Shown here one piece after another: positions 1 to 64,000 of a stretch of 64,000 nucleotides of DNA (position 1 is the first letter of the stretch; the number at the start of each line of letters is the position of its first letter). The notes below the pieces were generated by a model. It was not told the origin of the DNA. It ran no database searches and saw only the letters and a list, made by a program, of their open reading frames with translations. Made by a program: the position numbers and the translations under genes. Source of the DNA: Mesorhizobium sp. NZP2298 (lineage in GTDB: Bacteria > Pseudomonadota > Alphaproteobacteria > Rhizobiales > Rhizobiaceae); assembly GCF_013170825.1 (NCBI RefSeq), contig NZ_CP033365.1, positions 6,894,001 to 6,958,000 of the forward strand, read 5' to 3'.

Positions 1-395
1 CGATGATAGAGGACCGACCGGTTGTCGCGGCAGGCTTTGTGGCCTAGCGCACAGGCCAGCCAACTCTTGCCCAGACCGCCTGTGACGAGCAAGTTCTCAT
101 GGCGGCCGATCCAGTCGCCAGCGACGAGCCTGGCGAAAACGGCGCGGTCGATACCGCGCGGCGTTCGCAAATCAACATCTTCAACGCAGGCGCTTTGACG
201 CAGCGCGGCGAATTTGAGCCGTGTCGTGAGTCGTTTGGTGTCGCGCGCGGCGGCTTCGCGATCAACGAGAAGCTCGATGCGCTCCTCGAACGACAAGGCA
301 CCCAGATCCGGCGATCGTCGCTGCTCCTCGAAGGCCTTGGCCATTCCGCTCAGGCGGAGTGCGATCAGCCGCTCATGCGTTGGATGGGTAAGCAT
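1..395 (-). pseudogene. istB: IS21-family IstB ATPase, partial at window edge
   Basis: This is the N-terminal part of an IstB transposition helper ATPase, read from ATG at 395 toward base 1 and cut by the window edge. It begins MLTHPTHERLIALRLSGMAK and carries the family segment around GDWIGRHENLLVTGG. IstB proteins normally show a Walker A loop of the form GPTGxGKS; here the loop reads TGGLGKSW, so two residues appear to be missing exactly in the nucleotide-binding loop. The start overlaps the 3' end of the istA remnant, the usual IS21 arrangement. Family assignment is firm; loss of function is inferred from the P-loop deletion and the broken partner. Confidence 0.8.
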
Positions 396-1188
396 TGGAC
401 CGTGGTTCAGTGGAAATAGCCCTGACCGCGGATGTTGCCGTGGCTAGGGGCTGGGGATTGGGGGTGTCGTCGAGAAAGGCGCGATCCAGTCCATTCTTGA
501 GGATCGAGCGGATCGAGGCGACGGAGCGTGCCTTGATCAGGATGCCGCGTTGGCAGGCTGCGTCGACGCGTGCGTTGCCGTAGCTCTTGGTCAGAGACAG
601 AATGCCGAGCCAGGTGCGAAAGCCCTGCTCGGGATGCGGCCGGTCGGCGATGACGGCCTGGAAGAAGGCGGCGATGGAGGGGCCGATCTTCTCGCCGGTC
701 GCGATCAGTCCTTGCGGCGTCCACTTGCCGTAACGGCGATGCGCGCTCGGCATATGATCGGCAATTGTCGTATGGCCGTGCCGGTTGGGTGCACAGGGGT
801 GGCTGGCGATCCTCTGCCCCCTGTGGAAGATCTCGACCGTCTTGTCGGCGATCCGCACATCGACGAGCTCACGGATAAGGCGGAAAGGCGTTGAGTACCA
901 GTGCTCGTCGATCTCGACGTGATAGTCGGGTGCGACACGGCAACGCTTCCAGCGGGCAAAGACGTATGGCTGGTCCGGCAGTTCTCCCAGCTTGGGCTTG
1001 TCGATCTCGGCGAAGAGTTCGGCTCGGCTGGAGCCGAAGCCAGACATCTGGCGGTCGTTGAGTTCGGCGACGAGCACGCGGATGGCAGCCTTCAACTCCG
1101 CCAACGAGAAGAAGCGCTGATTGCGTAGCCGTTTGACACCATATAGCTGCATCAACAGGCCGGACAGTGCACCCGACCAATGCGCCAA
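373..1188 (-). pseudogene. istA: IS21-family IstA transposase, C-terminal half only
   Basis: The translation from about residue 20 onward (RLRNQRFFSLAELKAAIRVL, then DRQMSGFGSSRAELF and VEIDEHWYSTPFRL) is the C-terminal half of an IS21 IstA transposase. The N-terminal helix-turn-helix and the DDE catalytic core are absent: upstream of about 1150 the frame stops resembling IstA. The 3' end overlaps the start of istB. It is therefore a 5'-truncated, non-functional transposase and marks the internal edge of a partly deleted IS21 copy. Confidence 0.8.
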
Positions 1189-1381
1189 AATGTCGAATTA
1201 TCTCTTGCATCGCGGGAGCCAACCATAGAGGACATACGGTCTTACCCTACGAGCCTACAAGTGACAGCCCTAACGCCGCCGCAAGGCTGGTCGTCGTTGA
1301 GTAGCTCAGCCATTCGGCTTTCGCCCTCACAGATCCGGGCGGGCGGATTCCGCACCCGGCTCTTCCCGAGGGTAACCCGCG

Positions 1382-1830
1382 TCATATCCGTGCTTGCCCG
1401 CAAGTTCGAGTGGCGCGCGGAGTTGGCAGGGGGAAGCGCGCCGTCAGGGTCTCGAACTCCGACCAGCCGATGCGCGGCTCTTCTGGCTGCACCGTCTCAG
1501 ACACCGTAGCCATATCCGGCGCATTTGCCGATGGAATCCGTTGAGCGCAGGGTAGTTGTGCGGCCTGCCGTAGTAGCCGTAGTGTCCACGCAGAACGGCG
1601 GCGAACCACCTGTGCTGCGCAGCCAGTGGCGCGTGCATGCGCCGCCAGGCATCCTGGCGCAGCGCCGTCAGCTTGCGCGTCAGGCGTTTTCCTTCCGTCT
1701 TGTGCTTCCCGATGAACCGGCCATCCCGGGTCCGCCCGCAGTAGTGGGTGAAGCCCAGGAAGGCGAGGTCTCGGGCCGCCGCTCGCCACGCCGCTGTCGT
1801 GAGAGGGCCGCGAACCGCCCACACTCGCAA
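1382..1830 (-). pseudogene. Group II intron reverse transcriptase/maturase, C-terminal remnant
   Basis: Two overlapping minus-strand frames give the C-terminus of a group II intron-encoded protein: first LAFLGFTHYCGRTRDGRFIG and RHYGYYGRPHNYPALNGF-like residues, then, after a frameshift near 1440-1480, WSEFETLTARFPLPTPRATRTC. These are the thumb/maturase region and terminal residues of the bacterial-class proteins. The reverse transcriptase palm with its YADD box is missing. What remains is a decayed retroelement tail. No intron RNA domain V hairpin was identified with confidence. Confidence 0.75.
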
Positions 1831-2267
1831 TGCTCGCGTCCGTTATGCATGATCCTGTTGGCTTGGCGGTTCCTCCAATCGCGCTGGCGCACCAGTTTTG
1901 CGCGAGGACGGCCGATGCCATGGCGGTACGCGCAGGACGATGATCGGGGCTTTGGCGCGCAAGCTGCTGATTGCATTTGGCGACCTGTCACGACCCGCGA
2001 GATCCCGACGGGAGTAGCCCTGCGTCCGGTATAAAGCATGGAGGAGCGTTTTCCTGATGCCCCTTCCCGGATGGTCGCACCATACGCCGAAAATCGCTCA
2101 TCTTCAGCGGGGATCGGATGGACCGTCATGATCATACCGGTTACAAATCCGATCGAGCGTCTCAACGGCGATCAAGCCCGCAGCCGTTGCGCATCCAAAT
2201 GACCGCCACGAACTTTTACCGGTCTTTACCCGCTCTCCCGCGGCCCACGGCAAATCATCTTTGCACT
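1831..2267. other. No gene recognised
   Basis: Open frames occur on both strands but none resembles a family I recognise. Part of the stretch may be debris of the adjacent group II intron. Composition turns AT-richer from about 2270, where the SET-domain gene ends. Confidence 0.4.
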
Positions 2268-2687
2268 TCATTCAATGAATTTTATGGCTCGAGGATAATC
2301 AGATATATTCATATACGTGTGCGTTATTTCATCATCGGCATCTATGTTCTTTATTGCGATAATACTTGCCCAGGCCCCAGATTCTTCATCGGTCCAAACG
2401 GTCTTTGCATTCGGTCGAGAAGAGTGATTTACCAACGACATAAATCCAAAAACGACGTATGCTGTTATTGAGTCCTCTTTTAGTTTGCGATCGCCACGCA
2501 CGAAATAGTACTCAAATAGACCAGTACTGTCAATCAGACCTGCTGCCACGTTGTCAAATCCCCATGTAGGGGATCTCTCAATTATATCTCCGACCTTGAA
2601 TGGAACGTTTGCAAATACACCACGCCCTTTCCCAGGCACATTTTTTACATAAATAACGTTGCTGCGATCAAAGACCTTTCCGACCAT
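2268..2687 (-). CDS. SET-domain protein (protein-lysine methyltransferase-like)
   Basis: A compact 139-residue protein that is essentially one SET domain. The N-terminal strand VKNVPGKGRGVFANVPFKVG matches the SET-N motif. The pseudoknot core is present as FMSLVNHSSRPNAKTVW (canonical NHxxxPN), followed by AIKNIDADDEITHTYMNI, corresponding to the GEELTxxY segment. SET domains transfer methyl groups from S-adenosylmethionine to protein lysines. The start at 2687 has an AAGGAA Shine-Dalgarno sequence. The gene is clearly more AT-rich than its neighbours, suggesting transfer, and stands alone between mobile-element debris. Substrate is unknown; it could modify a bacterial protein or be a secreted effector, but no secretion signal is visible. 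Confidence 0.75.
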   Translation of the reverse strand: MVGKVFDRSNVIYVKNVPGKGRGVFANVPFKVGDIIERSPTWGFDNVAAGLIDSTGLFEYYFVRGDRKLKEDSITAYVVFGFMSLVNHSSRPNAKTVWTDEESGAWASIIAIKNIDADDEITHTYMNISDYPRAIKFIE

Positions 2688-3744
2688 CGTGGTTCCTTCT
2701 CGTATTGGCCTGAAGTTTTTTTTTACTACGTTGCATTGGCCGCTGAGCGGGCCGTCATTGAGTTCCGACCGTGCTCACCAGAAATGCTCACCTCAAAGAT
2801 AACGGAGACGGGGGGCTATCCCCGCTCGCCAAAGAGGCTCGGCGATGCTCGCAGCATTCCTCCTTTTGGGGGAGCTGGCGTCGAGGCTTCGGCCAAGTCC
2901 AGGCGCACGAGCGCCACTATGTCTCCCGCCACGTCGTGCCCGACAACGGTGCAACCTCTCTCCTCGAGGCAAAAGATTCGCTGCGATCGGTAGCGCGTGT
3001 CTATCGGACAAAACTCATGGCCTCGCCCAAATTCATTTCAACACTGTATTTCGAGGCTGGTTGTAGCCTCGTTGTTACGTTGGTCATACCTACCGATATG
3101 GGTGGGGTGAGGTGTATTTGTCTATCCTCCGCCGCCAAGCTCGATCGTCACCCGTGCTGCTCTTCTTGCGCGATCGGAGATCAGTGGTGGCTTGCGCCTC
3201 GACGACCTCCACCGGAACTAGCTGCGGCACGGACGGCCGCAGAGCTCCCTGCGCCACCAGAAAAGCTGGCTCACATGAAGGCTCGCCGATCGTGCGACCT
3301 CCGAAACACTGGCCCCAGGCTCGAACGTTGCAGCGACCAGCCGCAAACAGCTGTGCGAGGACATTGCGCACCGTTTCCCATCTTATCTTTGGCTTGCGTT
3401 GAGGTCGATGGCTTGGATTTTCCGGTGACGGAAGTAGGCGTCGAAGACACCATCGGTTTCGGTTGGTCGACGCCCTTGCCGACAAAAGCCTTGCAGATCT
3501 TGACGGCATGCCCAAACAGCGAGGTTGTGCCTTTCTGCTGGATTCTGCGGTCCTGGTCGCCGGGCGCCTATTCGAACGGCTGGACGGCATCGGCTAAGTC
3601 GCGCGCCGAACCCTTCGAGCGGCACAGCGTGTAGCGCGACAATCTGGGAGACAAGCCGCATTGCCTCGTCGAAAATGTTCCTGAATGTTCAACCGTTGCC
3701 TCACATAAGTTGCTCCCTACCGAGGGGTAAGAGCAGGGGCGACT
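2688..3744. other. Degenerate region, probable IS66-like debris
   Basis: No intact gene is supported. On the minus strand between about 3115 and 3400 two frames together resemble the C-terminus of an IS66 TnpA protein (PVEVVEAQ, then in another frame ARVTIELGGGG). The rest shows only short open frames without recognisable motifs. The region separates the SET-domain gene from the next broken transposase. Confidence 0.35.
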
Positions 3745-5255
3745 ATGGGACGGCTGAGCATGGCGACAAGGAAAGAACTGACGACGGCGGTTTCAGAGCG
3801 CTATCGTGCTTCGACGCGAGCGGAGAAGGCGAGAATTTTGGATGAGTTCGTCGTCGTCACGGGCTTCCACCGCAAGCACGCGATGCGGCTGCTACGACGC
3901 GGTGAGGGGCCGTTTGCAGGCCGGCGAGCGCGGCCGCGGATTTATGATGAAGCGGAACGCAATGCGCTCATATTGCTCTGGGAGGCGTCCGACCGCGTCT
4001 GCGGCAAGCGCGGCTGAAGGCGTTGCTTCCCATCCTTATCGAGGCGATGGAACGGCACGGTCATTTTGACCTAGCGCCCGAAATCCGGGGCAAATTGCTG
4101 GCGATGAGCGCGGCCACGATCGACAGGACGCTGGGACCGATTCGAGAAGGCTTGGGACGCCCCCGACGACGGTCTGCAGCGCATGCCCTGCGACGGAGCA
4201 TTCCCATTAGAACGTCGGCGGATTGGGACGATCCAGGCTTCGTTGAGGCGGACCTCGTGGCCCATAGCGGCCCTTCGGCTCGCGGCAGCTTCATCCAAAC
4301 CCTCGTGCTCACCGACATCGCGACCGGCTGGACGGAATGTGCGCCGCTGCTGGTTCGCGAACAGACGCTGTTGAGCACGGTGCTCACAGAATTGCGCAAG
4401 CAACTGCCCTTCGCGCTTCTCGGCCTGGATACGGACAACGACACCGTCTTCATGAACGAGACGTTGAAGGCCTATTGCGCCGCCGCCAACATCGTCTTCA
4501 CGCGCTGCCGCCCCTACCGCAAGAATGACCTGGCCTTTGTCGAGCAGAAGAATGGCGCCGTGGTGCGTAGGATGGTCGGATATCGTCGGTTCGAGGGGCT
4601 GGAGGCCGCCACGCTGCTAGCGAAGCTCTAACGGTCAGCGCGGCTGTTCGTGAACTTCTTTCAGCCATCGTTCAAGTTGATCGCGAAGCAGCGCGACGGC
4701 GCGCGTGTGCGCAAGACGTATAGTCCGCCAGCTACGCCGCATCAGCGTCTGGGTGCCCACGCTCGCACCTCAGATGCAGTTCGCTTCCGTCTGCAGGAGA
4801 TCTACGCCGGGCTCGATCCTGTCCTGCTATTGCGCGTTATCCGTGCCGTGCAGGAGCGACTCGCTGCGCTTGCCGATACTCCGCGGGCCATGCGCCCTGA
4901 CGGAACAGCTCAGCCAATCGACCTTTTCCTGGCGAGTTTGCGGACTGCTTGGGAGGACGAAGCTATCCGGCCGACGGATCGCCCGATTGTGAAAGCCAAA
5001 AGGGGGCGGCGGCGTCCTGACCCCCTCGTCAAGGCGACTGCGGACTTACGAAATTGGTTCGAAGCCGAACCATGGCGAACCGGCAGCGAACTTCTGTCAC
5101 GACTGCAGGCCGAGTATCCCGGCGATTACCCGGACAAACTGCTTCGAACGCTTCAGCGCCGGCTGAAGGTCTGGCGCAGCGAACAGGCGGACGCGTTGCT
5201 GTTTGGCCCCTTGAACAAGGAGCCGCCGATCCTGGAGATCGCAGGGCCACACTGA
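3745..5255 (+). pseudogene. Integrase-core (DDE) transposase, frameshift plus internal stop
   Basis: One long transposase is split over two frames. It starts MGRLSMATRKELTTAVSERY and continues with the segment LDEFVVVTGFHRKHAMRLLR. At about 4010 an extra CG (AAGCGCGGCTGA in place of AAGCGGCTGA) shifts the frame. The second frame holds the catalytic core (FVEADLVAH, LGLDTDNDTVFMNE, VEQKNGAVVRRMVGYRRFEG), then an in-frame TAA at 4629-4631 where a tyrosine codon is expected, then the C-terminal domain to 5255. The family resembles unclassified ISNCY-type integrase-core transposases. Two independent lesions make it inactive. Confidence 0.75.
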
Positions 5256-5275
5256 GGCGCCGTGGCGCTCGCTAA

Positions 5276-5321
5276 GGAGGCCGGGCGCCGCGAAACCCCG
5301 GCCATCTCGCGCCCGGCCTCC
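5276..5321. repeat. 13-bp perfect inverted repeat (stem-loop) after transposase
   Basis: The arms GGAGGCCGGGCGC (5276-5288) and GCGCCCGGCCTCC (5309-5321) are perfectly complementary with a 20-base loop. It lies 20 bases after the transposase stop. There is no T-tract, so a rho-independent terminator is not certain; it may be an element end or an intercistronic stem-loop. Confidence 0.6.
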
Positions 5322-5704
5322 CTTAGCCCCAAGCCGGAGCAAAATGGATGAGGCAACGCTCGAATCTCGGGGAACATCGTTACGTGAGGCAATACGCGCT
5401 CTCACGTTGATTGCCGCGCCGCAACAGCGTCCGCAATGGCCTGGTGCGGCCTCTCGGCGCTGTACAACACGACTGACAGAATGCCCACGGATCGCGGAGC
5501 AGGAGCCTTTTTACCCGTGGCATCCGTGGGCCGGGAGCCTGGCCCATATTCATGAGATAGTCGAGAAGGCTGGAGCGCACAACGTATCAGTTCGATCTGT
5601 TCTCCAATCCGCACGATGTCGAGACGCCGCGGACGCCGCAAAGCTTGAGCCGAGGCCGGGCGGAGTGGTAAGGGTTCGCAGCGCCCGGACTCGGCTTGGA
5701 AGGA
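5322..5704. other. No gene recognised
   Basis: Short open frames on both strands, none with a recognisable family signature. The stretch lies between two transposase remnants. Confidence 0.35.
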
Positions 5705-5910
5705 CAATGACACCAAGGACCAAAAGATCATCCGCGCCAAGGTAGGGCTGCTGAAGCTGGCCAAACAACTCGGCAATGTGATCCAGGCCCTGCAAGATGA
5801 TGAGCTATTCGCGCACAGCTTCTACCGCTTCAAGGAGCTTTACGAGACCGGCCGCGAACTGCGCTGCAGGAACTGACGCGCCGGAAGCCGCTGTTGGACA
5901 AAGACCATTA
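5705..5910 (+). pseudogene. IS481-family transposase, N-terminal fragment
   Basis: Reading through two small frame changes gives DQKIIRAKVGLLKLAKQLGN, a degraded QACKMM-S-YSR segment, SFYRFKELYETG and LQELTRRKPLLDKDH before a stop. This is the helix-turn-helix N-terminus of IS481 transposases. The two lesions (one extra C in GGCCCTGC and a shift near GCGCACAGC) and the absence of the integrase core show that only a fossil remains. Confidence 0.7.
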
Positions 5911-5943
5911 GAGAATGGCCGTGGGGCACGACCCAACCCCGCG

Positions 5944-6643
5944 TCAAGCAACTGCGCCAATCGTCAACTTGCAAAGGTCCGTAATGTCGTAGATTGGGAG
6001 CTTGTGCTACGGCGCAGAGCACCACTGACAAGCGGAAAGCCGGTACACTCAAAGAGAAGCGCTCCGATCTCGGGTGCTCAGCGCGGAGCCGAGTGATGCA
6101 AGCCGCGACCTCCCGCCCGATCTGATCGAGAATGGTTTGAACATACGGATGTGCGACCGCGTTGCACACATATCGCTGTCTTCCATCCCGCCCACAACGA
6201 CTCTTGCTTGATGTGCAGGATTGTCAATACCGAACAAGCCTTGACTGCAGTGTTTTGAGTCAGCCGTTATCACCGCGAGTTTTTGCGCAGGGGCTAGCTG
6301 ACGCTGCAATGCCGGAATAATGAGCAGGCTCGACATAGCCACCAGTACCACCGCCACTCGCCGCCTGATGCCTGATCAAACAACCCCAGTCAGAAGTAAT
6401 CATGCCAGCGCCTCGTTCGACCAATCTCTGAGCAGCCGCCACACAAGCGCCCTCAATTGATGGGTCACCGCGGATGACCGCCTCCGCCAATGCGCCCTCC
6501 ACCACCATCTCGGTAACAATTGGTCGGTCGAAGGTCGCCGGATTCAGAGGGGAGTTTTCCCGAGGAGCAAAGGATGGGCCATGTAAGGGAAGCCCTTCAT
6601 CAAGCTCAAAAAACCCGAGGGGAGTCCGTCCTTGCAACGTCAT
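5944..6643 (-). pseudogene. Asp/Glu/hydantoin racemase family protein (EutA-like), frameshifted
   Basis: Four segments in shifting frames rebuild a complete racemase-fold protein: the start with RTPLGFFELDEGLPLHGP and VTEMVVEGALAEAVIRGDPS; the active-site area MITSDWGCLIRHQ; MSSLLIIPALQRQLAPAQKL; then LLFECTGFPLVSGALRR with the C-terminal catalytic cysteine, and LPIYDITDLCKLTIGAVA before the stop at 5944-5946. At least three frameshifts are present. It follows the M24 gene by 18 bp with a good GGGGAG ribosome site, so the two were an operon. In ectoine-use clusters EutA (this family) accompanies EutD/DoeA (M24), which fits. Confidence 0.7.
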
Positions 6644-6661
6644 GGATCAGACTCCCCTCGG

Positions 6662-7840
6662 CTATTTGACGAATAGCTTGCGCGGAATCATCGTCAAGGG
6701 CTCATGGCCTTCTTCGGACACAGCAAAGCTTTGGGTGATTGTGACCCCTGCATAGTCGAGCCATAGGCCGGTCATCATATGAAACACCATTCCAGGCTGC
6801 AGGACTGTTTCGTCACCCCGGCGCAGAGCGGCCGTGCGTTCGCCCGACGCAGGAGGAAATCCGATTCCAATAGGGTAGCCAATTCGCGCTTCTTTTTCGA
6901 TCCCGTGACGGGAAAGTGCCTCATGAACCGCGCCGAACACTTCTGAACAGGTCCGGCCAGGACGGACGCGTTCGATGCCAATATTCAAGGCTTCAACCTG
7001 GATATCCGCTAGATTCTGAAATGCGTCGGAAGGTCTGCCCGCAACGATTGTGCGAGCAAGGTTCACTTGATAGCGGTGCCGGTTTCCGCAAAGTTCGAGA
7101 TTGACGACCGTGGACTCTTTTAAAGGCTCATCGGTCCAGGCAGCATGGGGGGCAATCGACCGCTCGCCGATGCAAAGATCTGGAGGAGTAGAAGGATAGC
7201 CGCCCCCGCAGTCGGCGGTTCCCGACACACTGTATTGATAGGCAGCCGCAGCGACATCGCATCCGCGCACACCCAATTCAACCATGTCAATCACACGCTG
7301 CATTGCAGCATCGGCAATTTGGCCAGCTTGACGCATTATCGCAAGTTCAGCCGGGCTTTTGACGAGTCTAATCCACCCCACTAGCAGGTCGGCATCGATA
7401 AACTTGGCGAGCGGGAGCGCTCGGACAAGATCGGCGTGAGCTCGGGCAGAATAGTAATATCCGCCCATCTCTACGCCGATGCGTGCCTTTTCCCCGCCAA
7501 CTTCCTCAATAATATTGGCCACGACATCGTAGGCAGACAGGACGGGCGAATGAACATGTGTCTCGGGATAGGCTCTAATGCTGTCATCGCCAAGGTAGGT
7601 GGTCATTACCGCCGACACCCGGTCCATCATCCGACCGACCCAAATCGGTTCTTCGTGGCTGAGCGCCACAATCACGATTTGCGGAGTATAAAAAGAATAG
7701 GCGTTGTATCCAGTAAGATAATTCTGGTTAGGAGGTTCTGACAAAAGCAGAACCTCAATCTCCCTCTTTGCCATCTCCTGCTTGACCGCTGCCAGGCGAG
7801 CCTGAAACTCGGCAACCTCGAAATACAGTTCTTTTGTCAT
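6662..7840 (-). CDS. doeA: M24-family ectoine hydrolase-like protein (DoeA/EutD)
   Basis: A 392-residue creatinase/prolidase-fold protein. The N-terminal creatinase domain includes LLLSEPPNQNYLTGYNAYSF and EEPIWVGRMMDR; the C-terminal M24 domain includes GTADCGGGYPSTPPDLCIGE, NLELCGNRHRYQVNLART and IGIGFPPASGERTAALRRGD. The five metal ligands of M24 aminopeptidases are not conserved (NLELCG replaces the DxG site), as in creatinase and DoeA, which work without metals. DoeA opens the ectoine ring to N-acetyl-diaminobutyrate. Neighbours support this: a broken EutA-like racemase directly downstream and a regulator upstream. The other ectoine-degradation genes are absent, so the true substrate is uncertain. 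Confidence 0.7.
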   Translation of the reverse strand: MTKELYFEVAEFQARLAAVKQEMAKREIEVLLLSEPPNQNYLTGYNAYSFYTPQIVIVALSHEEPIWVGRMMDRVSAVMTTYLGDDSIRAYPETHVHSPVLSAYDVVANIIEEVGGEKARIGVEMGGYYYSARAHADLVRALPLAKFIDADLLVGWIRLVKSPAELAIMRQAGQIADAAMQRVIDMVELGVRGCDVAAAAYQYSVSGTADCGGGYPSTPPDLCIGERSIAPHAAWTDEPLKESTVVNLELCGNRHRYQVNLARTIVAGRPSDAFQNLADIQVEALNIGIERVRPGRTCSEVFGAVHEALSRHGIEKEARIGYPIGIGFPPASGERTAALRRGDETVLQPGMVFHMMTGLWLDYAGVTITQSFAVSEEGHEPLTMIPRKLFVK

Positions 7841-7997
7841 GTCGATCTTCCGTAACAGGGCATCAAAAAAGCGGTTCGGCAGATTTTGGCTGGAACAGCT
7901 GCACTACAGGTGCGTTACAGCGTTGCCTCCGTCGCGAATGCGTTTTTAGACGCTCTAGTTCATTGGGATTTGTTCAGAGTGCGGTTCAAATAATTGT

Positions 7998-8801
7998 TTA
8001 AGGCTGGGGGTCACCGCCATGACCTGCAGCCAGAGACCCTAGAACCTCAGCAATTGCAAACGCAGGGGCCATCGAATGAATGAATGATGGACTGCTGGTC
8101 GAAACAACGATGGTTTTGTCTGCAATCAGTGCCAAGGGGGCGACTTCGCTGTCGGTTATAGCAATAACTGAGACTCCCCTAGATTTCGTGAACTCTGCTA
8201 ATTCAATTGTCGCCCTAGTGTACGGGTGGACACTCGCGACAAGTAGGACATCATCCTTACAAGCCCTGCCGATGGCGTCGCTCCCGGTGCCTGCAATCGC
8301 ATCAAGAAGCACCGATTTCTCACCGACAAGCCCGAGAATATGTTCTAACCTCCAGGCAACAGCGTGACTGGAGCGCAATCCAAGACAGTAAATCCTGCGG
8401 GCCTTGACCAGTGATGCTGCTGCCGTTGTTACTCGGTCGATAGATCGAGCCTCCGCAAGCTGTGCAATCTGCCTTGCGACTGAATAGAGCGTTTTTGCAG
8501 CAAGCGCGTGGTCGCCCTTCAGCTTCTTCTTTGTAATTCCAGCAAACCCAGGACCTGCATCGCGCAAGGCTTGAGCGTACATGTAGCGGACATAGTCGTA
8601 TCCTCGCAGGCCAAGATGCTTGGCAAGACGCGTCATTGTTGCAGGTTGTACGCCGGCCTGCCTTGCCTGTCTACGCATCGAAAGAAGAGCGACATCACGT
8701 GGCCGGTCGAGCACGAACCGCGCAGCGTTTTGCAGTTGCTCCGACATGCCGCCGAAGGCATCGAGGATTGTCTGCCTCAGCGGTCCCTGGTCCATGGCCA
8801 T
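7998..8801 (-). CDS. RpiR/MurR-family transcriptional regulator (HTH + SIS domain)
   Basis: The N-terminal RpiR-type helix-turn-helix (LRQTILDAFGGMSEQLQNAA through PATMTRLAKHLGLRGYDYVR) is followed by a SIS sugar-binding domain (residues about 120-260) with RRIYCLGLRSSHAVAWRLEH, SDAIGRACKDDVLLVASVHP and VSVIAITDSEVAPLALIADK. Such proteins control catabolic genes in response to phosphosugars or small metabolites. It is divergent in position but on the same strand as the M24 gene, 157 bp upstream of it. Start ATG 8801 is chosen; an in-frame TTG at 8822 is an alternative. Confidence 0.85.
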   Translation of the reverse strand: MAMDQGPLRQTILDAFGGMSEQLQNAARFVLDRPRDVALLSMRRQARQAGVQPATMTRLAKHLGLRGYDYVRYMYAQALRDAGPGFAGITKKKLKGDHALAAKTLYSVARQIAQLAEARSIDRVTTAAASLVKARRIYCLGLRSSHAVAWRLEHILGLVGEKSVLLDAIAGTGSDAIGRACKDDVLLVASVHPYTRATIELAEFTKSRGVSVIAITDSEVAPLALIADKTIVVSTSSPSFIHSMAPAFAIAEVLGSLAAGHGGDPQP

Positions 8802-8822
8802 GTTACTTTGATTCCGTTGCAA

Positions 8823-9260
8823 CTCTTTGAATTACGTGCACGCCTCCGATGGACGCAATTCAGGAGGCGAGGTCCCGCGCGAAGGGGCTAGATCGCAGCC
8901 CCTGCCGCTTTCCCGTCTTGCGAACCATTCGCTGCCTCTCAATGGAGCGATCGCTGTTTGGAGGGTCTTTAAGCCAGCATTCGCGCGTGACCGGGTAGTT
9001 TCTTTGCACGGATGTGGGCAGCTTGCGACCGAGCGCCCGTATTCCGGCGCTCGCGGTCCAACGTGACGCCAGAGGGTGGAATCGCGCATGCCATGCCGCC
9101 ACCGCTGTTCGCCCGTCGCTGCCCCATCAATTGCGTTCCGGTCGGCACGCAGAATCCCCCGGGGCGAGCGGGTCACCTCCGCCTGAACGGCGCTGCCAAG
9201 GAAAGGCAAGGCCTTTGTGCTCCACTCACTCTGTTTGGCAATCAGCATGCGCTTCCGATC
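8823..9260. other. No gene recognised
   Basis: Only short overlapping open frames without recognisable motifs are present on both strands. The region separates the RpiR gene from the end of the condensation-KamA gene. Confidence 0.4.
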
Positions 9261-11942
9261 TCATCCTTCAGGCAAGTCGTCCAGCCAGCAGGCGCCCTCG
9301 AGGTGCGGCCGGGAGAATATCTTCCCAATCTTTCCCGGATTCTTGTTTTGATGATATCGCATATACACACGGTTATCGGCCGCAAGGTCGAGGATCTCGA
9401 TCTTCCCTGTGTAATGGGACATTATGTATTTGAACGTCTTTTGGATGCCGCTGAGACGTTGGTTGATGCCGTGCGCAATCTCTATTCCGCGGCGCAGCGG
9501 AACCTGAAAATGCGATGCGCCTTTCACCGGCCTGGCTTGAAAGAGATAATACGGGCGTACACCCATTTGGTGACACTTGGCGAAGGTTGTCGCTAAAATC
9601 TTGGAATCATCGTTGACATTCGCGAGAAGAACGGACTGATTGAGGAACTGCACGCCCTGAGCCCGCAAGGAGAGAATATTGCGCTCCGCATCGACCGAGA
9701 TTTCACCGATGTGATCGAAATGTGTGACGATCACTGCCGCCTTACCCGCTTCATGTATCCGTTGGAACAAAACCGGCAAAGCGGGATCCTCGAAGCGCTT
9801 GGGCTGATACGCGACTATTTTTGTACCAAAGCGAATGGAATCCAAATGGGTGATCGGCAGCAGATGATCTACAATCCTGTCGAGTTCGGCGGTGCTCAGT
9901 ACGAACGGGTCGCCTCCCGACAGCAGCACGTTCGTTATCTCAGGATGCCCATCAATATATCGAGCAATTCTCTCAAAATCAGGTGCGACTTCATCGGAGT
10001 CTTTGCCGACAATGCGTTTGCGAAAGCAAAAGCGGCAGTATGACGCGCAACGGTCCGTGACCAGCATCAACCCTGTTTGGGGATATTTGTGCTGAAGCCC
10101 GGGCACGACCGTGTTGTCGTGCTCGCCGCTCGTATCCAGATTGCCGGCAATCTGGAATTCTTTGAAGGACGGCTCCACAATGTACTTAAGTTGGTCGTAG
10201 TAAATGTTGGCGATCTGCTCCCGATAGAATTTTGTGACGAGATGACGCGTGATGCTGTTGGCTTGCAGCGAATCTTCGGTAACGACGCGCGTCCCCTCTA
10301 TGAAATTCATAACCGCAGAGCGGGGCCGCGGGTCCGAGTTGGTGAGCGGCCGTTGAGGCGAGCGCATCCGCGGCGCCGCCGACGTCGCCCCGGCGTTCAG
10401 CTGGCGATAACTTGGGCCCTGGTCCTCGGCGACCGCAATCGCCTCCGGATCCGCCTGCAACTCAAACAGCTCGTGGATGAAGCGGTCCTGCGGATAGGCC
10501 GCTTCGGCCGACTTGGGCTCCACCAGAGGATGACTACGTCCCTCCGCGGACTGGAAAGGCGCCGACCAGGCCCGCTGCTCGGGGTCAGCCACCATCTGGC
10601 TGAGTACCTGCTGCAAAAGCCCCGCAAACCGCTCGACCGTGCTTCGCTCAAAAAGCGACGTCGCGTAGATCAACCTCCCATGAATGGTCTCGCCGACCTC
10701 AGCGAGATCAAGCGCGAGGTCATGTTGCGCGACGCGATCACCAACCCCCACGTGCTCAAGTTCGAGCCGCGGCAGATCCGCCGACTCCACGCCATTGTTT
10801 TGCAATGAAAGCATGACGTGGACGATCGGCGTGTGCGCCACGGGGAGGTTACCGAGTTCCACCACTCGCTCAAACGGCAGGTCTTGGTTCGCCTGTGCCC
10901 CAAGCGCAGCGACATTCACCCGCTCCAGCAATGTCGCCAGCGTCGGACCGCCCGACAGATCGATTCGCAGCGCCAGGATATTGACGAATAGGCCAATCAG
11001 CCCCTCGATCTCGGAGCGCATGCGGTTGGCGCTGGGTGTGCCGATCACCAGCTCGTCCTGACCCGACAACCGCGCCAGCACGAGCGCCCAGCCCGCCAGC
11101 AGAGTCACGAACAGCGTCGTTCCATGACGTCGGCTCATCGTCTTGAGCTGCGTGGTCAGCGGCTCGTGCAGCACGAATTCGACGTAACTGCCGCTGTAGT
11201 TCTGCTGAGCCGGACGCGGCCGATCCGTCGGCAGTTTCAGCACGGCTGGCGCGCCCGCCAGCGTGCGAAGCCAGTATTTCGACTGACGCTCGAACACCTC
11301 GCCGGCCAGGAAACGGCGCTGCCAAAGGGCGTAGTCCGCGTACTGCACCGGCAACGGCGCCAGCCGATCCGCACGGCCCTCCCGGGCTGCGGCGTAAAGC
11401 TCGCTGAGCTCGTGTGTTAGGATCTTCCGCGACCAGTCGTCCGAGACCATGTGGTGCATGGTGATCAGCAGCACATGATTGTCGATCGCCAAGCGCACCA
11501 ATCGTCCGCGGATCATCGGCCCGGCTTCCAGGTCGAACGCCGTCTCCGCTTCATGGCGCATCAGATCCGCGAGCGTCGCCTCCACATCCGCTGCAGCCGT
11601 TAGATCGTCTCGCTTCAGCGGCAGGCCGACGCGCACCGGCCCGATCCGCTGGAACGGCTCGCCGTTCTCCACCCCGAAGGTGGTGCGAAGCACCTCGTGA
11701 CGGGTCAACAACCCGTTCAACGCTCGCTGCAGGGCCGCCTCGTCCAGCTCGCCGCGAAACCGAAGCCCCATCTGGATGTGGCAGGCCTCGCTGCCGCCCG
11801 ACACGCGCCAAAGGCGCCAAAGCCGCTGTTGGGGGAATGACAGCGGCACCCGGGGGGGACGGAGCAGAGCTTCGATTGGCGGGACCGCACTCGATAGTGC
11901 AGCGTCTATCGCATTGATTTGGATCGTTCGAGCGAGCTTCAT
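9261..11942 (-). CDS. NRPS condensation domain fused to KamA-type radical SAM aminomutase
   Basis: An 893-residue fusion. Residues about 30-450 are a nonribosomal peptide condensation domain (RVPLSFPQQRLW, RHEVLRTTFG, active-site HHMVSDD at 163-169, and PFERVVELG). Residues 484-517 begin an adenylation domain (HELFELQADPEAIAVAEDQG, SYRQLNA) that breaks off. From Met545 the protein is a lysine 2,3-aminomutase-like enzyme of about 349 residues with the radical SAM triad CASYCRFC (Cys632, 636, 639) and LSGGDPF. The catalytic motif normally reads HHxxxDG; here Asp replaces Gly. Start 11942 was chosen because a sigma54 promoter lies just upstream (12004-12019); ATG 11981 would sit almost on the transcription start. 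KamA alone could also start at 10310, but no ribosome site is visible there. Confidence 0.8.
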   Translation of the reverse strand: MKLARTIQINAIDAALSSAVPPIEALLRPPRVPLSFPQQRLWRLWRVSGGSEACHIQMGLRFRGELDEAALQRALNGLLTRHEVLRTTFGVENGEPFQRIGPVRVGLPLKRDDLTAAADVEATLADLMRHEAETAFDLEAGPMIRGRLVRLAIDNHVLLITMHHMVSDDWSRKILTHELSELYAAAREGRADRLAPLPVQYADYALWQRRFLAGEVFERQSKYWLRTLAGAPAVLKLPTDRPRPAQQNYSGSYVEFVLHEPLTTQLKTMSRRHGTTLFVTLLAGWALVLARLSGQDELVIGTPSANRMRSEIEGLIGLFVNILALRIDLSGGPTLATLLERVNVAALGAQANQDLPFERVVELGNLPVAHTPIVHVMLSLQNNGVESADLPRLELEHVGVGDRVAQHDLALDLAEVGETIHGRLIYATSLFERSTVERFAGLLQQVLSQMVADPEQRAWSAPFQSAEGRSHPLVEPKSAEAAYPQDRFIHELFELQADPEAIAVAEDQGPSYRQLNAGATSAAPRMRSPQRPLTNSDPRPRSAVMNFIEGTRVVTEDSLQANSITRHLVTKFYREQIANIYYDQLKYIVEPSFKEFQIAGNLDTSGEHDNTVVPGLQHKYPQTGLMLVTDRCASYCRFCFRKRIVGKDSDEVAPDFERIARYIDGHPEITNVLLSGGDPFVLSTAELDRIVDHLLPITHLDSIRFGTKIVAYQPKRFEDPALPVLFQRIHEAGKAAVIVTHFDHIGEISVDAERNILSLRAQGVQFLNQSVLLANVNDDSKILATTFAKCHQMGVRPYYLFQARPVKGASHFQVPLRRGIEIAHGINQRLSGIQKTFKYIMSHYTGKIEILDLAADNRVYMRYHQNKNPGKIGKIFSRPHLEGACWLDDLPEG

Positions 11943-12003
11943 GTAGACCCCTGGGCCGGAGTGCGAGACAGCTGTGGCCATAACAGTGCCTCACCTTGTC
12001 CCA

Positions 12004-12019
12004 TGCAATCGACGTGCCA
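12004..12019 (-). promoter_or_regulatory. Consensus sigma54 (RpoN) -24/-12 promoter
   Basis: Read on the minus strand the sequence is TGGCACGTCGATTGCA, a full match to the TGGCACG-N4-TTGCA consensus. It lies 62 bases upstream of the chosen start of the condensation-KamA gene and points at it. I did not find a TGT-N10-ACA NifA site within about 500 bp upstream, so the activator is not settled. Confidence 0.75.
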
Positions 12020-12686
12020 CCGATGTTGTTGCTGCCAGGAGCGGCAAAATAATCCGTTTCGTGCCGGAACGGCGGAATACTTGCGCCTCATGTGTCAGGT
12101 TCCAAGCAAACACGTCTTCAACCGGACACAGCTGAACACAGCAACAAGGACGTCGAGTGACGACGGTCGCCTGCCGAGATGGTGAATGCAGGGGCTCCGT
12201 GGGCGGGCCTCCCGCACAGGCCGCTCGAGCGCGACGGGCTCCAAAAACATGGCGATGACGGCACGTAGGCGGGCGGAGCGCCCATGGCAAACAAACAGCG
12301 CGCTGTTTTTTTCGAGCAGGCGTGCCACCAAACAGGTCATTTTCAAACCAGACGAACATATTGTGGGAGGCGGATCTGGTTGCAGGCGAGATAGCCGCCA
12401 AGCATGGCGATTTGCAGCAGGTAAGCGGCCACCGTGGGCCCTTAGAGGCTCCGGTCGCATTCGGGACGCTGTGCTCCGGTCGGCCATAGGGCGCAAGCGC
12501 GCGCTCGTGCCGCACTGCGGTAGCCAAGTTGTGTAACGGATCCTTCAAATAACTTTACAGGATCTTTGCGACCGCAAATGGCTGCCAATGATACCTTCAC
12601 CGCAAGGTCTAGGTCAGGCACGAATAAAAGCCGACAGCTGTTTACGATCAGACCGATGCATAGCAGGCAAGGGAAGGTCGTCGCCA
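12020..12686. other. Divergent intergenic region, no gene recognised
   Basis: This 667-bp stretch lies between the minus-strand condensation-KamA gene and the plus-strand ATP-grasp gene. No open frame here resembles a known family. Apart from the sigma54 site at its left edge I see no clear operator. A weak GG-N10-GC element at 12285-12300 is not convincing. Confidence 0.45.
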
Positions 12687-13976
12687 ATGGCAAGAAGAGC
12701 GCTCATTCTGATTGAAGGTCATAGGGGTATTGGTCTGAGATACGTTCAAGCGACCCAGACTCTTGGTCTCGAGCCAATTACCCTGTCGGCTGATCCAGCA
12801 CGCTACGACTATCTTGCGGCGGAAAAGCTTGAGGCAATCCGCGTTGATACAGCCAATCTCGATGCGCTGATCCGCGAATGTTCCCGACTACGCATGACCT
12901 ACGACATCGCTGGCATTACTGGCCTTTCGGACCTCAGCGAGTCAGTCTATGCGACAGTTGGCGAGCTCTGCCGGTACTTCAATCTACCGGGACCGAACCC
13001 CGCATCGATCGAACAATGTTGCGACAAATTCACCCAACGTCAGCTCCTTGCGGAAGCCGGTGTTCCAGTACCTGCCTATCGCCTGGCAGCGAATGCATTG
13101 GAGGTTGAAAGTTCTGCCGCGGAGATCGGCCTGCCGGTGATTGTGAAGCCAGCTGCAGGCAGCGGTAGCAGCGGTGTCCGCTTGTGCCGCAACATCGATG
13201 AGTTGGCCAAACATACGACCCATCTGTTGGGCGAGAAGCACCTAAGGCTTTCGCCGAGGATACTGGTCGAAGAATTCGCACAAGGCCCATTCTATAGTGC
13301 TGACACAATGGGAAATGAAGTCGTTGGGATTGAGGGCGCTGACTTCGATCGCCCACCGCACTTCGTCTTTCGTGAATGCATCTTTCCTGCCTTGCTAGCT
13401 GACGACGAGTACAAACATATCGCCGATGTTTCGCTGAGATGCTTGCTAGCTCTCGGCCTCGGCTGGGGGCCAACGAACATTGAGTTCCGGTGGACGAAGC
13501 GTGGCCCAGTCGTCATTGAGGTCAATCCGCGCCTTCCGGGTGGGGTTAATCCTAAGCTGTTTCGGCTGGCTTACGGTGTCGATCTCATCAACGAGCACAT
13601 CAAGCTTGTCATCGGCGAGGAGTGGGACTTGCGCAAAAGACATTCGCACTATGCGGCAGCGCGCTTCCTAAATCCTGATCGCGACGGCATCCTTAATTGG
13701 ATCAATGGCGCCACTCGCGCGGCTGCCATACCAGGTGTCGCCGAAGTCAAAATTTATGCTGAACCGAAAACGTCAATCGTTAGGCGAGGCGACTCCCGTG
13801 ACACCATCGGCCATGTAATCGCCGCCTCAGGAAGCAAAGCTGAGACAGAGGCGATACTGCGGCGTGCCGTCGACCTAATCGCTTGGTCGATTACACCCTT
13901 TCCGACACTTGGCGAACAGAGACAATCCGCGGCCCGCAACGTCCTCGCACCAAGTATGATCGTCGGCAAAGATTAG
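12687..13976 (+). CDS. ATP-grasp carboxylate-amine ligase
   Basis: A 429-residue ATP-grasp enzyme. An N-terminal pre-ATP-grasp fold (RRALILIEGHRGIGLRYVQA) leads to the central and C-terminal lobes: GLPVIVKPAAGSGSSGVRLC (the ATP-binding loop), RILVEEFAQGPFYS, and the Mg-binding strand PTNIEFRWTKRGPVVIEVNP with the following RLPGG. These enzymes form amide or related bonds through an acyl-phosphate. Start ATG 12687 has GGGAAGG nine bases upstream; an upstream in-frame ATG at 12588 lacks one. It is divergent from the condensation-KamA gene. In this setting it may join an amino acid to an amine or hydrazine, but its substrates cannot be read from the sequence. Confidence 0.8.
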   Translation: MARRALILIEGHRGIGLRYVQATQTLGLEPITLSADPARYDYLAAEKLEAIRVDTANLDALIRECSRLRMTYDIAGITGLSDLSESVYATVGELCRYFNLPGPNPASIEQCCDKFTQRQLLAEAGVPVPAYRLAANALEVESSAAEIGLPVIVKPAAGSGSSGVRLCRNIDELAKHTTHLLGEKHLRLSPRILVEEFAQGPFYSADTMGNEVVGIEGADFDRPPHFVFRECIFPALLADDEYKHIADVSLRCLLALGLGWGPTNIEFRWTKRGPVVIEVNPRLPGGVNPKLFRLAYGVDLINEHIKLVIGEEWDLRKRHSHYAAARFLNPDRDGILNWINGATRAAAIPGVAEVKIYAEPKTSIVRRGDSRDTIGHVIAASGSKAETEAILRRAVDLIAWSITPFPTLGEQRQSAARNVLAPSMIVGKD

Positions 13977-14654
13977 TGCAATCGGCAGCACGAAAGAGAC
14001 TCAGATCGATGATGCGACCTGGGGCTGGCCGGGAGGAAACAACGAAGCCGCCCTCAGATCTCACATTTGGAATTCTGCCTCCAAAACATAAGACGAACCT
14101 ACTTTAGGTGATCAGGGGCATGTCGGAGCCAGTTCATGTGACGCTGCATTTCCTTTACCGGTCCAACCTCACCGACAGTCGCTGCATTTGCCCTTTGTAT
14201 GGCTCGCCCTACACTGCGCGTCCGAGAGTTTCTTGGGCGGGCCGAGCCGATCCGATCCTTATCACAGTAGGACAAACGGTCTCACTCTCGGCCGCCGATC
14301 TGACGGCTAGCCCCCCTGCAGGAACCGCCGCTGAGCGATGGCGAACGTGATGGCGCGGCCGCCAACACCGCCCCCTCTGACGCATGATAGTGGCACAGAA
14401 GCGAACCGACGTACTCAGAACGCGTACAGGGTCAAAGTGATCGATACCTCAACTGACATTACTTTTTCAAAAGTAAACGGAAACAATTTCAATGTTCCGA
14501 AAAGCACATCTACATTTAAAACTGTAGAACTTTGTACATTGGAGGAACGTGATAGAGATTCGGCGAGGCGATCACGGCGCAAAGAGCCCGGCAGCTTTGG
14601 GCCTCGGTGCCAGCGACAACCATCCAGCACAAAAATGGCAGCGGAGAAGAGGCT
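13977..14654. other. No gene recognised; AT-rich leader before luxR gene
   Basis: No coding region is supported. The part from about 14440 to 14545 is AT-rich (runs such as ACTTTTTCAAAAGTAAACGG) and probably carries the promoter region of the LuxR gene. No lux-box palindrome of good quality was found. Confidence 0.4.
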
Positions 14655-15473
14655 ATGGAACGCCCCCGGATGACTGAACTCTCTCAAAGGCGCTCAACCA
14701 ACGTCCGACCAACGTTGCATTTGCCTGAGGCTACCGGGGAGGCGTTTGCGGTCGAGTTCGGCCGATTTCTGGACCGTACCGATGGAGTTGCTCAATCCGA
14801 GCGGTTGTTCGACCTGTTGTCTGCTTTCGCTCTGAATTTCGATTGCCGGTGGGTCGCTTATGGCTCAATTTCATCCAGCCAAAGAGATTTAAGGTTGGTC
14901 CGATACGATCCGGCCGTTTTGCTGAACTTTTCTGGGGAATGGCAGGAGCGCTATTTCGAAATGGGTTACGATAGGACAGACTCGATCGTCAAGACTTATC
15001 GAACGCGAGCAGAGGCCTTACGATGGAGCGAGGTGTACAACGACGTAAACACGTCGGAGGACGAACGGCGCGTTTTCGACGATGCTGCGAGGTTCGGCTT
15101 AAGGTCAGGCATTAGCATTCCGTTGCACGGCCCCGATCGCAGCTTTGCGATCATGAGCTTCGCTCAAGCCTGGAACGGCGAACTCCAAAACAGAACAATC
15201 ACCTATTTGCAATTTGCGGCGTTACATTTCCATCTCAAACTCACGAAGTTCGCTAATTCGAGTGAAGAGAGCGAACCTTACCTTTCTCCAAGAGAAAAAG
15301 AGTGTATCTTATGGATAGCCAGAGGCAAGTCCTCCTGGGAAATAGGACAGATTTTGGGAATATCCGTTGACACTGTTAATTTTCACGTCAAGAACGTATT
15401 GCGAAAAACGGATACTTCGAACAGGACAGCGGCCGCTGTAAAGGTCCTTAACTTAGGAATTATAGAATTTTGA
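14655..15473 (+). CDS. LuxR-family quorum-sensing type transcriptional regulator
   Basis: An N-terminal autoinducer-binding domain (residues about 40-195) contains the WQERYFEMGYDRTDSIV stretch, keeping the Trp, Tyr and Asp used for acyl-homoserine lactone contact, although the usual DP is DS. The C-terminal GerE-type helix-turn-helix reads YLSPREKECILWIARGKSSW and GQILGISVDTVNFHVKNVLR. No luxI synthase is in the window, so this is a solo or orphan receptor here. It may control the adjacent ATP-grasp and condensation-KamA genes. ATG 14655 follows a GGAGAAGAGG ribosome site; ATG 14607 is an alternative. Confidence 0.85.
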   Translation: MERPRMTELSQRRSTNVRPTLHLPEATGEAFAVEFGRFLDRTDGVAQSERLFDLLSAFALNFDCRWVAYGSISSSQRDLRLVRYDPAVLLNFSGEWQERYFEMGYDRTDSIVKTYRTRAEALRWSEVYNDVNTSEDERRVFDDAARFGLRSGISIPLHGPDRSFAIMSFAQAWNGELQNRTITYLQFAALHFHLKLTKFANSSEESEPYLSPREKECILWIARGKSSWEIGQILGISVDTVNFHVKNVLRKTDTSNRTAAAVKVLNLGIIEF

Positions 15474-15830
15474 GAAGCCGCGTTCGTAGAAACTGTGTTG
15501 ACGTCATAACGCGCTGTCACACAGAGAGATCGCTGCCACTGGAAGCTTGATTAAAGGGCTCGGTTCCCGTGTGTCCGGAAGCATAGTGAGAAAGGACATG
15601 GACGGCGGCGTCAGGATCTCCGGGCCGTCCGATTGAAAACACCGGTAGCGATCTCAAACTCGAATTCATGGCGCACGAATTCTCAAGGCGTCAGCAATTG
15701 CAGGAAGGAAACCAGTCCTCAGGCGACATTCCACTTTGATTCAGTTCTTCACCGCCCTAAGATCGAGGAGTTTTACGAATAGCTGCTAACTTGCGGCATT
15801 TCTCCACGTAAATCCATTCTTACGTAGCCC
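15474..15830. other. No gene recognised
   Basis: Noncoding stretch between the LuxR gene and the left end of the IS3 element. No terminator hairpin with a T-tract was recognised after the LuxR stop. Confidence 0.4.
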
Positions 15831-16685
15831 TTGACGTGCTCCCTGAATTGTCCTCGCTTTGAGGTTAGCCTGTTCCCCCGGATGAGGAGACAGGCAATGA
15901 AGCGATCGAGATTTTTCGACGAACAGATCATCGGCATTTTGAAGGAGCACCAGGCGGGGCTCTCGGCGACGGAGCTGTGCCGCAAATACGGTGTGAGCGA
16001 CGCACCTTTTACAAGTGGCCCTCGAAGTATGGTGGCATGGATGTGTCGGAGGCGAAGCGGCTGAAGAGCCTCGAGGAGGAGAACAGGAAGCTGAAGCGTC
16101 TGCTGGCCGATGCCATGCTCGATGTCTCGACCTTGCGCGAGATGCTCGGAAAAAACTTCTGACGCCTGGGTGGTCGAGGAGGACCGCCGTGACCTGGGCG
16201 ATCGAGAACAAGGGCTATTCGCAGCGTCGCGCCTGTGGGCTCGTCGGCATGGAGCCGCGGGTTTACCGCTATCGTTCGAGCCGGCCCGATGACCTTGGCC
16301 TGCGCAGGCGGCTGTGGGAACTGGCCGCCGAACGCCGGCGCTTCGGTTATCGCCGGCTGCACCTCCTACTGAAGCGCGAAGGTGTGGCGGTAAACTGGAA
16401 GAAGCTCTACCGGCTCTATCGCGAAGAACGGCTGACGGTGCGCAAGCGCGGCGGCCGTAAACGTGCGCTCCGCACGAGAGCGCCAATGGCAATCCCGCAG
16501 GAATGCAAACCAGCGCTGGAGCCTCGACTTCGTCTCCGACACGCTGACCGATGGCCGCCGCTTCCGAATCCTGTGCGTTATCGACGACTTCAGCCGGGAG
16601 TGTCTGGCCACGGTCGTCGACAACTCGATCTCGGGCGAACGTGTCGCCCGCGAACTCGACACCATCGCTGAGTATGGTGGCTATC

Positions 16686-17836
16686 CCTGCATGATTGAGG
16701 GTGGAAGCTGTGTGGTTTCGGCGGGGCCTGCTGCCCCGGCGGTCATGGTCCTGTCGGTAGCAGATTGCTGGCGATCGCCCGGAACAGACTTGCCTCGGGA
16801 CAGGCGGCGGCGAAGGCCAGGCGGATGCGCGAGACGGTTTCGATGACGCGGGCGCCGAGCTTGAGCAGCCTGAGCCGCAGCGTAGCGAACTCGGCGTTGC
16901 GCAGATGATGGGTCGTGGGCACCGCCTCGCGCAGGGTGAGCATCAACCAGTATGCGGCGGTGTGCAGGACAAGACGGACCTGGTTGGCAATCGGTGAGCG
17001 GCAAGAGGTGCGGTCGGAGGCGAGCTGGCTCTTGTGCATCTTGATCAGGTTTTCGGCCTGGCCGCGGGCGCAGTAGATCACGTCGTAGATGTGCTCGGCG
17101 GAGCCTTTGTCGAGATTGGTAACGACGAAGCGGATGTCGAGGCCGAGGGTGGTTGCCTCGATGCGAGCGCAGGTGCGGCGTTCGGCCTTCCAGGACTTCG
17201 CCTTGTAGCGGGTCTCGGCATAGCCGCGCAGCACAGACTTGCGCTCGAGCGCGCGGCGGGTGCGGATGTCGTCGGCGCTCTCGTCGACGAGCCGCTGCAG
17301 AACCTTGTTGCCGGGTAGGCCGAAGAGGTAGTCGATCGCATTGTTCTCGCACCAGGCCATGACTTGCGCCCGGCCGTATTGGCTGTCGCCACGGATCAGG
17401 ATGCGGGTGGTCGGCCAGCGGGCGCGGATGCGGCGCACGAGACGGCGCAGATGGCCGCGGATCTCCTTGCCCGTCGGGGTCTTGCCAGGACGCAGGGGAA
17501 AAGACAGCGGCAGCAACGTGTCGTCGGTCATGGCGGGTGTGGCTCGCGAGATGCGGTGGAAGGGTTGGCCTAAGCAACCGAATCCTACGCCAAATCAACC
17601 GCTTAAGCTACATCCGCCAGCCTCAAAAGCCCATCGTCGTGCATAAGACGGGTTAGTCACGAAAAGGGAGCCTGCGGGCAACACGACAAATACGGATCCG
17701 CGCTCGCAGCGCATCCGGGCGAGTCGTTGGGGCGGCCAGATAATGTGCTCGAACTCGCAGTTCATCTGCATACGACGGCCTGCCCGCACTTGCGTGCTCC
17801 CGGTGCCCCGTGGCCCGGATCCACCAAGCTTAGCCA
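16686..17836 (-). mobile_element. IS1380-family fragment nested in the IS3 element
   Basis: The element enters the IS3 orfB at 16686 with CCTGCATGATTGAGGGTGGA, its probable terminal repeat. I found no matching inverted copy at the other side, and the transposase lacks its N-terminus, so the far end is deleted. Bases about 17540-17836 hold no recognised gene and may be foreign sequence captured at the deletion. Confidence 0.6.
16743..17531 (-). pseudogene. IS1380-family transposase, N-terminally truncated
   Basis: The 262-residue frame includes LRRLVRRIRARWPTTRILIR, DSQYGRAQVMAWCENNAIDY, YCARGQAENLIKMHKSQLAS and RLVLHTAAYWLMLTLREAVP, the C-terminal half of IS1380 transposases with the catalytic Asp in RGDSQYGR and the Glu in the QAENLIK region. 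The N-terminal third, including the first catalytic Asp, is missing. Confidence 0.8.
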
Positions 17837-18426
17837 AACCTGACGACCGAACAAACGATGGCACCGAGAACAACATGCCGGATAACGGCTTCGTGGAAAG
17901 CTTCAACAGTCGGCTACGCGATGAGTCCCTCAATGAGCGGCTCTTCACCAGCTACCGGCATGCCCGAAAAGTATCGAAGAATGGACGATCAATTACAACG
18001 AGGTGCGCCCGCATGGGGCGATCGGGCACAAGGCCCCGATCTCGTTGCTCAATCCCGATGGCGCCGCCAGCCCGCCATCGTGAGAAAGCCGGGAAACTCC
18101 ACCTTCCGGCGGTCCAGAGAATGGTATCGGAGCAGAAATGGTCGCGGCTCGAATCGCCACTGGATGACAGTTCAGGGGCAGGTCACGAGCGATCGTTGCC
18201 GAACAGTGCCTCCGGAAAGCCAATGTCTTGGTGAGGCGCAGCTTTCCCGATCGATGATAACCCCTAGATTAGGGCAGGGCGAATGCCTTCAGCCGAATTT
18301 GCGTTTGCGGCGCGTAGCAGGACATGGTGGATTCTATCTGATAGCTGCGAATCTCGTACCCCTTGCCAAGGATGTCGACGCAGTAAGCTGATAGCGTAAG
18401 CAGATGAGTGGCTGAGACATCAAACG

Positions 18427-19269
18427 TCAGGTCCACCAGAGAACGAGATCTGGCCGCGCAAACCCGAAAAAGCAATTCAGCAGCACCCGACGCTTTCCGT
18501 TGCCTGATTGACCGGTAACCCCATGAACGAAACCGCCGTCAAGTAGCGCGATATCCCCGGCCTTGAGCTGGATTTCGCGACTAGGCACGGCCTCAAGATA
18601 AGCTGCGGAGTAGGGATATCCCGTGGTCTCCACACCCTGCGACTTTCGATCTGCGACTGTCGGCTTGTGACTCCATAGTCTCAAGTTTCCACCTTCCTCA
18701 GGCATGCTGGGATAAAAGTTGAGTGCTGCGACGGTATTGTGCGCCACCGCAGAAAGCTCGTAATCGTTCCCAGCACGTAACACTTGAGCGACATCGTCGT
18801 GGGGGTCCAAGGAAAATGTGCCGCTTCCGGTCCAACTGAGAGCCCGACAAACGTTCGCCTGACCGTGTTCTGAGCGCGCCAGCCGCAATTCAATGCCTTG
18901 GTTGTGAAGCTCGCGCTTCAACGCGTCGAATAAGGCTCGGACCGGGTCAACTAAACAGCCAAAAAGAGCGTCAACGTGCGGCCGTGCAGTTTCTGCCTCC
19001 GCGAAATAGGTGGCTGCATCCTTCCTGTAGTGGGATGCGCCCACATATTGTCCGGGGACGCCATCTTTGCGCTCCCTGAGACCGGGACTGCCAAAAAACT
19101 TCGCGGTGATCTCCTCCGCTATTTCGGTGCTGAAAGCTTGGCTGATATGCAGAGCCGTGATCTCACCTTTTAGGACCGAGATGATCTCCGCAGTGCTGAT
19201 CGAGCCGGTTCGTTCCTCGATCGTAAGAGGCGAGATGGCCGGCGTTTGACGTGCTTGGTTAGTCGTCAT
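18427..19269 (-). CDS. 2-oxoglutarate/Fe(II)-dependent oxygenase
   Basis: A 280-residue non-heme iron oxygenase. The iron-binding pair is visible as DPHDDVAQV (His-x-Asp) and the distal His in IALLDGGFVHGVTGQ, with a likely 2-oxoglutarate-binding Arg in GKRRVLLNCFFGF. Its ATG at 19269 overlaps the end of the upstream aminotransferase by 11 bp and has an AGGAG ribosome site, so the two are one operon. It probably hydroxylates an amino acid or peptide linked to the aminotransferase product; the substrate is not known. Confidence 0.75.
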   Translation of the reverse strand: MTTNQARQTPAISPLTIEERTGSISTAEIISVLKGEITALHISQAFSTEIAEEITAKFFGSPGLRERKDGVPGQYVGASHYRKDAATYFAEAETARPHVDALFGCLVDPVRALFDALKRELHNQGIELRLARSEHGQANVCRALSWTGSGTFSLDPHDDVAQVLRAGNDYELSAVAHNTVAALNFYPSMPEEGGNLRLWSHKPTVADRKSQGVETTGYPYSAAYLEAVPSREIQLKAGDIALLDGGFVHGVTGQSGNGKRRVLLNCFFGFARPDLVLWWT

Positions 19270-20518
19270 TTGTTTTCTCCTGTAGTGCCTGATCGAGGAT
19301 GGCAATGCCGTGATCAAGTTCGTCATCTGAGATGGTTATCGGCGGAAGGACTTTGATGACGTCGCGATTTGGCCCCGACGATTCGATCAGCAGGCCGTTT
19401 TCGAACGCGACATCGTGCACACGGCCAACAACGGCCTGTGATCGGCACTTGAGGCCGGCCATCAGACCACGGCCGCGCTTTTGTTCGATGCACTTAGGGA
19501 ATTTCGCAACGAGGCGATCAAGGTGTTCTTGCAGTTTTACGGCCGTCCCCTCGACGGCTTTAGTAAACTGCCTATCGGACCACATTTTGCACATGGCCGC
19601 GGAAGTCACAAATGCGAGATTATTCCCTCTAAAGGTCCCGCTATGTTCTCCCGGATTCCATATGTCCATGTCAGGGCGAATCAGAACTATGGACAACGGA
19701 TTACCTGAACCGCTTAGCGATTTCGAAAGACATACGATGTCGGGCTCGATTTTTGCGAACTCAAATGAGAAGAAATCGCCCGTTCGTCCCGAACCTGCCT
19801 GAATGTCATCGACGATGAAAACAACGTCGTGCTTACGGCAAATGCGCTGAATTTCTGTGAGCCATGGTGCGGATGCGGTGTTCATGCCGCCTTCTGCCTG
19901 GATGGGCTCCAGGATGATTGCGGCCGGCTTTTCTATGCCGCTGCCTGGGTCGCCCAACACGTGATCAATGTAACTCGCGGAATCGAAAGTTTGGTTCGGA
20001 TAGTTCTCGTAAGGGACACGGATCACATCGTGGCGAGCAACGCCGCCAAGCTGTCTGGTTGACGCTGAACCCGACACCGCTAAGGAGCCGAGCGACATGC
20101 CATGGTACGAATTTGTGAAGGCCATGACACTCGAGCGACTGGTATATTTTCGCGCCAGCGCCAACGCCGCTTCGTTAGCGTTTGTCCCGGTTGGCCCCGG
20201 AAACTGTATCTTGTAAGAAAGGCCTCGGGGCTTCAGGATTGACTCGACAAACACTTCGATGAAATCACGCTTTGCAGCTGTATACATATCAAGCGACAAA
20301 ATAATATTTTTATCGGCAAGATATTGAATTGCCGTCGCCATAATATCTTGATTGTTATGACCGTAATTGAGCGCGCCGGACCCAACAATGAAATCAATAT
20401 AAGGTTTTTCGGACTCGTCCCAGATTGTCGCCCCAAGAGACTTGGTAAAGACTGTTGGAAAGGATCGTCCATAGCGACGAACGTTAGACTCGTAAGCTTC
20501 AAAAATGTCGATATCCAT
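19259..20518 (-). CDS. Class III aminotransferase, diaminobutyrate--2-oxoglutarate type (EctB-like)
   Basis: A 419-residue PLP-dependent aminotransferase, the length of EctB. It begins MDIDIFEAYESNVRRYGRSF and shows YIDFIVGSGALNYGHNN, GPTGTNANEAALALARKYT, AFTNSYHGMSLGSLAVSG, IVDDIQAGSGRTGDFFSFEF and the PLP-lysine segment VCLSKSLSGSGNPLSIVL. EctB-type enzymes convert aspartate semialdehyde to 2,4-diaminobutyrate with glutamate as donor. No ectA or ectC is nearby, so the product more likely feeds a secondary metabolite, with the overlapping downstream oxygenase as partner. ATG 20518 has a GGAGAGG site. Confidence 0.8.
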   Translation of the reverse strand: MDIDIFEAYESNVRRYGRSFPTVFTKSLGATIWDESEKPYIDFIVGSGALNYGHNNQDIMATAIQYLADKNIILSLDMYTAAKRDFIEVFVESILKPRGLSYKIQFPGPTGTNANEAALALARKYTSRSSVMAFTNSYHGMSLGSLAVSGSASTRQLGGVARHDVIRVPYENYPNQTFDSASYIDHVLGDPGSGIEKPAAIILEPIQAEGGMNTASAPWLTEIQRICRKHDVVFIVDDIQAGSGRTGDFFSFEFAKIEPDIVCLSKSLSGSGNPLSIVLIRPDMDIWNPGEHSGTFRGNNLAFVTSAAMCKMWSDRQFTKAVEGTAVKLQEHLDRLVAKFPKCIEQKRGRGLMAGLKCRSQAVVGRVHDVAFENGLLIESSGPNRDVIKVLPPITISDDELDHGIAILDQALQEKTNDD

Positions 20519-21372
20519 TAAATGGCCTCTCCGTATGCGGCTTGCGATCAACGCTGCAGGTTCTATGTTCACGCATTCCAAACCATCGATATCGACGATT
20601 AGCTTCGGCCAATATCGGACTTAAAGCGAACGTATCATGGTCAGCGACTTGCATTCGCAAAGAGTCTGTAAACTTGTTTGACGAATCTGTTGCAACGCTT
20701 TTTATAGCGATAGCGTGACAGTCAGTGCCCGCCTTTGCGGCAAGGCTATCGGCGGCGTTGTTGGCTGGGGCGACTGACACAACCGCATCGGTTTTTCCAG
20801 CATGACTGCAACCACGATGCTTTGATATTTCTCTACCTCCGCCATGACGGGATTCCTTGCCGGCGAGTGGCTGTGACAAATAGCGATTTCTCTCCTGTGA
20901 CGGCGAGACCGGTGCTCGCTCGAATTTCGTTTTGACGCGGACGAGCGAGACCGCGATTCCCACAGAACTGGAACTGACCGCGGCCGCTAATCGTGGCCGT
21001 GGCCGCCGTGGCGGTGATTGCGCTGTTCCCTGGGCGGCGCGCTGGCCCACCTCCTGGCTTCACGGCATTTACAATGCCTCGGTCGGCCCTTGAGGTGACG
21101 GCCGCATTGCAGGCCACGGGCCGTGCACGCGAGTGGTGTTCGGCACCCACGAGCTGACGCAGACGGCGCCTGCTTCGAGAAGGCGCGATCGAAGCGGTTA
21201 TCGACAACCCCGGTGTTCGCCACCGTACCGTGTGGTGACGACGGCGCGGCTTTAGGAGCGCAGCACGACTAAGAGTTGCCACCCGGACCACATTTCATAT
21301 GATCGAAAAACGCTAGCTCAGGCGACGCACTATCGATGTGTCCACGCCGCTTGTGTGCGCAAGGTTTCACTC
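20519..21372. other. No gene recognised
   Basis: Intergenic region of 854 bp between divergent operons. Open frames present on both strands do not resemble known proteins. A short stretch at 20577-20600 resembles part of a nod box but is not convincing. Confidence 0.4.
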
Positions 21373-21388
21373 TGTCCGACATCCGACA
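21373..21388 (+). promoter_or_regulatory. NifA upstream activating sequence (TGT-N10-ACA)
   Basis: TGTCCGACATCCGACA matches the TGT-N10-ACA site bound by NifA. It lies 64 bp upstream of the sigma54 -24 element at 21452, a plausible spacing for activation by looping. Confidence 0.7.
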
Positions 21389-21451
21389 ATTGTTGGAGGT
21401 GAGAGAGGGCGCCAAATCCGCTTACCCGGTGTTTAATCCAATCTTCCTCTC

Positions 21452-21467
21452 TGGCACGTTCTGTGCA
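21452..21467 (+). promoter_or_regulatory. Sigma54 -24/-12 promoter of the iscA-like/que operon
   Basis: TGGCACGTTCTGTGCA matches TGGCACG-N4-TTGCA except for one base in the -12 box. The first gene starts 37 bases further on. With the NifA site upstream, this is a nitrogen-fixation-type promoter. Confidence 0.8.
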
Positions 21468-21504
21468 GCGTGGCTTGCGAACGCATCAGCGAGAAAATAG
21501 TCCC

Positions 21505-21825
21505 ATGATCACACTCACTGAAAGCGCCGTCGCCGCCCTCAAGGCCGCGCTTTCCCGCGCCGATGAACCGGCGGAAGGCTTTCGCATCATGGTCGAGGCG
21601 GGCGGCTGCGCCGGCCTCAAATACCTGATTGGCCTGGAAAACGTCTCGCGTGAGGGGGATGCCGTCATGGAGACGGACGGGGTCAAGGTGTTCGTCGACG
21701 CAAGCTCCCAGCCCCATCTCGCCGGCACGACCGTTGACTTCGTCACGGGCCTGGAGTCATCGGGCTTTGTCTTCGACAATCCCAATGCGCGGGACAAATG
21801 CGCCTGCGGCAAGTCCTTCGGCTAG
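21505..21825 (+). CDS. iscN: HesB/IscA-type iron-sulfur cluster assembly protein (IscN)
   Basis: A 106-residue A-type Fe-S carrier, beginning MITLTESAVAALKAALSRAD. The three cluster-binding cysteines are present: one in VEAGGCAGLKYLIGL and two in the C-terminal KCACGKSFG. A-type carriers bind and deliver Fe-S clusters. In rhizobia this gene (iscN) stands directly before nifU and nifS under NifA control, and here it is likewise first behind a NifA-sigma54 promoter. It is followed 26 bp later by a degenerate nifU rather than an intact one. Confidence 0.85.
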   Translation: MITLTESAVAALKAALSRADEPAEGFRIMVEAGGCAGLKYLIGLENVSREGDAVMETDGVKVFVDASSQPHLAGTTVDFVTGLESSGFVFDNPNARDKCACGKSFG

Positions 21826-21851
21826 CCGCCATCACGACAAGGATCGGCGCC

Positions 21852-22313
21852 GTGCGGGATAATACCGACAACGTCTACCTCTTCAGCGACAAGCTCTATT
21901 TCATCAACCCGCACAATGTCGGCGCTTTGGACACCCCCAATGCGGCCGGGGAGGTCGGCGCCGTCGCCTGCGGCGATGGGCTTAAATTGATAATGGGTTT
22001 CGACCCCAAGACCGAGACGATTACTGCCGCAACGTTCCAGACCTTCGGCCGCGGCTCGGCCATAACCGCTTCCTCGACGTTTACCGAATTCATCGTCGGC
22101 AAGACCATCGATGAAGCCCTTCAGATCGCCGATCAGGACATAGCGGATTTTCTCGGCGCCCTGCCGCCGCACACGACATACTCATCGTTCGATCGCCTCA
22201 TTCTGGAGCGCGGTTTACGGCTGATGAGCGAGTTTTTCCGTGCCGTGAGGCAGGCTTTCGAGGAGACGCCAGGATTCTCACGCCTCGTCCTCGTCAAGGC
22301 ATCATCGCTATGA
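21852..22313 (+). CDS. nifU: NifU N-terminal-domain protein with scaffold cysteines lost
   Basis: The sequence follows the NifU/IscU scaffold domain: FSDKLYFINPHNVGALDTPN, GEVGAVACGDGLKLIMGFDP, TITAATFQTFGRGSAITASS and EALQIADQDIADFLGALPP. NifU uses three conserved cysteines here. Only the first (ACGDGLKL) remains; the second is Arg (TFGRGSA instead of TFGCGSA) and the MHCSVMG motif is gone, the tail after LGALPP being unrelated. The central [2Fe-2S] and C-terminal Nfu domains are absent. It is 153 residues from GTG 21852; an earlier ATG at 21798 overlaps iscN. It cannot be a standard scaffold, and may be a remnant kept by operon position. Confidence 0.7.
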   Translation: MRDNTDNVYLFSDKLYFINPHNVGALDTPNAAGEVGAVACGDGLKLIMGFDPKTETITAATFQTFGRGSAITASSTFTEFIVGKTIDEALQIADQDIADFLGALPPHTTYSSFDRLILERGLRLMSEFFRAVRQAFEETPGFSRLVLVKASSL

Positions 22314-22546
22314 GTGAGGTGATAGAGGCGTTTCTCGAGGTGATAGGCTTCGATGAGCGAGAGGCCCTTCCCCGCAGCCTTCCCCCGCTGAAACCCAATT
22401 CTGCGTGGACTTCGAGCGAGTGGGGTTTCGGCAACGAGCCTCGGCGGTGGAACGAGCTGCAAGACGTGCAGTGGGACATTTCCCACCTTTTGCCGCGTCT
22501 CGTAAGCCTGCAGAGACGCTCCATTGCTCAGTTGAAGGCCGCGTAA
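22310..22546 (+). CDS. Small protein of unknown function in the que operon (78 aa)
   Basis: The ATG overlaps the stop of the nifU-like gene (ATGA) and the stop lies 3 bases before queE, so spacing supports a translated gene. The product (MSEVIEAFLEVIGFDEREAL, later SEWGFGNEPRRWNELQDVQW) is soluble, rich in Trp and acidic residues, with no cysteines and no family I recognise. It could be a small partner of the preQ0 pathway or a chance open frame. Confidence 0.45.
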   Translation: MSEVIEAFLEVIGFDEREALPRSLPPLKPNSAWTSSEWGFGNEPRRWNELQDVQWDISHLLPRLVSLQRRSIAQLKAA

Positions 22547-22549
22547 GCA

Positions 22550-23185
22550 ATGCCATATGCGGTCAAGGAAATTTTCTACACCCTTCAAGGTGAAGGACGA
22601 AATGCCGGGCGGGCTGCCGTATTTTGTCGTTTCGCCGGCTGTAACCTTTGGTCGGGACGTGAAGGCGACCGGGCAAAAGCATTCTGCGGATTCTGCGACA
22701 CCGATTTCGTTGGGGTAGATGGCCTCGGTGGCGGACATTTTGACACCGCACTGCAGCTTGCGTTGGCGATCGAACAAGCCTGGCGCGGGTCGGGAGCTGG
22801 GCAGCGTCTTGTCGTGCTCACCGGAGGGGAACCCCTCCTCCAGATCGATGAAGAACTCCTGGAAGCGCTGCATTCCTTGGCGTTTGAAATTGCCGTGGAG
22901 ACCAACGGTACCATCCCCACACCCGCCGGCATCGACTGGCTGTGCGTCAGTCCGAAATGCAATGCACGCCTCGTGCTCATGGCAGGGGACGAGCTGAAGC
23001 TTGTATATCCTCAGATTGGCGCGGAGCCCGAACATTTCGAAGTGCTCGCGTTTGAGCACCTTTTGCTTCAGCCGATGGATGGGCCGGAGCGCGAGGCGAA
23101 TACGGCCGCCGCAGTGGCCTATTGTCTTGCCAACCCACGTTGGCGCTTGAGCCTTCAAACCCACAAATTTCTCGGAATCCCATGA
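22550..23185 (+). CDS. queE: 7-carboxy-7-deazaguanine synthase (radical SAM QueE)
   Basis: A 211-residue QueE. It opens MPYAVKEIFYTLQGEGRNAG and has the long cluster loop typical of the family: the first Cys in FAGCNLWSGREG, the other two in AFCGFCDTDFVG, so the canonical CxxxCxxC is expanded. LVVLTGGEPLLQID is the SAM-binding GGEP. QueE converts 6-carboxy-tetrahydropterin to 7-carboxy-7-deazaguanine, on the path to preQ0. Its stop overlaps the queD start (ATGA). It lies behind a NifA-sigma54 promoter, unusual for this housekeeping-type pathway. Confidence 0.92.
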   Translation: MPYAVKEIFYTLQGEGRNAGRAAVFCRFAGCNLWSGREGDRAKAFCGFCDTDFVGVDGLGGGHFDTALQLALAIEQAWRGSGAGQRLVVLTGGEPLLQIDEELLEALHSLAFEIAVETNGTIPTPAGIDWLCVSPKCNARLVLMAGDELKLVYPQIGAEPEHFEVLAFEHLLLQPMDGPEREANTAAAVAYCLANPRWRLSLQTHKFLGIP

Positions 23186-23535
23186 AGATTACGCAAGCTT
23201 TCACCTTCGAGGCAGCGCACTGTCTTCCGCGCGTGCCAGAGACCCACCGCTGTCACCGCATGCATGGCCACTCATACCGTGTGGAACTGCGTCTGGAAGG
23301 GCCCGTCGATCCAGACACGGGCTTTGTCATCGATTTCTTCGATGTCGAGGCTGTGTTCGGACCGCTTCTGCAACGTCTCGACCATCAGTATCTGAACGAG
23401 ATTGAAGGTCTCGACAATCCGACCGCGGAAAACATTGCGGTCTGGATCTGGAACCAAACCAAGCCGCTTCTTGGCCAAATGTGCTCGGTAACAGTCTATG
23501 AGACACCACTGTGCTGGGCTGAATACGAGGGTTGA
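23182..23535 (+). CDS. queD: 6-carboxy-5,6,7,8-tetrahydropterin synthase QueD
   Basis: A 117-residue PTPS-fold enzyme: [20 protein letters not shown] with the zinc His, the [16 protein letters not shown] pair of zinc histidines, [20 protein letters not shown] and a C-terminal [15 protein letters not shown] with the conserved Glu. It makes 6-carboxy-tetrahydropterin from dihydroneopterin triphosphate. ATG 23182 overlaps the queE stop, showing translational coupling. Confidence 0.92.
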
Positions 23536-23539
23536 CCCG

Positions 23540-24277
23540 ATGCAAAGAGAGCCGGGAACCGCACTTGTCCTGTTCTCCGGCGGCCAGGATTCGACAACCT
23601 GCCTGGCTTGGGCGCTCGAGAACTTCGAGCGCGTCGAGACAATCGGCTTCGACTATGGGCAGCGGCATCGGATCGAGCTCGATGTGCGGCCTTACCTGCT
23701 CGAGCGCATTCGAACAGACTTTCCGGCCTGGCGCGGGCGACTAGGCGGGGACCACATGATTGACATGGCCGTGCTCGGCCAAATCAGTAATACCGCGCTC
23801 ACGCGTGACGTCGAGGTCGCACTGAACGCGAACGGTATAACAAATACCTTCGTGCCTGGCCGGAACCTTCTGTTCCTCGGCTTTGCGGCCGCGATAGCTT
23901 ACCGAATGGGCGCGAAACACCTCGTGATCGGCGTGTCCGAGACGGATCGTTTCAGCTACCCGGATTGTCGAGATGACGCGATTAAGGCGATTCAACTTGC
24001 CCTGAACCTTGGAATGGAGAAGCGGTTCATCATTCACACACCCCTCATGCAGCGTGACAAGGCGCAGACCTGGGCGCTGGCGGATTGGCTGGGCGGAGAG
24101 GCGCTGGTGAAGCTCATCTGCGAGGGAAGCCACACCTGCTATAGCGGAGACCGCGAGCATAGACATAGGTGGGGTTTCGGTTGCGGGACCTGCATCGAGT
24201 GTAATCTTCGGGCAGCGGGATGGGAGCAATTCCGATCCTGCAAAGAGGCACCCGTGACCGCCCATGAAATGACGTGA
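23540..24277 (+). CDS. queC: 7-cyano-7-deazaguanine (preQ0) synthase QueC
   Basis: A 245-residue N-type ATP pyrophosphatase. The PP-loop is [39 protein letters not shown] follows; the zinc-binding cysteines are in the SHTCYSG and [16 protein letters not shown] segments. QueC turns 7-carboxy-7-deazaguanine into preQ0 using ammonia and ATP. It begins 4 bases after queD and ends the operon. preQ0 is the precursor of queuosine in tRNA and of 7-deazaguanine DNA changes or natural products; no queF, tgt or dpd genes are in the window. GTP cyclohydrolase (folE) is also not here. Confidence 0.92.
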
Positions 24278-25297
24278 GCGCCAAGATCCAGGCCGGCGGT
24301 GGCAATCTGTTCCATAGATCGTTTCCTTCTCTTTGTGATCAGCACGACGAGGGTAGGCGCCTTCGATGCCGTTTCGAAGGGCTGTTCCATACCATCGACC
24401 TTGATGATCTTTGCCGTTCGCGTGGTGCTGTTTGGAAAGGGAGTTAAGCACCTTGGCAAGCAGGCTGCGGTCCTAAATCCCGGTCGGATTGATCGTGGAG
24501 CGTACTGCCAAGAAAAAGAAGAGCTTGTGGTTTCGACGAGAGGCAGTTGATGCCCGGGCCCGCCCTTATGTGGAGGGTCGTCCATGCAGTCCATCACCAG
24601 CATGGCCGCACCATTGGCATCATTGAAGGGACGAATGACGACCTCATCGGCAATCGATACCGGCGCCTGCGTAAGCCGGCACGGGCGCTGGCGCCTGCGG
24701 CGACGCGATGTTGCGGATATCCCTCCCCTGGCCTACCTCGGCCCAATCAAAGGATTCCTGCTAAGCGCGTTCGATCTGGCATGCCCGTGCGTCCAGTGAA
24801 TGCGCGCGCCGCCTTGATGGCGATCGTCACAGCCTCAGTGTCGATGTTTGACGAGATTGATCTGCTCGACCGCCGGAAGACAATCGAGCAGATAGTTCAG
24901 CAAGGTCGATCTCATGTGCTGTCGAATCCAAAAGGCGGTTGCCGTCATGAAGGATGCGCGCCGCATCAAGCGCCGGGGTAAAGCCATCCCTATGCATCAG
25001 GATGGCGAAAGTGTTGTTGAGGTCCCGAAAGCGCTGTCCGTTGAGGTCAGCCAGATTGGCGCGTTCGCGTTGCCGCGCGCCGAGCGGCTTCGGATCGCAC
25101 AGCCGCTGCGCGCGTGGCTCGAGGAAAACGGGCGGCTGCGGGCGACAATCTGGCCTGTTCGGCGTCAGGCGGTGCGAAGGTTTCTTGCAACATGTCAGGC
25201 CCCTCCTCGAAGGATCCGGAGACCTAGGCCCCTTTCGCCACTGACATGGCATTTGCACTTGGAAGACGTCATTACGAATTGCATATGGGAGGGGCCA
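24278..25297. other. No intact gene; possible transposase debris
   Basis: No frame is convincing as a gene. A minus-strand start near 24315 reads MEQIATAGLDLG, like the first residues of IS110 transposases, but then diverges. The plus-strand frames before the LacI start are arginine-rich and look non-functional. Confidence 0.35.
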
Positions 25298-26271
25298 ATG
25301 AACAGGCCAACGATCGCGGATCTGGCGAAAGCCGCGGGCGTAAGTGTTTCCACGGTCAATAGGCTATTGCACGGATCTGGCACACTGCGACCGCAGACGG
25401 ACCTCATCTTGAGCGCAGCGCAGCAGATCGGCTTCCACAGTTCGGGGCCGCGGCACGAACGCAGGCGGGACAATCTCCCGCATCGGCACTTGAGCTTTCT
25501 CATGCAGCAATCGCACCGGCCGCTCTGTCAGATCTGGGCCGAGGCGCTTCTAGATGCCTGCGCGCGACGCACAGATGCGGTTATTGAGCCAGACGTGCTC
25601 TTCGAGGACGACCCTTCCCCAGAAGCAGTCGCTGCCAATCTGCTCAAGATAGGCGAAAGCGCCGATGCAATCGCTGTAATCTCGGCCGATCACCCGCTCG
25701 TCGGTCAGGCGATTGATGAGTTGCGCATCAAGGGCGTTCCGGTGATCGCCTACGTGACCGACCTGTCCGCCGCCAGCCGGGCCGGCTTTGTGGGAACCGA
25801 CAACTGGAAGGCCGGCCGCACCGCCGCATGGTTTATCAGCCAGACGTCCGGTCGGCCCGGCAATCCTACATGCGCGACTACGCGCCCGAGTTCCACGTCA
25901 GCGAAACCCTCCTGACCCATGAGACGCCGAATAACGCCTATGCAGTCGTTCGCAGGCTGATAGCGGAGGAGCCGGAGCTCAGGGGCATCTTTGTCAATGG
26001 CGGCGGCATTTCCGGCGTCCTGCGTGCTATGCGCGAGCTCGCTGCGGAGCAGCAGTGCAAAATCCGGGTCGTCTGCCGCGACATCGGGCCGGAGACACGC
26101 AAGGGATTGAGCGAAGGCTTGATTACGGCTTCCTTGTGTCATCCCGTCGACAGGATGCCTGAAGAACTCATCGACGTGATGCTGCGCATGATCGAACGCA
26201 CGGACACGCGGCTAATCGAACAGCGGATTGTTCCGTTCGAGATCCTCACGCCAGAGAGCATTTGGACTTAA
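25298..26271 (+). pseudogene. LacI-family transcriptional regulator, internal deletion and frameshift
   Basis: Starts MNRPTIADLAKAAGVSVSTV with an intact LacI helix-turn-helix (NRLLHGSGTLRPQTDLILSA) after a GGGAGG ribosome site. The periplasmic-binding-like sensor domain runs in this frame to about 25845 (AASRAGFVGTDNWKAGRTAA) and then continues in another frame from about 25870 (SYMRDYAPEFHVSETLLTHE, GIFVNGGGISGVLRAMREL). About 20 residues are missing at the junction. The second half resembles sugar-sensing regulators of the ThuR type. It is broken, and no sugar-uptake genes are beside it. Confidence 0.7.
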
Positions 26272-26499
26272 GAATCGGAAGAGCCATCGTCGTCCGGATA
26301 AGGTCATCCGTGCCGCTACGAAGCGACGACCGCTTCCTGGGAGGAAACTGGGCGCAAGGGCGGTTCGGCACTCATGACCCTCGTATCCACCGAAAGAGGC
26401 CAGGAGGACGAGGAGATGGAAATCCCCGAGGAAGACGATTCTGTCGAGAGCTGGACCTCACGCTTGCGCCAATGATTAGGCTGGTTCTGCGGCAGTTCG

Positions 26500-26769
26500 T
26501 GCCGATTTGCGCGGCTTGTGGCGCGCCAACCTTATAAGCGCGTCGATCGAGGCAGCGCACCGGGCGATCTATAGAGAATTTGCTGTTCGCCGCGTGACTA
26601 TGGCAGATATGTCGAGCTGCTTCATCATAGCGAGCAACCGAGCCGTTTGGGCTTGATTGAGGCGCCGACGGTTAATGACGGCGCGGATCTCGCGGGCGAG
26701 CTTGGCTTTCCGCAATTCCTCTTCGGAATTGTCAAAGCCCAAATCCGCAAACAAGTTGCCGGTGGTCAT
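26500..26769 (-). pseudogene. XRE-family antitoxin (HigA-like), frameshifted
   Basis: The frame MTTGNLFADLGFDNSEEELR, AKLAREIRAVINRRRLNQAQ, TARLLAMMKQLDISAIV matches antitoxins of the HTH_37 type. It hits a stop after TANSL, but another frame continues FSIDRPVRCLDRRAYKVGA, the expected C-terminus, so a single-base change near 26580 broke it. The start adjoins the toxin remnant, as in reverse-order higBA modules. Confidence 0.6.
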
Positions 26770-27061
26770 TTAGCCGTTGATTCTTCAGTCATGACTTTGT
26801 TCCTTTCCCATAGTTTTCGCGATCGTGCGTCTCGGCCACCTTTAATCGCTGTAACGAGATCGACTTCGCACTTGCGCGTGTCCCTGCCCTTCTTCTGGAA
26901 GCAAGGATGTAGATCACACCAGCGACGCGACGGTATGGACGGCGTGATAGATATCCCGGTCTAGTCGTTGACCACCTCAAGGGTGCTTCGGCCGCCAAAT
27001 CCCTTGAGGGGTTGACCGGCAGATGCTGCTCGCCATTTTTGGGCATCGTTGATTGCAACAC
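26770..27061 (-). pseudogene. RelE/HigB-type toxin, multiply frameshifted
   Basis: Pieces in three frames follow a HigB-like (phage-derived Gp49-like) toxin: LKGFGGRSTLEVVND, then DRDIYHAVHTVA, VIYIL, CFQKKGRDTRK and LQRLKVAETH. These align in order with the usual toxin segments, but at least three frame changes separate them. It lies immediately upstream of the broken antitoxin, so the whole toxin-antitoxin pair is dead. Confidence 0.5.
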
Positions 27062-27437
27062 CCATTACGCTGCAGACATCGACCAATCTGACTCCGCTCA
27101 GCTACAAAAGAAAAGATTCGGGTCAAACGGCCGTTCTTGCCAAGTGATCCTATTTTCCTATGAACCCATTTTGGACTGCACGGACCGTTCCAGCTCAAAA
27201 CCCTCTTAGATACCCGTTAATCCGCTCTGCAAATGCACCCCAGTAGAGCACTTTGGCAGTGCTACATCGATAATGAGCCCAGTTTTGCCTTTTTTTTGAG
27301 AAGGTATCCCTCTTGCTCGGCCGCAGCGAATATCCCGGTAAAGTTGGCTGCAGCGCATCGCGTTTAGCGCTCGCTGGGCGGAGCTGGTCCGGGTTGCGAA
27401 CCCCGGCGAGCGCGGATCGTCTTGGGCGATGTGGTGA
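27062..27437. other. No gene recognised; contains copy 1 of an IstB-end repeat
   Basis: No coding region is supported. Bases 27369 to about 27453 are repeated imperfectly at 34165-34249 and run into the istB remnant, so they are probably the end of an IS21-type element. Confidence 0.4.
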
Positions 27438-27453
27438 TCAGGCGCGGTTCTTG
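27369..27453. repeat. Dispersed repeat, copy 1 (IS21-type element end)
   Basis: GCGCTCGCTGGGCGGAGCTG and GTCTTGGGCGATGTGGTG, ending in TCAGGCGCGGTTCTTGA, recur with small changes at 34165-34249. Here it overlaps the last codons of an istB remnant (stop 27438-27440), so the repeat is likely the end of an IS21-family element. Confidence 0.6.
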
Positions 27454-27640
27454 AAGCGCCAGGATTCATGTCCGATTTCGATGATCTCGCAATGATGCGT
27501 GAGAGGATCGAGCAGTGCGGTCGTTGTTGCGTCGAAGTAGCGGCCGCGCCCGCTGTCGCGGATGAGCGTCCGGGCGATGGCAATGGCCAGATGCGACTTC
27601 CCGTTCCGGGCCACCAATCAACACGCCATTGGACAAATGC
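27438..27640 (-). pseudogene. IstB C-terminal fragment (IS21 family)
   Basis: The frame reads [40 protein letters not shown] and ends [15 protein letters not shown], the usual IstB C-terminus. The N-terminal part, including a complete Walker A motif, is absent. Confidence 0.7.
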
Positions 27641-27695
27641 CATCAATGGCATCTCACCGCCGGGCGGCGGCGAAGAAGAAGGAGGAGAGGAAGTG

Positions 27696-28029
27696 ATGGA
27701 ACGCAAGCTTGATACGTGATCGCAGCGCTCCCCGAGGAGCGTCGGGAGCGTGTCGACGCACGTTTCCAAGAGCTAAGGAGGGAGGTCGAGAGCTTCGGCG
27801 AGCTGCGCCGTGCGGCTGGGCAAGGCCCAGGCAGAGATTGCCTTGACCCTCAAGATCAAGCAGCCCTCGGTCTCGAAGATCGAGAAGCAGGCCGATATGT
27901 ATCTGTCGACGCTTAGAGCTATGTAGAGGCGATCGGGGGACAAACTCGACCTCATCGTCGCCTCCTCGCGCGCGCGCCTTCGTTTAGAGCGGCTCGGCGA
28001 CGCCCTAGCCCCCAACCCCCTCCGCACAT
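27696..28029 (+). pseudogene. XRE-family antitoxin/regulator, three lesions
   Basis: Combining frames gives MERKLDT, IAALPEERRERVDARFQELR, GKAQAEIALTLKIKQPSVSK and IEKQADMYLSTLRA, followed by DKLDLIVASSRARLRLERLG. This is an XRE helix-turn-helix antitoxin of the HigA/HipB kind that usually pairs with a RelE-like toxin. Lesions occur after KLDT, near 27815 and near 27920. No partner toxin is recognised next to it. Confidence 0.6.
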
Positions 28030-28587
28030 AGTGCGAAAAGAGCGCCAAGGACGAACCCGCCTGAAAGGAAGCGCGCAGGCTGGACGCGACGTTTCGATCA
28101 AAATTGCCGAAGGGACGACAGTCTCGTCGATGCTCGCGATATATGAGCAAGCCCTCGTTAGACCGATACCGATCTGCCCGCTGTCACGCTCGCGGGGGAC
28201 GCCACTTCCCTCACCCATGCTGGCCCAGTTCACCGCCGCGCTGGGGGTGTGCGGCGATGTGCTCGCCGACGACGACCAGCTCGAGCACGCTTGGTCACAG
28301 CTTCCACAGTTGATCACGGCGCGACATCTTCAGTGGTTTCCAATTGATCAAATTAAGCGATCATCGCCGCCCGGCAAAACGACAAAAAACGTTAAACGGC
28401 CATGTCTGCTGCCTTCTTATGCGGCTCGAGGACACATTGAGCACAGGCAAATACTGGCAAGCATGCTAGCGCCACGACCTCACCTCGCGGCGGCAGTTAA
28501 CGACCCACTGCGGTTTCCCAAAGGCCTTCGGACAAACTTGGCGCAGCGCTGTTACGCCAGGCACAGCACGTCGAGATCTGTCGAGCA
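28030..28587. other. No gene recognised
   Basis: A plus-strand frame of 192 codons (28031-28609) spans the stretch but has no recognisable motifs and runs into the 3' end of acdS, so I do not call it a gene. Confidence 0.4.
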
Positions 28588-29601
28588 TCAGCCGTTGCGA
28601 AAGGTGTAGCCATAACCGTTGAGCGCCGGCGCGCCGCCGAGATGCGCGTAGAGTATCCTCGAGCCCTCTGGAAAAAAGCCTTTTTGGACGAGGTCAATCA
28701 TCCCTTGCATCGATTTGCCCTCATAGACGGGATCGGTAATCATACCCTCGAGCCGCGCACACAGGCGGATCGCCTCCTTGGTTTCCTCGGATGGAATGCC
28801 GTACCGCGGGTGCGCGTAGTCCTCGAGCAACACCACGTCATCCTCGGCAAGTTCCGATCCGAGCTCGACGAGGGTCGCTGTATGTCGGGCAATGCTTAGC
28901 ACCTGCGCCTTGGTCTTGGCCGGGATAGCAGAGGCATCAATACCGATCACGTTGCGCTGTCGACCGTCCTTGGCGAATCCGACGAGCATGCCGGCGTGCG
29001 TTGAACCGGTGACCGTGCAAACGACCATGTAGTCGAAGCCAAACCCTAGCTGTTCCTCCTGGGCGCGCACTTCCTCCGCGAACCCCACATAGCCAAGGCC
29101 TCCATTCGGATGAACAGACGCCCCGGCCGGTATCGCATAGGGCCTGCCGCCCCTTGCCTTGACCTCATAGAGCGCTTTTTCCCAACTGTGCCGGATGCCG
29201 ATGTCAAAGCCTTCGTCGACCAGGCGCACCTCTACGCCCAAGATGCGGCTCAAGAGAATGTTGCCAACCCGGTCGTAGACGGCATCCTCATGGGGGACCC
29301 AACTCTCCTGAACCAGGAGGCATTTCATGCCGATCTTGGCGGCAACGGCGGCGACCATGCGCGTGTGGTTGGACTGCACGCCGCCGATGGTGACGAGGGT
29401 ATCGGCATCCGACGCGATCGCGTCAGGGATGATGTATTCGAGCTTGCGCAGCTTGTTGCCGCCGAACGCCAGACCGGAGTTGCAGTCCTCGCGTTTGGCG
29501 TAGATCTCCACCTTGCCGCCCAGATGCTTGCCGAGCCGGTCGAGCTTCTCGATGGGTGTGGGTCCAAAGGTGAGCGGGTAACGCGCGAATTTTTTCAGCA
29601 T
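28588..29601 (-). CDS. acdS: 1-aminocyclopropane-1-carboxylate (ACC) deaminase
   Basis: A 337-residue PLP enzyme beginning [40 protein letters not shown] holds the PLP-binding Lys, and [20 protein letters not shown] and [18 protein letters not shown] are characteristic; the C-terminus is [18 protein letters not shown]. It splits the ethylene precursor ACC into ammonia and 2-oxobutyrate. In Mesorhizobium the symbiosis-island acdS is known to be under NifA control and lowers ethylene in nodules. I found no convincing sigma54 promoter in the 400 bp upstream. ATG 29601 has a GGAGAG ribosome site. A fragment of its 3' end also occurs at 44744-44802. Confidence 0.93.
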
Positions 29602-30001
29602 TTTCTCTCCGGCGATGATCATTCAGCTGAAATAGCCACGCAAAACTCGTTCCATAAGCGTTGCTTGGATTGGTCGGCCGCGCTCTTCGACCTCCCATCA
29701 GGGCCTTGGGGATTTCCAGCGCTTTCCTTGCGATTGAAAGGACGCGATCCACATGCCGGCATGCTGCGATGAGGCGACCATCCCTAGGACCAAAGACGAC
29801 AAGCGGTCGGCATCTGCGTTTTTGCCAGCTTTGCGAGCGCAGCCAGACCGCCAAACCAACAGAACTTCGATAAAAACGCAGTGGCTCTTGTTTGCGGTTG
29901 GATCGGCAGAACCGCACAGTTGCTGAGGCGAGTTCTGGGAGGCGATTTTTGTGGCGCTCAACGCCTCACAGAAATTTCCGCTGCTCGATCGAAGTGCTCG
30001 T
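29602..30001. other. No gene recognised
   Basis: Upstream region of acdS. Open frames occur on the minus strand, but none has a recognised family. A weak GG-N10-GC element at 29838-29853 is far from consensus. Confidence 0.4.
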
Positions 30002-30961
30002 CTACCTGATCAAAACGGGTGCCAATGCCCTCGAAAGGCTGGCCTCGCCGCGGCCGTAAGTCGCCGGATTGTAGTTGACGAGCGTGTCGGTCCTAGCCGT
30101 ATCCAGCAACTGATTAGCTATCTGTGTCGGTGTTGCTGACGTGAATTTGCTGCCCAGAATGGCGGCATAGCCTGCAACCACGGGTGCCGCGACAGACGTG
30201 CCGGATAGCCCAATCTTGTCACTATCGACCCCCACAGTCAGGAACTGGTTCTGCACCTCCGAATCTGAACCGGCGTAATTCGAATAGGAGGCGAGCTTTG
30301 CCTTGTTTTCGGGAGTGCCATTGCGCTCTAGCGCACCCACAAAGATTGCCGATTGCTTCCCAATCAGGTCGAGAGAAAGGAAATCAATATCCCCATCGGC
30401 AAGGGTATCTACCGCTACGGACCCGTTGCCGGCTGCCTTTGTGAAGACCGCAGCACCCGCCCGAGCCGCATCGACAATCGACTGCTCAAGCCGGTACCCG
30501 CTCACTGGTTCCTCAAGGCCATAGCTCAGATTAATGACATTGAGGCCCTGCTTCAGCGTGAGCGGAACTTGTTCCGAAAAGTCAAGCTCGGTTATGTTTG
30601 CGCCAGGCGCGACCATGCCGGCTGCTTGAGCGACCCACTGCCCATGTTGCCGCCATTGGGAGCCATGGCCGAGATCCCCCTCCTGTCCCATGTTACTTGT
30701 GAAGTCATCTATGACAGTTACCGACACGCCAGACCCATTATAGCCCGAGGCCCATGCTGCGCCGACGTCCGGGCTCATCCAGCAAAAGGTGCCATCGGCA
30801 TTTTGTGGGCAACGCGAGCTGCTGCCGTCCATGGCTGGCCTTGCAGCTCCTCCATCGCCGGCGAGCCTGGATTGGAGGTCATCGGCGAAACCGGGTGGTG
30901 CCGACGTCCATAGGACAAGACTGGCAAGGTACGCCACCGGCAACAATCGCTTTATCTGCAT
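30002..30961 (-). CDS. Secreted subtilisin-like (S8) serine protease, copy A
   Basis: A 319-residue S8 peptidase with a signal peptide (MQIKRLLPVAYLASLVLWTS followed by an APPGFA-type cleavage region). The catalytic residues are Asp85 in VSVTVIDDF, His106 in QWRQHGQWVAQAAGM and Ser256 in GLSGTSVAAPVVAG, with the oxyanion Asn in FTKAAGNGS. A cysteine-containing propeptide-like stretch (SRCPQNADGTFCWMSPDVG) is shared with copy B. No autotransporter barrel is attached. An AGGAG site precedes ATG 30961. It follows copy B on the same strand and arose with it by tandem duplication. It is probably exported to the periplasm or outside. Confidence 0.85.
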   Translation of the reverse strand: MQIKRLLPVAYLASLVLWTSAPPGFADDLQSRLAGDGGAARPAMDGSSSRCPQNADGTFCWMSPDVGAAWASGYNGSGVSVTVIDDFTSNMGQEGDLGHGSQWRQHGQWVAQAAGMVAPGANITELDFSEQVPLTLKQGLNVINLSYGLEEPVSGYRLEQSIVDAARAGAAVFTKAAGNGSVAVDTLADGDIDFLSLDLIGKQSAIFVGALERNGTPENKAKLASYSNYAGSDSEVQNQFLTVGVDSDKIGLSGTSVAAPVVAGYAAILGSKFTSATPTQIANQLLDTARTDTLVNYNPATYGRGEASLSRALAPVLIR

Positions 30962-31007
30962 TCAACTCTCCTGTTTGAACTGTTCTTCATCAACAAGACG
31001 AAGCATT

Positions 31008-31165
31008 TCACCATGGCTAGAACACCTCTGAACCAGAGACCGATGTTCAGCGGATTCAGATGAGCGTTCGCCAGGTATTTCAACGTGTCCGCCAGCTGGA
31101 GCAGCGACGCCACAGACGGCAATTCACAGCCTGGGCGCCGCGATCCACCCACGTTCGGACGCATG
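31008..31165 (-). pseudogene. Duplicated C-terminal fragment of the beta-barrel protein
   Basis: The frame CELPSVASLLQLADTLKYLA and HLNPLNIGLWFRGVL parallels the C-terminus of the intact gene at 32203-32763 (CRLAASQLRPADTLKYMANI, LKVDLRFRGEF). The stop and start are gone. It stands just upstream of protease copy A exactly as the intact gene stands upstream of copy B, which shows that the unit barrel-protease was duplicated in tandem and one barrel gene then decayed. Confidence 0.7.
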
Positions 31166-31181
31166 AGGGTAGGGTGGCAGT

Positions 31182-32138
31182 CTAGTGGATCGAAACGGGT
31201 GCCAGCGCCCTCGAAAGGCTGGCTTCGCCGCGGCCGTAAGTCGCCGGATTGTAGTTGACGAGCGTATCGGTCCTGGCTGTATCCAGCAGCTGATTAGTAA
31301 TCTGTGTCGGAGTTGCGGACGTGAACTTGCTGCCAAGGATGGCGGCATAGCCTGCAACCACAGGTGCCGCATAAGACGTGCCGTATAGGCCAGTCTTGTC
31401 ACCCTCGACACCCACGGTCAGGAACTGGTTCCGCACCTCGGGGTTTGAGCCGGGATAATTCGAGTATCGGGCCAGCCGCGTCTTGTTCCCGGGAGTGCCA
31501 TTATGGTCGAGCGCACCCATGAAGATTGCCGATGGCGCCCCGATCAGCCCGAGGGTTAGCCCATCGAAATCCCCTTCGTGCGGCCTACCTACCTCGTTGC
31601 TGTAGTTGTCGGCACTCTTTGTGACGATGGCAGTGCCCGCCCAGGCGGCATCGACGATCGCCTGCTCGCGCGGATGCTGGCTCAGTGGCTCTATAATGCG
31701 GTAGCTTGCATTGATGATATTGAGGCCGTCCTGCAGCCCGATCGAAGACCCCTCGAGATAGTCATACTTGAATATGTTTGCGCCAGGGGCGACCATGCCG
31801 GCAATTTCAGCGACCCAATCTCCATGTCGCTGCCTCTGCGTACCGCGACCGAGGTCTGCATCAAATGGCTGTTCCTTGAAATCATCTATGACATTTATCG
31901 ATACGCCGGAACCGATAAAGCCTGATGTCCATGCTTCACCAACATCTGGGCTCATCCAGCAGAATGTGCCGTCGGCATTTTGTGGACAGCCCGAGCTACT
32001 GCTTTCCGCGGCTGGAGTACCGGTCGTTCCTTTGCGGCTGATACCGGCATCGAGATCACCCGCGAAACCGGGTGCAGCCAACAGGCACGCTATAAGACCG
32101 ACAACGAAACCTGCCGGGAACAATTGTGTTTTGTGCAT
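31182..32138 (-). CDS. Secreted subtilisin-like (S8) serine protease, copy B
   Basis: A 318-residue paralogue of copy A with nearly identical C-terminus (SAPVVAGYAAILGSK-like segment, NPATYGRGEASLSRALAPVS). The signal peptide is MHKTQLFPAGFVVGLIACLL. Catalytic Asp85 (INVIDDF), His105 (RQRHGDWVAEIAGM) and the Ser of GLYGTSYAAPVV are kept. The oxyanion region reads SADNYSN instead of AAGNG, so activity may differ. ATG 32138 follows AGGAAG; an upstream in-frame start at 32213 is less likely. The gene follows the beta-barrel gene by 64 bp. Confidence 0.83.
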   Translation of the reverse strand: MHKTQLFPAGFVVGLIACLLAAPGFAGDLDAGISRKGTTGTPAAESSSSGCPQNADGTFCWMSPDVGEAWTSGFIGSGVSINVIDDFKEQPFDADLGRGTQRQRHGDWVAEIAGMVAPGANIFKYDYLEGSSIGLQDGLNIINASYRIIEPLSQHPREQAIVDAAWAGTAIVTKSADNYSNEVGRPHEGDFDGLTLGLIGAPSAIFMGALDHNGTPGNKTRLARYSNYPGSNPEVRNQFLTVGVEGDKTGLYGTSYAAPVVAGYAAILGSKFTSATPTQITNQLLDTARTDTLVNYNPATYGRGEASLSRALAPVSIH

Positions 32139-32202
32139 AATAGACTTCCTGTCTGGATTGTTCTTCATCAACGAAATGTACCGCCTATGCCTTTCCCTAT
32201 CT

Positions 32203-32763
32203 CTAGAATTCACCCCTGAACCGGAGATCGACTTTCAATCGGCTTGGATTGATGTTTGCCATATATTTCAGCGTGTCCGCAGGCCGGAGTTGCGACGCGG
32301 CCAGACGGCAATTCACTGTCTGGAAGCCGCCGACGGCGCCATAGTCAGCCGTGCAAGGTCGTTCCGTCAGGTTCCCGCCCAAAATCGAACTGACGGTGAG
32401 AGAAAGCGTCGTGGACGGTGTCGGTCGCTTTTGCAGAATAAGGCCGAGTTTCACACCTGGCTCGATTCGGACCTTTTCGGCATGTTGGCCGGTGCTCGCA
32501 CCCCACAGGAGACCGAAATCATCCGACAGCTGCGTCAACATTTCGAATCGCATGTCGATCCATTTGCTATGGTACCACTTGTCGAAAGACACTTTGGTAC
32601 CGCCCGACAGCTCGTATCCGCCTTGTTCCAGATGGTTGGCGGCCGCGGTTAGCTCCGAACCCTGGTAAATGCCGACAAGGCTGGTCTCCTGTCCGTTCGC
32701 AGTTATCGGGCTGGCGAAGAATGCCATCACGAACAGGACGTAACTCGCCGACCGTATGCACAT
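32203..32763 (-). CDS. Predicted secreted outer-membrane beta-barrel protein
   Basis: A 186-residue protein with signal peptide MCIRSASYVLFVMAFFASPI before TANGQE. The mature part alternates polar and hydrophobic residues (GYELSGGTKVSFDKWYHSKW, VKLGLILQKRPTPSTTLSLT) and ends in Phe (DLRFRGEF), typical of outer-membrane barrel proteins. I do not recognise a specific family. It is co-directional with and directly upstream of the S8 protease, so the two may act together at the cell surface. The start is chosen by the signal peptide; the ribosome site is weak. Confidence 0.6.
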   Translation of the reverse strand: MCIRSASYVLFVMAFFASPITANGQETSLVGIYQGSELTAAANHLEQGGYELSGGTKVSFDKWYHSKWIDMRFEMLTQLSDDFGLLWGASTGQHAEKVRIEPGVKLGLILQKRPTPSTTLSLTVSSILGGNLTERPCTADYGAVGGFQTVNCRLAASQLRPADTLKYMANINPSRLKVDLRFRGEF

Positions 32764-34515
32764 CTGCAACCCCCATCGTTGGATCCGCCAGCAAATCATG
32801 TGATCGACACGCGTACTGCAGTCCCTTGCCGCATGTTCAAACCACACGGAGGGTCCAGCCGCAGACGCATGGCCGCCAGCGGCCAACGTGTTCATTCGCA
32901 ACAAATCTGTGATCTCCCGTCCTTCAATTTCGCCCGAGCCATCTCTTCGCTCTCCCTGGCAAGCAGCTCCCGCCCTCTCAACGGAAGCGAGCAAAATTCA
33001 TGCCGATCTAGATGACGGCGCCATAGAAGGAATAGTATGTTTGTTTTCAGCGGCTTAGACAAAACGTCCAAGACGCCGGCCAACCAAGGCCGTGTCGTCG
33101 AACCGACAAAGCCGACACAATTGCCGGATATCGACGAACACGCTGAGCGGGAACCCTCCCGCATGGCAACACTCCCTTCTCGCTCCAGCCATGCGTCGGA
33201 GAGCCTCGAAACGGCTTTCATTTTCCATTCGACGCAATCCTCTTCAGTCGGACATTGCGCCGCCCAATTTGAAGTTCTGTACGCGAATCGTCTGAAAAGG
33301 CACGCCCGGCAGAGACGGAGCTCCCTGCCGGGCCGGGTTCGCCTTGGGAGGCGGCGTAAGCTAGCGACTTTCGTGGCGGTGGGACCACTCAATCCGTGCG
33401 TTTTGCGCAGTAACGAGCATCTGCCGTGCCAAGCCAAAAGCATTTAAAAAACACCCGAGAGTCAGCTTCCTCTACGTTGCGTACCCGACATTGTCGGCTA
33501 TCGGACAATGCCGAACGAGGCCTCTCGGCATCGACCTACACCTTAACCAGAGCGCACTCACCAGGCTGTTCGATGCCATTTCGACCTGGCGAACTGGTGG
33601 TGACCGGGTTTTAGCTCCGAACTGTTCGCAGGCTGACGGACAGGGCGGATGTTTACCTTCAATGCAGAGGGCGCGGCCACGAGAGACGGCGCGGCGAATG
33701 TGGCGGGCAGATCGCGAGGATCGCCACAGTCGGCATGGCCGCGCCGTAGGCCAATCAGCCCTTCGGCGACCTCGCGATGTAACGCCCCAGCAAGTGAGCC
33801 GTCGAGGCCACGAAGAACGAAGGTTAGACGCGTTATTCCGGCTTTGGCCCAGACTTAGTTCATTGAGGCACTCGAGCGCCCTCAGGCGGTGCTTCGAAAC
33901 AGCGCGGGCCAGGTCGCCTCGGCACGGAGGTAAATAGGGTGCAAGATATCCGCGCGGCAGCGGGCGACAGCAGGCCCGTCGCACGACATGGCAATGCCAA
34001 GAGCTCGAGCGGCGATACGGCGATGTCGCCGAGGATGCGGACAGCAGTTCGAGGATCAACACATCCGGCAGACTGGCAAATCAGCAGCCTTATATCTGTC
34101 CACCCTCAGGGCCGCACTCCAGATCGGCGTCCACTTATTGCCTCCGCTTGCATAAGCGCGACGAGGAGCGCTCGCCGGGCGGAGCTGGTCGGGTTGCGCA
34201 GCCCGGCGAGTGCGGATTGTTTGGGCGGTGGGCGCGTCAGGCGCGGTTCTTGAGGCTCATCATACGGCTGTGGCAGAGCCGGACATGTGCCGCCTTCACA
34301 CATGTTAAGTTTTCCGGCGCTTCGTTCGCCTTCGAGATGAAGCAACCCGCGTGCAGCGCGCTGCGATCGACTACCATTGCCCGGAGAACCGAAACTGCAT
34401 TCCCCTGGCGTTAGAACGATGAGAATGCCGTCGCCTTCGACCATACCAGGCCATGACCTCAATAATCAAACTTGAACAAAGTGACGAATCTGAGCTCTGA
34501 TCTTGTTACGGCGCC
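32764..34515. other. No gene recognised
   Basis: About 1.75 kb without a supported gene. Open frames up to about 190 codons occur on both strands but show arginine/serine-rich shadow composition and no motifs. Bases 34165-34249 are the second copy of the repeat at 27369-27453. Confidence 0.4.
34165..34249. repeat. Dispersed repeat, copy 2 (IS21-type element end)
   Basis: Matches 27369-27453 with scattered changes, including GGGCGGAGCTGGTCGGGTTG and the terminal TCAGGCGCGGTTCTTGA. No istB coding sequence remains next to this copy. Confidence 0.6.
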
Positions 34516-34836
34516 TCAAGGGAGGAGCAGCGATATGCCGAGCGTTTGATTGCGCTGTGGCACATCTTGAGCTTCATTCCTATGCTCATCGTCGCGCGAC
34601 TGGTACCGAACTTCCTGGGACCCATCGAAAAGCTCAGCGCCTTGCCCGGCTTTGCCAGCGGAGCTGGATCGCCAAATCAGAAAGAGCACACTTGCGAAAT
34701 AAACCATCTGGAGCAGCAGCGAGCAGGCCAGCGTGGCGACGACGGTTAGACGGATCGACTGCGAAGCGAAGTAAACGGTAGCAGCGGTGCCGCACAAGAG
34801 CAGCGCCAGGAGCCGACAAAAGATCATGAAGTTCAA
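34516..34836 (-). CDS. ExoX/PsiA-like exopolysaccharide production repressor, small membrane protein
   Basis: A 106-residue protein with two adjacent hydrophobic segments (FMIFCRLLALLLCGTAATVY and VVATLACSLLLQMVYFASVL) followed by FLIWRSSS and a hydrophilic tail. This is the layout of rhizobial exopolysaccharide repressor proteins (ExoX, PsiA), which sit in the inner membrane and damp polysaccharide synthesis. A TTG start at 34836 has AGGAG seven bases upstream; the ATG four codons later has poor spacing. It follows fdxB by 37 bp on the same strand, so it is probably co-transcribed with this displaced nif tail. Confidence 0.65.
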   Translation of the reverse strand: MNFMIFCRLLALLLCGTAATVYFASQSIRLTVVATLACSLLLQMVYFASVLFLIWRSSSAGKAGQGAELFDGSQEVRYQSRDDEHRNEAQDVPQRNQTLGISLLLP

Positions 34837-34873
34837 CGCCGTTCTCCTGGTTTGTCTCGTCAAATCATGCAGC

Positions 34874-35191
34874 TCATGCTGCGATCTGGTCGGCCGCGAC
34901 ATGAGTCTGGCAGTTCTTTGGGCAGACGCGGCCGCAGGCTCCGCAGCCAATGCAGCGGCCGGCATGGTCGACAACCATGATCATGCGATTGAGCTCACCA
35001 TCGAAATCGTCGTCATCGGCGTCGCAGGCGCCGAGGATTTCACCCGCGTCATCGACGCCGTAAAGATGCATGACCTCGCGCGAGCAGACTTTGAAGCAGC
35101 GGCCGCAGCCGATACAGATCTTGCCATCTATAGCGATCAGATATTCCGGCACCCATATGGAGCCGTCGCGGCTGATGAATGTGTCCCTCAT
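34874..35191 (-). CDS. fdxB: nif-specific ferredoxin III (FdxB-type, two 4Fe-4S motifs)
   Basis: A 105-residue bacterial ferredoxin. The first cluster motif is in KICIGCGRCFKVCSREVMHL and the second in AGRCIGCGACGRVCPKNC, giving two 4Fe-4S clusters, with an acidic linker ACDADDDDFDGE between them. FdxB proteins are encoded at the end of nifENX operons and donate electrons in nitrogenase cofactor assembly. Its ATG overlaps the stop of the DUF683 gene (ATGA). In this window the gene is 14 kb away from nifENX, next to a degraded second copy of the DUF269 gene. Confidence 0.92.
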   Translation of the reverse strand: MRDTFISRDGSIWVPEYLIAIDGKICIGCGRCFKVCSREVMHLYGVDDAGEILGACDADDDDFDGELNRMIMVVDHAGRCIGCGACGRVCPKNCQTHVAADQIAA

Positions 35192-35391
35192 CGCAAAGTC
35201 TTCATTTTGGCAAGCTCTCTCCTGGCACCATCCAACTCGGCATAAACGGCATGCGTTTTCTCGGCGACTTCCTCTATCTCAATCCATTTGACCGGGAGAC
35301 CCTCGGCAAGGTCGCGCAAGTTCGTCTTGGCAATTGCCGCGCGCAGTTGAAGCTTTCGGACTTTCTTCGCCATCTCATCCAGGTTTGACAT
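35188..35391 (-). CDS. DUF683/CCE_0567-type nif-associated small protein
   Basis: A 67-residue helical protein (MSNLDEMAKKVRKLQLRAAI, AKTNLRDLAEGLPVKWIEIE, EVAEKTHAVYAELDGARREL). This family is encoded between the NifX-associated DUF269 gene and fdxB in nif clusters and is thought to be a small metal-binding or assembly factor. ATG 35391 has GGAAGG directly upstream; the stop overlaps the fdxB start. Confidence 0.8.
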   Translation of the reverse strand: MSNLDEMAKKVRKLQLRAAIAKTNLRDLAEGLPVKWIEIEEVAEKTHAVYAELDGARRELAKMKTLR

Positions 35392-35397
35392 GATCCT

Positions 35398-35823
35398 TCC
35401 TCGAAAATGGGTTTCTTCACGCCCGCGCCACGTCGGGATAGGCAATAGCTGAAGTCGCATCGCCGACCAGTCTCGCGCTGGTATCCGCGAGTTTCCGGAG
35501 AGTCTCGAAGCCGAACCGGTAGACGTCTCGACAGACGTTTGATTTCTGTTGTTGACAATGTCATCACGCCTGAGCGCTCCTCGATCGCCAGCTCCGACAT
35601 GTCGAGCCTCCACAGCACGTCCGGATCCGGATTGTCAGTGAGTGGATATTCCGGCGCAGTTCCTCGGTGATAAAAAATCGGCCAGCAGCCCGGTGTCCGA
35701 TTTCCGTTGGCATGAGCCGTGAAAATCCTGAGCACGGATCAGCCGCAGGAGGCATTTGACGAACGGGCGGGAAAGGGCCTCGCCATCCTTGTTGACGGCA
35801 GGGCCAAGCGCTGCGTGAGACAT
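35398..35823 (-). pseudogene. Second, decayed copy of the NifX-associated DUF269 gene
   Basis: Frames in order give [48 protein letters not shown] and [12 protein letters not shown], clearly related to the intact protein at 49476-49955. Several frameshifts separate the pieces. DNA similarity continues through the start of the following DUF683 gene (GACATGATCC, CTCGAAAAT, GTTTC), so this is a duplicated nif-operon tail. Confidence 0.7.
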
Positions 35824-36331
35824 TTCGTTTCCTCAATTTCAGGTCTGGTCCTCAACGGAAGATTTCTGCTTTCGGTTACGCCGACTTCGGGCTCGCTTAC
35901 GCAGCCGACGTCCGGCCTCGCCAGGCCGATTCCACGTAAATGCTGCCCCTGTGGCCGACCTTGAACAGGTCCTGGACTGTGACGTCTTCAACGACGGGCC
36001 AAATTCGCGTCGAATATCGCCGCGGCGGCTATTCGGTTGGCAGTCTAAGGTCCGAGCCCTGACCTGGAACAAACCGTCGATCCTGTGCTCCATGGACACA
36101 GTTACTGCGGGCGCGCCGCAGAAAATGGGCGAATTGATCAGGGTTCCATTCCACTTGTCATCCCGACACCTTGCCGGGCTGAAAGTTCGTGAGAGGTTTG
36201 CCACGCAGCCAGTCGTCCACTTTGATCAGAGGAGCCGGGGGACTCTCTACGCAACATGTTGTTCTCCATTCCCACACCTTTCCTGACGTTTATGCGCGAG
36301 CTGGTTCTCTCAGAACGGAACACACCGGTTA
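35824..36331. other. Degenerate nifX-tail-like sequence, no intact gene
   Basis: Just upstream of the decayed DUF269 copy a minus-strand frame ends KQKSSVEDQT, like the NifX end [10 protein letters not shown], hinting that part of nifX was also duplicated. Beyond about 36000 nothing is recognised. Confidence 0.35.
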
Positions 36332-36620
36332 GGAGACCATCAAAGTCTTGCGTGTTCTCATGCGTTCAGCCCTCACTCAGTATTGCCGATCTCAACCAGC
36401 AAACGTCATGCCAGCGCTTTGCCCGCAGTAAATGCGTGATTCTGCCTCGAAACCTCACAAGCCCAAGACGGCCGGTTGTTTTGAACCCGACATGTCTTCT
36501 GCCGCTGTCAGCTTTTGGACACGCATCATGCGTCGGACGCTTGAGGGCGAAACCGCTTGGCTATCTGCCCTGCGGTAATGTTGGCGTCGGCTCATCTAGC
36601 ATCATTCGCCGCCGGCGAAG
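36332..36620. repeat. Imperfect direct repeat R1 (about 290 bp), left of the hydrazine block
   Basis: This stretch and 44807-45095 align over their length in the same orientation, for example CTGTCAGCTTTTGGACA, CTGCGGTAATGTTGGCGTCG and CTAGCATCATT in both, at roughly 80 percent identity by eye. No protein is recognised in either copy. The two copies bracket the MetRS-cupin, PhyH, N-hydroxylase and radical SAM genes. Confidence 0.7.
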
Positions 36621-36948
36621 CGCGGGCGCGCACAGCTAGGCCGACCCAGCGGCCCGAACCGCATGACCTTCTTGATCGGCTGGCTATAGGTCGGAAATTC
36701 CGCGATTCCGAAAAAGTTGGTCAGCGCAGTGCAGCCCGCTCGGCATTTGCCGCACCAAGCGCCCGAAAGCTGTCAACCGAGCGATCCTCCAAGGCGCGGG
36801 CCGGCGTCTCGACGATATGTTGGTTACGGTCGGCCAGTGTTTGTACCTGGTCTGGGAGTGGCCTTCGGGCAGCCAGTGGTAGCGAGTAAAGCTTCGGCAT
36901 CCTCGGCTTTGATTGCCGCCCAAATCTGGTCGAAATCACGATAGGCTA
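36621..36948. other. No gene recognised
   Basis: Short region between repeat R1 and the end of the cupin-MetRS gene. No terminator hairpin with a T-tract was recognised. Confidence 0.4.
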
Positions 36949-38949
36949 TTATGCCTCCTCCTCATTGAGAACAGGAAACTCTGCTCTGGCGTAGAAGCCT
37001 AGCACGGGTCCGAGATCAAAGGTCGTTCCTGGCGCAAGGCGCCGGACGGACGTGGGCCATGTTTCGGTCGAGACGCCATCGATAGCTCGCGCCAGCGTGC
37101 TGGCGAATCGGGGCATCAGCGGTGCGAGTGTCTGCGCCAGGATCGCAGCGGCCGTCGTCTGAAGGGCGAGCGAAGTGCGGGTGCGGGCGGGATAGAGACG
37201 TCGCGCCGCTTCATAGTCTTGCGCCTGTCGGTAGACTACACAATCGCTCACGAAATCGCAGGCCAGCGCGGCCGCGCGCCGGACCGAGAAGCCATCGTCC
37301 GAATAGGCGCGTTCCATCGCCGCGCGATGGATCTCTATCCGAGCAAAGAAAGCGCGATCGGCGGGAGCCCAGTCGCCAGCATCGGGCACACAGCCGCCAA
37401 AGTTCTGCTTGATTTCCCCGTGCAGCGCATCAAGCCAATTCAGCCAGATTCCTTGGAACACCTCGTTCTCTGTGCGGCGTAGCGCGTCCAGCGTGAAGTT
37501 CGTCCGCTCACCTTCCGGGCGTGTCAGGCCCAAATGAAGACGTACGACATCGACTGTCTTTTGGCCCAGAACCTCTTTGCCCCAGACCGCATGGCTGCGG
37601 CTTGTCGAGAACTTCTGACCGTCGAGCAGGTAGAACTCGTTCACATGATACCGGATGCGCGGCGTCCAGTGGGAGAAGACCTCAGCATAAAGCGCCGGAT
37701 AAAGCAGGGCGTGGTAGAAGGAATTATCGAAGCCGAAGAAATGGACAATTTGCCAGTCCTTGCTGGGCAGGGCCGCATTCCAGTGTCGACCGAGCGATGT
37801 AGCTAGCGTCTGGATGTTGTAAAGAAAGCCAAACGCCATCTCTGGCCAGACCCAGGTCACCTGCCCCGGGAACCCCTCGGCCGGTAGCCCCCAGTCCGAC
37901 GGGTGGATGATGGGCACGGAAAAGTCGCCGCGTTGGCGTAGACGCGCGAAGAGGTCCATGATCCGAACGGGGGCGCCCGACGCCCTTAAATGCCGGTCGA
38001 TATTGTCGTAGCACCGTTCCAGCGCAAGTTCGGGACGGCGCACGGAGCCGACCACCGGCGCCTCGGCCGAGTGCCGCGACCGGACTGCATCTAGGTCGTG
38101 GCATAGGTTCGGTGCGCCGCATTCCTCGCAGATGTTGCCACCAGCGGAGCTGCCGCAATCGGGGCAGAGGCCGCTTACATCCGGCTCGTAAAGGTAGTCG
38201 CCTGTCACAGCATCGAAGAGCGCAGGGCTTTGGCGCAGATCTACCGCCGCGCTGCTCAGAAGACTACGGAAACACGCGGCTTGAAACTCTGCATAAGCGC
38301 TATCGCCCAAGGTGGGGAGGAAGCTGTGGACCTCACAGTCGAGAAGCGCAAGCGTGGCTCGAATCTCGTCGGCGTGGTGGCGCGCCACCTTTCCGGGCGT
38401 CGATTGATCGGCATCGGCACGCGTGGCGACGTAGCTCTGGTAATCGTCGCTTCCAGTCAGGTGATAGGCTTCGACCCCTTTCATGCGCAGGAAACGCGTG
38501 TAGACATCGGCGCCAAGATAAGGGCCAGAAAGATGCCCCAGATGCAGATCGCCATTAGGCGTCGGCGGCGTGGAGAAGACGAAGATCGGCCCGCGGGGAA
38601 TCGCGACCTGTGCAGCAGCTTCGAGGGCCGCCTTGCCGTCGCACCAGTAGACATCGACGAAGTTTAGGTTTTCGAGCCCATCGTTGTGCAGCACATGCGC
38701 TTCAAAAGGATGGAACAGAACGACATCGCCGGCTGCGACCGAGATTTCCCCAAGGTCGGTCCTGACCTTGCCCGCTCCAGACAGGACCACGAAGGCCTCG
38801 ATTTCGTCGTGCCGATGGGGCTCGGATGTGACGCCTGGTGCCACCTTGCCAAATGAAAACCCGGTGCCCGCGCTTCCCGTCCCAAGCGCAGCCATGTCGA
38901 TACCGAACACCCGCGACAGCTGCGTTCGAGAAAACGTGGATTTCCGCAT
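36949..38949 (-). CDS. Cupin/methionyl-tRNA-synthetase-like fusion (hydrazine synthetase type)
   Basis: A 666-residue two-domain protein. Residues 20-105 form a cupin with metal-binding HRH (45-47), E51 and H85 (SEPHRHDEIEAFVVLSG, FHPFEAHVLH). Residues 120-660 resemble class I methionyl-tRNA synthetase: HLGH at 136-139 in PNGDLHLGHLSGPYLGADVY, a zinc ribbon with Cys262, 265, 274 and 277 and the KMSKS-equivalent KFSTS at 446-450. This exact architecture is that of Spb40, Tri28 and PyrN, which activate an amino acid and join it to an N-hydroxylated lysine, the cupin then rearranging the ester to an N-N bond. A lysine/ornithine N-hydroxylase gene lies upstream on the same strand, as in those pathways. 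ATG 38949 has a GAGG site; 39033 is an alternative. Confidence 0.85.
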   Translation of the reverse strand: MRKSTFSRTQLSRVFGIDMAALGTGSAGTGFSFGKVAPGVTSEPHRHDEIEAFVVLSGAGKVRTDLGEISVAAGDVVLFHPFEAHVLHNDGLENLNFVDVYWCDGKAALEAAAQVAIPRGPIFVFSTPPTPNGDLHLGHLSGPYLGADVYTRFLRMKGVEAYHLTGSDDYQSYVATRADADQSTPGKVARHHADEIRATLALLDCEVHSFLPTLGDSAYAEFQAACFRSLLSSAAVDLRQSPALFDAVTGDYLYEPDVSGLCPDCGSSAGGNICEECGAPNLCHDLDAVRSRHSAEAPVVGSVRRPELALERCYDNIDRHLRASGAPVRIMDLFARLRQRGDFSVPIIHPSDWGLPAEGFPGQVTWVWPEMAFGFLYNIQTLATSLGRHWNAALPSKDWQIVHFFGFDNSFYHALLYPALYAEVFSHWTPRIRYHVNEFYLLDGQKFSTSRSHAVWGKEVLGQKTVDVVRLHLGLTRPEGERTNFTLDALRRTENEVFQGIWLNWLDALHGEIKQNFGGCVPDAGDWAPADRAFFARIEIHRAAMERAYSDDGFSVRRAAALACDFVSDCVVYRQAQDYEAARRLYPARTRTSLALQTTAAAILAQTLAPLMPRFASTLARAIDGVSTETWPTSVRRLAPGTTFDLGPVLGFYARAEFPVLNEEEA

Positions 38950-39267
38950 GACGAACCTCAGCTGTCGAAACAGTGGTCTCTTCGGCTGCCGACGCAACAG
39001 CATCTGCTGCAAGTTGCGAAGGCAGCCCGACACGTTGGCCCCCGTCAGAATAGTCCGGCTCTGGGCCCCAGGCGGGCGAAACTACGGGCGCCAGGAGGGC
39101 TTTAGGCGTCACAGAAGAGCGCCCGGCGACACCTTCACATCGACATACCGAAGCGTCGTGACGGACTGCAGGCGATGCTCCAGTAGCCGGCAATCAAAAC
39201 CATGCTCTCCGCGCATTTTTTTGGCGGCCGATCAGTTTCGTTTGCATTCCCGCCTGGTTCCGTGAGC
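38950..39267. other. Intergenic region between PhyH and cupin-MetRS genes
   Basis: A 318-bp gap within the minus-strand block. No separate gene, terminator or sigma54 site was found. The cupin-MetRS gene may therefore be read from the upstream promoter at 42539-42554. Confidence 0.45.
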
Positions 39268-40047
39268 TCAATCGCGATAGAAAATGCCGTTTGGGAGCTT
39301 GAGGTTGTCGAGATCAGCCACTTTGCCCTCTGGCGGATTAAGGGCGCGCTTAAGCACGTTATATTCAGCGCGGGTCGGTCCACCGGTTGAAGCACGCTGG
39401 AACACCAAGTAGAGCGTCCGCCGCGAACGATTGCTTTTATTCGGCTTCGAGTAATGCGGTGCATAATCGTCGAAGATGAAGATGTCGCCAGCCTTCCATA
39501 CTGCGGGTTCCCAGGAGAATGTTTCGGCGACCTCAGGATCAATCACCCCGCCGGCATCCATGGGAAATACCCCCTTCTTGTGGTTGCCGGGGCTGAAGAA
39601 AAGGCCACCATTGTCCGGGTCGGAATCGTCAATGCCTATGGCAACGATCGCATGGACCATCCGGTCGGGCAGCCTGTGTGGAATGTGATAAATGTCCTGA
39701 TGCGGGCGATAACCGCCGCTATCGGGATAGTGGAAGATCAGCAACTCCTTGAGTCTGCGCGAATCTTCGCCAAGCAAATCCTCGACCGCAGAGTTTATGC
39801 GCTGATCTTCTAGGAGGAGCAGACGCAATGGGTCATGGAAGTCCAGAAAATTCTCGGCCTTAGAGGTGATCTTTCGATCATCAGTCGTCTTCTCGAACCA
39901 CATGAGCCATTTATCATCGCTGACATCCCAGCGTGATATGTCTTCAACAAAGCTAGACATACCTTCCACAGCCGCGGGATCGAAGAACCTTTCGAGCCTG
40001 ACGTATCCGTCTTTCTGCCACTTTTCTCTGTGTGCATCGGTCAACAT
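39268..40047 (-). CDS. Phytanoyl-CoA dioxygenase (PhyH) family non-heme iron oxygenase
   Basis: A 259-residue PhyH-type 2-oxoglutarate/Fe(II) dioxygenase. It begins MLTDAHREKWQKDGYVRLER and has the iron-binding His-x-Asp in GGYRPHQDIYHIPHRL, the GLFFSPGNHKKGVFPMD turn, and the distal His in FIFDDYAPHYSKPNKSNRSR with the following Arg residues for 2-oxoglutarate. Such enzymes hydroxylate small molecules, for example EctD on ectoine. ATG 40047 is supported by AGGAGG nine bases upstream; 40083 has no such site. It sits between the N-hydroxylase/FAD genes and the cupin-MetRS gene, so it likely tailors the same metabolite. Confidence 0.82.
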   Translation of the reverse strand: MLTDAHREKWQKDGYVRLERFFDPAAVEGMSSFVEDISRWDVSDDKWLMWFEKTTDDRKITSKAENFLDFHDPLRLLLLEDQRINSAVEDLLGEDSRRLKELLIFHYPDSGGYRPHQDIYHIPHRLPDRMVHAIVAIGIDDSDPDNGGLFFSPGNHKKGVFPMDAGGVIDPEVAETFSWEPAVWKAGDIFIFDDYAPHYSKPNKSNRSRRTLYLVFQRASTGGPTRAEYNVLKRALNPPEGKVADLDNLKLPNGIFYRD

Positions 40048-40092
40048 GCGAAAAGCCTCCTGTTGGAAAGAGTGGTTGGTCAAACATTCCGG

Positions 40093-40809
40093 TTAGAGGC
40101 AGTCGGGCGCCGTCAGGGTGTGGGCCGGAGACGATACTCCACGGCATGCAGACGGCGACGCAAAGTGCGTTCCGCTCCGGGTGGATTGCAAGGCTTTGTT
40201 GTCCCTCCTCAATGGAGAGATCGCCCAGGCCCGTAAAGATCTATCGATCCGGTACGTCTGCATAGTAGTCACGGCCGAGCATGCTGTTGATGGTGCGACT
40301 GCCCGATAAGAGGACCTTTCGTGCAGCCTGACGCAACGCAAGTCGTGCGCCGCGCAAATGTTTGCGACAAGTTCCCGTTCGGGTCGGGCGATCAGGGAGG
40401 CACGTCGCTGGCATCGGGTCCATCGATGCTCCAAAAACGAGTATTGTCCGCACAAGTTCGGCGCTAGACTGCCCATCCGAGGCCAAGCCGGGTCCTCGGG
40501 TTCCCTAAGCTGGTCCCCATCACTTACCTCTCCTTCAGCCACCACACGCATCGCTACGGGCGGGAGGCCTCCGCTGACGGCCGACGCAGCCATGGCCGTT
40601 AGGGCCACTGGGCACTTTCGAGTGAGCGACCTTGTACGGTTTCGACGACCGTGGGGCAAATTCTCGCCCGCAGAATTAAGCGATGCGCCCATAGGTCCAA
40701 GGGCATGTTCAGTCACGATGAGTCCGGAGCGGGCTCCGGACTGCGCCGCGGCGGAGGCGGATAAAATTCCTTGGATGCCACCGCCGATGATCAGTAGTCG
40801 CTGAGTCAT
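40093..40809 (-). pseudogene. FAD-dependent amino-acid-oxidase-like protein, probably decayed
   Basis: The start overlaps the N-hydroxylase stop (ATGA at 40806-40809), showing a former or present operon. The first 50 residues are a Rossmann FAD fold: MTQRLLIIGGGIQGILSASA with GGGIQG, then GPMGASLNSAGEN as in glycine/D-amino-acid oxidases. Beyond about residue 55 I see no family motifs, only low-quality arginine-rich sequence, so frameshifts or deletions are likely. In the triacsin pathway an FAD oxidase of this kind (Tri27) releases hydrazinoacetate from the lysine-glycine hydrazine, and its place in the operon fits that role. Whether any function remains is unclear. Confidence 0.55.
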
Positions 40810-42365
40810 ATCCCGCTGCCCATTTCTTCGGCTACCGGGTCGGGCCAGCTCTCGACGGTGGTACGGCTGATAAAGCCAGGATGCTCAGGGTTCGCGCACG
40901 GCGCGCGCTGTAGAAGGCTGTCAAGAATGCGGCGAGCTCGCCAGGCCAGCAGGCTTAGGTTCGGATCGGCCAGCCCGCGCTGCCCGGGATTGGCGTTCTG
41001 TACGAAGATGCGTCTGTCACGCGGTCCGTCCCAGCACACCGAAAAATCCTCGTTGATGACCAACTCATTGTCGGTCTGTTGCAGCCGATCCGCCATCGGT
41101 TCCAAAAAGCTTGGCACGGCGTTCTCGTAACCGGTGGCCAGGATGACGATGTCGGCCGTGACTTCTTCGACGTCGCCCAAGCCGCGCTGCAGCGTCAACT
41201 TATGACCCGCGCCGGCGTTGATGCAGCGCGAAACGTTGCAACCCGGCCGCAGTGCGATGTCACATAGGTCTGGCTCAAGAAATTCGTGGCGATACAGCGC
41301 CTGGTAGACGGCGCGCAAAGTGCGATCCGAAATACCATCCGAGGCGAGCACGAAACGCCGCAGGAACAGCTTGCGCTGCGGCTCGCTCATTACCGCGAAA
41401 CGATCCGAAAAACAGGGCATGAACAACTCGTTTGTGAACGGGCTGTTGTCGAGGGGCAGGTAGTTTTCGCGCTGCGAGACCCAGGTGATCGAGGCAGGCC
41501 GCCGTTCTCTTGGCCCACCGACCAAATGCAACAGCACCTCGGCTCCCGACTGGCCTCCACCAACGATGCAAACATGTTTATGGCGCACCTCAGGATGGAT
41601 GTGCAGCAAATCGGATGAATGGAACAGGTTGCGTCCGATCCAGCCCTGAAATTGAGGGGGAATCCGCGCTTGCTTACCGATGCCGACCACTAGGTCTCTG
41701 GCACTGAGAACTGCATCGTCCGTCCGCACCCGAAACTCGCCATCATAGCGTATTTCGCGGACGGTCTCGCCGCCGCGCACAAGTGGGTTTCTGCGGAACG
41801 CCCAGTTCAGGTATTGTTCGAACTCAGCCCTGAGCACAGCATCGAACTGTGCATTCAGAAAGTGGTATAGACGCCCGTTCTCGTGCAGGTAGTTTATGAA
41901 CGTGTAGGCGGATCGCGGATTCACCAGCGTGACCAGATCCTTGATGTGGCTGACCTGGAGTTCTGAGGACTCGAATGCGCTGCCTGGATGCCAGCGGAAG
42001 TCGACTTGCCGATCCAAGAACAGTGCCCCGTGCCCAACCTGCTCATGGATCTGACACGCGAGGCTCAAATTGGACGGGCCAGCACCGATCCCAATGCAAG
42101 AGAGCTCCAGGTGCCTTGCTCCTGCTGACGCCTCCCAATCAGGCGCTGTACGCGGCGAATGTCGGCCATAGCCGGTCGGCTTGCCCTCCCCGCACGCATC
42201 ATCGACACCACAGGACTTGCAACAGTTTGTCCGGGCGTTCGTAGTATCGGGTGTGACGCCCGCGGATGCCGGCTCCGTGATGAGATCGGCACTCATGCCG
42301 ACGACATGTTGCGCGTGGCTGGCATCAAGACTCCCGCCTCGATGACCCGGAGTGGTCAGTGACAT
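40806..42365 (-). CDS. L-lysine/ornithine N-monooxygenase (IucD/SidA family)
   Basis: A 519-residue flavin N-hydroxylase. The FAD motif is CIGIGAGPSNLSLACQ (GIGAGPSN at 92-99); the substrate region includes FRWHPGSAFESSELQVSHIK and LVNPRSAYTFINYLHENGRL; the NADPH motif is VCIVGGGQSGAEVLLH (269-274); the LATGYEN motif is at 409-415. These enzymes hydroxylate the side-chain amine of lysine or ornithine, in siderophores or, as Spb38 and Tri26, before N-N bond formation. No siderophore synthetase or receptor is nearby; the cupin-MetRS gene is, favouring the hydrazine role. The first 86 residues, with CCKSCGVDDACGEG, are an extension of unknown role. A sigma54/NifA promoter lies about 170 bp upstream. 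Confidence 0.85.
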   Translation of the reverse strand: MSLTTPGHRGGSLDASHAQHVVGMSADLITEPASAGVTPDTTNARTNCCKSCGVDDACGEGKPTGYGRHSPRTAPDWEASAGARHLELSCIGIGAGPSNLSLACQIHEQVGHGALFLDRQVDFRWHPGSAFESSELQVSHIKDLVTLVNPRSAYTFINYLHENGRLYHFLNAQFDAVLRAEFEQYLNWAFRRNPLVRGGETVREIRYDGEFRVRTDDAVLSARDLVVGIGKQARIPPQFQGWIGRNLFHSSDLLHIHPEVRHKHVCIVGGGQSGAEVLLHLVGGPRERRPASITWVSQRENYLPLDNSPFTNELFMPCFSDRFAVMSEPQRKLFLRRFVLASDGISDRTLRAVYQALYRHEFLEPDLCDIALRPGCNVSRCINAGAGHKLTLQRGLGDVEEVTADIVILATGYENAVPSFLEPMADRLQQTDNELVINEDFSVCWDGPRDRRIFVQNANPGQRGLADPNLSLLAWRARRILDSLLQRAPCANPEHPGFISRTTVESWPDPVAEEMGSGI

Positions 42366-42538
42366 GCTTTCGCAGCCTATCCCTCATTGCAATTGGGCTC
42401 GGTTGCCCGCCTCGACCGTGATGAGCCGACCTTCGGCCTGCTTGGCGACCAGCTAGGGCACGGTCATGAGTGCGGCGACAGCATTTTTCCGTGGGTTTGA
42501 TCATAGAAGACATCCGCTGCTGGGTTCGGGAGGTCCCC

Positions 42539-42554
42539 TGCATCGAACGTGCCA
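42539..42554 (-). promoter_or_regulatory. Sigma54 -24/-12 promoter of the N-hydroxylase operon
   Basis: Read on the minus strand, TGGCACGTTCGATGCA matches TGGCACG-N4-TTGCA at all but one position. It is 174 bp upstream of the N-hydroxylase start, in the right direction, and 45 bp downstream of a NifA site. Confidence 0.75.
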
Positions 42555-42598
42555 GAGCAAAACATCAGCAAAAGCAACGGAAGGCAGGTTTGCGATCC

Positions 42599-42614
42599 TG
42601 TCGAGTACCCAACA
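42599..42614 (-). promoter_or_regulatory. NifA upstream activating sequence (TGT-N10-ACA)
   Basis: TGTCGAGTACCCAACA on the plus strand fits the symmetrical TGT-N10-ACA site. Its distance to the -24 element is shorter than at nifH here (about 90 bp) but close to that at iscN (64 bp). Confidence 0.65.
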
Positions 42615-42689
42615 TTGAGGCCGAAACCTTGCACCGGCGCCGATTTTTGCACGTAATCGTACTTTTCGACTTCATAGCGTTGCAGGCGC

Positions 42690-43620
<931 letters not shown>

Positions 43621-43710
43621 ACGTGAAAACACGATGACTTCGCGGGCATGTGCGTCTTGCCGTTTCAGGGACGTCGGCATTTCAGGCCCGCCGCGGTCAG
43701 CCGGCGTCAG

Positions 43711-44598
43711 TCAGGTCCTATCGTTTGGATCGGCAAATTCACACATCCTGCAAAGCAGAAAACCAGCCGCTCCATTCATGCGATCGACGATTTCGCAAAA
43801 AACTGGGCTTTTAAAGAGATCGTCATATTCGTCGCATAGAAGGTTGCCCAATACGTGACGCCGCTCAAAATCCATGGAGCAGAGAGTAACCTCGCCGTTT
43901 GGAAGGAGTACATTCCGATACTGCCGTTCGTCCACGCATATCAGCGCTCCGACGACTGGCTGCCGTGGTTCTACAATCTTAGGGTCTACGCTTCCACCCC
44001 TGCTGCTCACCGGTCGCGCGCGAACTAGGGCTTGGGCAGGGATAATGTCGGCGATATCGGGATGGGGCTCACCCAAAACCACGAATCGGATCGAAGGGAT
44101 GTCGGCGTCGACGAGTTGACCAACCAAATCGCGATACTTGTCTCCGACAAGGCGGCTATTCATGTGGGCGCCATCATCAAAAACATGAACCACGAATACC
44201 CCCAACCGCAGCGCCTGCAAGCGTTGTAGATCCCGCCCCTTCATTCCCACAAGCGTCGTGAAAATCCTGATGCCGTGGCCTTTGGCGGAAGCGTGCTCGA
44301 CCATTTCGGTGCAATCCGGATTGAGCCATGGCTCAGAATACCCGGCAAAACTAATGTCGACGGAGGCTGGTACGCGCGCCAGACAGCGCTTGAAATCTCC
44401 AAGACTAAGATGCTTCGTATCAGATACTTTTCTTTGCCGGTCAGCGAACTTGTCCTGCGGACAATATGAACATCCCACGATGCATCCTGTGGTCGTCGTT
44501 ATCTCCAAAACTCTGCCGGCTGGGATAGCAGAGCGCAGTTCCGGTAAAATCATTCGTTGTGACTCCCACTCGTCTTGGTCATGCATAACGTCCAGCAT
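43711..44598 (-). CDS. Radical SAM protein with C-terminal SPASM-like cysteines
   Basis: A 295-residue radical SAM enzyme. The cluster motif is GRVLEITTTTGCIVGCSYCP (CxxxCxxC); ASVDISFAGYSEPWLNPDCT provides the GG/SEP-like segment. C-terminal cysteines in GALICVDERQY, NGEVTLCSMDFERR and FLLCRMCEFADPN resemble a short SPASM/twitch domain binding an auxiliary cluster. Function is not recognisable; related proteins modify peptides or small molecules. It is co-directional with the N-hydroxylase operon but separated by the gmd remnant. ATG 44598 is chosen; the ribosome site is weak and 44736 is an upstream alternative. Confidence 0.7.
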   Translation of the reverse strand: MLDVMHDQDEWESQRMILPELRSAIPAGRVLEITTTTGCIVGCSYCPQDKFADRQRKVSDTKHLSLGDFKRCLARVPASVDISFAGYSEPWLNPDCTEMVEHASAKGHGIRIFTTLVGMKGRDLQRLQALRLGVFVVHVFDDGAHMNSRLVGDKYRDLVGQLVDADIPSIRFVVLGEPHPDIADIIPAQALVRARPVSSRGGSVDPKIVEPRQPVVGALICVDERQYRNVLLPNGEVTLCSMDFERRHVLGNLLCDEYDDLFKSPVFCEIVDRMNGAAGFLLCRMCEFADPNDRT

Positions 44599-44743
44599 GG
44601 TGTCTTTGGCTTCATGACACCGACGGTCAAGACAGTCCGAATGAGCCAGCCATCTCCGCCTGGGTTTCCTCAATCTGCCGAGCGGACTATCAACGAACTT
44701 TGGGCGCATCGGCGCGGCAGGGCGGCGCAACCGCAAAGTCGCG

Positions 44744-44802
44744 CGTCAGCCATTGCCAAAGGTGTAGCCGTGACCGTTGAGCGGGCGCGCCGCCGAGATG
44801 GC
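44744..44802 (-). pseudogene. Short fragment of the acdS 3' end
   Basis: GGTGTAGCC, ACCGTTGAGCG and GGCGCGCCGCCGAGATG reproduce the last 60 bases of acdS at 28588-28650, with a 2-base gap that breaks the frame. It abuts repeat R2 directly, so acdS or a copy of it once ended here. Confidence 0.75.
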
Positions 44803-44806
44803 GCAG

Positions 44807-45095
44807 CAGACCATCAATCGTCTCGCGTTCTTATGCGGTCAGCCCCCACTCAATATTGCCGCATCTCCAGCAAAGGCCGTGCCAGCGCGCTTAGCCGCAG
44901 CAACTGCACGAGTAGGCTTCGAGAAACCTCACGCCCAAGGCGGCCGGTGGTTTTGGACCAGACATGTTTTTTGTCGCTGTCAGCTTTTGGACATGCATTT
45001 CATACGCTTGAGGACAGACTTGGCTATCTCCCCTGCGGTAATGTTGGCGTCGGCTCATCATCTAGCATCATTTCGGCGCCGGCTGTGTGCGCGGA
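44807..45095. repeat. Imperfect direct repeat R2 (about 290 bp), right of the hydrazine block
   Basis: Counterpart of 36332-36620 in the same orientation. It begins immediately after the acdS fragment. It could be the scar of a duplication or of recombination that brought in the 8.2-kb block between the copies. Confidence 0.7.
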
Positions 45096-45748
45096 AGATC
45101 TACACGACCTGACCGCCGCGTGCAGGGACTGCCTGCCGGCTCATAGCTGATCTTTTCTCCTGAAGCCGGCGATGGGGCTAGGCCGTCGAGTGCGTGCTGC
45201 CGGATGCTGCGTATGCTGTTTGGCTAGACGGCGGATACCGCGTCACTTCCATATTTTCGCGACAGAGGTTTGGTGGCGTCGCAGGCCTTCTTGCTACATC
45301 ACCGCAGTGCTCGGGAATTCGTATCTGATCCGCGTGAGGCGAAGACCTTCTCTCCCGACTGGCTCGCCGAGGCCGTCTGTCCTGCGGGCACTGAACGATT
45401 TCTCATTTGGCATGGCGCATGCGTGTCGATCCGCAAACCCCGTCATGAGGACAAATCGGAGCTGGCCGCCACTCCACCTCCTCCTACCACGACGGCAGAC
45501 GGGAAGCAGCGCCTCAAATGAGGAACAAAATCACTTTACCTCGAATCTTGCCTCTCGATCACAACCGGAGCCATGGAACCGCGTCCGCGACCATCGCCTC
45601 GCGCCCCAAGGCAATTGCCCAGCGCAAATGGCTACGCGCGATTACGCCATGCATCCCTTACGAGGCTACGACAGCACCTCGGAGAGCCTCGCCGCCATCA
45701 TGCAGACCGATCTAAGCCCACCTGATCCAGCACAAAGGAATTTCAAAC
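45096..45748. other. No gene recognised; upstream region of adc
   Basis: No supported gene. TGGCATGGCGCATGCG at 45409-45424 has GG and GC at sigma54 spacing but several mismatches, and no NifA site was seen. Confidence 0.4.
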
Positions 45749-46492
45749 ATGCACCAAGATACCGTCCGTGGGAAAGCTTTCGCCATGCCCCTGACCAGCC
45801 CGGCCTACCCGGCCGGCCCATATCGCTTCCGCAACCGGGAGTATCTGATCATCACATATCGCACCGATCCGCAGAAACTGCGCGACCTTGTGCCGGAGCC
45901 GCTTCAGGTGTGCGAGCCTATGGTCAAGTTCGAGTTCATTCGCATGCCGGACTCGACGGGCTTCGGCGACTACACGGAAGGCGGACAGGTCATCCCTGTC
46001 TCCTTCTGTGGCCGCAGGGGGAGCTATACCCACTGCATGTTTCTCGACGACCATCCGCCGATAGCGGGCGGACGCGAGTTGTGGGGCTTTCCCAAGAAGC
46101 TCGCTAGCCCAACGCTCCGAACGGAGACGGATACCCTTGTTGGCACGCTGGACTACGGGCCGGTCCGCGTCGCGACGGGTACCATGGGCTACAAGCACCG
46201 AGCCGCCGACCTCGCGAGCGTGAGGGCCTCGCTCGCCGAACCGAACTTCCTCCTCAAAATTATCCCGCATGTCGACGGCACGCCGCGCATCTGTGAGCTC
46301 GTGGAATATCATCTAGAGAACGTCCATCTGAGGGGCGCCTGGACCGGCCCGGCAGCCCTGAACCTCTGGTCGCATGCGCTTGCTCCCGTCGCCGAACTGC
46401 CGGTGCTGGAAGTAGTCTCGGCAGTACACCTCGTCGCAGATCTCACGCTCGCGCTCGGGAAGGTCGTCCACGACTATCTCGCGGAAGCCTAG
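45749..46492 (+). CDS. adc: Acetoacetate decarboxylase
   Basis: A 247-residue ADC-family enzyme, the normal length. It includes [40 protein letters not shown] and [20 protein letters not shown] with the Schiff-base lysine in the PKKLA segment, and [20 protein letters not shown] near the C-terminus. The enzyme converts acetoacetate to acetone and CO2, or, in relatives, acts on other keto acids. AAAGGA precedes ATG 45749. A small gene follows after 25 bp. Its place next to nif genes suggests a bacteroid role, which is an inference. Confidence 0.9.
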
Positions 46493-46517
46493 CCTCGCCA
46501 TCGGAAAGGAAGAAACC

Positions 46518-46919
46518 ATGAACTTTTACAGTGATATCTCATTGAACCAACGCGATGGGGAGCTGGTGGACGGCTTCTCGACAAGGAACGCCACTGACAA
46601 TCTCATACAGCGTCTTTCCAGCGACCTAGCCTTAGCGGACATTCCGCCGCTTTGCAGCGAGTGCAGGCGCCTCGCGAGTAAGAGCGATTGCCCTTGCCCA
46701 TCCTCCCTGCTTTTGGTGCAACATATGCTCGCTGCCGTTTACCAGCGGCTTGACGCCATTGACTGCCTCTCAGAGCAAGGCGCCATAAGACTGAAGGCTT
46801 TTACCGATTATCTGGCGGCGGTCGTTCGAATAGCTTCAGAGAGCGGCGACGCGGCACCCTGGATTGATCTAGCAACCCGGTTTAGCGCTCTTTTCGATCC
46901 CGACGAGGTTGCCCATTGA
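46518..46919 (+). CDS. Hypothetical protein downstream of adc (133 aa)
   Basis: Starts MNFYSDISLNQRDGELVDGF after a strong GGAAAGGAAG ribosome site, 25 bp behind adc, so it is probably in the same operon. A cluster of cysteines (PLCSECRRLASKSDCPCPS) could bind a metal; the rest is helical and soluble (LLVQHMLAAVYQRLDAIDCL). I do not recognise the family. NifQ also has clustered cysteines, but the spacing differs. Confidence 0.55.
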   Translation: MNFYSDISLNQRDGELVDGFSTRNATDNLIQRLSSDLALADIPPLCSECRRLASKSDCPCPSSLLLVQHMLAAVYQRLDAIDCLSEQGAIRLKAFTDYLAAVVRIASESGDAAPWIDLATRFSALFDPDEVAH

Positions 46920-47390
46920 TCACGCGCTTATCGCTTTTTCGTGGAACGAGCAGCCTCGTCGGCAGATGCGTCATCGATCGCCAGCGGCGTGCCGGCGCAT
47001 ATGCGAGCGTAAAAGCGCCGAGCAGCCGGTGATGTATCTCGAACGTGACGCCGATTGGCGCGATGCGCGTTGGCTCGGGGCCCTCGTGCCCAAGCACGGG
47101 TGCGTTCCCATTCCGCAGCATCGTACTCGCGATCCCGTCTGTGCCGTGCTCAAGCAAGCGAGCTCGAGCGAACCGCCCCGGGTTGCGGATTTAGACAATC
47201 GTTGATCGAGTTGGCTGGCGAATTGGCGCGTTCGGCCTTCGGTTGGAAGACCGGCTTGAGGGGGGCCAACGAAACGGAATTGGCGAAGCCACGCTGGAGT
47301 ATGCCTTCACTGGGGTCGCGTCCCTGCGCAGCGTTCGCGAAGCCGCTCGCGAGCGCGCCCTCATAGCGCTGAGCGGGCGAGCGGCTTATT
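46920..47390. other. No gene recognised
   Basis: No supported coding region between the small adc-linked gene and the histidine-kinase remnant. Confidence 0.4.
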
Positions 47391-47580
47391 TCAGGGGGCC
47401 AGCACGATGCCGAGGCCCATGCCGGTGCCGCCGGAATCGCGGCGTGTGGTGAACAATGGCTCGAAAATCCGCGCCCGTTGCGAGGCGAAATGCCGGCGCC
47501 GTCGCCGTGATCGACACCAGCGCATGACTGGAGAGATTTCCGGCGGGCGTCGCCTCCCGAGCAATGCTTTTCATGTTCGT
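47391..47580 (-). pseudogene. Sensor histidine kinase, C-terminal ATPase fragment
   Basis: One frame reads RIFEPLFTTRRDSGGTGMGL then GIVLAP before the stop at 47391-47393, the G1/F/G2 boxes of a histidine-kinase ATPase domain. The preceding DxGxGI box lies in another frame (VSITATAP, ISPRNGRGF). Everything upstream is missing. It lies downstream of a UspA gene and an OmpR-type regulator on the same strand and may be the remains of that regulator's kinase. Confidence 0.6.
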
Positions 47581-47679
47581 TACTCTTCGTAAAATCGATT
47601 ATTTCGATGGAGCCCATCTACGTATGAATGCAGGCGTCACAGTAGAGCTTTGAACAGCATCGGTGCGGGTCCGGAACCG

Positions 47680-48567
47680 TCATCGAGCCAAAAACAGCGG
47701 CAATGTCGGCTTTTCAAAGATCCATCTGGTCACACCGCCAAAGAGCCGCTCACGCAGCCGACGGCTGCCATAGGCGCCCATGACGATCATGTCCGCAGAA
47801 ATGTCGATTGCGTGCTGCGCAAGGACCGTGGCCGCCGATTTGCCGGCACTTGGTAGGAGGTCAACCGACACCCGAGCACCGTGCCGAGTGAGATAGGCAG
47901 CGATGTCGGCTCCAGGCTCCGCGCCGTTCCCGTTGTAGTTGGCCTTCGGATCGACCAGGGCGACACGAACTTCCTCAGCAACGCATAGGAGGCCCAGCGC
48001 TTCTCGAACCGCACGAGACGCCTCGACTCGCGAATCCCAACCGACCAGGACGCGCCGTGGCCACAGCGTCGCCTCAGCCCCCTTCGGCACAACGAGCACC
48101 GGCTTTCCCGTATCGAACAGGCAGCCGTTGACCACAGGAGGTCCGAGATTCTCGTCGTTGAGGAGCCCCGGTCCGATGATCGTGAGGTCGGCGCAGAGCG
48201 CCCGCTGTCGTGCCACTTCACCGAGGCTGGCCGGATCGTAATAGTCGGTGTCAACGTCATAGGCGAGCGACATAGATTCCAGCAGTTTCTGAATATCTCT
48301 CGAGCGTTTTTCCAGTCTGACCGCGTTCTGTGTAAATCGATCGATTTGCCGAAACCGATCGTTCAGTCTGGCAATTGCCTGTCGACGTGCTACCGGCCAC
48401 TCTGGGACACCATCTCCGATCCGCCGATGCGACATAAGGAGCATCGGAGGGGGTATGATCAGTACGGAAAGGTGCGCGCCAATCTCCGCACACAAGCCGG
48501 CAGCAGTTCTGACGTCCCGATCGGAATGGTCAGCGCCGGTCGAACAGAGTACCGTTTTAAAGCCCAT
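47680..48567 (-). CDS. Universal stress protein, tandem UspA domains
   Basis: A 295-residue protein with two UspA folds. The first (MGFKTVLCSTGADHSDRDVR) ends around TIIGPGLLNDENLGPPVVNG; the second (PRRVLVGWDSRVEASRAVRE) ends with the nucleotide-binding motif IVMGAYGSRRLRERLFGGVT and RWIFEKPTLPLFLAR. Such proteins bind ATP and support survival under stress or low oxygen. The gene follows the OmpR-type regulator by 98 bp, with AGGAAGAAGCAGG as ribosome site. Both genes lie behind the nif operon and could be read with it. Confidence 0.88.
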   Translation of the reverse strand: MGFKTVLCSTGADHSDRDVRTAAGLCAEIGAHLSVLIIPPPMLLMSHRRIGDGVPEWPVARRQAIARLNDRFRQIDRFTQNAVRLEKRSRDIQKLLESMSLAYDVDTDYYDPASLGEVARQRALCADLTIIGPGLLNDENLGPPVVNGCLFDTGKPVLVVPKGAEATLWPRRVLVGWDSRVEASRAVREALGLLCVAEEVRVALVDPKANYNGNGAEPGADIAAYLTRHGARVSVDLLPSAGKSAATVLAQHAIDISADMIVMGAYGSRRLRERLFGGVTRWIFEKPTLPLFLAR

Positions 48568-48665
48568 TTTCCTGCTTCTTCCTGAGTGTTCGATGAGGGC
48601 GTTTCATGCCGCAAGACCGGCTCACAGCGCGAGGAAAAGGGAGTGGCACCAGACCCGCACTCGAT

Positions 48666-49370
48666 TCAGCCGTCCAGCTTCTCAAGCGAGTAGCCGGCCG
48701 ACCTGACGGTACGAATGACGATACCGGTCGAGGCCGTCTCCAGTGCCTTTCTGAGCCGACTGATATGGACATCGACTGTGCGTAGACCGACATGGATATT
48801 GGCCGGCCAGGCCCCGCCGATCAGCTCGTCCCGGCTGAAGACCTTGCCGGGAGCCTCCAGCAAATGCCGCAGCACGTTGAACTCGATCGGTCCGAGATGG
48901 ATGTCATGGCCATTGCCGCAAACCCGGTGGGCATCGAGCTTCATCTCAAGGCTGCCATAGGAAAGCCAGCTGTCGTTTTCAATCCCGTTTGAACCCGGCT
49001 TCGGCAGCGCCAGCCTCGTCCGCAGATAATCGAGCAGCTTGGCCGGCGCCATTGGCCGCACAAAGCTCTCGTCAATGCCGGCCTTCAACAGATCAAGGTG
49101 CTGGTTCTCGGCGCCGGGCGCGATCAGGGCAATGATGGGCAGGCCGCCGGTCCGGGGTTCCCGCTTGAGCCGGGCGCAGATTGCGGACCCGGTAAGGCTC
49201 GTTGGACCGCAGTCCAGCACCACGGCCTGGAATTCCCGTTCGTCGGCCTTTGCAAGTGCTTCCTTGGCGCCGCCTGCCGGCTCACTGACGAAGCCGTCCA
49301 CCTCCAGTATGTGGCTGAGGAACAGATAGAACTCCGCATCTTGCGAACAGATCAGGACGAGTGGCTTCAT
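48666..49370 (-). CDS. OmpR/PhoB-family response regulator
   Basis: An N-terminal receiver (MKPLVLICSQDAEFYLFLSH, phospho-acceptor Asp in QAVVLDCGPTSLTG; the usual Lys of the KP motif is Arg in FVRPMAP) is joined to a winged-helix DNA-binding domain (SYGSLEMKLDAHRVCGNGHD, IEFNVLRHLLEAPGKVFSRD, TVDVHISRLRKALETASTGI). The Lys change may alter activation. A longer reading from ATG 49451 adds 27 residues starting MSGLEEPRW; that ATG sits where the DUF683 gene starts (MSNLDEM) in the displaced copy at 35391, so a recombination joined this regulator to the nif tail. Transcription from the nif promoter is therefore likely. Confidence 0.82.
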   Translation of the reverse strand: MKPLVLICSQDAEFYLFLSHILEVDGFVSEPAGGAKEALAKADEREFQAVVLDCGPTSLTGSAICARLKREPRTGGLPIIALIAPGAENQHLDLLKAGIDESFVRPMAPAKLLDYLRTRLALPKPGSNGIENDSWLSYGSLEMKLDAHRVCGNGHDIHLGPIEFNVLRHLLEAPGKVFSRDELIGGAWPANIHVGLRTVDVHISRLRKALETASTGIVIRTVRSAGYSLEKLDG

Positions 49371-49475
49371 CAGCGCTACCCCGAGAACCACATTGGCCTC
49401 GACCGCGTCGGCCGCGTGGGCTGGCCATCGCGGCTCCTCAAGGCCTGACATGATCCTCTTGCTCGAAAATTGGTT

Positions 49476-49955
49476 TCATGCCCGTGCCACCTCGGGATAG
49501 GCGTCGATGGCTGCGATGGCATCGTCGACCAGTTTCGTACCGGCGGCGGCGAGTTTGCAGAACGTCTCGAAGCCGAACCGATGGACGTCGCGCACGGTCT
49601 TGGACAAAACGACCAGCCGCCCGGCGGTGAAAAGCACGCGCCCGAACCCCTCATGGCTCATTTCGATCATCGGCGATGCCATCAGGCCGGAGCGCTCCTC
49701 GATCGCAAGGGCGACGGCAGTGTAAAACTTGTCGAGCCTCCACAGCACGTCCGGATCGGGATCGCCGATGATTGGGATCGTACGACGCCGTTCCTTGCTG
49801 ACGATGAAGTCGGCCAGCAACTCGGCGTCCGCTTTGCCGTCCCACGACCCGTGCGAATCTTGAGCAAGGATCAGCCGCACGAGGCACTTGACGAACGGGC
49901 TGGCAAGGGCCGCCTCGTCATCGTTGACAGCAGGGCTGATCGCGACTTCAAACAT
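49476..49955 (-). CDS. NifX-associated protein (DUF269)
   Basis: A 159-residue protein of the NifX-associated family: [60 protein letters not shown] and [20 protein letters not shown]. It is always linked to nifENX and assumed to help nitrogenase cofactor assembly. It follows nifX by 17 bp. Immediately after it the expected DUF683-fdxB pair is missing; those genes lie at 34.9-35.4 kb with a decayed second copy of this gene. Confidence 0.9.
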
Positions 49956-49972
49956 TTTGCTCTTTCCTTGTT

Positions 49973-50470
49973 TCAGTCCTCATCCTCGAAGGAGGGTTTC
50001 TTTTCGGCGACACCAGCTTCGGCCAGCACCTTGCGCAGCCAGGGCGGAGGACACGTTCTCAGCATCATCTGCGTGCGCAACAGCACCTCTTGGATGGTTT
50101 GTGGCTGCGGCACCTTGATTGGATGGATTTTTGCCGAAATAACCTTGGCTGCCGAAGGCCCGCCGATGGCCAGACAAAACAGCAGATGGCAGCCCTTCAG
50201 CGCCTCCACCTTCGGCATGACGCGGTCATCGCCCTCGGTCCGACGCTTCCCGCTCTCATCGGAAACGTCATCGAAGGCCACGGCTTCCACGAGATGCCAC
50301 TCCTCGCGCGTCACGTCGTAGACAGCAAAGCGCTTGGCCGACCCGAAATGGGCATTGAGATTCGTCATGTCTTGCGTGGCGATGGCTACGCGCAATGCGC
50401 CTGCCCGTCGGTCCGTCATCGGTGCGTGAACCTCGTCAGTGACGAGTGAGAGGCGACGAACGGAGCTCAT
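49973..50470 (-). CDS. nifX: Nitrogenase cofactor carrier protein NifX
   Basis: A 165-residue Nif[61 protein letters not shown] and [13 protein letters not shown]. NifX binds NifB-co and VK-cluster intermediates on their way to NifEN. ATG 50470 lies inside the end of nifN (35-bp overlap), a common arrangement. An upstream in-frame start at 50551 would overlap nifN further and is unlikely. Confidence 0.92.
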
Positions 50471-51818
50471 CTGGCATTTCTCGTTTCCGGAATGGATCAA
50501 GCGCCTCAGGCGTCGGCGCGTGCTGGTTGGCCTGAAAGATATTGGCAACATCGAAGATCAGGTCGCGGGTCCCCCGATAGAGGATTGTGAGCTTGTGCTG
50601 GCTGCCGAGCCGGTCGAAGATCGGGAAGCCGACGCGCATGAGCGGAATGCCAAGGCGTCGCGACGCCTGGCGACCGTGGGAATGTGTTACGAGAAGATCC
50701 GCGCCCGCTGCAAGAGCTTCCAAATCGCCGAGATCGCCGACCTGAACCCACTCCGCCGGTACTTTTTGCAGAATCTTCGACATATCGGTCGTCGTGACCG
50801 CCGCCGCGATGTCACAGCCCATGCCGGTGAAGAAGGTTGCGAGTTGATAGAGTTGGTCTGGTTCAGCAGCGATCGCAATTTTCTTGCCTCCGAAATGGAA
50901 ATGTCCGTCGAGCAATGCATCCTCCAATTGCGCCCGGTGACGGCGAACCCGGTCCGGCACCGCCGCGCCCGAAACCGCCGATAGCAGCGAGACGAACCGG
51001 TCGACGGCCATTAATCCGGTCAGCGACTGGAACACCGCGTAAGGCACGCCGGTCAACCCGTGCAGCGTTTTCGCCGGGTGGCGCATGTGCTCGCCGATGA
51101 CGATGCATTGCACGGCCGTGCCAAGCTCGCGGATTTCCTCGACGCTGGTGCCGCCATAGGTAGTGGTTACCCAGCGGTCAGGAACCGTGCCGTCGAGTGA
51201 GCCGGAGACGTCCGGCAGGATAACCGGGTTGAGCCCAAAACTTTCAACCATGTCACGCAAATGCTCGACGTCAGCGACAGTGAGGTTGCATCCGGGCAGG
51301 ATCGCGATCTTCTTCGGCTGCCGGGTCCGTGCGCCCGACCGTGTAATCCCTTCGATCATCGCCGCGACAGCCTTGGCCCAGCCTTCTTCGATAGCGCCGC
51401 CGAAATCAGGCGTGTTGGCCAGCACAACCTCCGTACCCTCGAGCTCTTCCGCATGCTTCAGCTTGACGTTGGCGATATCACTCGCGCAGTCTTCGCCACG
51501 GGTCTCCACCAGCGCGGTCGTGCACACTCCTATCAGCTTTGGCTTAGTGCGGGTTTTGAGGTTGAGGATCGCCTCTTCCAGATGGTCCGCTCCGCCCAAT
51601 ATGGTTGCCACCTCATCCATCGCCGTTGTCTGCAAGGGGATCGCTTCCTTGAAATGCCGCACGAAGAGCACGAGCGCGAAGCTGGTGCAGCCTTGGCCGC
51701 CGTGGAACAGGGGCATCGCACCCTCGACTCCAAGAAAAGCGAAGGCGGCACCCAGCGGCTGCGACGACTTCAGGGGGTTGACCGCCGCTGATTTGGTATT
51801 GCGAAGGATGCGGACCAT
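50436..51818 (-). CDS. nifN: Nitrogenase cofactor scaffold subunit NifN
   Basis: A 460-residue NifK-like subunit of the NifEN scaffold on which the FeMo-cofactor is matured. It has GAAFAFLGVEGAMPLFHGGQ, GCTSFALVLFVRHFKEAIPL, IGVCTTALVETRGEDCASDI and KKIAILPGCNLTVADVEHLR. It begins 9 bp after nifE. The cluster-binding Cys in HGGQGCTS is present. Confidence 0.95.
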   Translation of the reverse strand: MVRILRNTKSAAVNPLKSSQPLGAAFAFLGVEGAMPLFHGGQGCTSFALVLFVRHFKEAIPLQTTAMDEVATILGGADHLEEAILNLKTRTKPKLIGVCTTALVETRGEDCASDIANVKLKHAEELEGTEVVLANTPDFGGAIEEGWAKAVAAMIEGITRSGARTRQPKKIAILPGCNLTVADVEHLRDMVESFGLNPVILPDVSGSLDGTVPDRWVTTTYGGTSVEEIRELGTAVQCIVIGEHMRHPAKTLHGLTGVPYAVFQSLTGLMAVDRFVSLLSAVSGAAVPDRVRRHRAQLEDALLDGHFHFGGKKIAIAAEPDQLYQLATFFTGMGCDIAAAVTTTDMSKILQKVPAEWVQVGDLGDLEALAAGADLLVTHSHGRQASRRLGIPLMRVGFPIFDRLGSQHKLTILYRGTRDLIFDVANIFQANQHAPTPEALDPFRKREMPDELRSSPLTRH

Positions 51819-51827
51819 CGGATTTCC

Positions 51828-53318
51828 TCATCGGTCGCCGAAGCGGTGAGCCGTCGCGCCGGCGAATTCATTGAAAGCGTTCACAGTCGCTGTCCCGTTC
51901 TTCGTGCTCGCCAGATCGTCCTCCCCGGCAGGCTGGCAATCCCATGGCGCCGGCTCCCGCACCTGGCCCCAGATCGGGTTATGAATGGCGAGGTCGATCT
52001 GCCGTACAAGTTCCACCATGCCGTCATAGCCGGCAAAAGGATGTTGGCGCTCCTGGTTGATATCGAGCCAGGGTGTCTTGGCCTTCAGCGCGATGAATTG
52101 CGTGCGCCCGCCCGACAGCATGATGTCGGCCTTGTGTTTTGAGAGCATGGCGTAAAGATCGCGCGCTGCCATCTGCTCGAACATGTGGTTTTCGTCCTTG
52201 AGGATCCGTTTGATCCGCTCCTTGTCTTCGACGGTGGATTTCTTGACCGAGGTGCCGACGATCTCCATGCCGATCTCCATCAGTGCGTGGACGACTGACC
52301 AGGACTTCACACCGCCTGTATTGAGCAGCACGCGCTTGCCTTGAAGCCGCTGGCGGTAGGCCTCGAGTTTCTTCCACGCAATCGCCTCCTGCTCAGCGAT
52401 CAGCGTGTCTGTGCGATCGAGGATCTCCGCATCGGCGCCCTTCCTCACCAGCAGCTCAGCAATGTTGCGAAGTGCCTCTGAGGTATCGGTTATGCCGTAG
52501 AAGGAGCCCTCGAAGAACGGGATGTCCCAGCGCCCCGCCATCTTGCGGGCCAGATTGATCAGTGCGCTCGAGCACACCAACATAGCCGCCTGGGCGCGGT
52601 GCGCGGATGCAACGTCGATGTAACGCGCATCGCCCGGAATGCAGGCGCGCACCCGGATGCCGAGCCGATCAAGCAGCGGCTTCACCAGCCAGAATTCGCC
52701 GGAGAGGTTGAATTCGCCAAGGATGTTGATGTCGTAGGGCCCGGTGTCGTCGGGTTCCATCGTGCCGATGACATGATCGAGCAACGCTTCGGCGGCGAGT
52801 TTGTTGCCGAGGTTCTTGGAGCCGGCCAAGCCCGGCGCATTGATCGGCACCACGGCCAGTCCGAATTTTTCGGCCGCGCGTTTGCACACGGCCTCGATGT
52901 CGTCGCCGATCAGCGCCGTCACGCAGGTCGAATAGACGAAGACTGCCGGCGGCGCATGTGTTTCCTTGATCTCGCGGATCGCCCTGAAGAGCTTCCGCTC
53001 GCCCTGCCCCATCACGACGTCGAGTTCGGTGAGGTCGGTTGTGAAGCTAGTCCGCCACAGGGTTGGCCCGGACGAAGCTGCGCCTCTGTTGTCCCAGGAA
53101 TTGCCCTCGCAGGCGAGCGGCGCATGGACCAGGTGCGCAACGTCGGTGATCGGCTGCAGGACGATCTTGGCGCCGTCAAAGGCGCAGCCGCCGGCCGCCG
53201 CCCCGGGGGTCAGCGGCTTCGAGCAGCCCTCCTTGCGCGCCTTGGCATCCTTGCCGCGGTTGTTATCGCAGGCGGGCTCGTCGAAAACGTCCTGGATCTT
53301 GGCACTGAGCGAGGTCAT
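51828..53318 (-). CDS. nifE: Nitrogenase cofactor scaffold subunit NifE
   Basis: A 496-residue NifD-like scaffold subunit. Cluster cysteines are seen in TPGAAAGGCAFDGAKIVLQP, HAPLACEGNSWDNRG and [20 protein letters not shown], and a NifD-like C-terminal segment reads DINQERQHPFAGYDGMVELV. It pairs with NifN to convert the NifB-co precursor. It follows nifK by 60 bp. Confidence 0.95.
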   Translation of the reverse strand: MTSLSAKIQDVFDEPACDNNRGKDAKARKEGCSKPLTPGAAAGGCAFDGAKIVLQPITDVAHLVHAPLACEGNSWDNRGAASSGPTLWRTSFTTDLTELDVVMGQGERKLFRAIREIKETHAPPAVFVYSTCVTALIGDDIEAVCKRAAEKFGLAVVPINAPGLAGSKNLGNKLAAEALLDHVIGTMEPDDTGPYDINILGEFNLSGEFWLVKPLLDRLGIRVRACIPGDARYIDVASAHRAQAAMLVCSSALINLARKMAGRWDIPFFEGSFYGITDTSEALRNIAELLVRKGADAEILDRTDTLIAEQEAIAWKKLEAYRQRLQGKRVLLNTGGVKSWSVVHALMEIGMEIVGTSVKKSTVEDKERIKRILKDENHMFEQMAARDLYAMLSKHKADIMLSGGRTQFIALKAKTPWLDINQERQHPFAGYDGMVELVRQIDLAIHNPIWGQVREPAPWDCQPAGEDDLASTKNGTATVNAFNEFAGATAHRFGDR

Positions 53319-53378
53319 TGCGTCAGTCTCCGAAGTCCATTGGGCAATGGACGGCCTCGGCGAAAAGCCGGCACGGGC

Positions 53379-54920
53379 TTAGCGGGTGAGGTCATAGGAA
53401 TAGTCCGTCACGCCCGTCTCGCTCGTCTCGCGATCGAGCTTGTCGAATATCTTGTCGAGGATCGTCGTCAGCACGCGTAATCCACCCTGGTAGCCCATGA
53501 GGGGAAAGCGATGGTGATGGTGCCGGTCGAAGATCGGAAACATCAGCCGGATCAGCGGCGTGCCGGTGTCGCGCTCCAGATACTTGCCATAGGAATTGCC
53601 GATCAGCAGGTCCACCGGCTCTGTAAACAGCAGCGAACGCATCGCCCAGAGATCCTTGCCCGCCCAGACCTGGGCATCCTGGCCGAAGGGCGAGGATGCA
53701 AGCAATTCCTTCATCTCGGCCTCCCAGGCCGATGTGCCGTTGGTCGCGAGGCAATGTGTCGGCTCGCCGCCGGTCTCCATGACGAAGCGGGCCATGGCGT
53801 AGACGAAGTCGGGATCCCCATAGATTGCGTACTTCTTGCCGTGCAGCCATGACTGGCTGTCCGCCATGGCGTCAACCAGTCGGCCGCGCTCCATCCGGAT
53901 TGACTCGGGGATCTCCTGGCCGGAAATCGCTGAGACCTTCATCAGGAATTCGTCGGTCGCCTGGACACCCAGCGGATAGTGGAAGGATGCCGTCGCCTGC
54001 CCGACCTCGTTGCAATATTCCAACGTCTTGCGGGTGTTGTAATGCTGCAGCGACAGTGTCGCCTCCGCGTTGAGTGCCCCTTTCAGGTCTTCGATCTTGG
54101 TGCCACCGTCATACATGCGGTATTCGCCGTCCGACGGCGTGTCGAACTGGTCTGAGGCGTCCTGAATGACGGTATAGGTGACACCCATCAGGTCGAGGAG
54201 GCGCTTAAGTTCCCGGTTGTTTCCGACGCAGAATCCGTCGAAGCCTGGAATGATGTTGATGGTCCCAGCGGCTTGCGAGCGCTTGCTGCCCTTCCAGAAA
54301 TGCTCCAGCACGCCCTTCACCATGCCGTCATAGCCATCGACATGGCTGCCGACGAAGGCAGGCGTATGCGCGAAAGGCACGTCGAAGTCGCACGGGACCG
54401 AGCCTTCGTTCTTGGCGTTCTCTATGAAGCTCCGCAGGTCGTCGCCAATGACCTCTGCCATGCAGGTGGTCGAGACAGCGATCATCTTGGGGTCGTAGAG
54501 CTTGTATGTATTGGCGAGCCCGTCGACCATGTTCTTCAGGCCGCCAAACACTGCCGCGTCCTCGGTCATCGAGGAGGAAACCGCTGACGAAGGCTCCTTG
54601 AAATGTCGCGACAGATGCGAGCGGTAGTAGGCGACGCAGCCCTGGCTACCGTGGACGAAAGACATGGTGCGCTCGAAGCCCGCGGCCGCGAACACCGCGC
54701 CGAGCGGCTGGCAGGCCTTGGCCGGATTTATGACAAGCGCCTCGCGAGCGAGGTTCTTTTCGCGGTACTCCCAAGTCTTGGTCAATTCGCGTTGGTCGGT
54801 GACGATCTGATCAGGGTGCGGACATTCGAAATTCAGCTTCTTCTCGGCAAGCATTTGTCTGTATTCCGGCTCGCGGAACAGGGGAGCATGGTCGAGAACT
54901 TTTTCGGCCGATTGCGGCAT
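53379..54920 (-). CDS. nifK: Nitrogenase MoFe protein beta chain NifK
   Basis: A 513-residue NifK, the usual rhizobial length, starting [21 protein letters not shown]-cluster cysteines lie in [40 protein letters not shown] and [20 protein letters not shown]. It forms the alpha2-beta2 MoFe protein with NifD. The start at 54920 has AAGGTG upstream; an in-frame ATG at 54938 is less likely. A strong hairpin lies between nifD and nifK. Confidence 0.97.
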
Positions 54921-55017
54921 GGTGGTCACCTTTTCCATCTGGCCGCGGCAAGCGGCAGCACAGGGACATCGAAACTTTGAAGGGCCTCCGCGGATCGAGT
55001 GCCCCCGAGCATTTATC

Positions 55018-55042
55018 GGCCTCCCTGCTTGGCAGGGAGGCC
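55018..55042 (-). repeat. nifD-nifK intercistronic hairpin
   Basis: GGCCTCCCTG and CAGGGAGGCC form a perfect 10-bp stem with a 5-base loop, just after the nifD stop (55048). Without a T-tract it more likely stabilises or processes the mRNA than terminates it. Confidence 0.7.
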
Positions 55043-55047
55043 AGTCC

Positions 55048-56553
55048 TCATTCGGCGGCGACCGCCCTCAGCGGTGCGTCCTTCGTCTTCTTCCACGGCG
55101 CGCGGTAGAGACCCCAGACCGGGTTGTTGATGGCCAGATCCATGTCGCGGGCGAAGATGGCGAAGCCGTCATAGCCGTGATACGGGCCGGAATAGTCCCA
55201 AGAGTGCATCTGGCGGAACGGGATGCCCATCTTCTGCACCGGGTACTTCTCCTTGATACCGGAGCCAACGAGATCAGGGCGGATGCCTTCGATGAACTTC
55301 TCCAGCTCATAACCGGTGACGTCGTCATAGAGGAGCGTGCCATTCTTCACGTAATGGCCGGTGCGCTGATAGTCATCGTTGTGGGCGAACTCGTAGCCGG
55401 TGCCGACGATTACCATAGCGAGGTCCTCGTAAGCAGTGATGACGTGACGAGGACGCAGGCCGCCGACATAGAGCATCACCGTATTGCCTTCGAGGCGCGG
55501 TCGGTACTTGGCGATGACGGCATCGACCAAGGGCCGGTACTTGGCGATGACCTTTTCGGTCTTCTCCTCGATTTCCGGGCCGAAATGCTTGGCGATGTTG
55601 CGCAGGGAGGCCTCGATCTGGGTGGGGCCGAAGAAATTGTATTCCATCCAGGCGATGCCGTACTTTTCCTCCATGTGCCGGCAGATGTAGTTCATCGACC
55701 GGTAGCAGTGGATCAAATTGAGTTTGGCCTTGGGCGCGCGCTCTATCTCGGCGAGCGTTGCGTCGCCCGACCAGTTGCCGACCACCCGAAGTCCAATCTC
55801 CTCAAGCAGGATTCGCGAAGCCCAGGCATCGCCGCCAATGTTGTAGTCGCCAACGACATTGACGTCGTAAGGGCCGGACTCGAAATCGACATCGTCCTTG
55901 TCGAAGACCCAATCGCGGATCGCATCATTGGCAATGTGGTGGCCGAGCGATTGTGAAACGCCGCGGAAACCTTCGCAGCGCACCGGTACAATCGTCTTTT
56001 CGTGCTCCTTGGCTTTCTTGCGCGACACGGCCTCGATATCGTCCCCGATCAGGCCGATCGGGCATTCGGACTGCACCGAGATGCCGCCACTGAGCGGAAA
56101 TAGGTCCTCGATCTCGTCGATGATCTTTTCCAGCTTCTTGTCGCCGCCGAAAACGATGTCCTTCTCCTGGAAGTCGGAGGTGAACTGCATTGTCACGAAC
56201 GTGTCGATACCCGTCGTGCCGACGTAATAGTTGCGGCGTTGCGACCAGGAATATTGCCCACAGCCGACCGGCCCGTGCGAGATGTGGACCATATCCTTGA
56301 CTGGACCCCACACCACGCCCTTGGAGCCGGCATAGGCGCAGCCGCGGATTGTCATCACGCCCGGAATGGATTTGATGTTCGATTTGACGTCGCATTCGGA
56401 AAGGCCCTTGTCCTCCCCGCCGGCCTCGTCCTTGCTCGTTGCGACACTGAGGTGCTTCTTGCGACGCTTCGCCGCCTTGTCTGGATATTGGGACAGCACG
56501 TCTTCGATAAGCTTCGCATGCAAAGCGCCGTCATTCTCATAGTCGAGGCCCAT
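55048..56553 (-). CDS. nifD: Nitrogenase MoFe protein alpha chain NifD
   Basis: A 501-residue NifD beginning [21 protein letters not shown]-cluster cysteines are in [40 protein letters not shown] and [20 protein letters not shown]; the FeMo-cofactor ligands are the Cys of [18 protein letters not shown] and the His in [18 protein letters not shown]. All catalytic ligands appear intact. It is separated from nifH by 104 bp with a hairpin. ATG 56553 is used rather than the in-frame 56571. Confidence 0.97.
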
Positions 56554-56614
56554 GGGACCTGCCCCTTTCAAGGTTCGGGTAACGCCTCGCCAACGAGGCC
56601 TTGCTTCGTAGAAA

Positions 56615-56642
56615 GGGGCGCCAGGTCACGGTCGGCGCCCCC
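56615..56642 (-). repeat. nifH-nifD intercistronic hairpin
   Basis: GGGGCGCC (56615-56622) and GGCGCCCC (56634-56641) form an 8-bp stem with an 11-base loop between nifH and nifD. Such hairpins are commonly associated with higher nifH than nifDK transcript levels. Confidence 0.7.
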
Positions 56643-56657
56643 TGTCGGTAGCGGCGG

Positions 56658-57680
<1,023 letters not shown>

Positions 57681-57742
57681 TTATGATTGCTTTTCAGCTG
57701 TTTAACATTTGGCAAAAATATTAAATTGGCTAAATAAACTTG

Positions 57743-57758
57743 TGTCGCGGCCCTGACA
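57743..57758 (-). promoter_or_regulatory. NifA upstream activating sequence for nifH
   Basis: TGTCGCGGCCCTGACA is a TGT-N10-ACA site 92 bp upstream of the -24 element, the normal NifA arrangement. Confidence 0.8.
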
Positions 57759-57887
57759 AAGGCGACAGGAAATGTCGGATGGCGTTGAGTGAGACGTCGG
57801 CCGCGGAGCCCGGAAAGAAGCTAGTTGTCAAAATCTGATGGAGTAGATGCCCCCTCCCGACGCCATCGCAATGTGCCAGTTTGGTGA

Positions 57888-58500
57888 TTGCCAGAATCGA
57901 CCAAGACAGAGACGGCATCCATGGAAGTTACCATCATTGGAATCCTCGCAAAGCGGGTCTTCCAGGTTCACGGCGCGGCGAGTGACGGGAAGGTTGTCTT
58001 TCGCAAGAAGCTGTCGCGCGCAGTTGCTGCCGTTTCTCGCCGGACAGCCCCGGTGCACGGTGGCGATGGAAGCGCGACCGCCCACGACTGGGGGCGTACG
58101 ATCGGCGGGCTCGGGCATGCCGTCCGGCTCCTGCCGCCGGTCTATGTGAAGTCCTTTGTAAAGCGGCACGCGGAAGCGGCCCTCAGGCCGACAATGCGCT
58201 TCGTGGCTGTCAAAACCGAGGAGCAAGAGGCGCGGTCGATGATCTTCCGCACGCGCGACCTCTTGGTGCGCCAGCGCACGCAGCTGATAAACGCCCTGCG
58301 CGGCCACCTCGCCGAAGCACGGGGTCGTCGCCCCACACGGCCCGGCCCACGTGAAGCGCCTTGCGGATGCAATCGAAGACGAGGAAGGCCTCATCCAGCC
58401 GATCGTCCGCGACGTTGGTCGTCTCTACCTCCAGCAGATCGCCATCTACAGCGAGAAGATCGCCGAGCTCGAGAAGACCCTCCCTTGGCTGTAGATCATC
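57888..58500 (+). pseudogene. IS110-family transposase remnant
   Basis: Frames give MEVTIIGILAKRVFQVHGAA, SDGKVVFRKKLSRA, LPPVYVKSFVKRHAEAALRP, FVAVKTEEQEARSMIFRTRD and LVRQRTQLINALRGHLAEA. This is the N-terminal DEDD half of an IS110 transposase with changes at the first catalytic Asp (ILAKRVFQVHG in place of the usual DxAKxVFQVHG) and frameshifts. It bounds the nif operon upstream. Confidence 0.75.
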
Positions 58501-58640
58501 TGGGAGCTCGTCCCGCTGGATTTGGCGCGCTGAAGGAGCGGGGATCAGCCAAATCCGCGAGCGTTCCAAGTGGATTCTGTCCACTCTATCTGAGTTTCAG
58601 CCATCTTGCCCTCCCGAGCATTCCTTAACCCGCCGCCGCA

Positions 58641-59072
58641 TCAGACCGCTCCGCGTATCGGATTGACGACCTTGAGCCCGGCAAAGTCTTTTTCGTTATC
58701 CGTTACCAGCACGCACTCGTTCGCTCCGGCGACAGCGGCGATGATCATGTCGAGCCCGCTGCGCGGCTTGCCGGCCAGTTTTCCTCCTGCCATCAGCCGC
58801 GCCCAGATCAGCCCTGCCTTGTCGTCGAACGAGAGGATGCGGCCCGCAAACAGCGCCTGCGGCCCCTCAGGCCCAGAGAACCAGTTGTCGAGTGCGTCGC
58901 GTTTTTTCCCGCGCGGCTTCTCCAGAACCCTGCGAAGAATTTCCGCAACGGTCAGCGAAGCGATGAACAAATCCTCGTCACGCTGTCTCGACATCCATGC
59001 CAGGAGCGATTCCGAAGGCTGCGATTTGACGACATCGCTGATGATGTTGGTATCGAGGAGGTAGCGCGTCAC
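58641..59072 (-). CDS. vapC: VapC-type PIN-domain toxin ribonuclease
   Basis: A 143-residue PIN toxin. Conserved acidic residues are seen in YLLDTNIISDVVKSQ, FIASLTVAEILRRV, KPRSGLDMIIAAVAGA and VLVTDNEKDFAG. Such toxins cleave tRNA or rRNA. GTG 59072 overlaps the antitoxin stop (GTGA), the standard operon layout. Confidence 0.9.
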   Translation of the reverse strand: MTRYLLDTNIISDVVKSQPSESLLAWMSRQRDEDLFIASLTVAEILRRVLEKPRGKKRDALDNWFSGPEGPQALFAGRILSFDDKAGLIWARLMAGGKLAGKPRSGLDMIIAAVAGANECVLVTDNEKDFAGLKVVNPIRGAV

Positions 59073-59368
59073 AGGTCGATCTTCCGCCCCTCTTCATGGG
59101 GGCGGGAAAGATCGAGGTCAGCTCCCACGAGCGGCGAACGACGCAATGCGGCGAGAATCCCGCCAAGCTTGGGTGGCTCGCCGGCAATGGTCTGGCTGAC
59201 AGCAGCGCGCAGGCTAGAGGCATCCGGTCCATCCTCGGCCAGGCGGCGAGCCAAAGATCGAATGAGGTCGCGATCGGCATCGCGGCCAAGCACCTCGAAG
59301 CGCGCCAAGCCGCGCTCGCTGAGGCGAGATCGATAGTTTTGAATGGCGCGTTTTTGCGAGCTGCTCAT
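59069..59368 (-). CDS. vapB: VapB-type antitoxin
   Basis: A 99-residue protein starting MSSSQKRAIQNYRSRLSERG, LARFEVLGRDADRDLIRSLA, with the C-terminal PLVGADLDLSRPHEEGRKID that would bind the toxin. It is translated just before vapC with overlapping codons. The N-terminal part is expected to bind the operon's own promoter, in the AT-rich region from 59370. Confidence 0.85.
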   Translation of the reverse strand: MSSSQKRAIQNYRSRLSERGLARFEVLGRDADRDLIRSLARRLAEDGPDASSLRAAVSQTIAGEPPKLGGILAALRRSPLVGADLDLSRPHEEGRKIDL

Positions 59369-59790
59369 AGTTGCCTCCGACTACAACACACATACAAAAT
59401 ACATTCGACATACATCATAACTACAACAAGAAGGAACATACAGATCTAAATAAAAAGACAGTCTTCATTTCTCATTTCCAGTAATATAACCAGAATACTG
59501 GGTTTGATCAAGGTGCAGGCAGTCCGGGCAGTGCTCTCTTCTGTTGAATGGCATCGGTGGGGACGCGCGATATATGTTACGCGACGGTACTTTTTGACCA
59601 GCGTCGAGTTCTTGCGCTGACAAGAGAAATATCTCGGCGCCGACCAGAGGGCGTCGGCCCCAGGACGGGCGAGGCGCGTTCGGAGAACGGCGCGAAACAG
59701 GGATTGGTCGATTCGCGCGGCGATGATTGACCACAACGCCTGCTGGACGGGTTCCGCGTGCAGGTGCCCGTCGCTGCCCGCCTTGAAAAA
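59369..59790. other. Intergenic region between divergent vapBC and abiE loci
   Basis: AT-rich near 59370-59460, with repeated ACATAC and TACAA words that may be the vapBC promoter/operator. No gene is supported in the remainder. Confidence 0.4.
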
Positions 59791-59820
59791 CTGTCAGAAA
59801 ATCGCATACATTTCTGACAG
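59791..59820 (+). promoter_or_regulatory. Perfect 10-bp inverted repeat, probable AbiEi operator
   Basis: CTGTCAGAAA (59791-59800) and TTTCTGACAG (59811-59820) are exact inverse complements around a 10-base spacer, ending just before the abiEi start. AbiEi antitoxins are known to repress their own operon through inverted repeats. The palindrome is intact although both genes are frameshifted. Confidence 0.7.
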
Positions 59821-59830
59821 GAGCATGGCC

Positions 59831-60425
59831 ATGCAACGGTTGACCGAACAGATTCTTGCGCACGCGAAAGGGCTGCCAGAGGGCACGCCGGTCGCAGCTA
59901 AGAGCTTGCTTCACCTCGGGAATCGCGCCGCGGTGGATCAGGCATTGTCGCGTCTAGCCGAGCGGACGCAGTTGATCCGGGCGGGTCGCGGCGTCTATCT
60001 CCTTCCGGTCACGAGCAGGTTCGGCACCCGGGCTCCCTCCGTGGAGCAAGCGGTCGAGGCGCTTGCCAGCCAGCGCGGGGAGATCATCGTCACGAGTGGG
60101 GCCGTTGCCGCCAACACCCTCGGTCTCACGACACAGGTGCCGGTCCGGTCGGTCTATCTGACTTCCGGCCGCACCCGGAAGATGAGCCTCGGCAAGCAGG
60201 TCGTCGAGCTTCGCCACGCGCCTCGTTGGCAGCTCGCCAATGGCGCATCGGCCCGCTGGCGAGGCGGTGCGAGCGTTGGCTTGGCTTGGGCCGGAGAAGG
60301 CTGAGGCCGCCCTCCAGACACTGAAGCGGAAACTCCCGCCGGGCGTCTTCAGCGAGTTGGTCGCGGTAGCGCCGCAGCTTCCGACCTGGATGGCGCGCAG
60401 CGTGGGCAAGGCCGCACATGGCTGA
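59831..60425 (+). pseudogene. AbiEi-type antitoxin (DUF6088), frameshifted
   Basis: The first frame reads MQRLTEQILAHAKGLPEGTP, AVDQALSRLAERTQLIRAGR and GVYLLPVTSRFGTRAPSVEQ. A shift near 60240 (an apparent 7-base insertion, GGCGCAT) moves the continuation, RPAGEAVRALAWLGPEKAEA and VAVAPQLPTWMARSVGKAAH, to another frame. The stop overlaps the abiEii start. ATG 59831 has AGGAG at good spacing; ATG 59825 is too close. The domain layout matches type IV antitoxin proteins. Confidence 0.75.
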
Positions 60426-61433
60426 TCCCTTTCTCCACCTCCCGATCGAGGATCGGCGGGAGGCGCTCGGCGTCGCGGCCGATCGGTCCGGCAGGCCGGC
60501 GCATCTCCTCGAGAAGGACGTGTGGGTGGTCTGGGCGCTCGCCACCTTTACGGCTCGGCGCTCGGCGAACATCTGGTGTTCAAGGGCGGCACGTCGCTGT
60601 CCAAAGCCTATCAGGTTATCCAGCGGTTTTCCGAGGACGTCGACCTAACATACGACATCCGGCCGATTGCACCCGACTTGGTGGGCGACGACGGCGAAGC
60701 GTTGCCGGAGACCCGTAGCGAGGAAAAACGCTGGTCCAGTGAGGTGCGTAAGCGCCTGCCCAATTGGGTTGAAGGAAGCGTTCAGCCGATCATCGCAGAT
60801 GCGCTCGCGGCTGAAGCTTTGGCGGCCGCCATCCGCGTCGAGGGCGAGAAGCTGTTCATCGATTACGAAGCCGCGACGCCTGGCTCCGGCTATGTGGCGC
60901 CGAGCGTGATGCTCGAATTCGGAGCACGATCGACGGGCGAGCCCGCGAGCTTGCGCGACATCGCCTGCGACGCGTCTGGCCTGATCGAGGGCGTGACCTT
61001 TCCCACGGCTCGTCCACGCGTGATGCATGCGGAGCGAACCTTCTGGGAGAAGGCGACGGCCATCCATGTCTTCTGCCTGCAGGAGCGCCGGCGCGGCGAT
61101 CGCTTTGCTCGTCACTGGCACGATGTCGCGCGGTTGGACGAAACCGGTTTTACCCCGTCCGCCTTTGCTGATCGCGATCTGGCGAACGCAGTGGCGCGCC
61201 ACAAGACCATGTTCTTCGCCGAGAAAGCGCCCGATCGAACGCCCATCGATTACGCGGCGGCTGTCAACGGCGGTCTGCGGCTTGTGCCCGCAGGCGATGG
61301 TCTGAAGGCGCTTGAAGAGGACTACGCCCGCATGGTCGACGACGGGCTTCTTCTGGAAGACGCGGAGCCTTTCGAAGCGCTGATGGCGCGATGTGCCGAT
61401 ATCGCCGAGCGAGCCAATTACATCCGCGAATAG
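60418..61433 (+). pseudogene. AbiEii-type nucleotidyltransferase toxin, frameshifted
   Basis: Starts MADPFLHLPIEDRREALGVA and HLLEKDVWVVWALAT; a one-base loss near 60550 moves the rest to another frame: LYGSALGEHLVFKGGTSLSK, AYQVIQRFSEDVDLTYDIRP. GGTSLSK and SEDVDL are the nucleotidyltransferase active-site motifs of AbiEii toxins. The C-terminal part (RHWHDVARLDETGFTPSAFA and so on) is complete to 61433. AbiE acts as a phage-abortive type IV toxin-antitoxin system; here both partners are broken by single events, unless recoding occurs. Confidence 0.78.
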
Positions 61434-61455
61434 AAAAAACTGGGGGACGGCGCCG

Positions 61456-61898
61456 TGCGAATTTCGCGGATCAAAATTACAAACTTCGCCAATCGGCGCG
61501 CTGCGGGCGGGAATGCTCGATGCGCTGATGGCGGCAGAGCCAAGCCTCGCCGATCAGCGCGAACAGGTGGTGCGCATGTCGGCGGCGCTCGCTGTCGGCG
61601 GGCCGCTCGCCGACCGGATCTGGCGAGCCTCGGTGGACGCGACGCGTCGCCTCTCCATCTTAATCTGTTGACGCCGCACTCGGCAAAGGGCTGCGAAGAT
61701 GATGTCGTGATCATGGTGGGACTTGATCTGGGCGGTTTGCCCTGGCGCAACGAGCAGCCGGCGGCGCGACGCGAAAGCCGACGGCTGTTCTATGTTGGCC
61801 TGACGCGGGCCCGCGACGAGATCCATATGCTGTATTCCGGTTACGTCGATACCGGCCGCGGGCGAAGGTTCGGCACCCCGTCCCGTGCAAGAGCGTAG
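61456..61898 (+). pseudogene. Remnant of OLD-type nuclease start and UvrD-type helicase end
   Basis: A GTG-initiated frame reads VRISRIKITNFANR, like the first strand of OLD-family ATP-dependent nucleases. After about 150 bp another frame gives LLTPHSAKGCEDDVVIMVGL and RRLFYVGLTRARDEIHMLYS, motifs V and VI of a UvrD/Rep helicase. Together these resemble the two ends of a nuclease-helicase defence operon such as Gabija (GajA-GajB) with the middle deleted. The helicase part is clear, the nuclease part is short and tentative. Confidence 0.5.
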
Positions 61899-61942
61899 CC
61901 GTCGACAAGTGTGGAGATCAGCTCCTTTGCATTGGGAAACCG

Positions 61943-62803
61943 TTATTTGAGGGTCGGGTCGAGCTTATCGCGCAACCAGTCGCCGAGGACGCTAACGGCA
62001 ACGGCCGTGATGACAATGACGAGGCTTGGAGCGAGCAGCATCCAGGAGGCGCGGGTGATATACTCGCGGCCGGCCGCGACCATGACACCCAGGCTGGTCA
62101 TCGGCGGTTGAACGCCGAGGCCGAGGAAGGAGAGTCCGCTTTCCACCAGGACGATTTCCGGAAAGGTCACCGTCGCCGCCACGAGAAGCGTCGCCGCGCT
62201 GTTGGGCAGGATATGCCGCAGATAGACACGCAGCGGATGGGCGCCGAGTTGGCGCGTTGCGCTCGCATAGCCCTGCGCGCTGGCGGTGATTGCCAGTCCT
62301 CGTGCCAACCGCGCATTCCGCTCCCAGCCATAAAGTCCCATCAGGGCGACGAACAGCGTCAGCGAATTACCGAAACAGGCGAGCATTGCCAGCGCCACGA
62401 TTAGAAATGGTAACGAAGCCTGTACGTCGATCATTAGCAGCAGGGCATGCTCGACGAGCCCGCGGAAATACGCGGCGATGAAGCCAATCCCGGTACCGAC
62501 CAACACGCTGATCGCAGTGGCGCCGAAGGCGACCAGCAAGCTGGTGCGGATCGAGTAGAAAAGACGCGAGGCCACGTCACGGCCCAGATCGTCGGTTCCC
62601 AGGACGTGTAGCATCGTTCCGCCAAAGCCGACGGGCGGCGCCAGGCGATGGCGCAGGTCGATGGAAGTGATCTCATAGGGAGCCATCAGCGGCGCGGCGA
62701 GCGCCGTGAGGAGCATGAGGAGAACCCAGCCCACAGCAAGGAGTGTCGGCAGGTCCACCGAGCGAGGCGGCGGACGGTTGGTTTCTACAGTTGCCGTTTT
62801 CAT
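61943..62803 (-). CDS. Oligopeptide/dipeptide-type ABC transporter permease (DppC/OppC-like)
   Basis: A 286-residue inner-membrane permease with about six hydrophobic segments (LLAVGWVLLMLLTALAAPLM near the N-terminus). It has the family N-terminal HRLAPPVGFGGTMLHVLGTD DLGRD-type sequence, and the EAA-like loop ATRQLGAHPLRVYLRHILPN that contacts the ATPase. Its start overlaps the stop of the DppB-like gene (ATGA). Substrate could be a di/oligopeptide, a nickel complex or another small molecule. Confidence 0.88.
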   Translation of the reverse strand: MKTATVETNRPPPRSVDLPTLLAVGWVLLMLLTALAAPLMAPYEITSIDLRHRLAPPVGFGGTMLHVLGTDDLGRDVASRLFYSIRTSLLVAFGATAISVLVGTGIGFIAAYFRGLVEHALLLMIDVQASLPFLIVALAMLACFGNSLTLFVALMGLYGWERNARLARGLAITASAQGYASATRQLGAHPLRVYLRHILPNSAATLLVAATVTFPEIVLVESGLSFLGLGVQPPMTSLGVMVAAGREYITRASWMLLAPSLVIVITAVAVSVLGDWLRDKLDPTLK

Positions 62804-63741
62804 TGCGATCCTGAGTTTGTTCCACGCAAGCGCGGATCGAACACGCCATAAAGCAGGTCCATCAGCAGGTTGGCCGACGTCATGGTCAGCGCCACGAGAA
62901 GGAGGATGACCTGCACCACGGCGAGATCACGGTTCGCAACCGAAACCACCAGCAATTGGCCGATGCCGGGCCAGCCGAAGACGCTTTCCACCAGTACGGC
63001 GCCCGCGACCTGGCCGCCGAGCATCAGGCCGAACAGCGTCAGCACAGGAATGATCGCATTCGGAAAGGCATGGTGGCGAACCACCTGCCGCCACGTCACG
63101 CCCTTGGCGCTGGCCGCCACGATGTAGAGCTGCGACAGAACTTCGATCATGGCGCTACGCGTGAAGCGCGCGATAATGGCCGCCCCGCCCAAACCAAGCG
63201 TGAGCACCGGCAGTACGAAGCTTTCCGGCCGATCCGCGCCGCCGGACGGGAACAGGCCGAGCGTCACGGAAAAGATCAGGATCAGCAATAGCCCGAGCAC
63301 GAAGCTTGGCACGGTGAAGCCGAACACGGTCAGCATCATCACCGATCGGTCGACCCAGGTGTCGCGATGCATGGCGGCGTAGGCGCCGACCGGAATGCCG
63401 ATTAGCATCGTGAGCGCCAGTGCCGGCAGCATCAGCGCCAATGTCAGGGGCGCGCGCTCGAACACAAGCTGCAGGGCCGGTTTTCCAGCCAGCATGGAAT
63501 TCCCGAAATCGCAGTGAAGTGCCGCCAGGACATAGCGGACATATTGCACATACAGAGGCTGATCGAGCCCCCAATGCCGGCGAAACGCCTCAAGATCCGG
63601 GGCGCGGGCGCTGGGACCGAGTATCTGCAGCGCCGGGTCTCCAGAGGCCCGCAGCACCACGAATGTAAAGGTCACTACGATCAGGATCGACAGGCCCGCA
63701 CGCAGGAGCTTGGGGCCGGCGAAACGAAACACCGCACTCAT
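62800..63741 (-). CDS. Oligopeptide/dipeptide-type ABC transporter permease (DppB/OppB-like)
   Basis: A 313-residue permease beginning MSAVFRFAGPKLLRAGLSIL and IVVTFTFVVLRASGDPALQI. FRRHWGLDQPLYVQYVRYVL and the EAA-type loop YIVAASAKGVTWRQVVRHHA, FPNAIIPVLTLFG are typical. ATG 63741 overlaps the stop of the upstream ATPase gene (ATGA), so the three genes form one minus-strand operon; 63855 is an unlikely longer start. Confidence 0.9.
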   Translation of the reverse strand: MSAVFRFAGPKLLRAGLSILIVVTFTFVVLRASGDPALQILGPSARAPDLEAFRRHWGLDQPLYVQYVRYVLAALHCDFGNSMLAGKPALQLVFERAPLTLALMLPALALTMLIGIPVGAYAAMHRDTWVDRSVMMLTVFGFTVPSFVLGLLLILIFSVTLGLFPSGGADRPESFVLPVLTLGLGGAAIIARFTRSAMIEVLSQLYIVAASAKGVTWRQVVRHHAFPNAIIPVLTLFGLMLGGQVAGAVLVESVFGWPGIGQLLVVSVANRDLAVVQVILLLVALTMTSANLLMDLLYGVFDPRLRGTNSGSQ

Positions 63742-64000
63742 CAATGCCTCACCACATGGCAGGCGACCTGCCGTTCCGGTCCTAGCGGCAGGAGTTCGGG
63801 CAGGCTCTGGCGGCAGACATCGCGCGCAAGTGGACAGCGTGGATGAAACGGGCATCCGCAGGGCCGATCGGTGGGGCTCGGCGGCTCGCCTGGCAACGCC
63901 ACATAATGATCGAAGCCGCCCGGAAGCCTCGGCATGGCCGAGACGAGCGCCTGCGTATAGGGATGGGCGGGTTGATCGATAATGGCGTCGGCGCGCCCCT
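63741..64000 (-). CDS. ABC transporter ATP-binding protein (DppD/OppD-type), C-terminal part
   Basis: The last 85 residues of an oligopeptide-type ATPase, cut by the window edge. HPYTQALVSAMPRLPGG and the C-terminal four-cysteine-like motif CGCPFHPRCPLARDVCRQ are characteristic of OppD/DppD/DppF proteins. The Walker motifs lie outside the window. Confidence 0.88.
   Translation of the reverse strand, partial: GRADAIIDQPAHPYTQALVSAMPRLPGGFDHYVALPGEPPSPTDRPCGCPFHPRCPLARDVCRQSLPELLPLGPERQVACHVVRH

Follow-up and report, generated by a model that had tools for sequence, protein, structure and literature searches.

A NifA/sigma54-type symbiosis operon of Mesorhizobium predicted to form an amino-acid-linked hydrazine, with a PhyH dioxygenase likely standing in for a split FAD oxidase

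What might a rhizobium make from a biosynthetic operon placed close to its nitrogenase genes? In Mesorhizobium sp. NZP2298, a three-gene operon of this kind lies on the minus strand behind a nitrogen-fixation-type promoter (36949..42614 of the window, the whole 64,000-nucleotide stretch analysed here). An earlier note on this DNA had read it as a hydrazine-forming operon under NifA control, containing an N-hydroxylase, an FAD oxidase, a PhyH dioxygenase and a cupin/MetRS-like fusion. We find that the N-hydroxylase, PhyH and 666-aa cupin/MetRS-like genes are genuine, and that the FAD oxidase has been reduced to non-functional remains. We consider it highly probable that this is a NifA/sigma54-type symbiosis operon predicted to yield an amino-acid-linked hydrazine in the nodule, the PhyH protein likely acting in place of the split FAD oxidase.

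The first gene (40806..42365, minus strand) encodes an FAD-dependent diamine/amino-acid N-hydroxylase of the SidA/IucD/PvdA family and of the R7A msi280 type; the PF13434 match (E 1.8e-87) bears out the family of the lysine/ornithine N-hydroxylase proposed earlier. Its start is perhaps nearer 42110 than 42365, because the N-terminal extension is poorly conserved and the protein is annotated with 434 aa in 131-3-5; the conserved core begins at about 42105. This core is intact in 21 of the 23 related loci, being frameshifted in L016 and missing from L028. Purifying selection acts on all three genes, with a median dN/dS of 0.15 for the N-hydroxylase core (19 comparisons, dS above 0.05), 0.16 for PhyH (21 comparisons) and 0.27 for the fusion (22 comparisons), dS reaching about 0.7.

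The last gene encodes the fusion protein (36949..38949, minus strand, the start being likely 38949), a predicted hydrazine synthetase of 666 aa (tRNA-synt_1g, 3.7e-49; Cupin_2, 5.2e-12). All the motifs ascribed to it are present: HLGH (136-139) and KFSTS (446-450, with K446 kept), its versions of the HIGH and KMSKS signatures, in the MetRS-like domain, and HRH (45-47) in the cupin, whose zinc ligands H45, H47, E51 and H85 are invariant in 24/24 aligned sequences. In PyrN, the corresponding fusion of the pyrazomycin pathway, excerpts of PMC8664883 give Glu56, His52 and Lys458 as critical and His90 and His50 as less so; the window protein retains its counterparts of these residues, four of them cupin ligands and one the lysine of KFSTS. 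PyrN (9l8v) is also the top solved relative of the fusion, both by sequence (208 bits versus 117 for the best true MetRS) and by fold (TMt 0.89). Conversely, the MetRS equivalog cut-offs are missed by far (best 237 of 553 bits), and the true MetRS of the genome is encoded elsewhere. A midpoint-rooted tree of 27 rows, in which the MetRS branch is very long and neither Spb40 nor Tri28 is represented, places the window fusion among fused cupin/MetRS proteins, some forks being weak. A grouping with true MetRS, which the earlier note had named as the outcome that would count against it, did not occur. As judged from sequence and fold, the protein belongs to the hydrazine-synthetase family, and the N-hydroxylase partner expected of such an enzyme is present in the operon; homology thus supports the reading of the operon as hydrazine-forming. 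The R7A cupin/MetRS protein Q8KGM6/CAD31310, a putative counterpart of the window fusion, is listed as a hydrazine synthetase in Table 2 of a review known to us in excerpt (PMC11705231).

Which amino acid would be activated? PyrN activates glutamate, and the window fusion departs from it in the motif regions that surround the amino-acid pocket; in these it resembles 28 fused proteins of carrier-domain length (chosen as over 735 aa, not all of them having a precomputed carrier domain). Glutamate is disfavoured on this ground. By analogy with the azaserine pathway, as reviewed in the excerpts of PMC11705231, the 28 long proteins would use glycine.

The proposed FAD oxidase did not hold up as a gene. 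Its frame overlaps the N-hydroxylase by the ATGA already pointed out (40806-40809), and it matches TIGR03364 over about 65 aa only, scoring 19.8 bits where the cut-off is 285. At the DNA level, similarity to a contiguous FAD gene runs from codon 1 to about codon 166 (40315..40809, minus strand), gives way to PhyH, and resumes with the FAD 3′ end before the cupin gene (38950..39118, minus strand). This second stump was found by alignment to the contiguous gene of S. terangae (L016 9832-10098 against window 39118-38852), its end being set at the cupin/MetRS start; the FAD HMM picks up a 3′ remnant in relatives, though not in the window. The open frame of the remnant (40093-40809) evolves almost neutrally (median dN/dS 0.87, 14 comparisons). 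The weak TIGR03364 match, the split similarity and this ratio together rule out a working FAD oxidase gene, so that the intact oxidase of the hydrazinoacetate (Spb39/Tri27-type) pathway is replaced here by a split, near-neutral remnant. FAD stumps flank PhyH in 22 of the 23 loci compared, and S. terangae has the contiguous FAD gene without PhyH. The Tri27-type step assumed earlier therefore finds no support, since the gene is broken here and in all PhyH-bearing relatives examined.

The gene found between the stumps (39268..40047, minus strand) encodes a PhyH-family Fe(II)/2-oxoglutarate dioxygenase, as had been claimed (PF05721, 1.6e-41). Its start is likely at 40047, which gives 259 aa, matching the length of its relatives. 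The HxD...H facial triad and the 2OG-binding arginine (H116, D118, H198, R209/R210) are invariant in 18/18 aligned sequences. The family of this protein is small: when 5.8 billion sequences were searched by a word-based method, 28 protein clusters were found at E<=1e-20. PhyH is also part of a second cluster type, N-hydroxylase-PhyH-cupin-MetRS, carried by four named rhizobial plasmids and by two more genomes of the window's family. In the clusters of M. amorphae, Rhizobium CB3090, CCGE531 and R. etli CIAT 652 pB, PhyH likewise follows the N-hydroxylase, but cupin and MetRS are separate genes with about 30% identity to the window fusion, MFS and PLP-type regulator genes adjoin (the MFS gene being split in R. 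etli), and the UAS plus -24/-12 pattern found no NifA promoter pair. An FAD/NAD(P)-binding gene with NAD_binding_9, not DAO, as its best match adjoins one cluster of this type (L040) on the opposite strand. The window PhyH is 72-81% identical to the PhyH of the second type, whereas the remaining genes are only 28-36% identical, so that a swap in which the dioxygenase replaced the oxidase appears likely. BLAST found no FAD gene in the second-type loci L037-L040, L045 and L046, an absence that rests mainly on annotation, because the same query missed two true DAO-type genes (L041, L043). Among the matches listed in a literature search on PhyH with hydrazine, none concerned the second-type rhizobial clusters.

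The closest known relatives of the operon are the Spb38-Spb39-Spb40, Tri26-Tri27-Tri28 and azaserine-type hydrazinoacetate modules, the Spb and Tri modules being compared by the gene names in their papers. They share the order of N-hydroxylase and fusion, with the FAD remnant still lying between the two in the window. They differ in having the FAD oxidase, which in the window is destroyed, and the window has instead PhyH and a NifA/sigma54 promoter. Whole three-gene hydrazinoacetate-type forms are found on S. meliloti pSmeSM11b, where the N-hydroxylase and the fusion are 45% and 48% identical to those of the window, and on Streptomyces plasmids.

Is the operon under nitrogen-fixation control? 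Both promoter elements described earlier are present and conserved: a NifA-type upstream activating sequence (UAS) of TGT-N10-ACA pattern, TGTTGGGTACTCGACA (42599..42614, minus strand), and a near-consensus sigma54 -24/-12 promoter, TGGCACGTTCGATGCA (42539..42554, minus strand). The UAS occurs in 23/23 rhizobial loci that hold the N-hydroxylase gene, with a mean column conservation of 0.93 versus 0.66 farther upstream, and the pair stands before the first gene in all 23 (the window counted in both cases) and in 0/7 outgroups. By shuffling, 0.32 sites of the -24/-12 pattern, which was chosen so as to admit 42539..42554, are expected in the window and 6 are found; a UAS at most 170 nt upstream turns up at random places in 3.8% of draws. 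The association with nif rests on linkage across loci and on this promoter. In addition, the window -24/-12 site with its preceding base is identical to the promoter printed for M. loti R7A msi280, CTGGCACGTTCGATGCA, which likewise precedes an N-hydroxylase gene (PMC3538637, in excerpt). Table 4 of the same excerpts puts the msi280::lacZ activity of R7A nodules at 371.6 Miller units; nifA1 nodules reach 268.9 and nifA2 nodules 7.3. The claim of NifA control is thus supported by a conserved promoter and by a nifA2-dependent lacZ fusion behind an identical one in R7A. This dependence could be partly indirect, e.g. through the Fix- nodule, because aatA, asnB and pepM, listed without NifA promoters, also drop in nifA2 nodules (PMC3538637, in excerpt).

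In the excerpts of PMC3538637, msi280 is described merely as an 'L-lysine 6-monooxygenase', and neither msi277-279 nor any hydrazine link is mentioned. Nodule expression (2013 study) and the R7A hydrazine-synthetase listing (2024 review) were already published separately, and the earlier note mentions neither; no paper uniting them was found among the matches listed. New in the present analysis are the selection on the three genes, the near-neutral FAD remnant and the position of PhyH between the FAD stumps. The excerpts of two bacteroid studies (PMC3973600, PMC3750425) yielded nothing on the operon genes, those of PMC5011921 name ordinary MetRS alone, and no report of hydrazine from nodules was found in the literature looked at, which counts against our reading.

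The N-hydroxylase would yield N6-hydroxylysine, or else a homologue with a shorter chain. With glycine as the likeliest substrate, the MetRS-like domain would then adenylate a small amino acid to form an O-acyl hydroxylamine, which the zinc cupin would rearrange to create the N-N bond. PhyH would finally take over the flavin oxidase's part and oxidise the resulting hydrazine. The putative product is likely a lysine-glycine hydrazine, subsequently oxidised by PhyH. A more specific proposal, which we regard as unlikely, is that the dioxygenase frees hydrazinoacetate by oxidative C-N cleavage, and that this compound, made under NifA control and a close isostere of aminooxyacetate, acts as an inhibitor of PLP enzymes, host ACC synthase among them, curbing ethylene alongside the neighbouring NifA-controlled ACC deaminase.

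PhyH may instead merely C-hydroxylate the lysine or the glycine part, without cleavage, the end product being a hydroxylated hydrazino-bis-amino acid. We give this alternative slightly less than an even chance. Hydroxylation is the most frequent reaction of the PhyH family, and the fold matches of the PhyH model, which is of middling confidence (pLDDT 68), include the amino-acid hydroxylases proline hydroxylase H11, GriE and EctD. However, both rhizobial cluster types hold PhyH where their relatives hold a hydrazine-cleaving oxidase gene. The hydrazine claim itself is unaffected by this alternative.

It is improbable that the operon is vestigial, its NifA promoter still transcribing but nothing of consequence being made. 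At least one gene is broken or absent in 7 of the 23 related loci, the FAD oxidase is gone, and the R7A msi280 insertion mutant is fully effective (Fix+) on Lotus corniculatus (PMC3538637, in excerpt). With all three genes intact in only 16 of the 23 loci, the operon is indeed dispensable. Yet the low dN/dS medians of the three genes, over the dS range given above, and the promoter retained in 23/23 argue against mere decay.

Still less probable is that the N-hydroxylase uses L-2,4-diaminobutyrate supplied by a nifA2-dependent aminotransferase of the msi260 type (19262-20620), leading to an actinopyridazinone-like hydrazine. Apy11/Apy9 do take N4-hydroxy-diaminobutyrate and alanine (PMC11705231, in excerpt), msi260 is strongly expressed in nodules according to the excerpts of PMC3538637, and a relative of the aminotransferase, of at least 84% identity, occurs in 16 of the 22 operon-bearing rhizobial genomes searched. 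The other 6 have no close copy, which excludes it as an obligatory partner; three of them (L007, L013, L014) have an intact operon, although drafts may be incomplete. Moreover, a WelO5-like gene adjoins the aminotransferase, suggesting a pathway of its own, and the N-hydroxylases compared, at 42-46%, adjoin FAD oxidases of the hydrazinoacetate type, whose studied members use lysine. Finally, it is barely credible that the N-hydroxylase makes a hydroxamate siderophore or some other N-hydroxy metabolite, with the cupin/MetRS protein a misnamed tRNA synthetase paralogue: the Pfam and NCBIfam names of the parts agree with it, against which stand the missed MetRS cut-offs, the separate MetRS of the genome, PyrN as best match and an operon without any siderophore-type gene.

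The operon also has no NRPS, acyltransferase or exporter gene. A radical SAM gene (43711-44736) is present in 11 of the 23 related loci as fetched, some of them short, and intact in 8 of these 11; given this patchy occurrence, it was rejected as a regular member of the pathway. In samples that span many genera and bear little on rhizobia, the cupin/MetRS protein was found in 2/394 genomes of the family and PhyH in 3/397 of the order (the window's genome counted in each), both being absent from the members of the window's genus listed there.

In conclusion, if the preferred reading, a NifA-controlled operon for an amino-acid-linked hydrazine, is true, a metabolite with an N-N bond would join the compounds specific to nitrogen-fixing bacteroids, and a pathway would be assigned to a gene of the NifA regulon known since 2013 solely as a lysine monooxygenase. 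The change from oxidase to dioxygenase, with a contiguous oxidase in one species and stumps around the newcomer in others, would be a clean natural rewiring of a pathway, and would mark the small PhyH family of 28 clusters as likely hydrazine-tailoring enzymes.

The earlier note had placed a NifA-type sigma54 promoter ahead of this minus-strand operon, and it holds. A TGT-N10-ACA upstream activating sequence (UAS, 42614-42599) and a -24/-12 site (42554-42539), both recognised by sequence pattern, precede the N-hydroxylase gene (ending at 40806), and the pair recurs at similar spacing in all 23 rhizobial loci with an N-hydroxylase, the window included, with CGG in place of TGG in one (L008). 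None of seven outgroup loci has the pair; a lone UAS occurs in two of them and a lone -24/-12-like site in one. In the 23-locus alignment, conservation is 0.93 in the UAS and 0.94 in the -24/-12 site, 0.78 between the two and 0.66 upstream.

The same 17 bases are printed before msi280, named L-lysine 6-monooxygenase, in a study of M. loti R7A (PMC3538637). In nodules msi280 expression was 371.6 Miller units in the wild type, 268.9 in nifA1 and 7.3 in nifA2, with backgrounds of 6.4, 5.0 and 10.0, respectively (PMC3538637). Part of the nifA2 effect could be indirect, since some genes without such promoters dropped likewise in nifA2 nodules (PMC3538637). The accessible text of that study makes no mention of msi277, msi278 or msi279. 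The R7A msi280 insertion mutant was fully effective on L. corniculatus (PMC3538637); the first gene is not needed there for nitrogen fixation.

The genome is a single 7.34 Mb contig. Some 8-15 kb upstream of the operon are frames that match the nifHDKEN genes of an annotated Mesorhizobium plasmid, and fdxB and acdS lie downstream. The N-hydroxylase, PhyH (40047-39268, minus strand) and cupin/MetRS (38949-36949, minus strand) genes are all unbroken in 16 of the 23 related loci; the other seven carry a break, a stop or an absent gene, and some of these defects could be draft-assembly errors.

The FAD oxidase whose start the note had also read in the operon is dead. Its open frame (40093-40809, minus strand), lying between the N-hydroxylase and PhyH genes and overlapping the former by ATGA, matches the family over just some 65 residues. 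The Sinorhizobium terangae locus (L016) is without PhyH and has a nearly complete FAD gene, frameshifted near its end; its N-hydroxylase is also frameshifted and its cupin/MetRS frame contains a stop. When this DNA was aligned to the other rhizobial loci, two matching blocks resulted, one before PhyH, from the N-hydroxylase end to FAD codon 166 at most, and one after it, which begins near codon 294 and runs up to the cupin gene. Both are present in 22 of the 23 loci compared, window included; in none of these did the alignment recover codons ~167-293. The 5′ block stops within the first ~25 codons in L009, L010, L019 and L022, and L028, which has no N-hydroxylase, retains the 3′ block only. 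A profile built from eight full-length oxidases (E<=0.01) detected both remnants in 12 of 22 PhyH-bearing loci submitted, and in the window the 5′ remnant alone. Pairwise dN/dS against the window sequence, which is common to all comparisons and makes them non-independent, had a median of 0.87 for the FAD frame (14 comparisons with dS >0.05), versus 0.15 for the N-hydroxylase core (19, likewise with dS >0.05), 0.16 for PhyH (21) and, for the cupin/MetRS gene, 0.27 (22), indicating that three genes are kept and the oxidase is not.

A plasmid search with PhyH returned 45 records, 35 at >=60% identity. The four regions examined (M. amorphae, Rhizobium CB3090, CCGE531 and R. etli CIAT 652 pB) share a second cluster ordered N-hydroxylase, PhyH, cupin, MetRS-like, usually accompanied by MFS and PLP-type regulator genes; this order also occurs in two genomes of the window's family. 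Its PhyH proteins are 72-81% identical to the window's, its N-hydroxylases 35-36%, and its cupins and MetRS-like proteins 28-33% and 29-30% to their fusion counterparts. The annotation of the four plasmid clusters includes no DAO-type oxidase, and BLAST found none in six second-cluster records, two of them only 3.8 kb long, with a query that also missed the real DAO-type genes adjoining MetRS-like genes in Pantoea (L041) and Deinococcus (L043). Next to the CCGE531 cluster there is an FAD/NAD(P)-binding gene of a different family. In CIAT 652 the cluster (10651-14740 of L037, the symbiotic plasmid record) lies between nodA/nifHDK and nodD genes; its N-hydroxylase is unannotated yet aligns full length, and its MFS gene is split. 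One cluster type thus has PhyH flanked by oxidase stumps, and the other has it in place of the oxidase. With 28 clusters found by a word-based search at E<=1e-20, the PhyH family is small, and HxD...H...R is invariant in 18 of 18 aligned proteins. We infer that PhyH oxidises the hydrazine, by cleavage or hydroxylation. Among the literature matches listed, none assigns PhyH a role in a hydrazine pathway.

The fusion protein groups, as proposed, with hydrazine synthetases and not with true MetRS. It falls below every MetRS equivalog cut-off listed, and the genome's true MetRS lies outside the window at 4.37 Mb. Its best solved match is PyrN of pyrazomycin (9l8v), at 208 bits versus 117 for the best true MetRS, and PyrN is also the best fold match (TMt 0.89; predicted model, mean pLDDT 82). 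The cupin part also matches, by sequence, 5UQP, that is RHS1, a zinc cupin forming N-N bonds (PMC8664883), and the catalytic residues are kept. A 27-row tree, with several weak forks and a very long outgroup branch, places the protein inside the fused cupin/MetRS group and away from the stand-alone MetRS-like proteins found in PhyH clusters. Our best guess for the activated amino acid is glycine, because the pocket motifs are similar to those in 28 homologues of carrier-fused length, apart from two Tyr-to-Phe changes and one Ala at a position that is Ser in most, but unlike those of the glutamate-using PyrN. A review (PMC11705231, citing PMC8664883) counts the R7A protein Q8KGM6/CAD31310 as an identified hydrazine synthetase; the main text of PMC8664883 does not name Q8KGM6. 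We take Q8KGM6 to be the orthologue of the window protein, since this genome has a single cupin/MetRS fusion gene. Among the matches listed, no publication joins this listing with the nifA2-dependent expression of msi280.

Several neighbouring features were also observed. The R7A study reports a reverse-oriented NifA-type promoter, CTGGCACGGCCTTTGCT, with no annotated genes (PMC3538637); in the window this promoter (44884-44870, UAS 44993) faces a 341-aa radical SAM/SPASM frame (43711-44736, minus strand). Eleven related loci hold this frame, 8 of them in intact form, and it is a possible target of the orphan R7A promoter. Another UAS and -24/-12 pair lies at 33507 and 33431-33417 (minus strand). 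A class III aminotransferase gene of msi260 type, a type that is nifA2-dependent in R7A (PMC3538637), has a gene for a WelO5-like 2OG enzyme behind it (18430-20620, minus strand); 16 of 22 operon-bearing rhizobial genomes have a close relative of the aminotransferase, and in L030 the pair lies ~1.2 kb behind a broken cupin/MetRS gene. In region 9264-13973 one gene encodes a fusion of an NRPS condensation domain with a radical SAM domain, the latter a weak match, and a divergent gene encodes an ATP-grasp enzyme of L-amino-acid-ligase type; a sigma54-like site (12019-12005) stands just ahead of the NRPS gene, and a pattern search of the window found no UAS for it. The S. meliloti accessory plasmid pSmeSM11b (L032) carries a cluster resembling the azaserine kind, with N-hydroxylase, FAD oxidase, cupin/MetRS and NRPS genes together with acyl carrier protein, GNAT, iron-containing redox enzyme and acyl-CoA-dehydrogenase-family genes.

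In the pathway that we propose, whose enzymatic steps beyond the promoter are read from the named protein families, NifA2 and RpoN2 would switch the operon on in the nodule. The N-hydroxylase would form an N-hydroxy diamine, the MetRS-like domain would activate a small amino acid and esterify it, the cupin would rearrange the ester to a hydrazine, and PhyH, with 2-oxoglutarate, would then oxidise that hydrazine.
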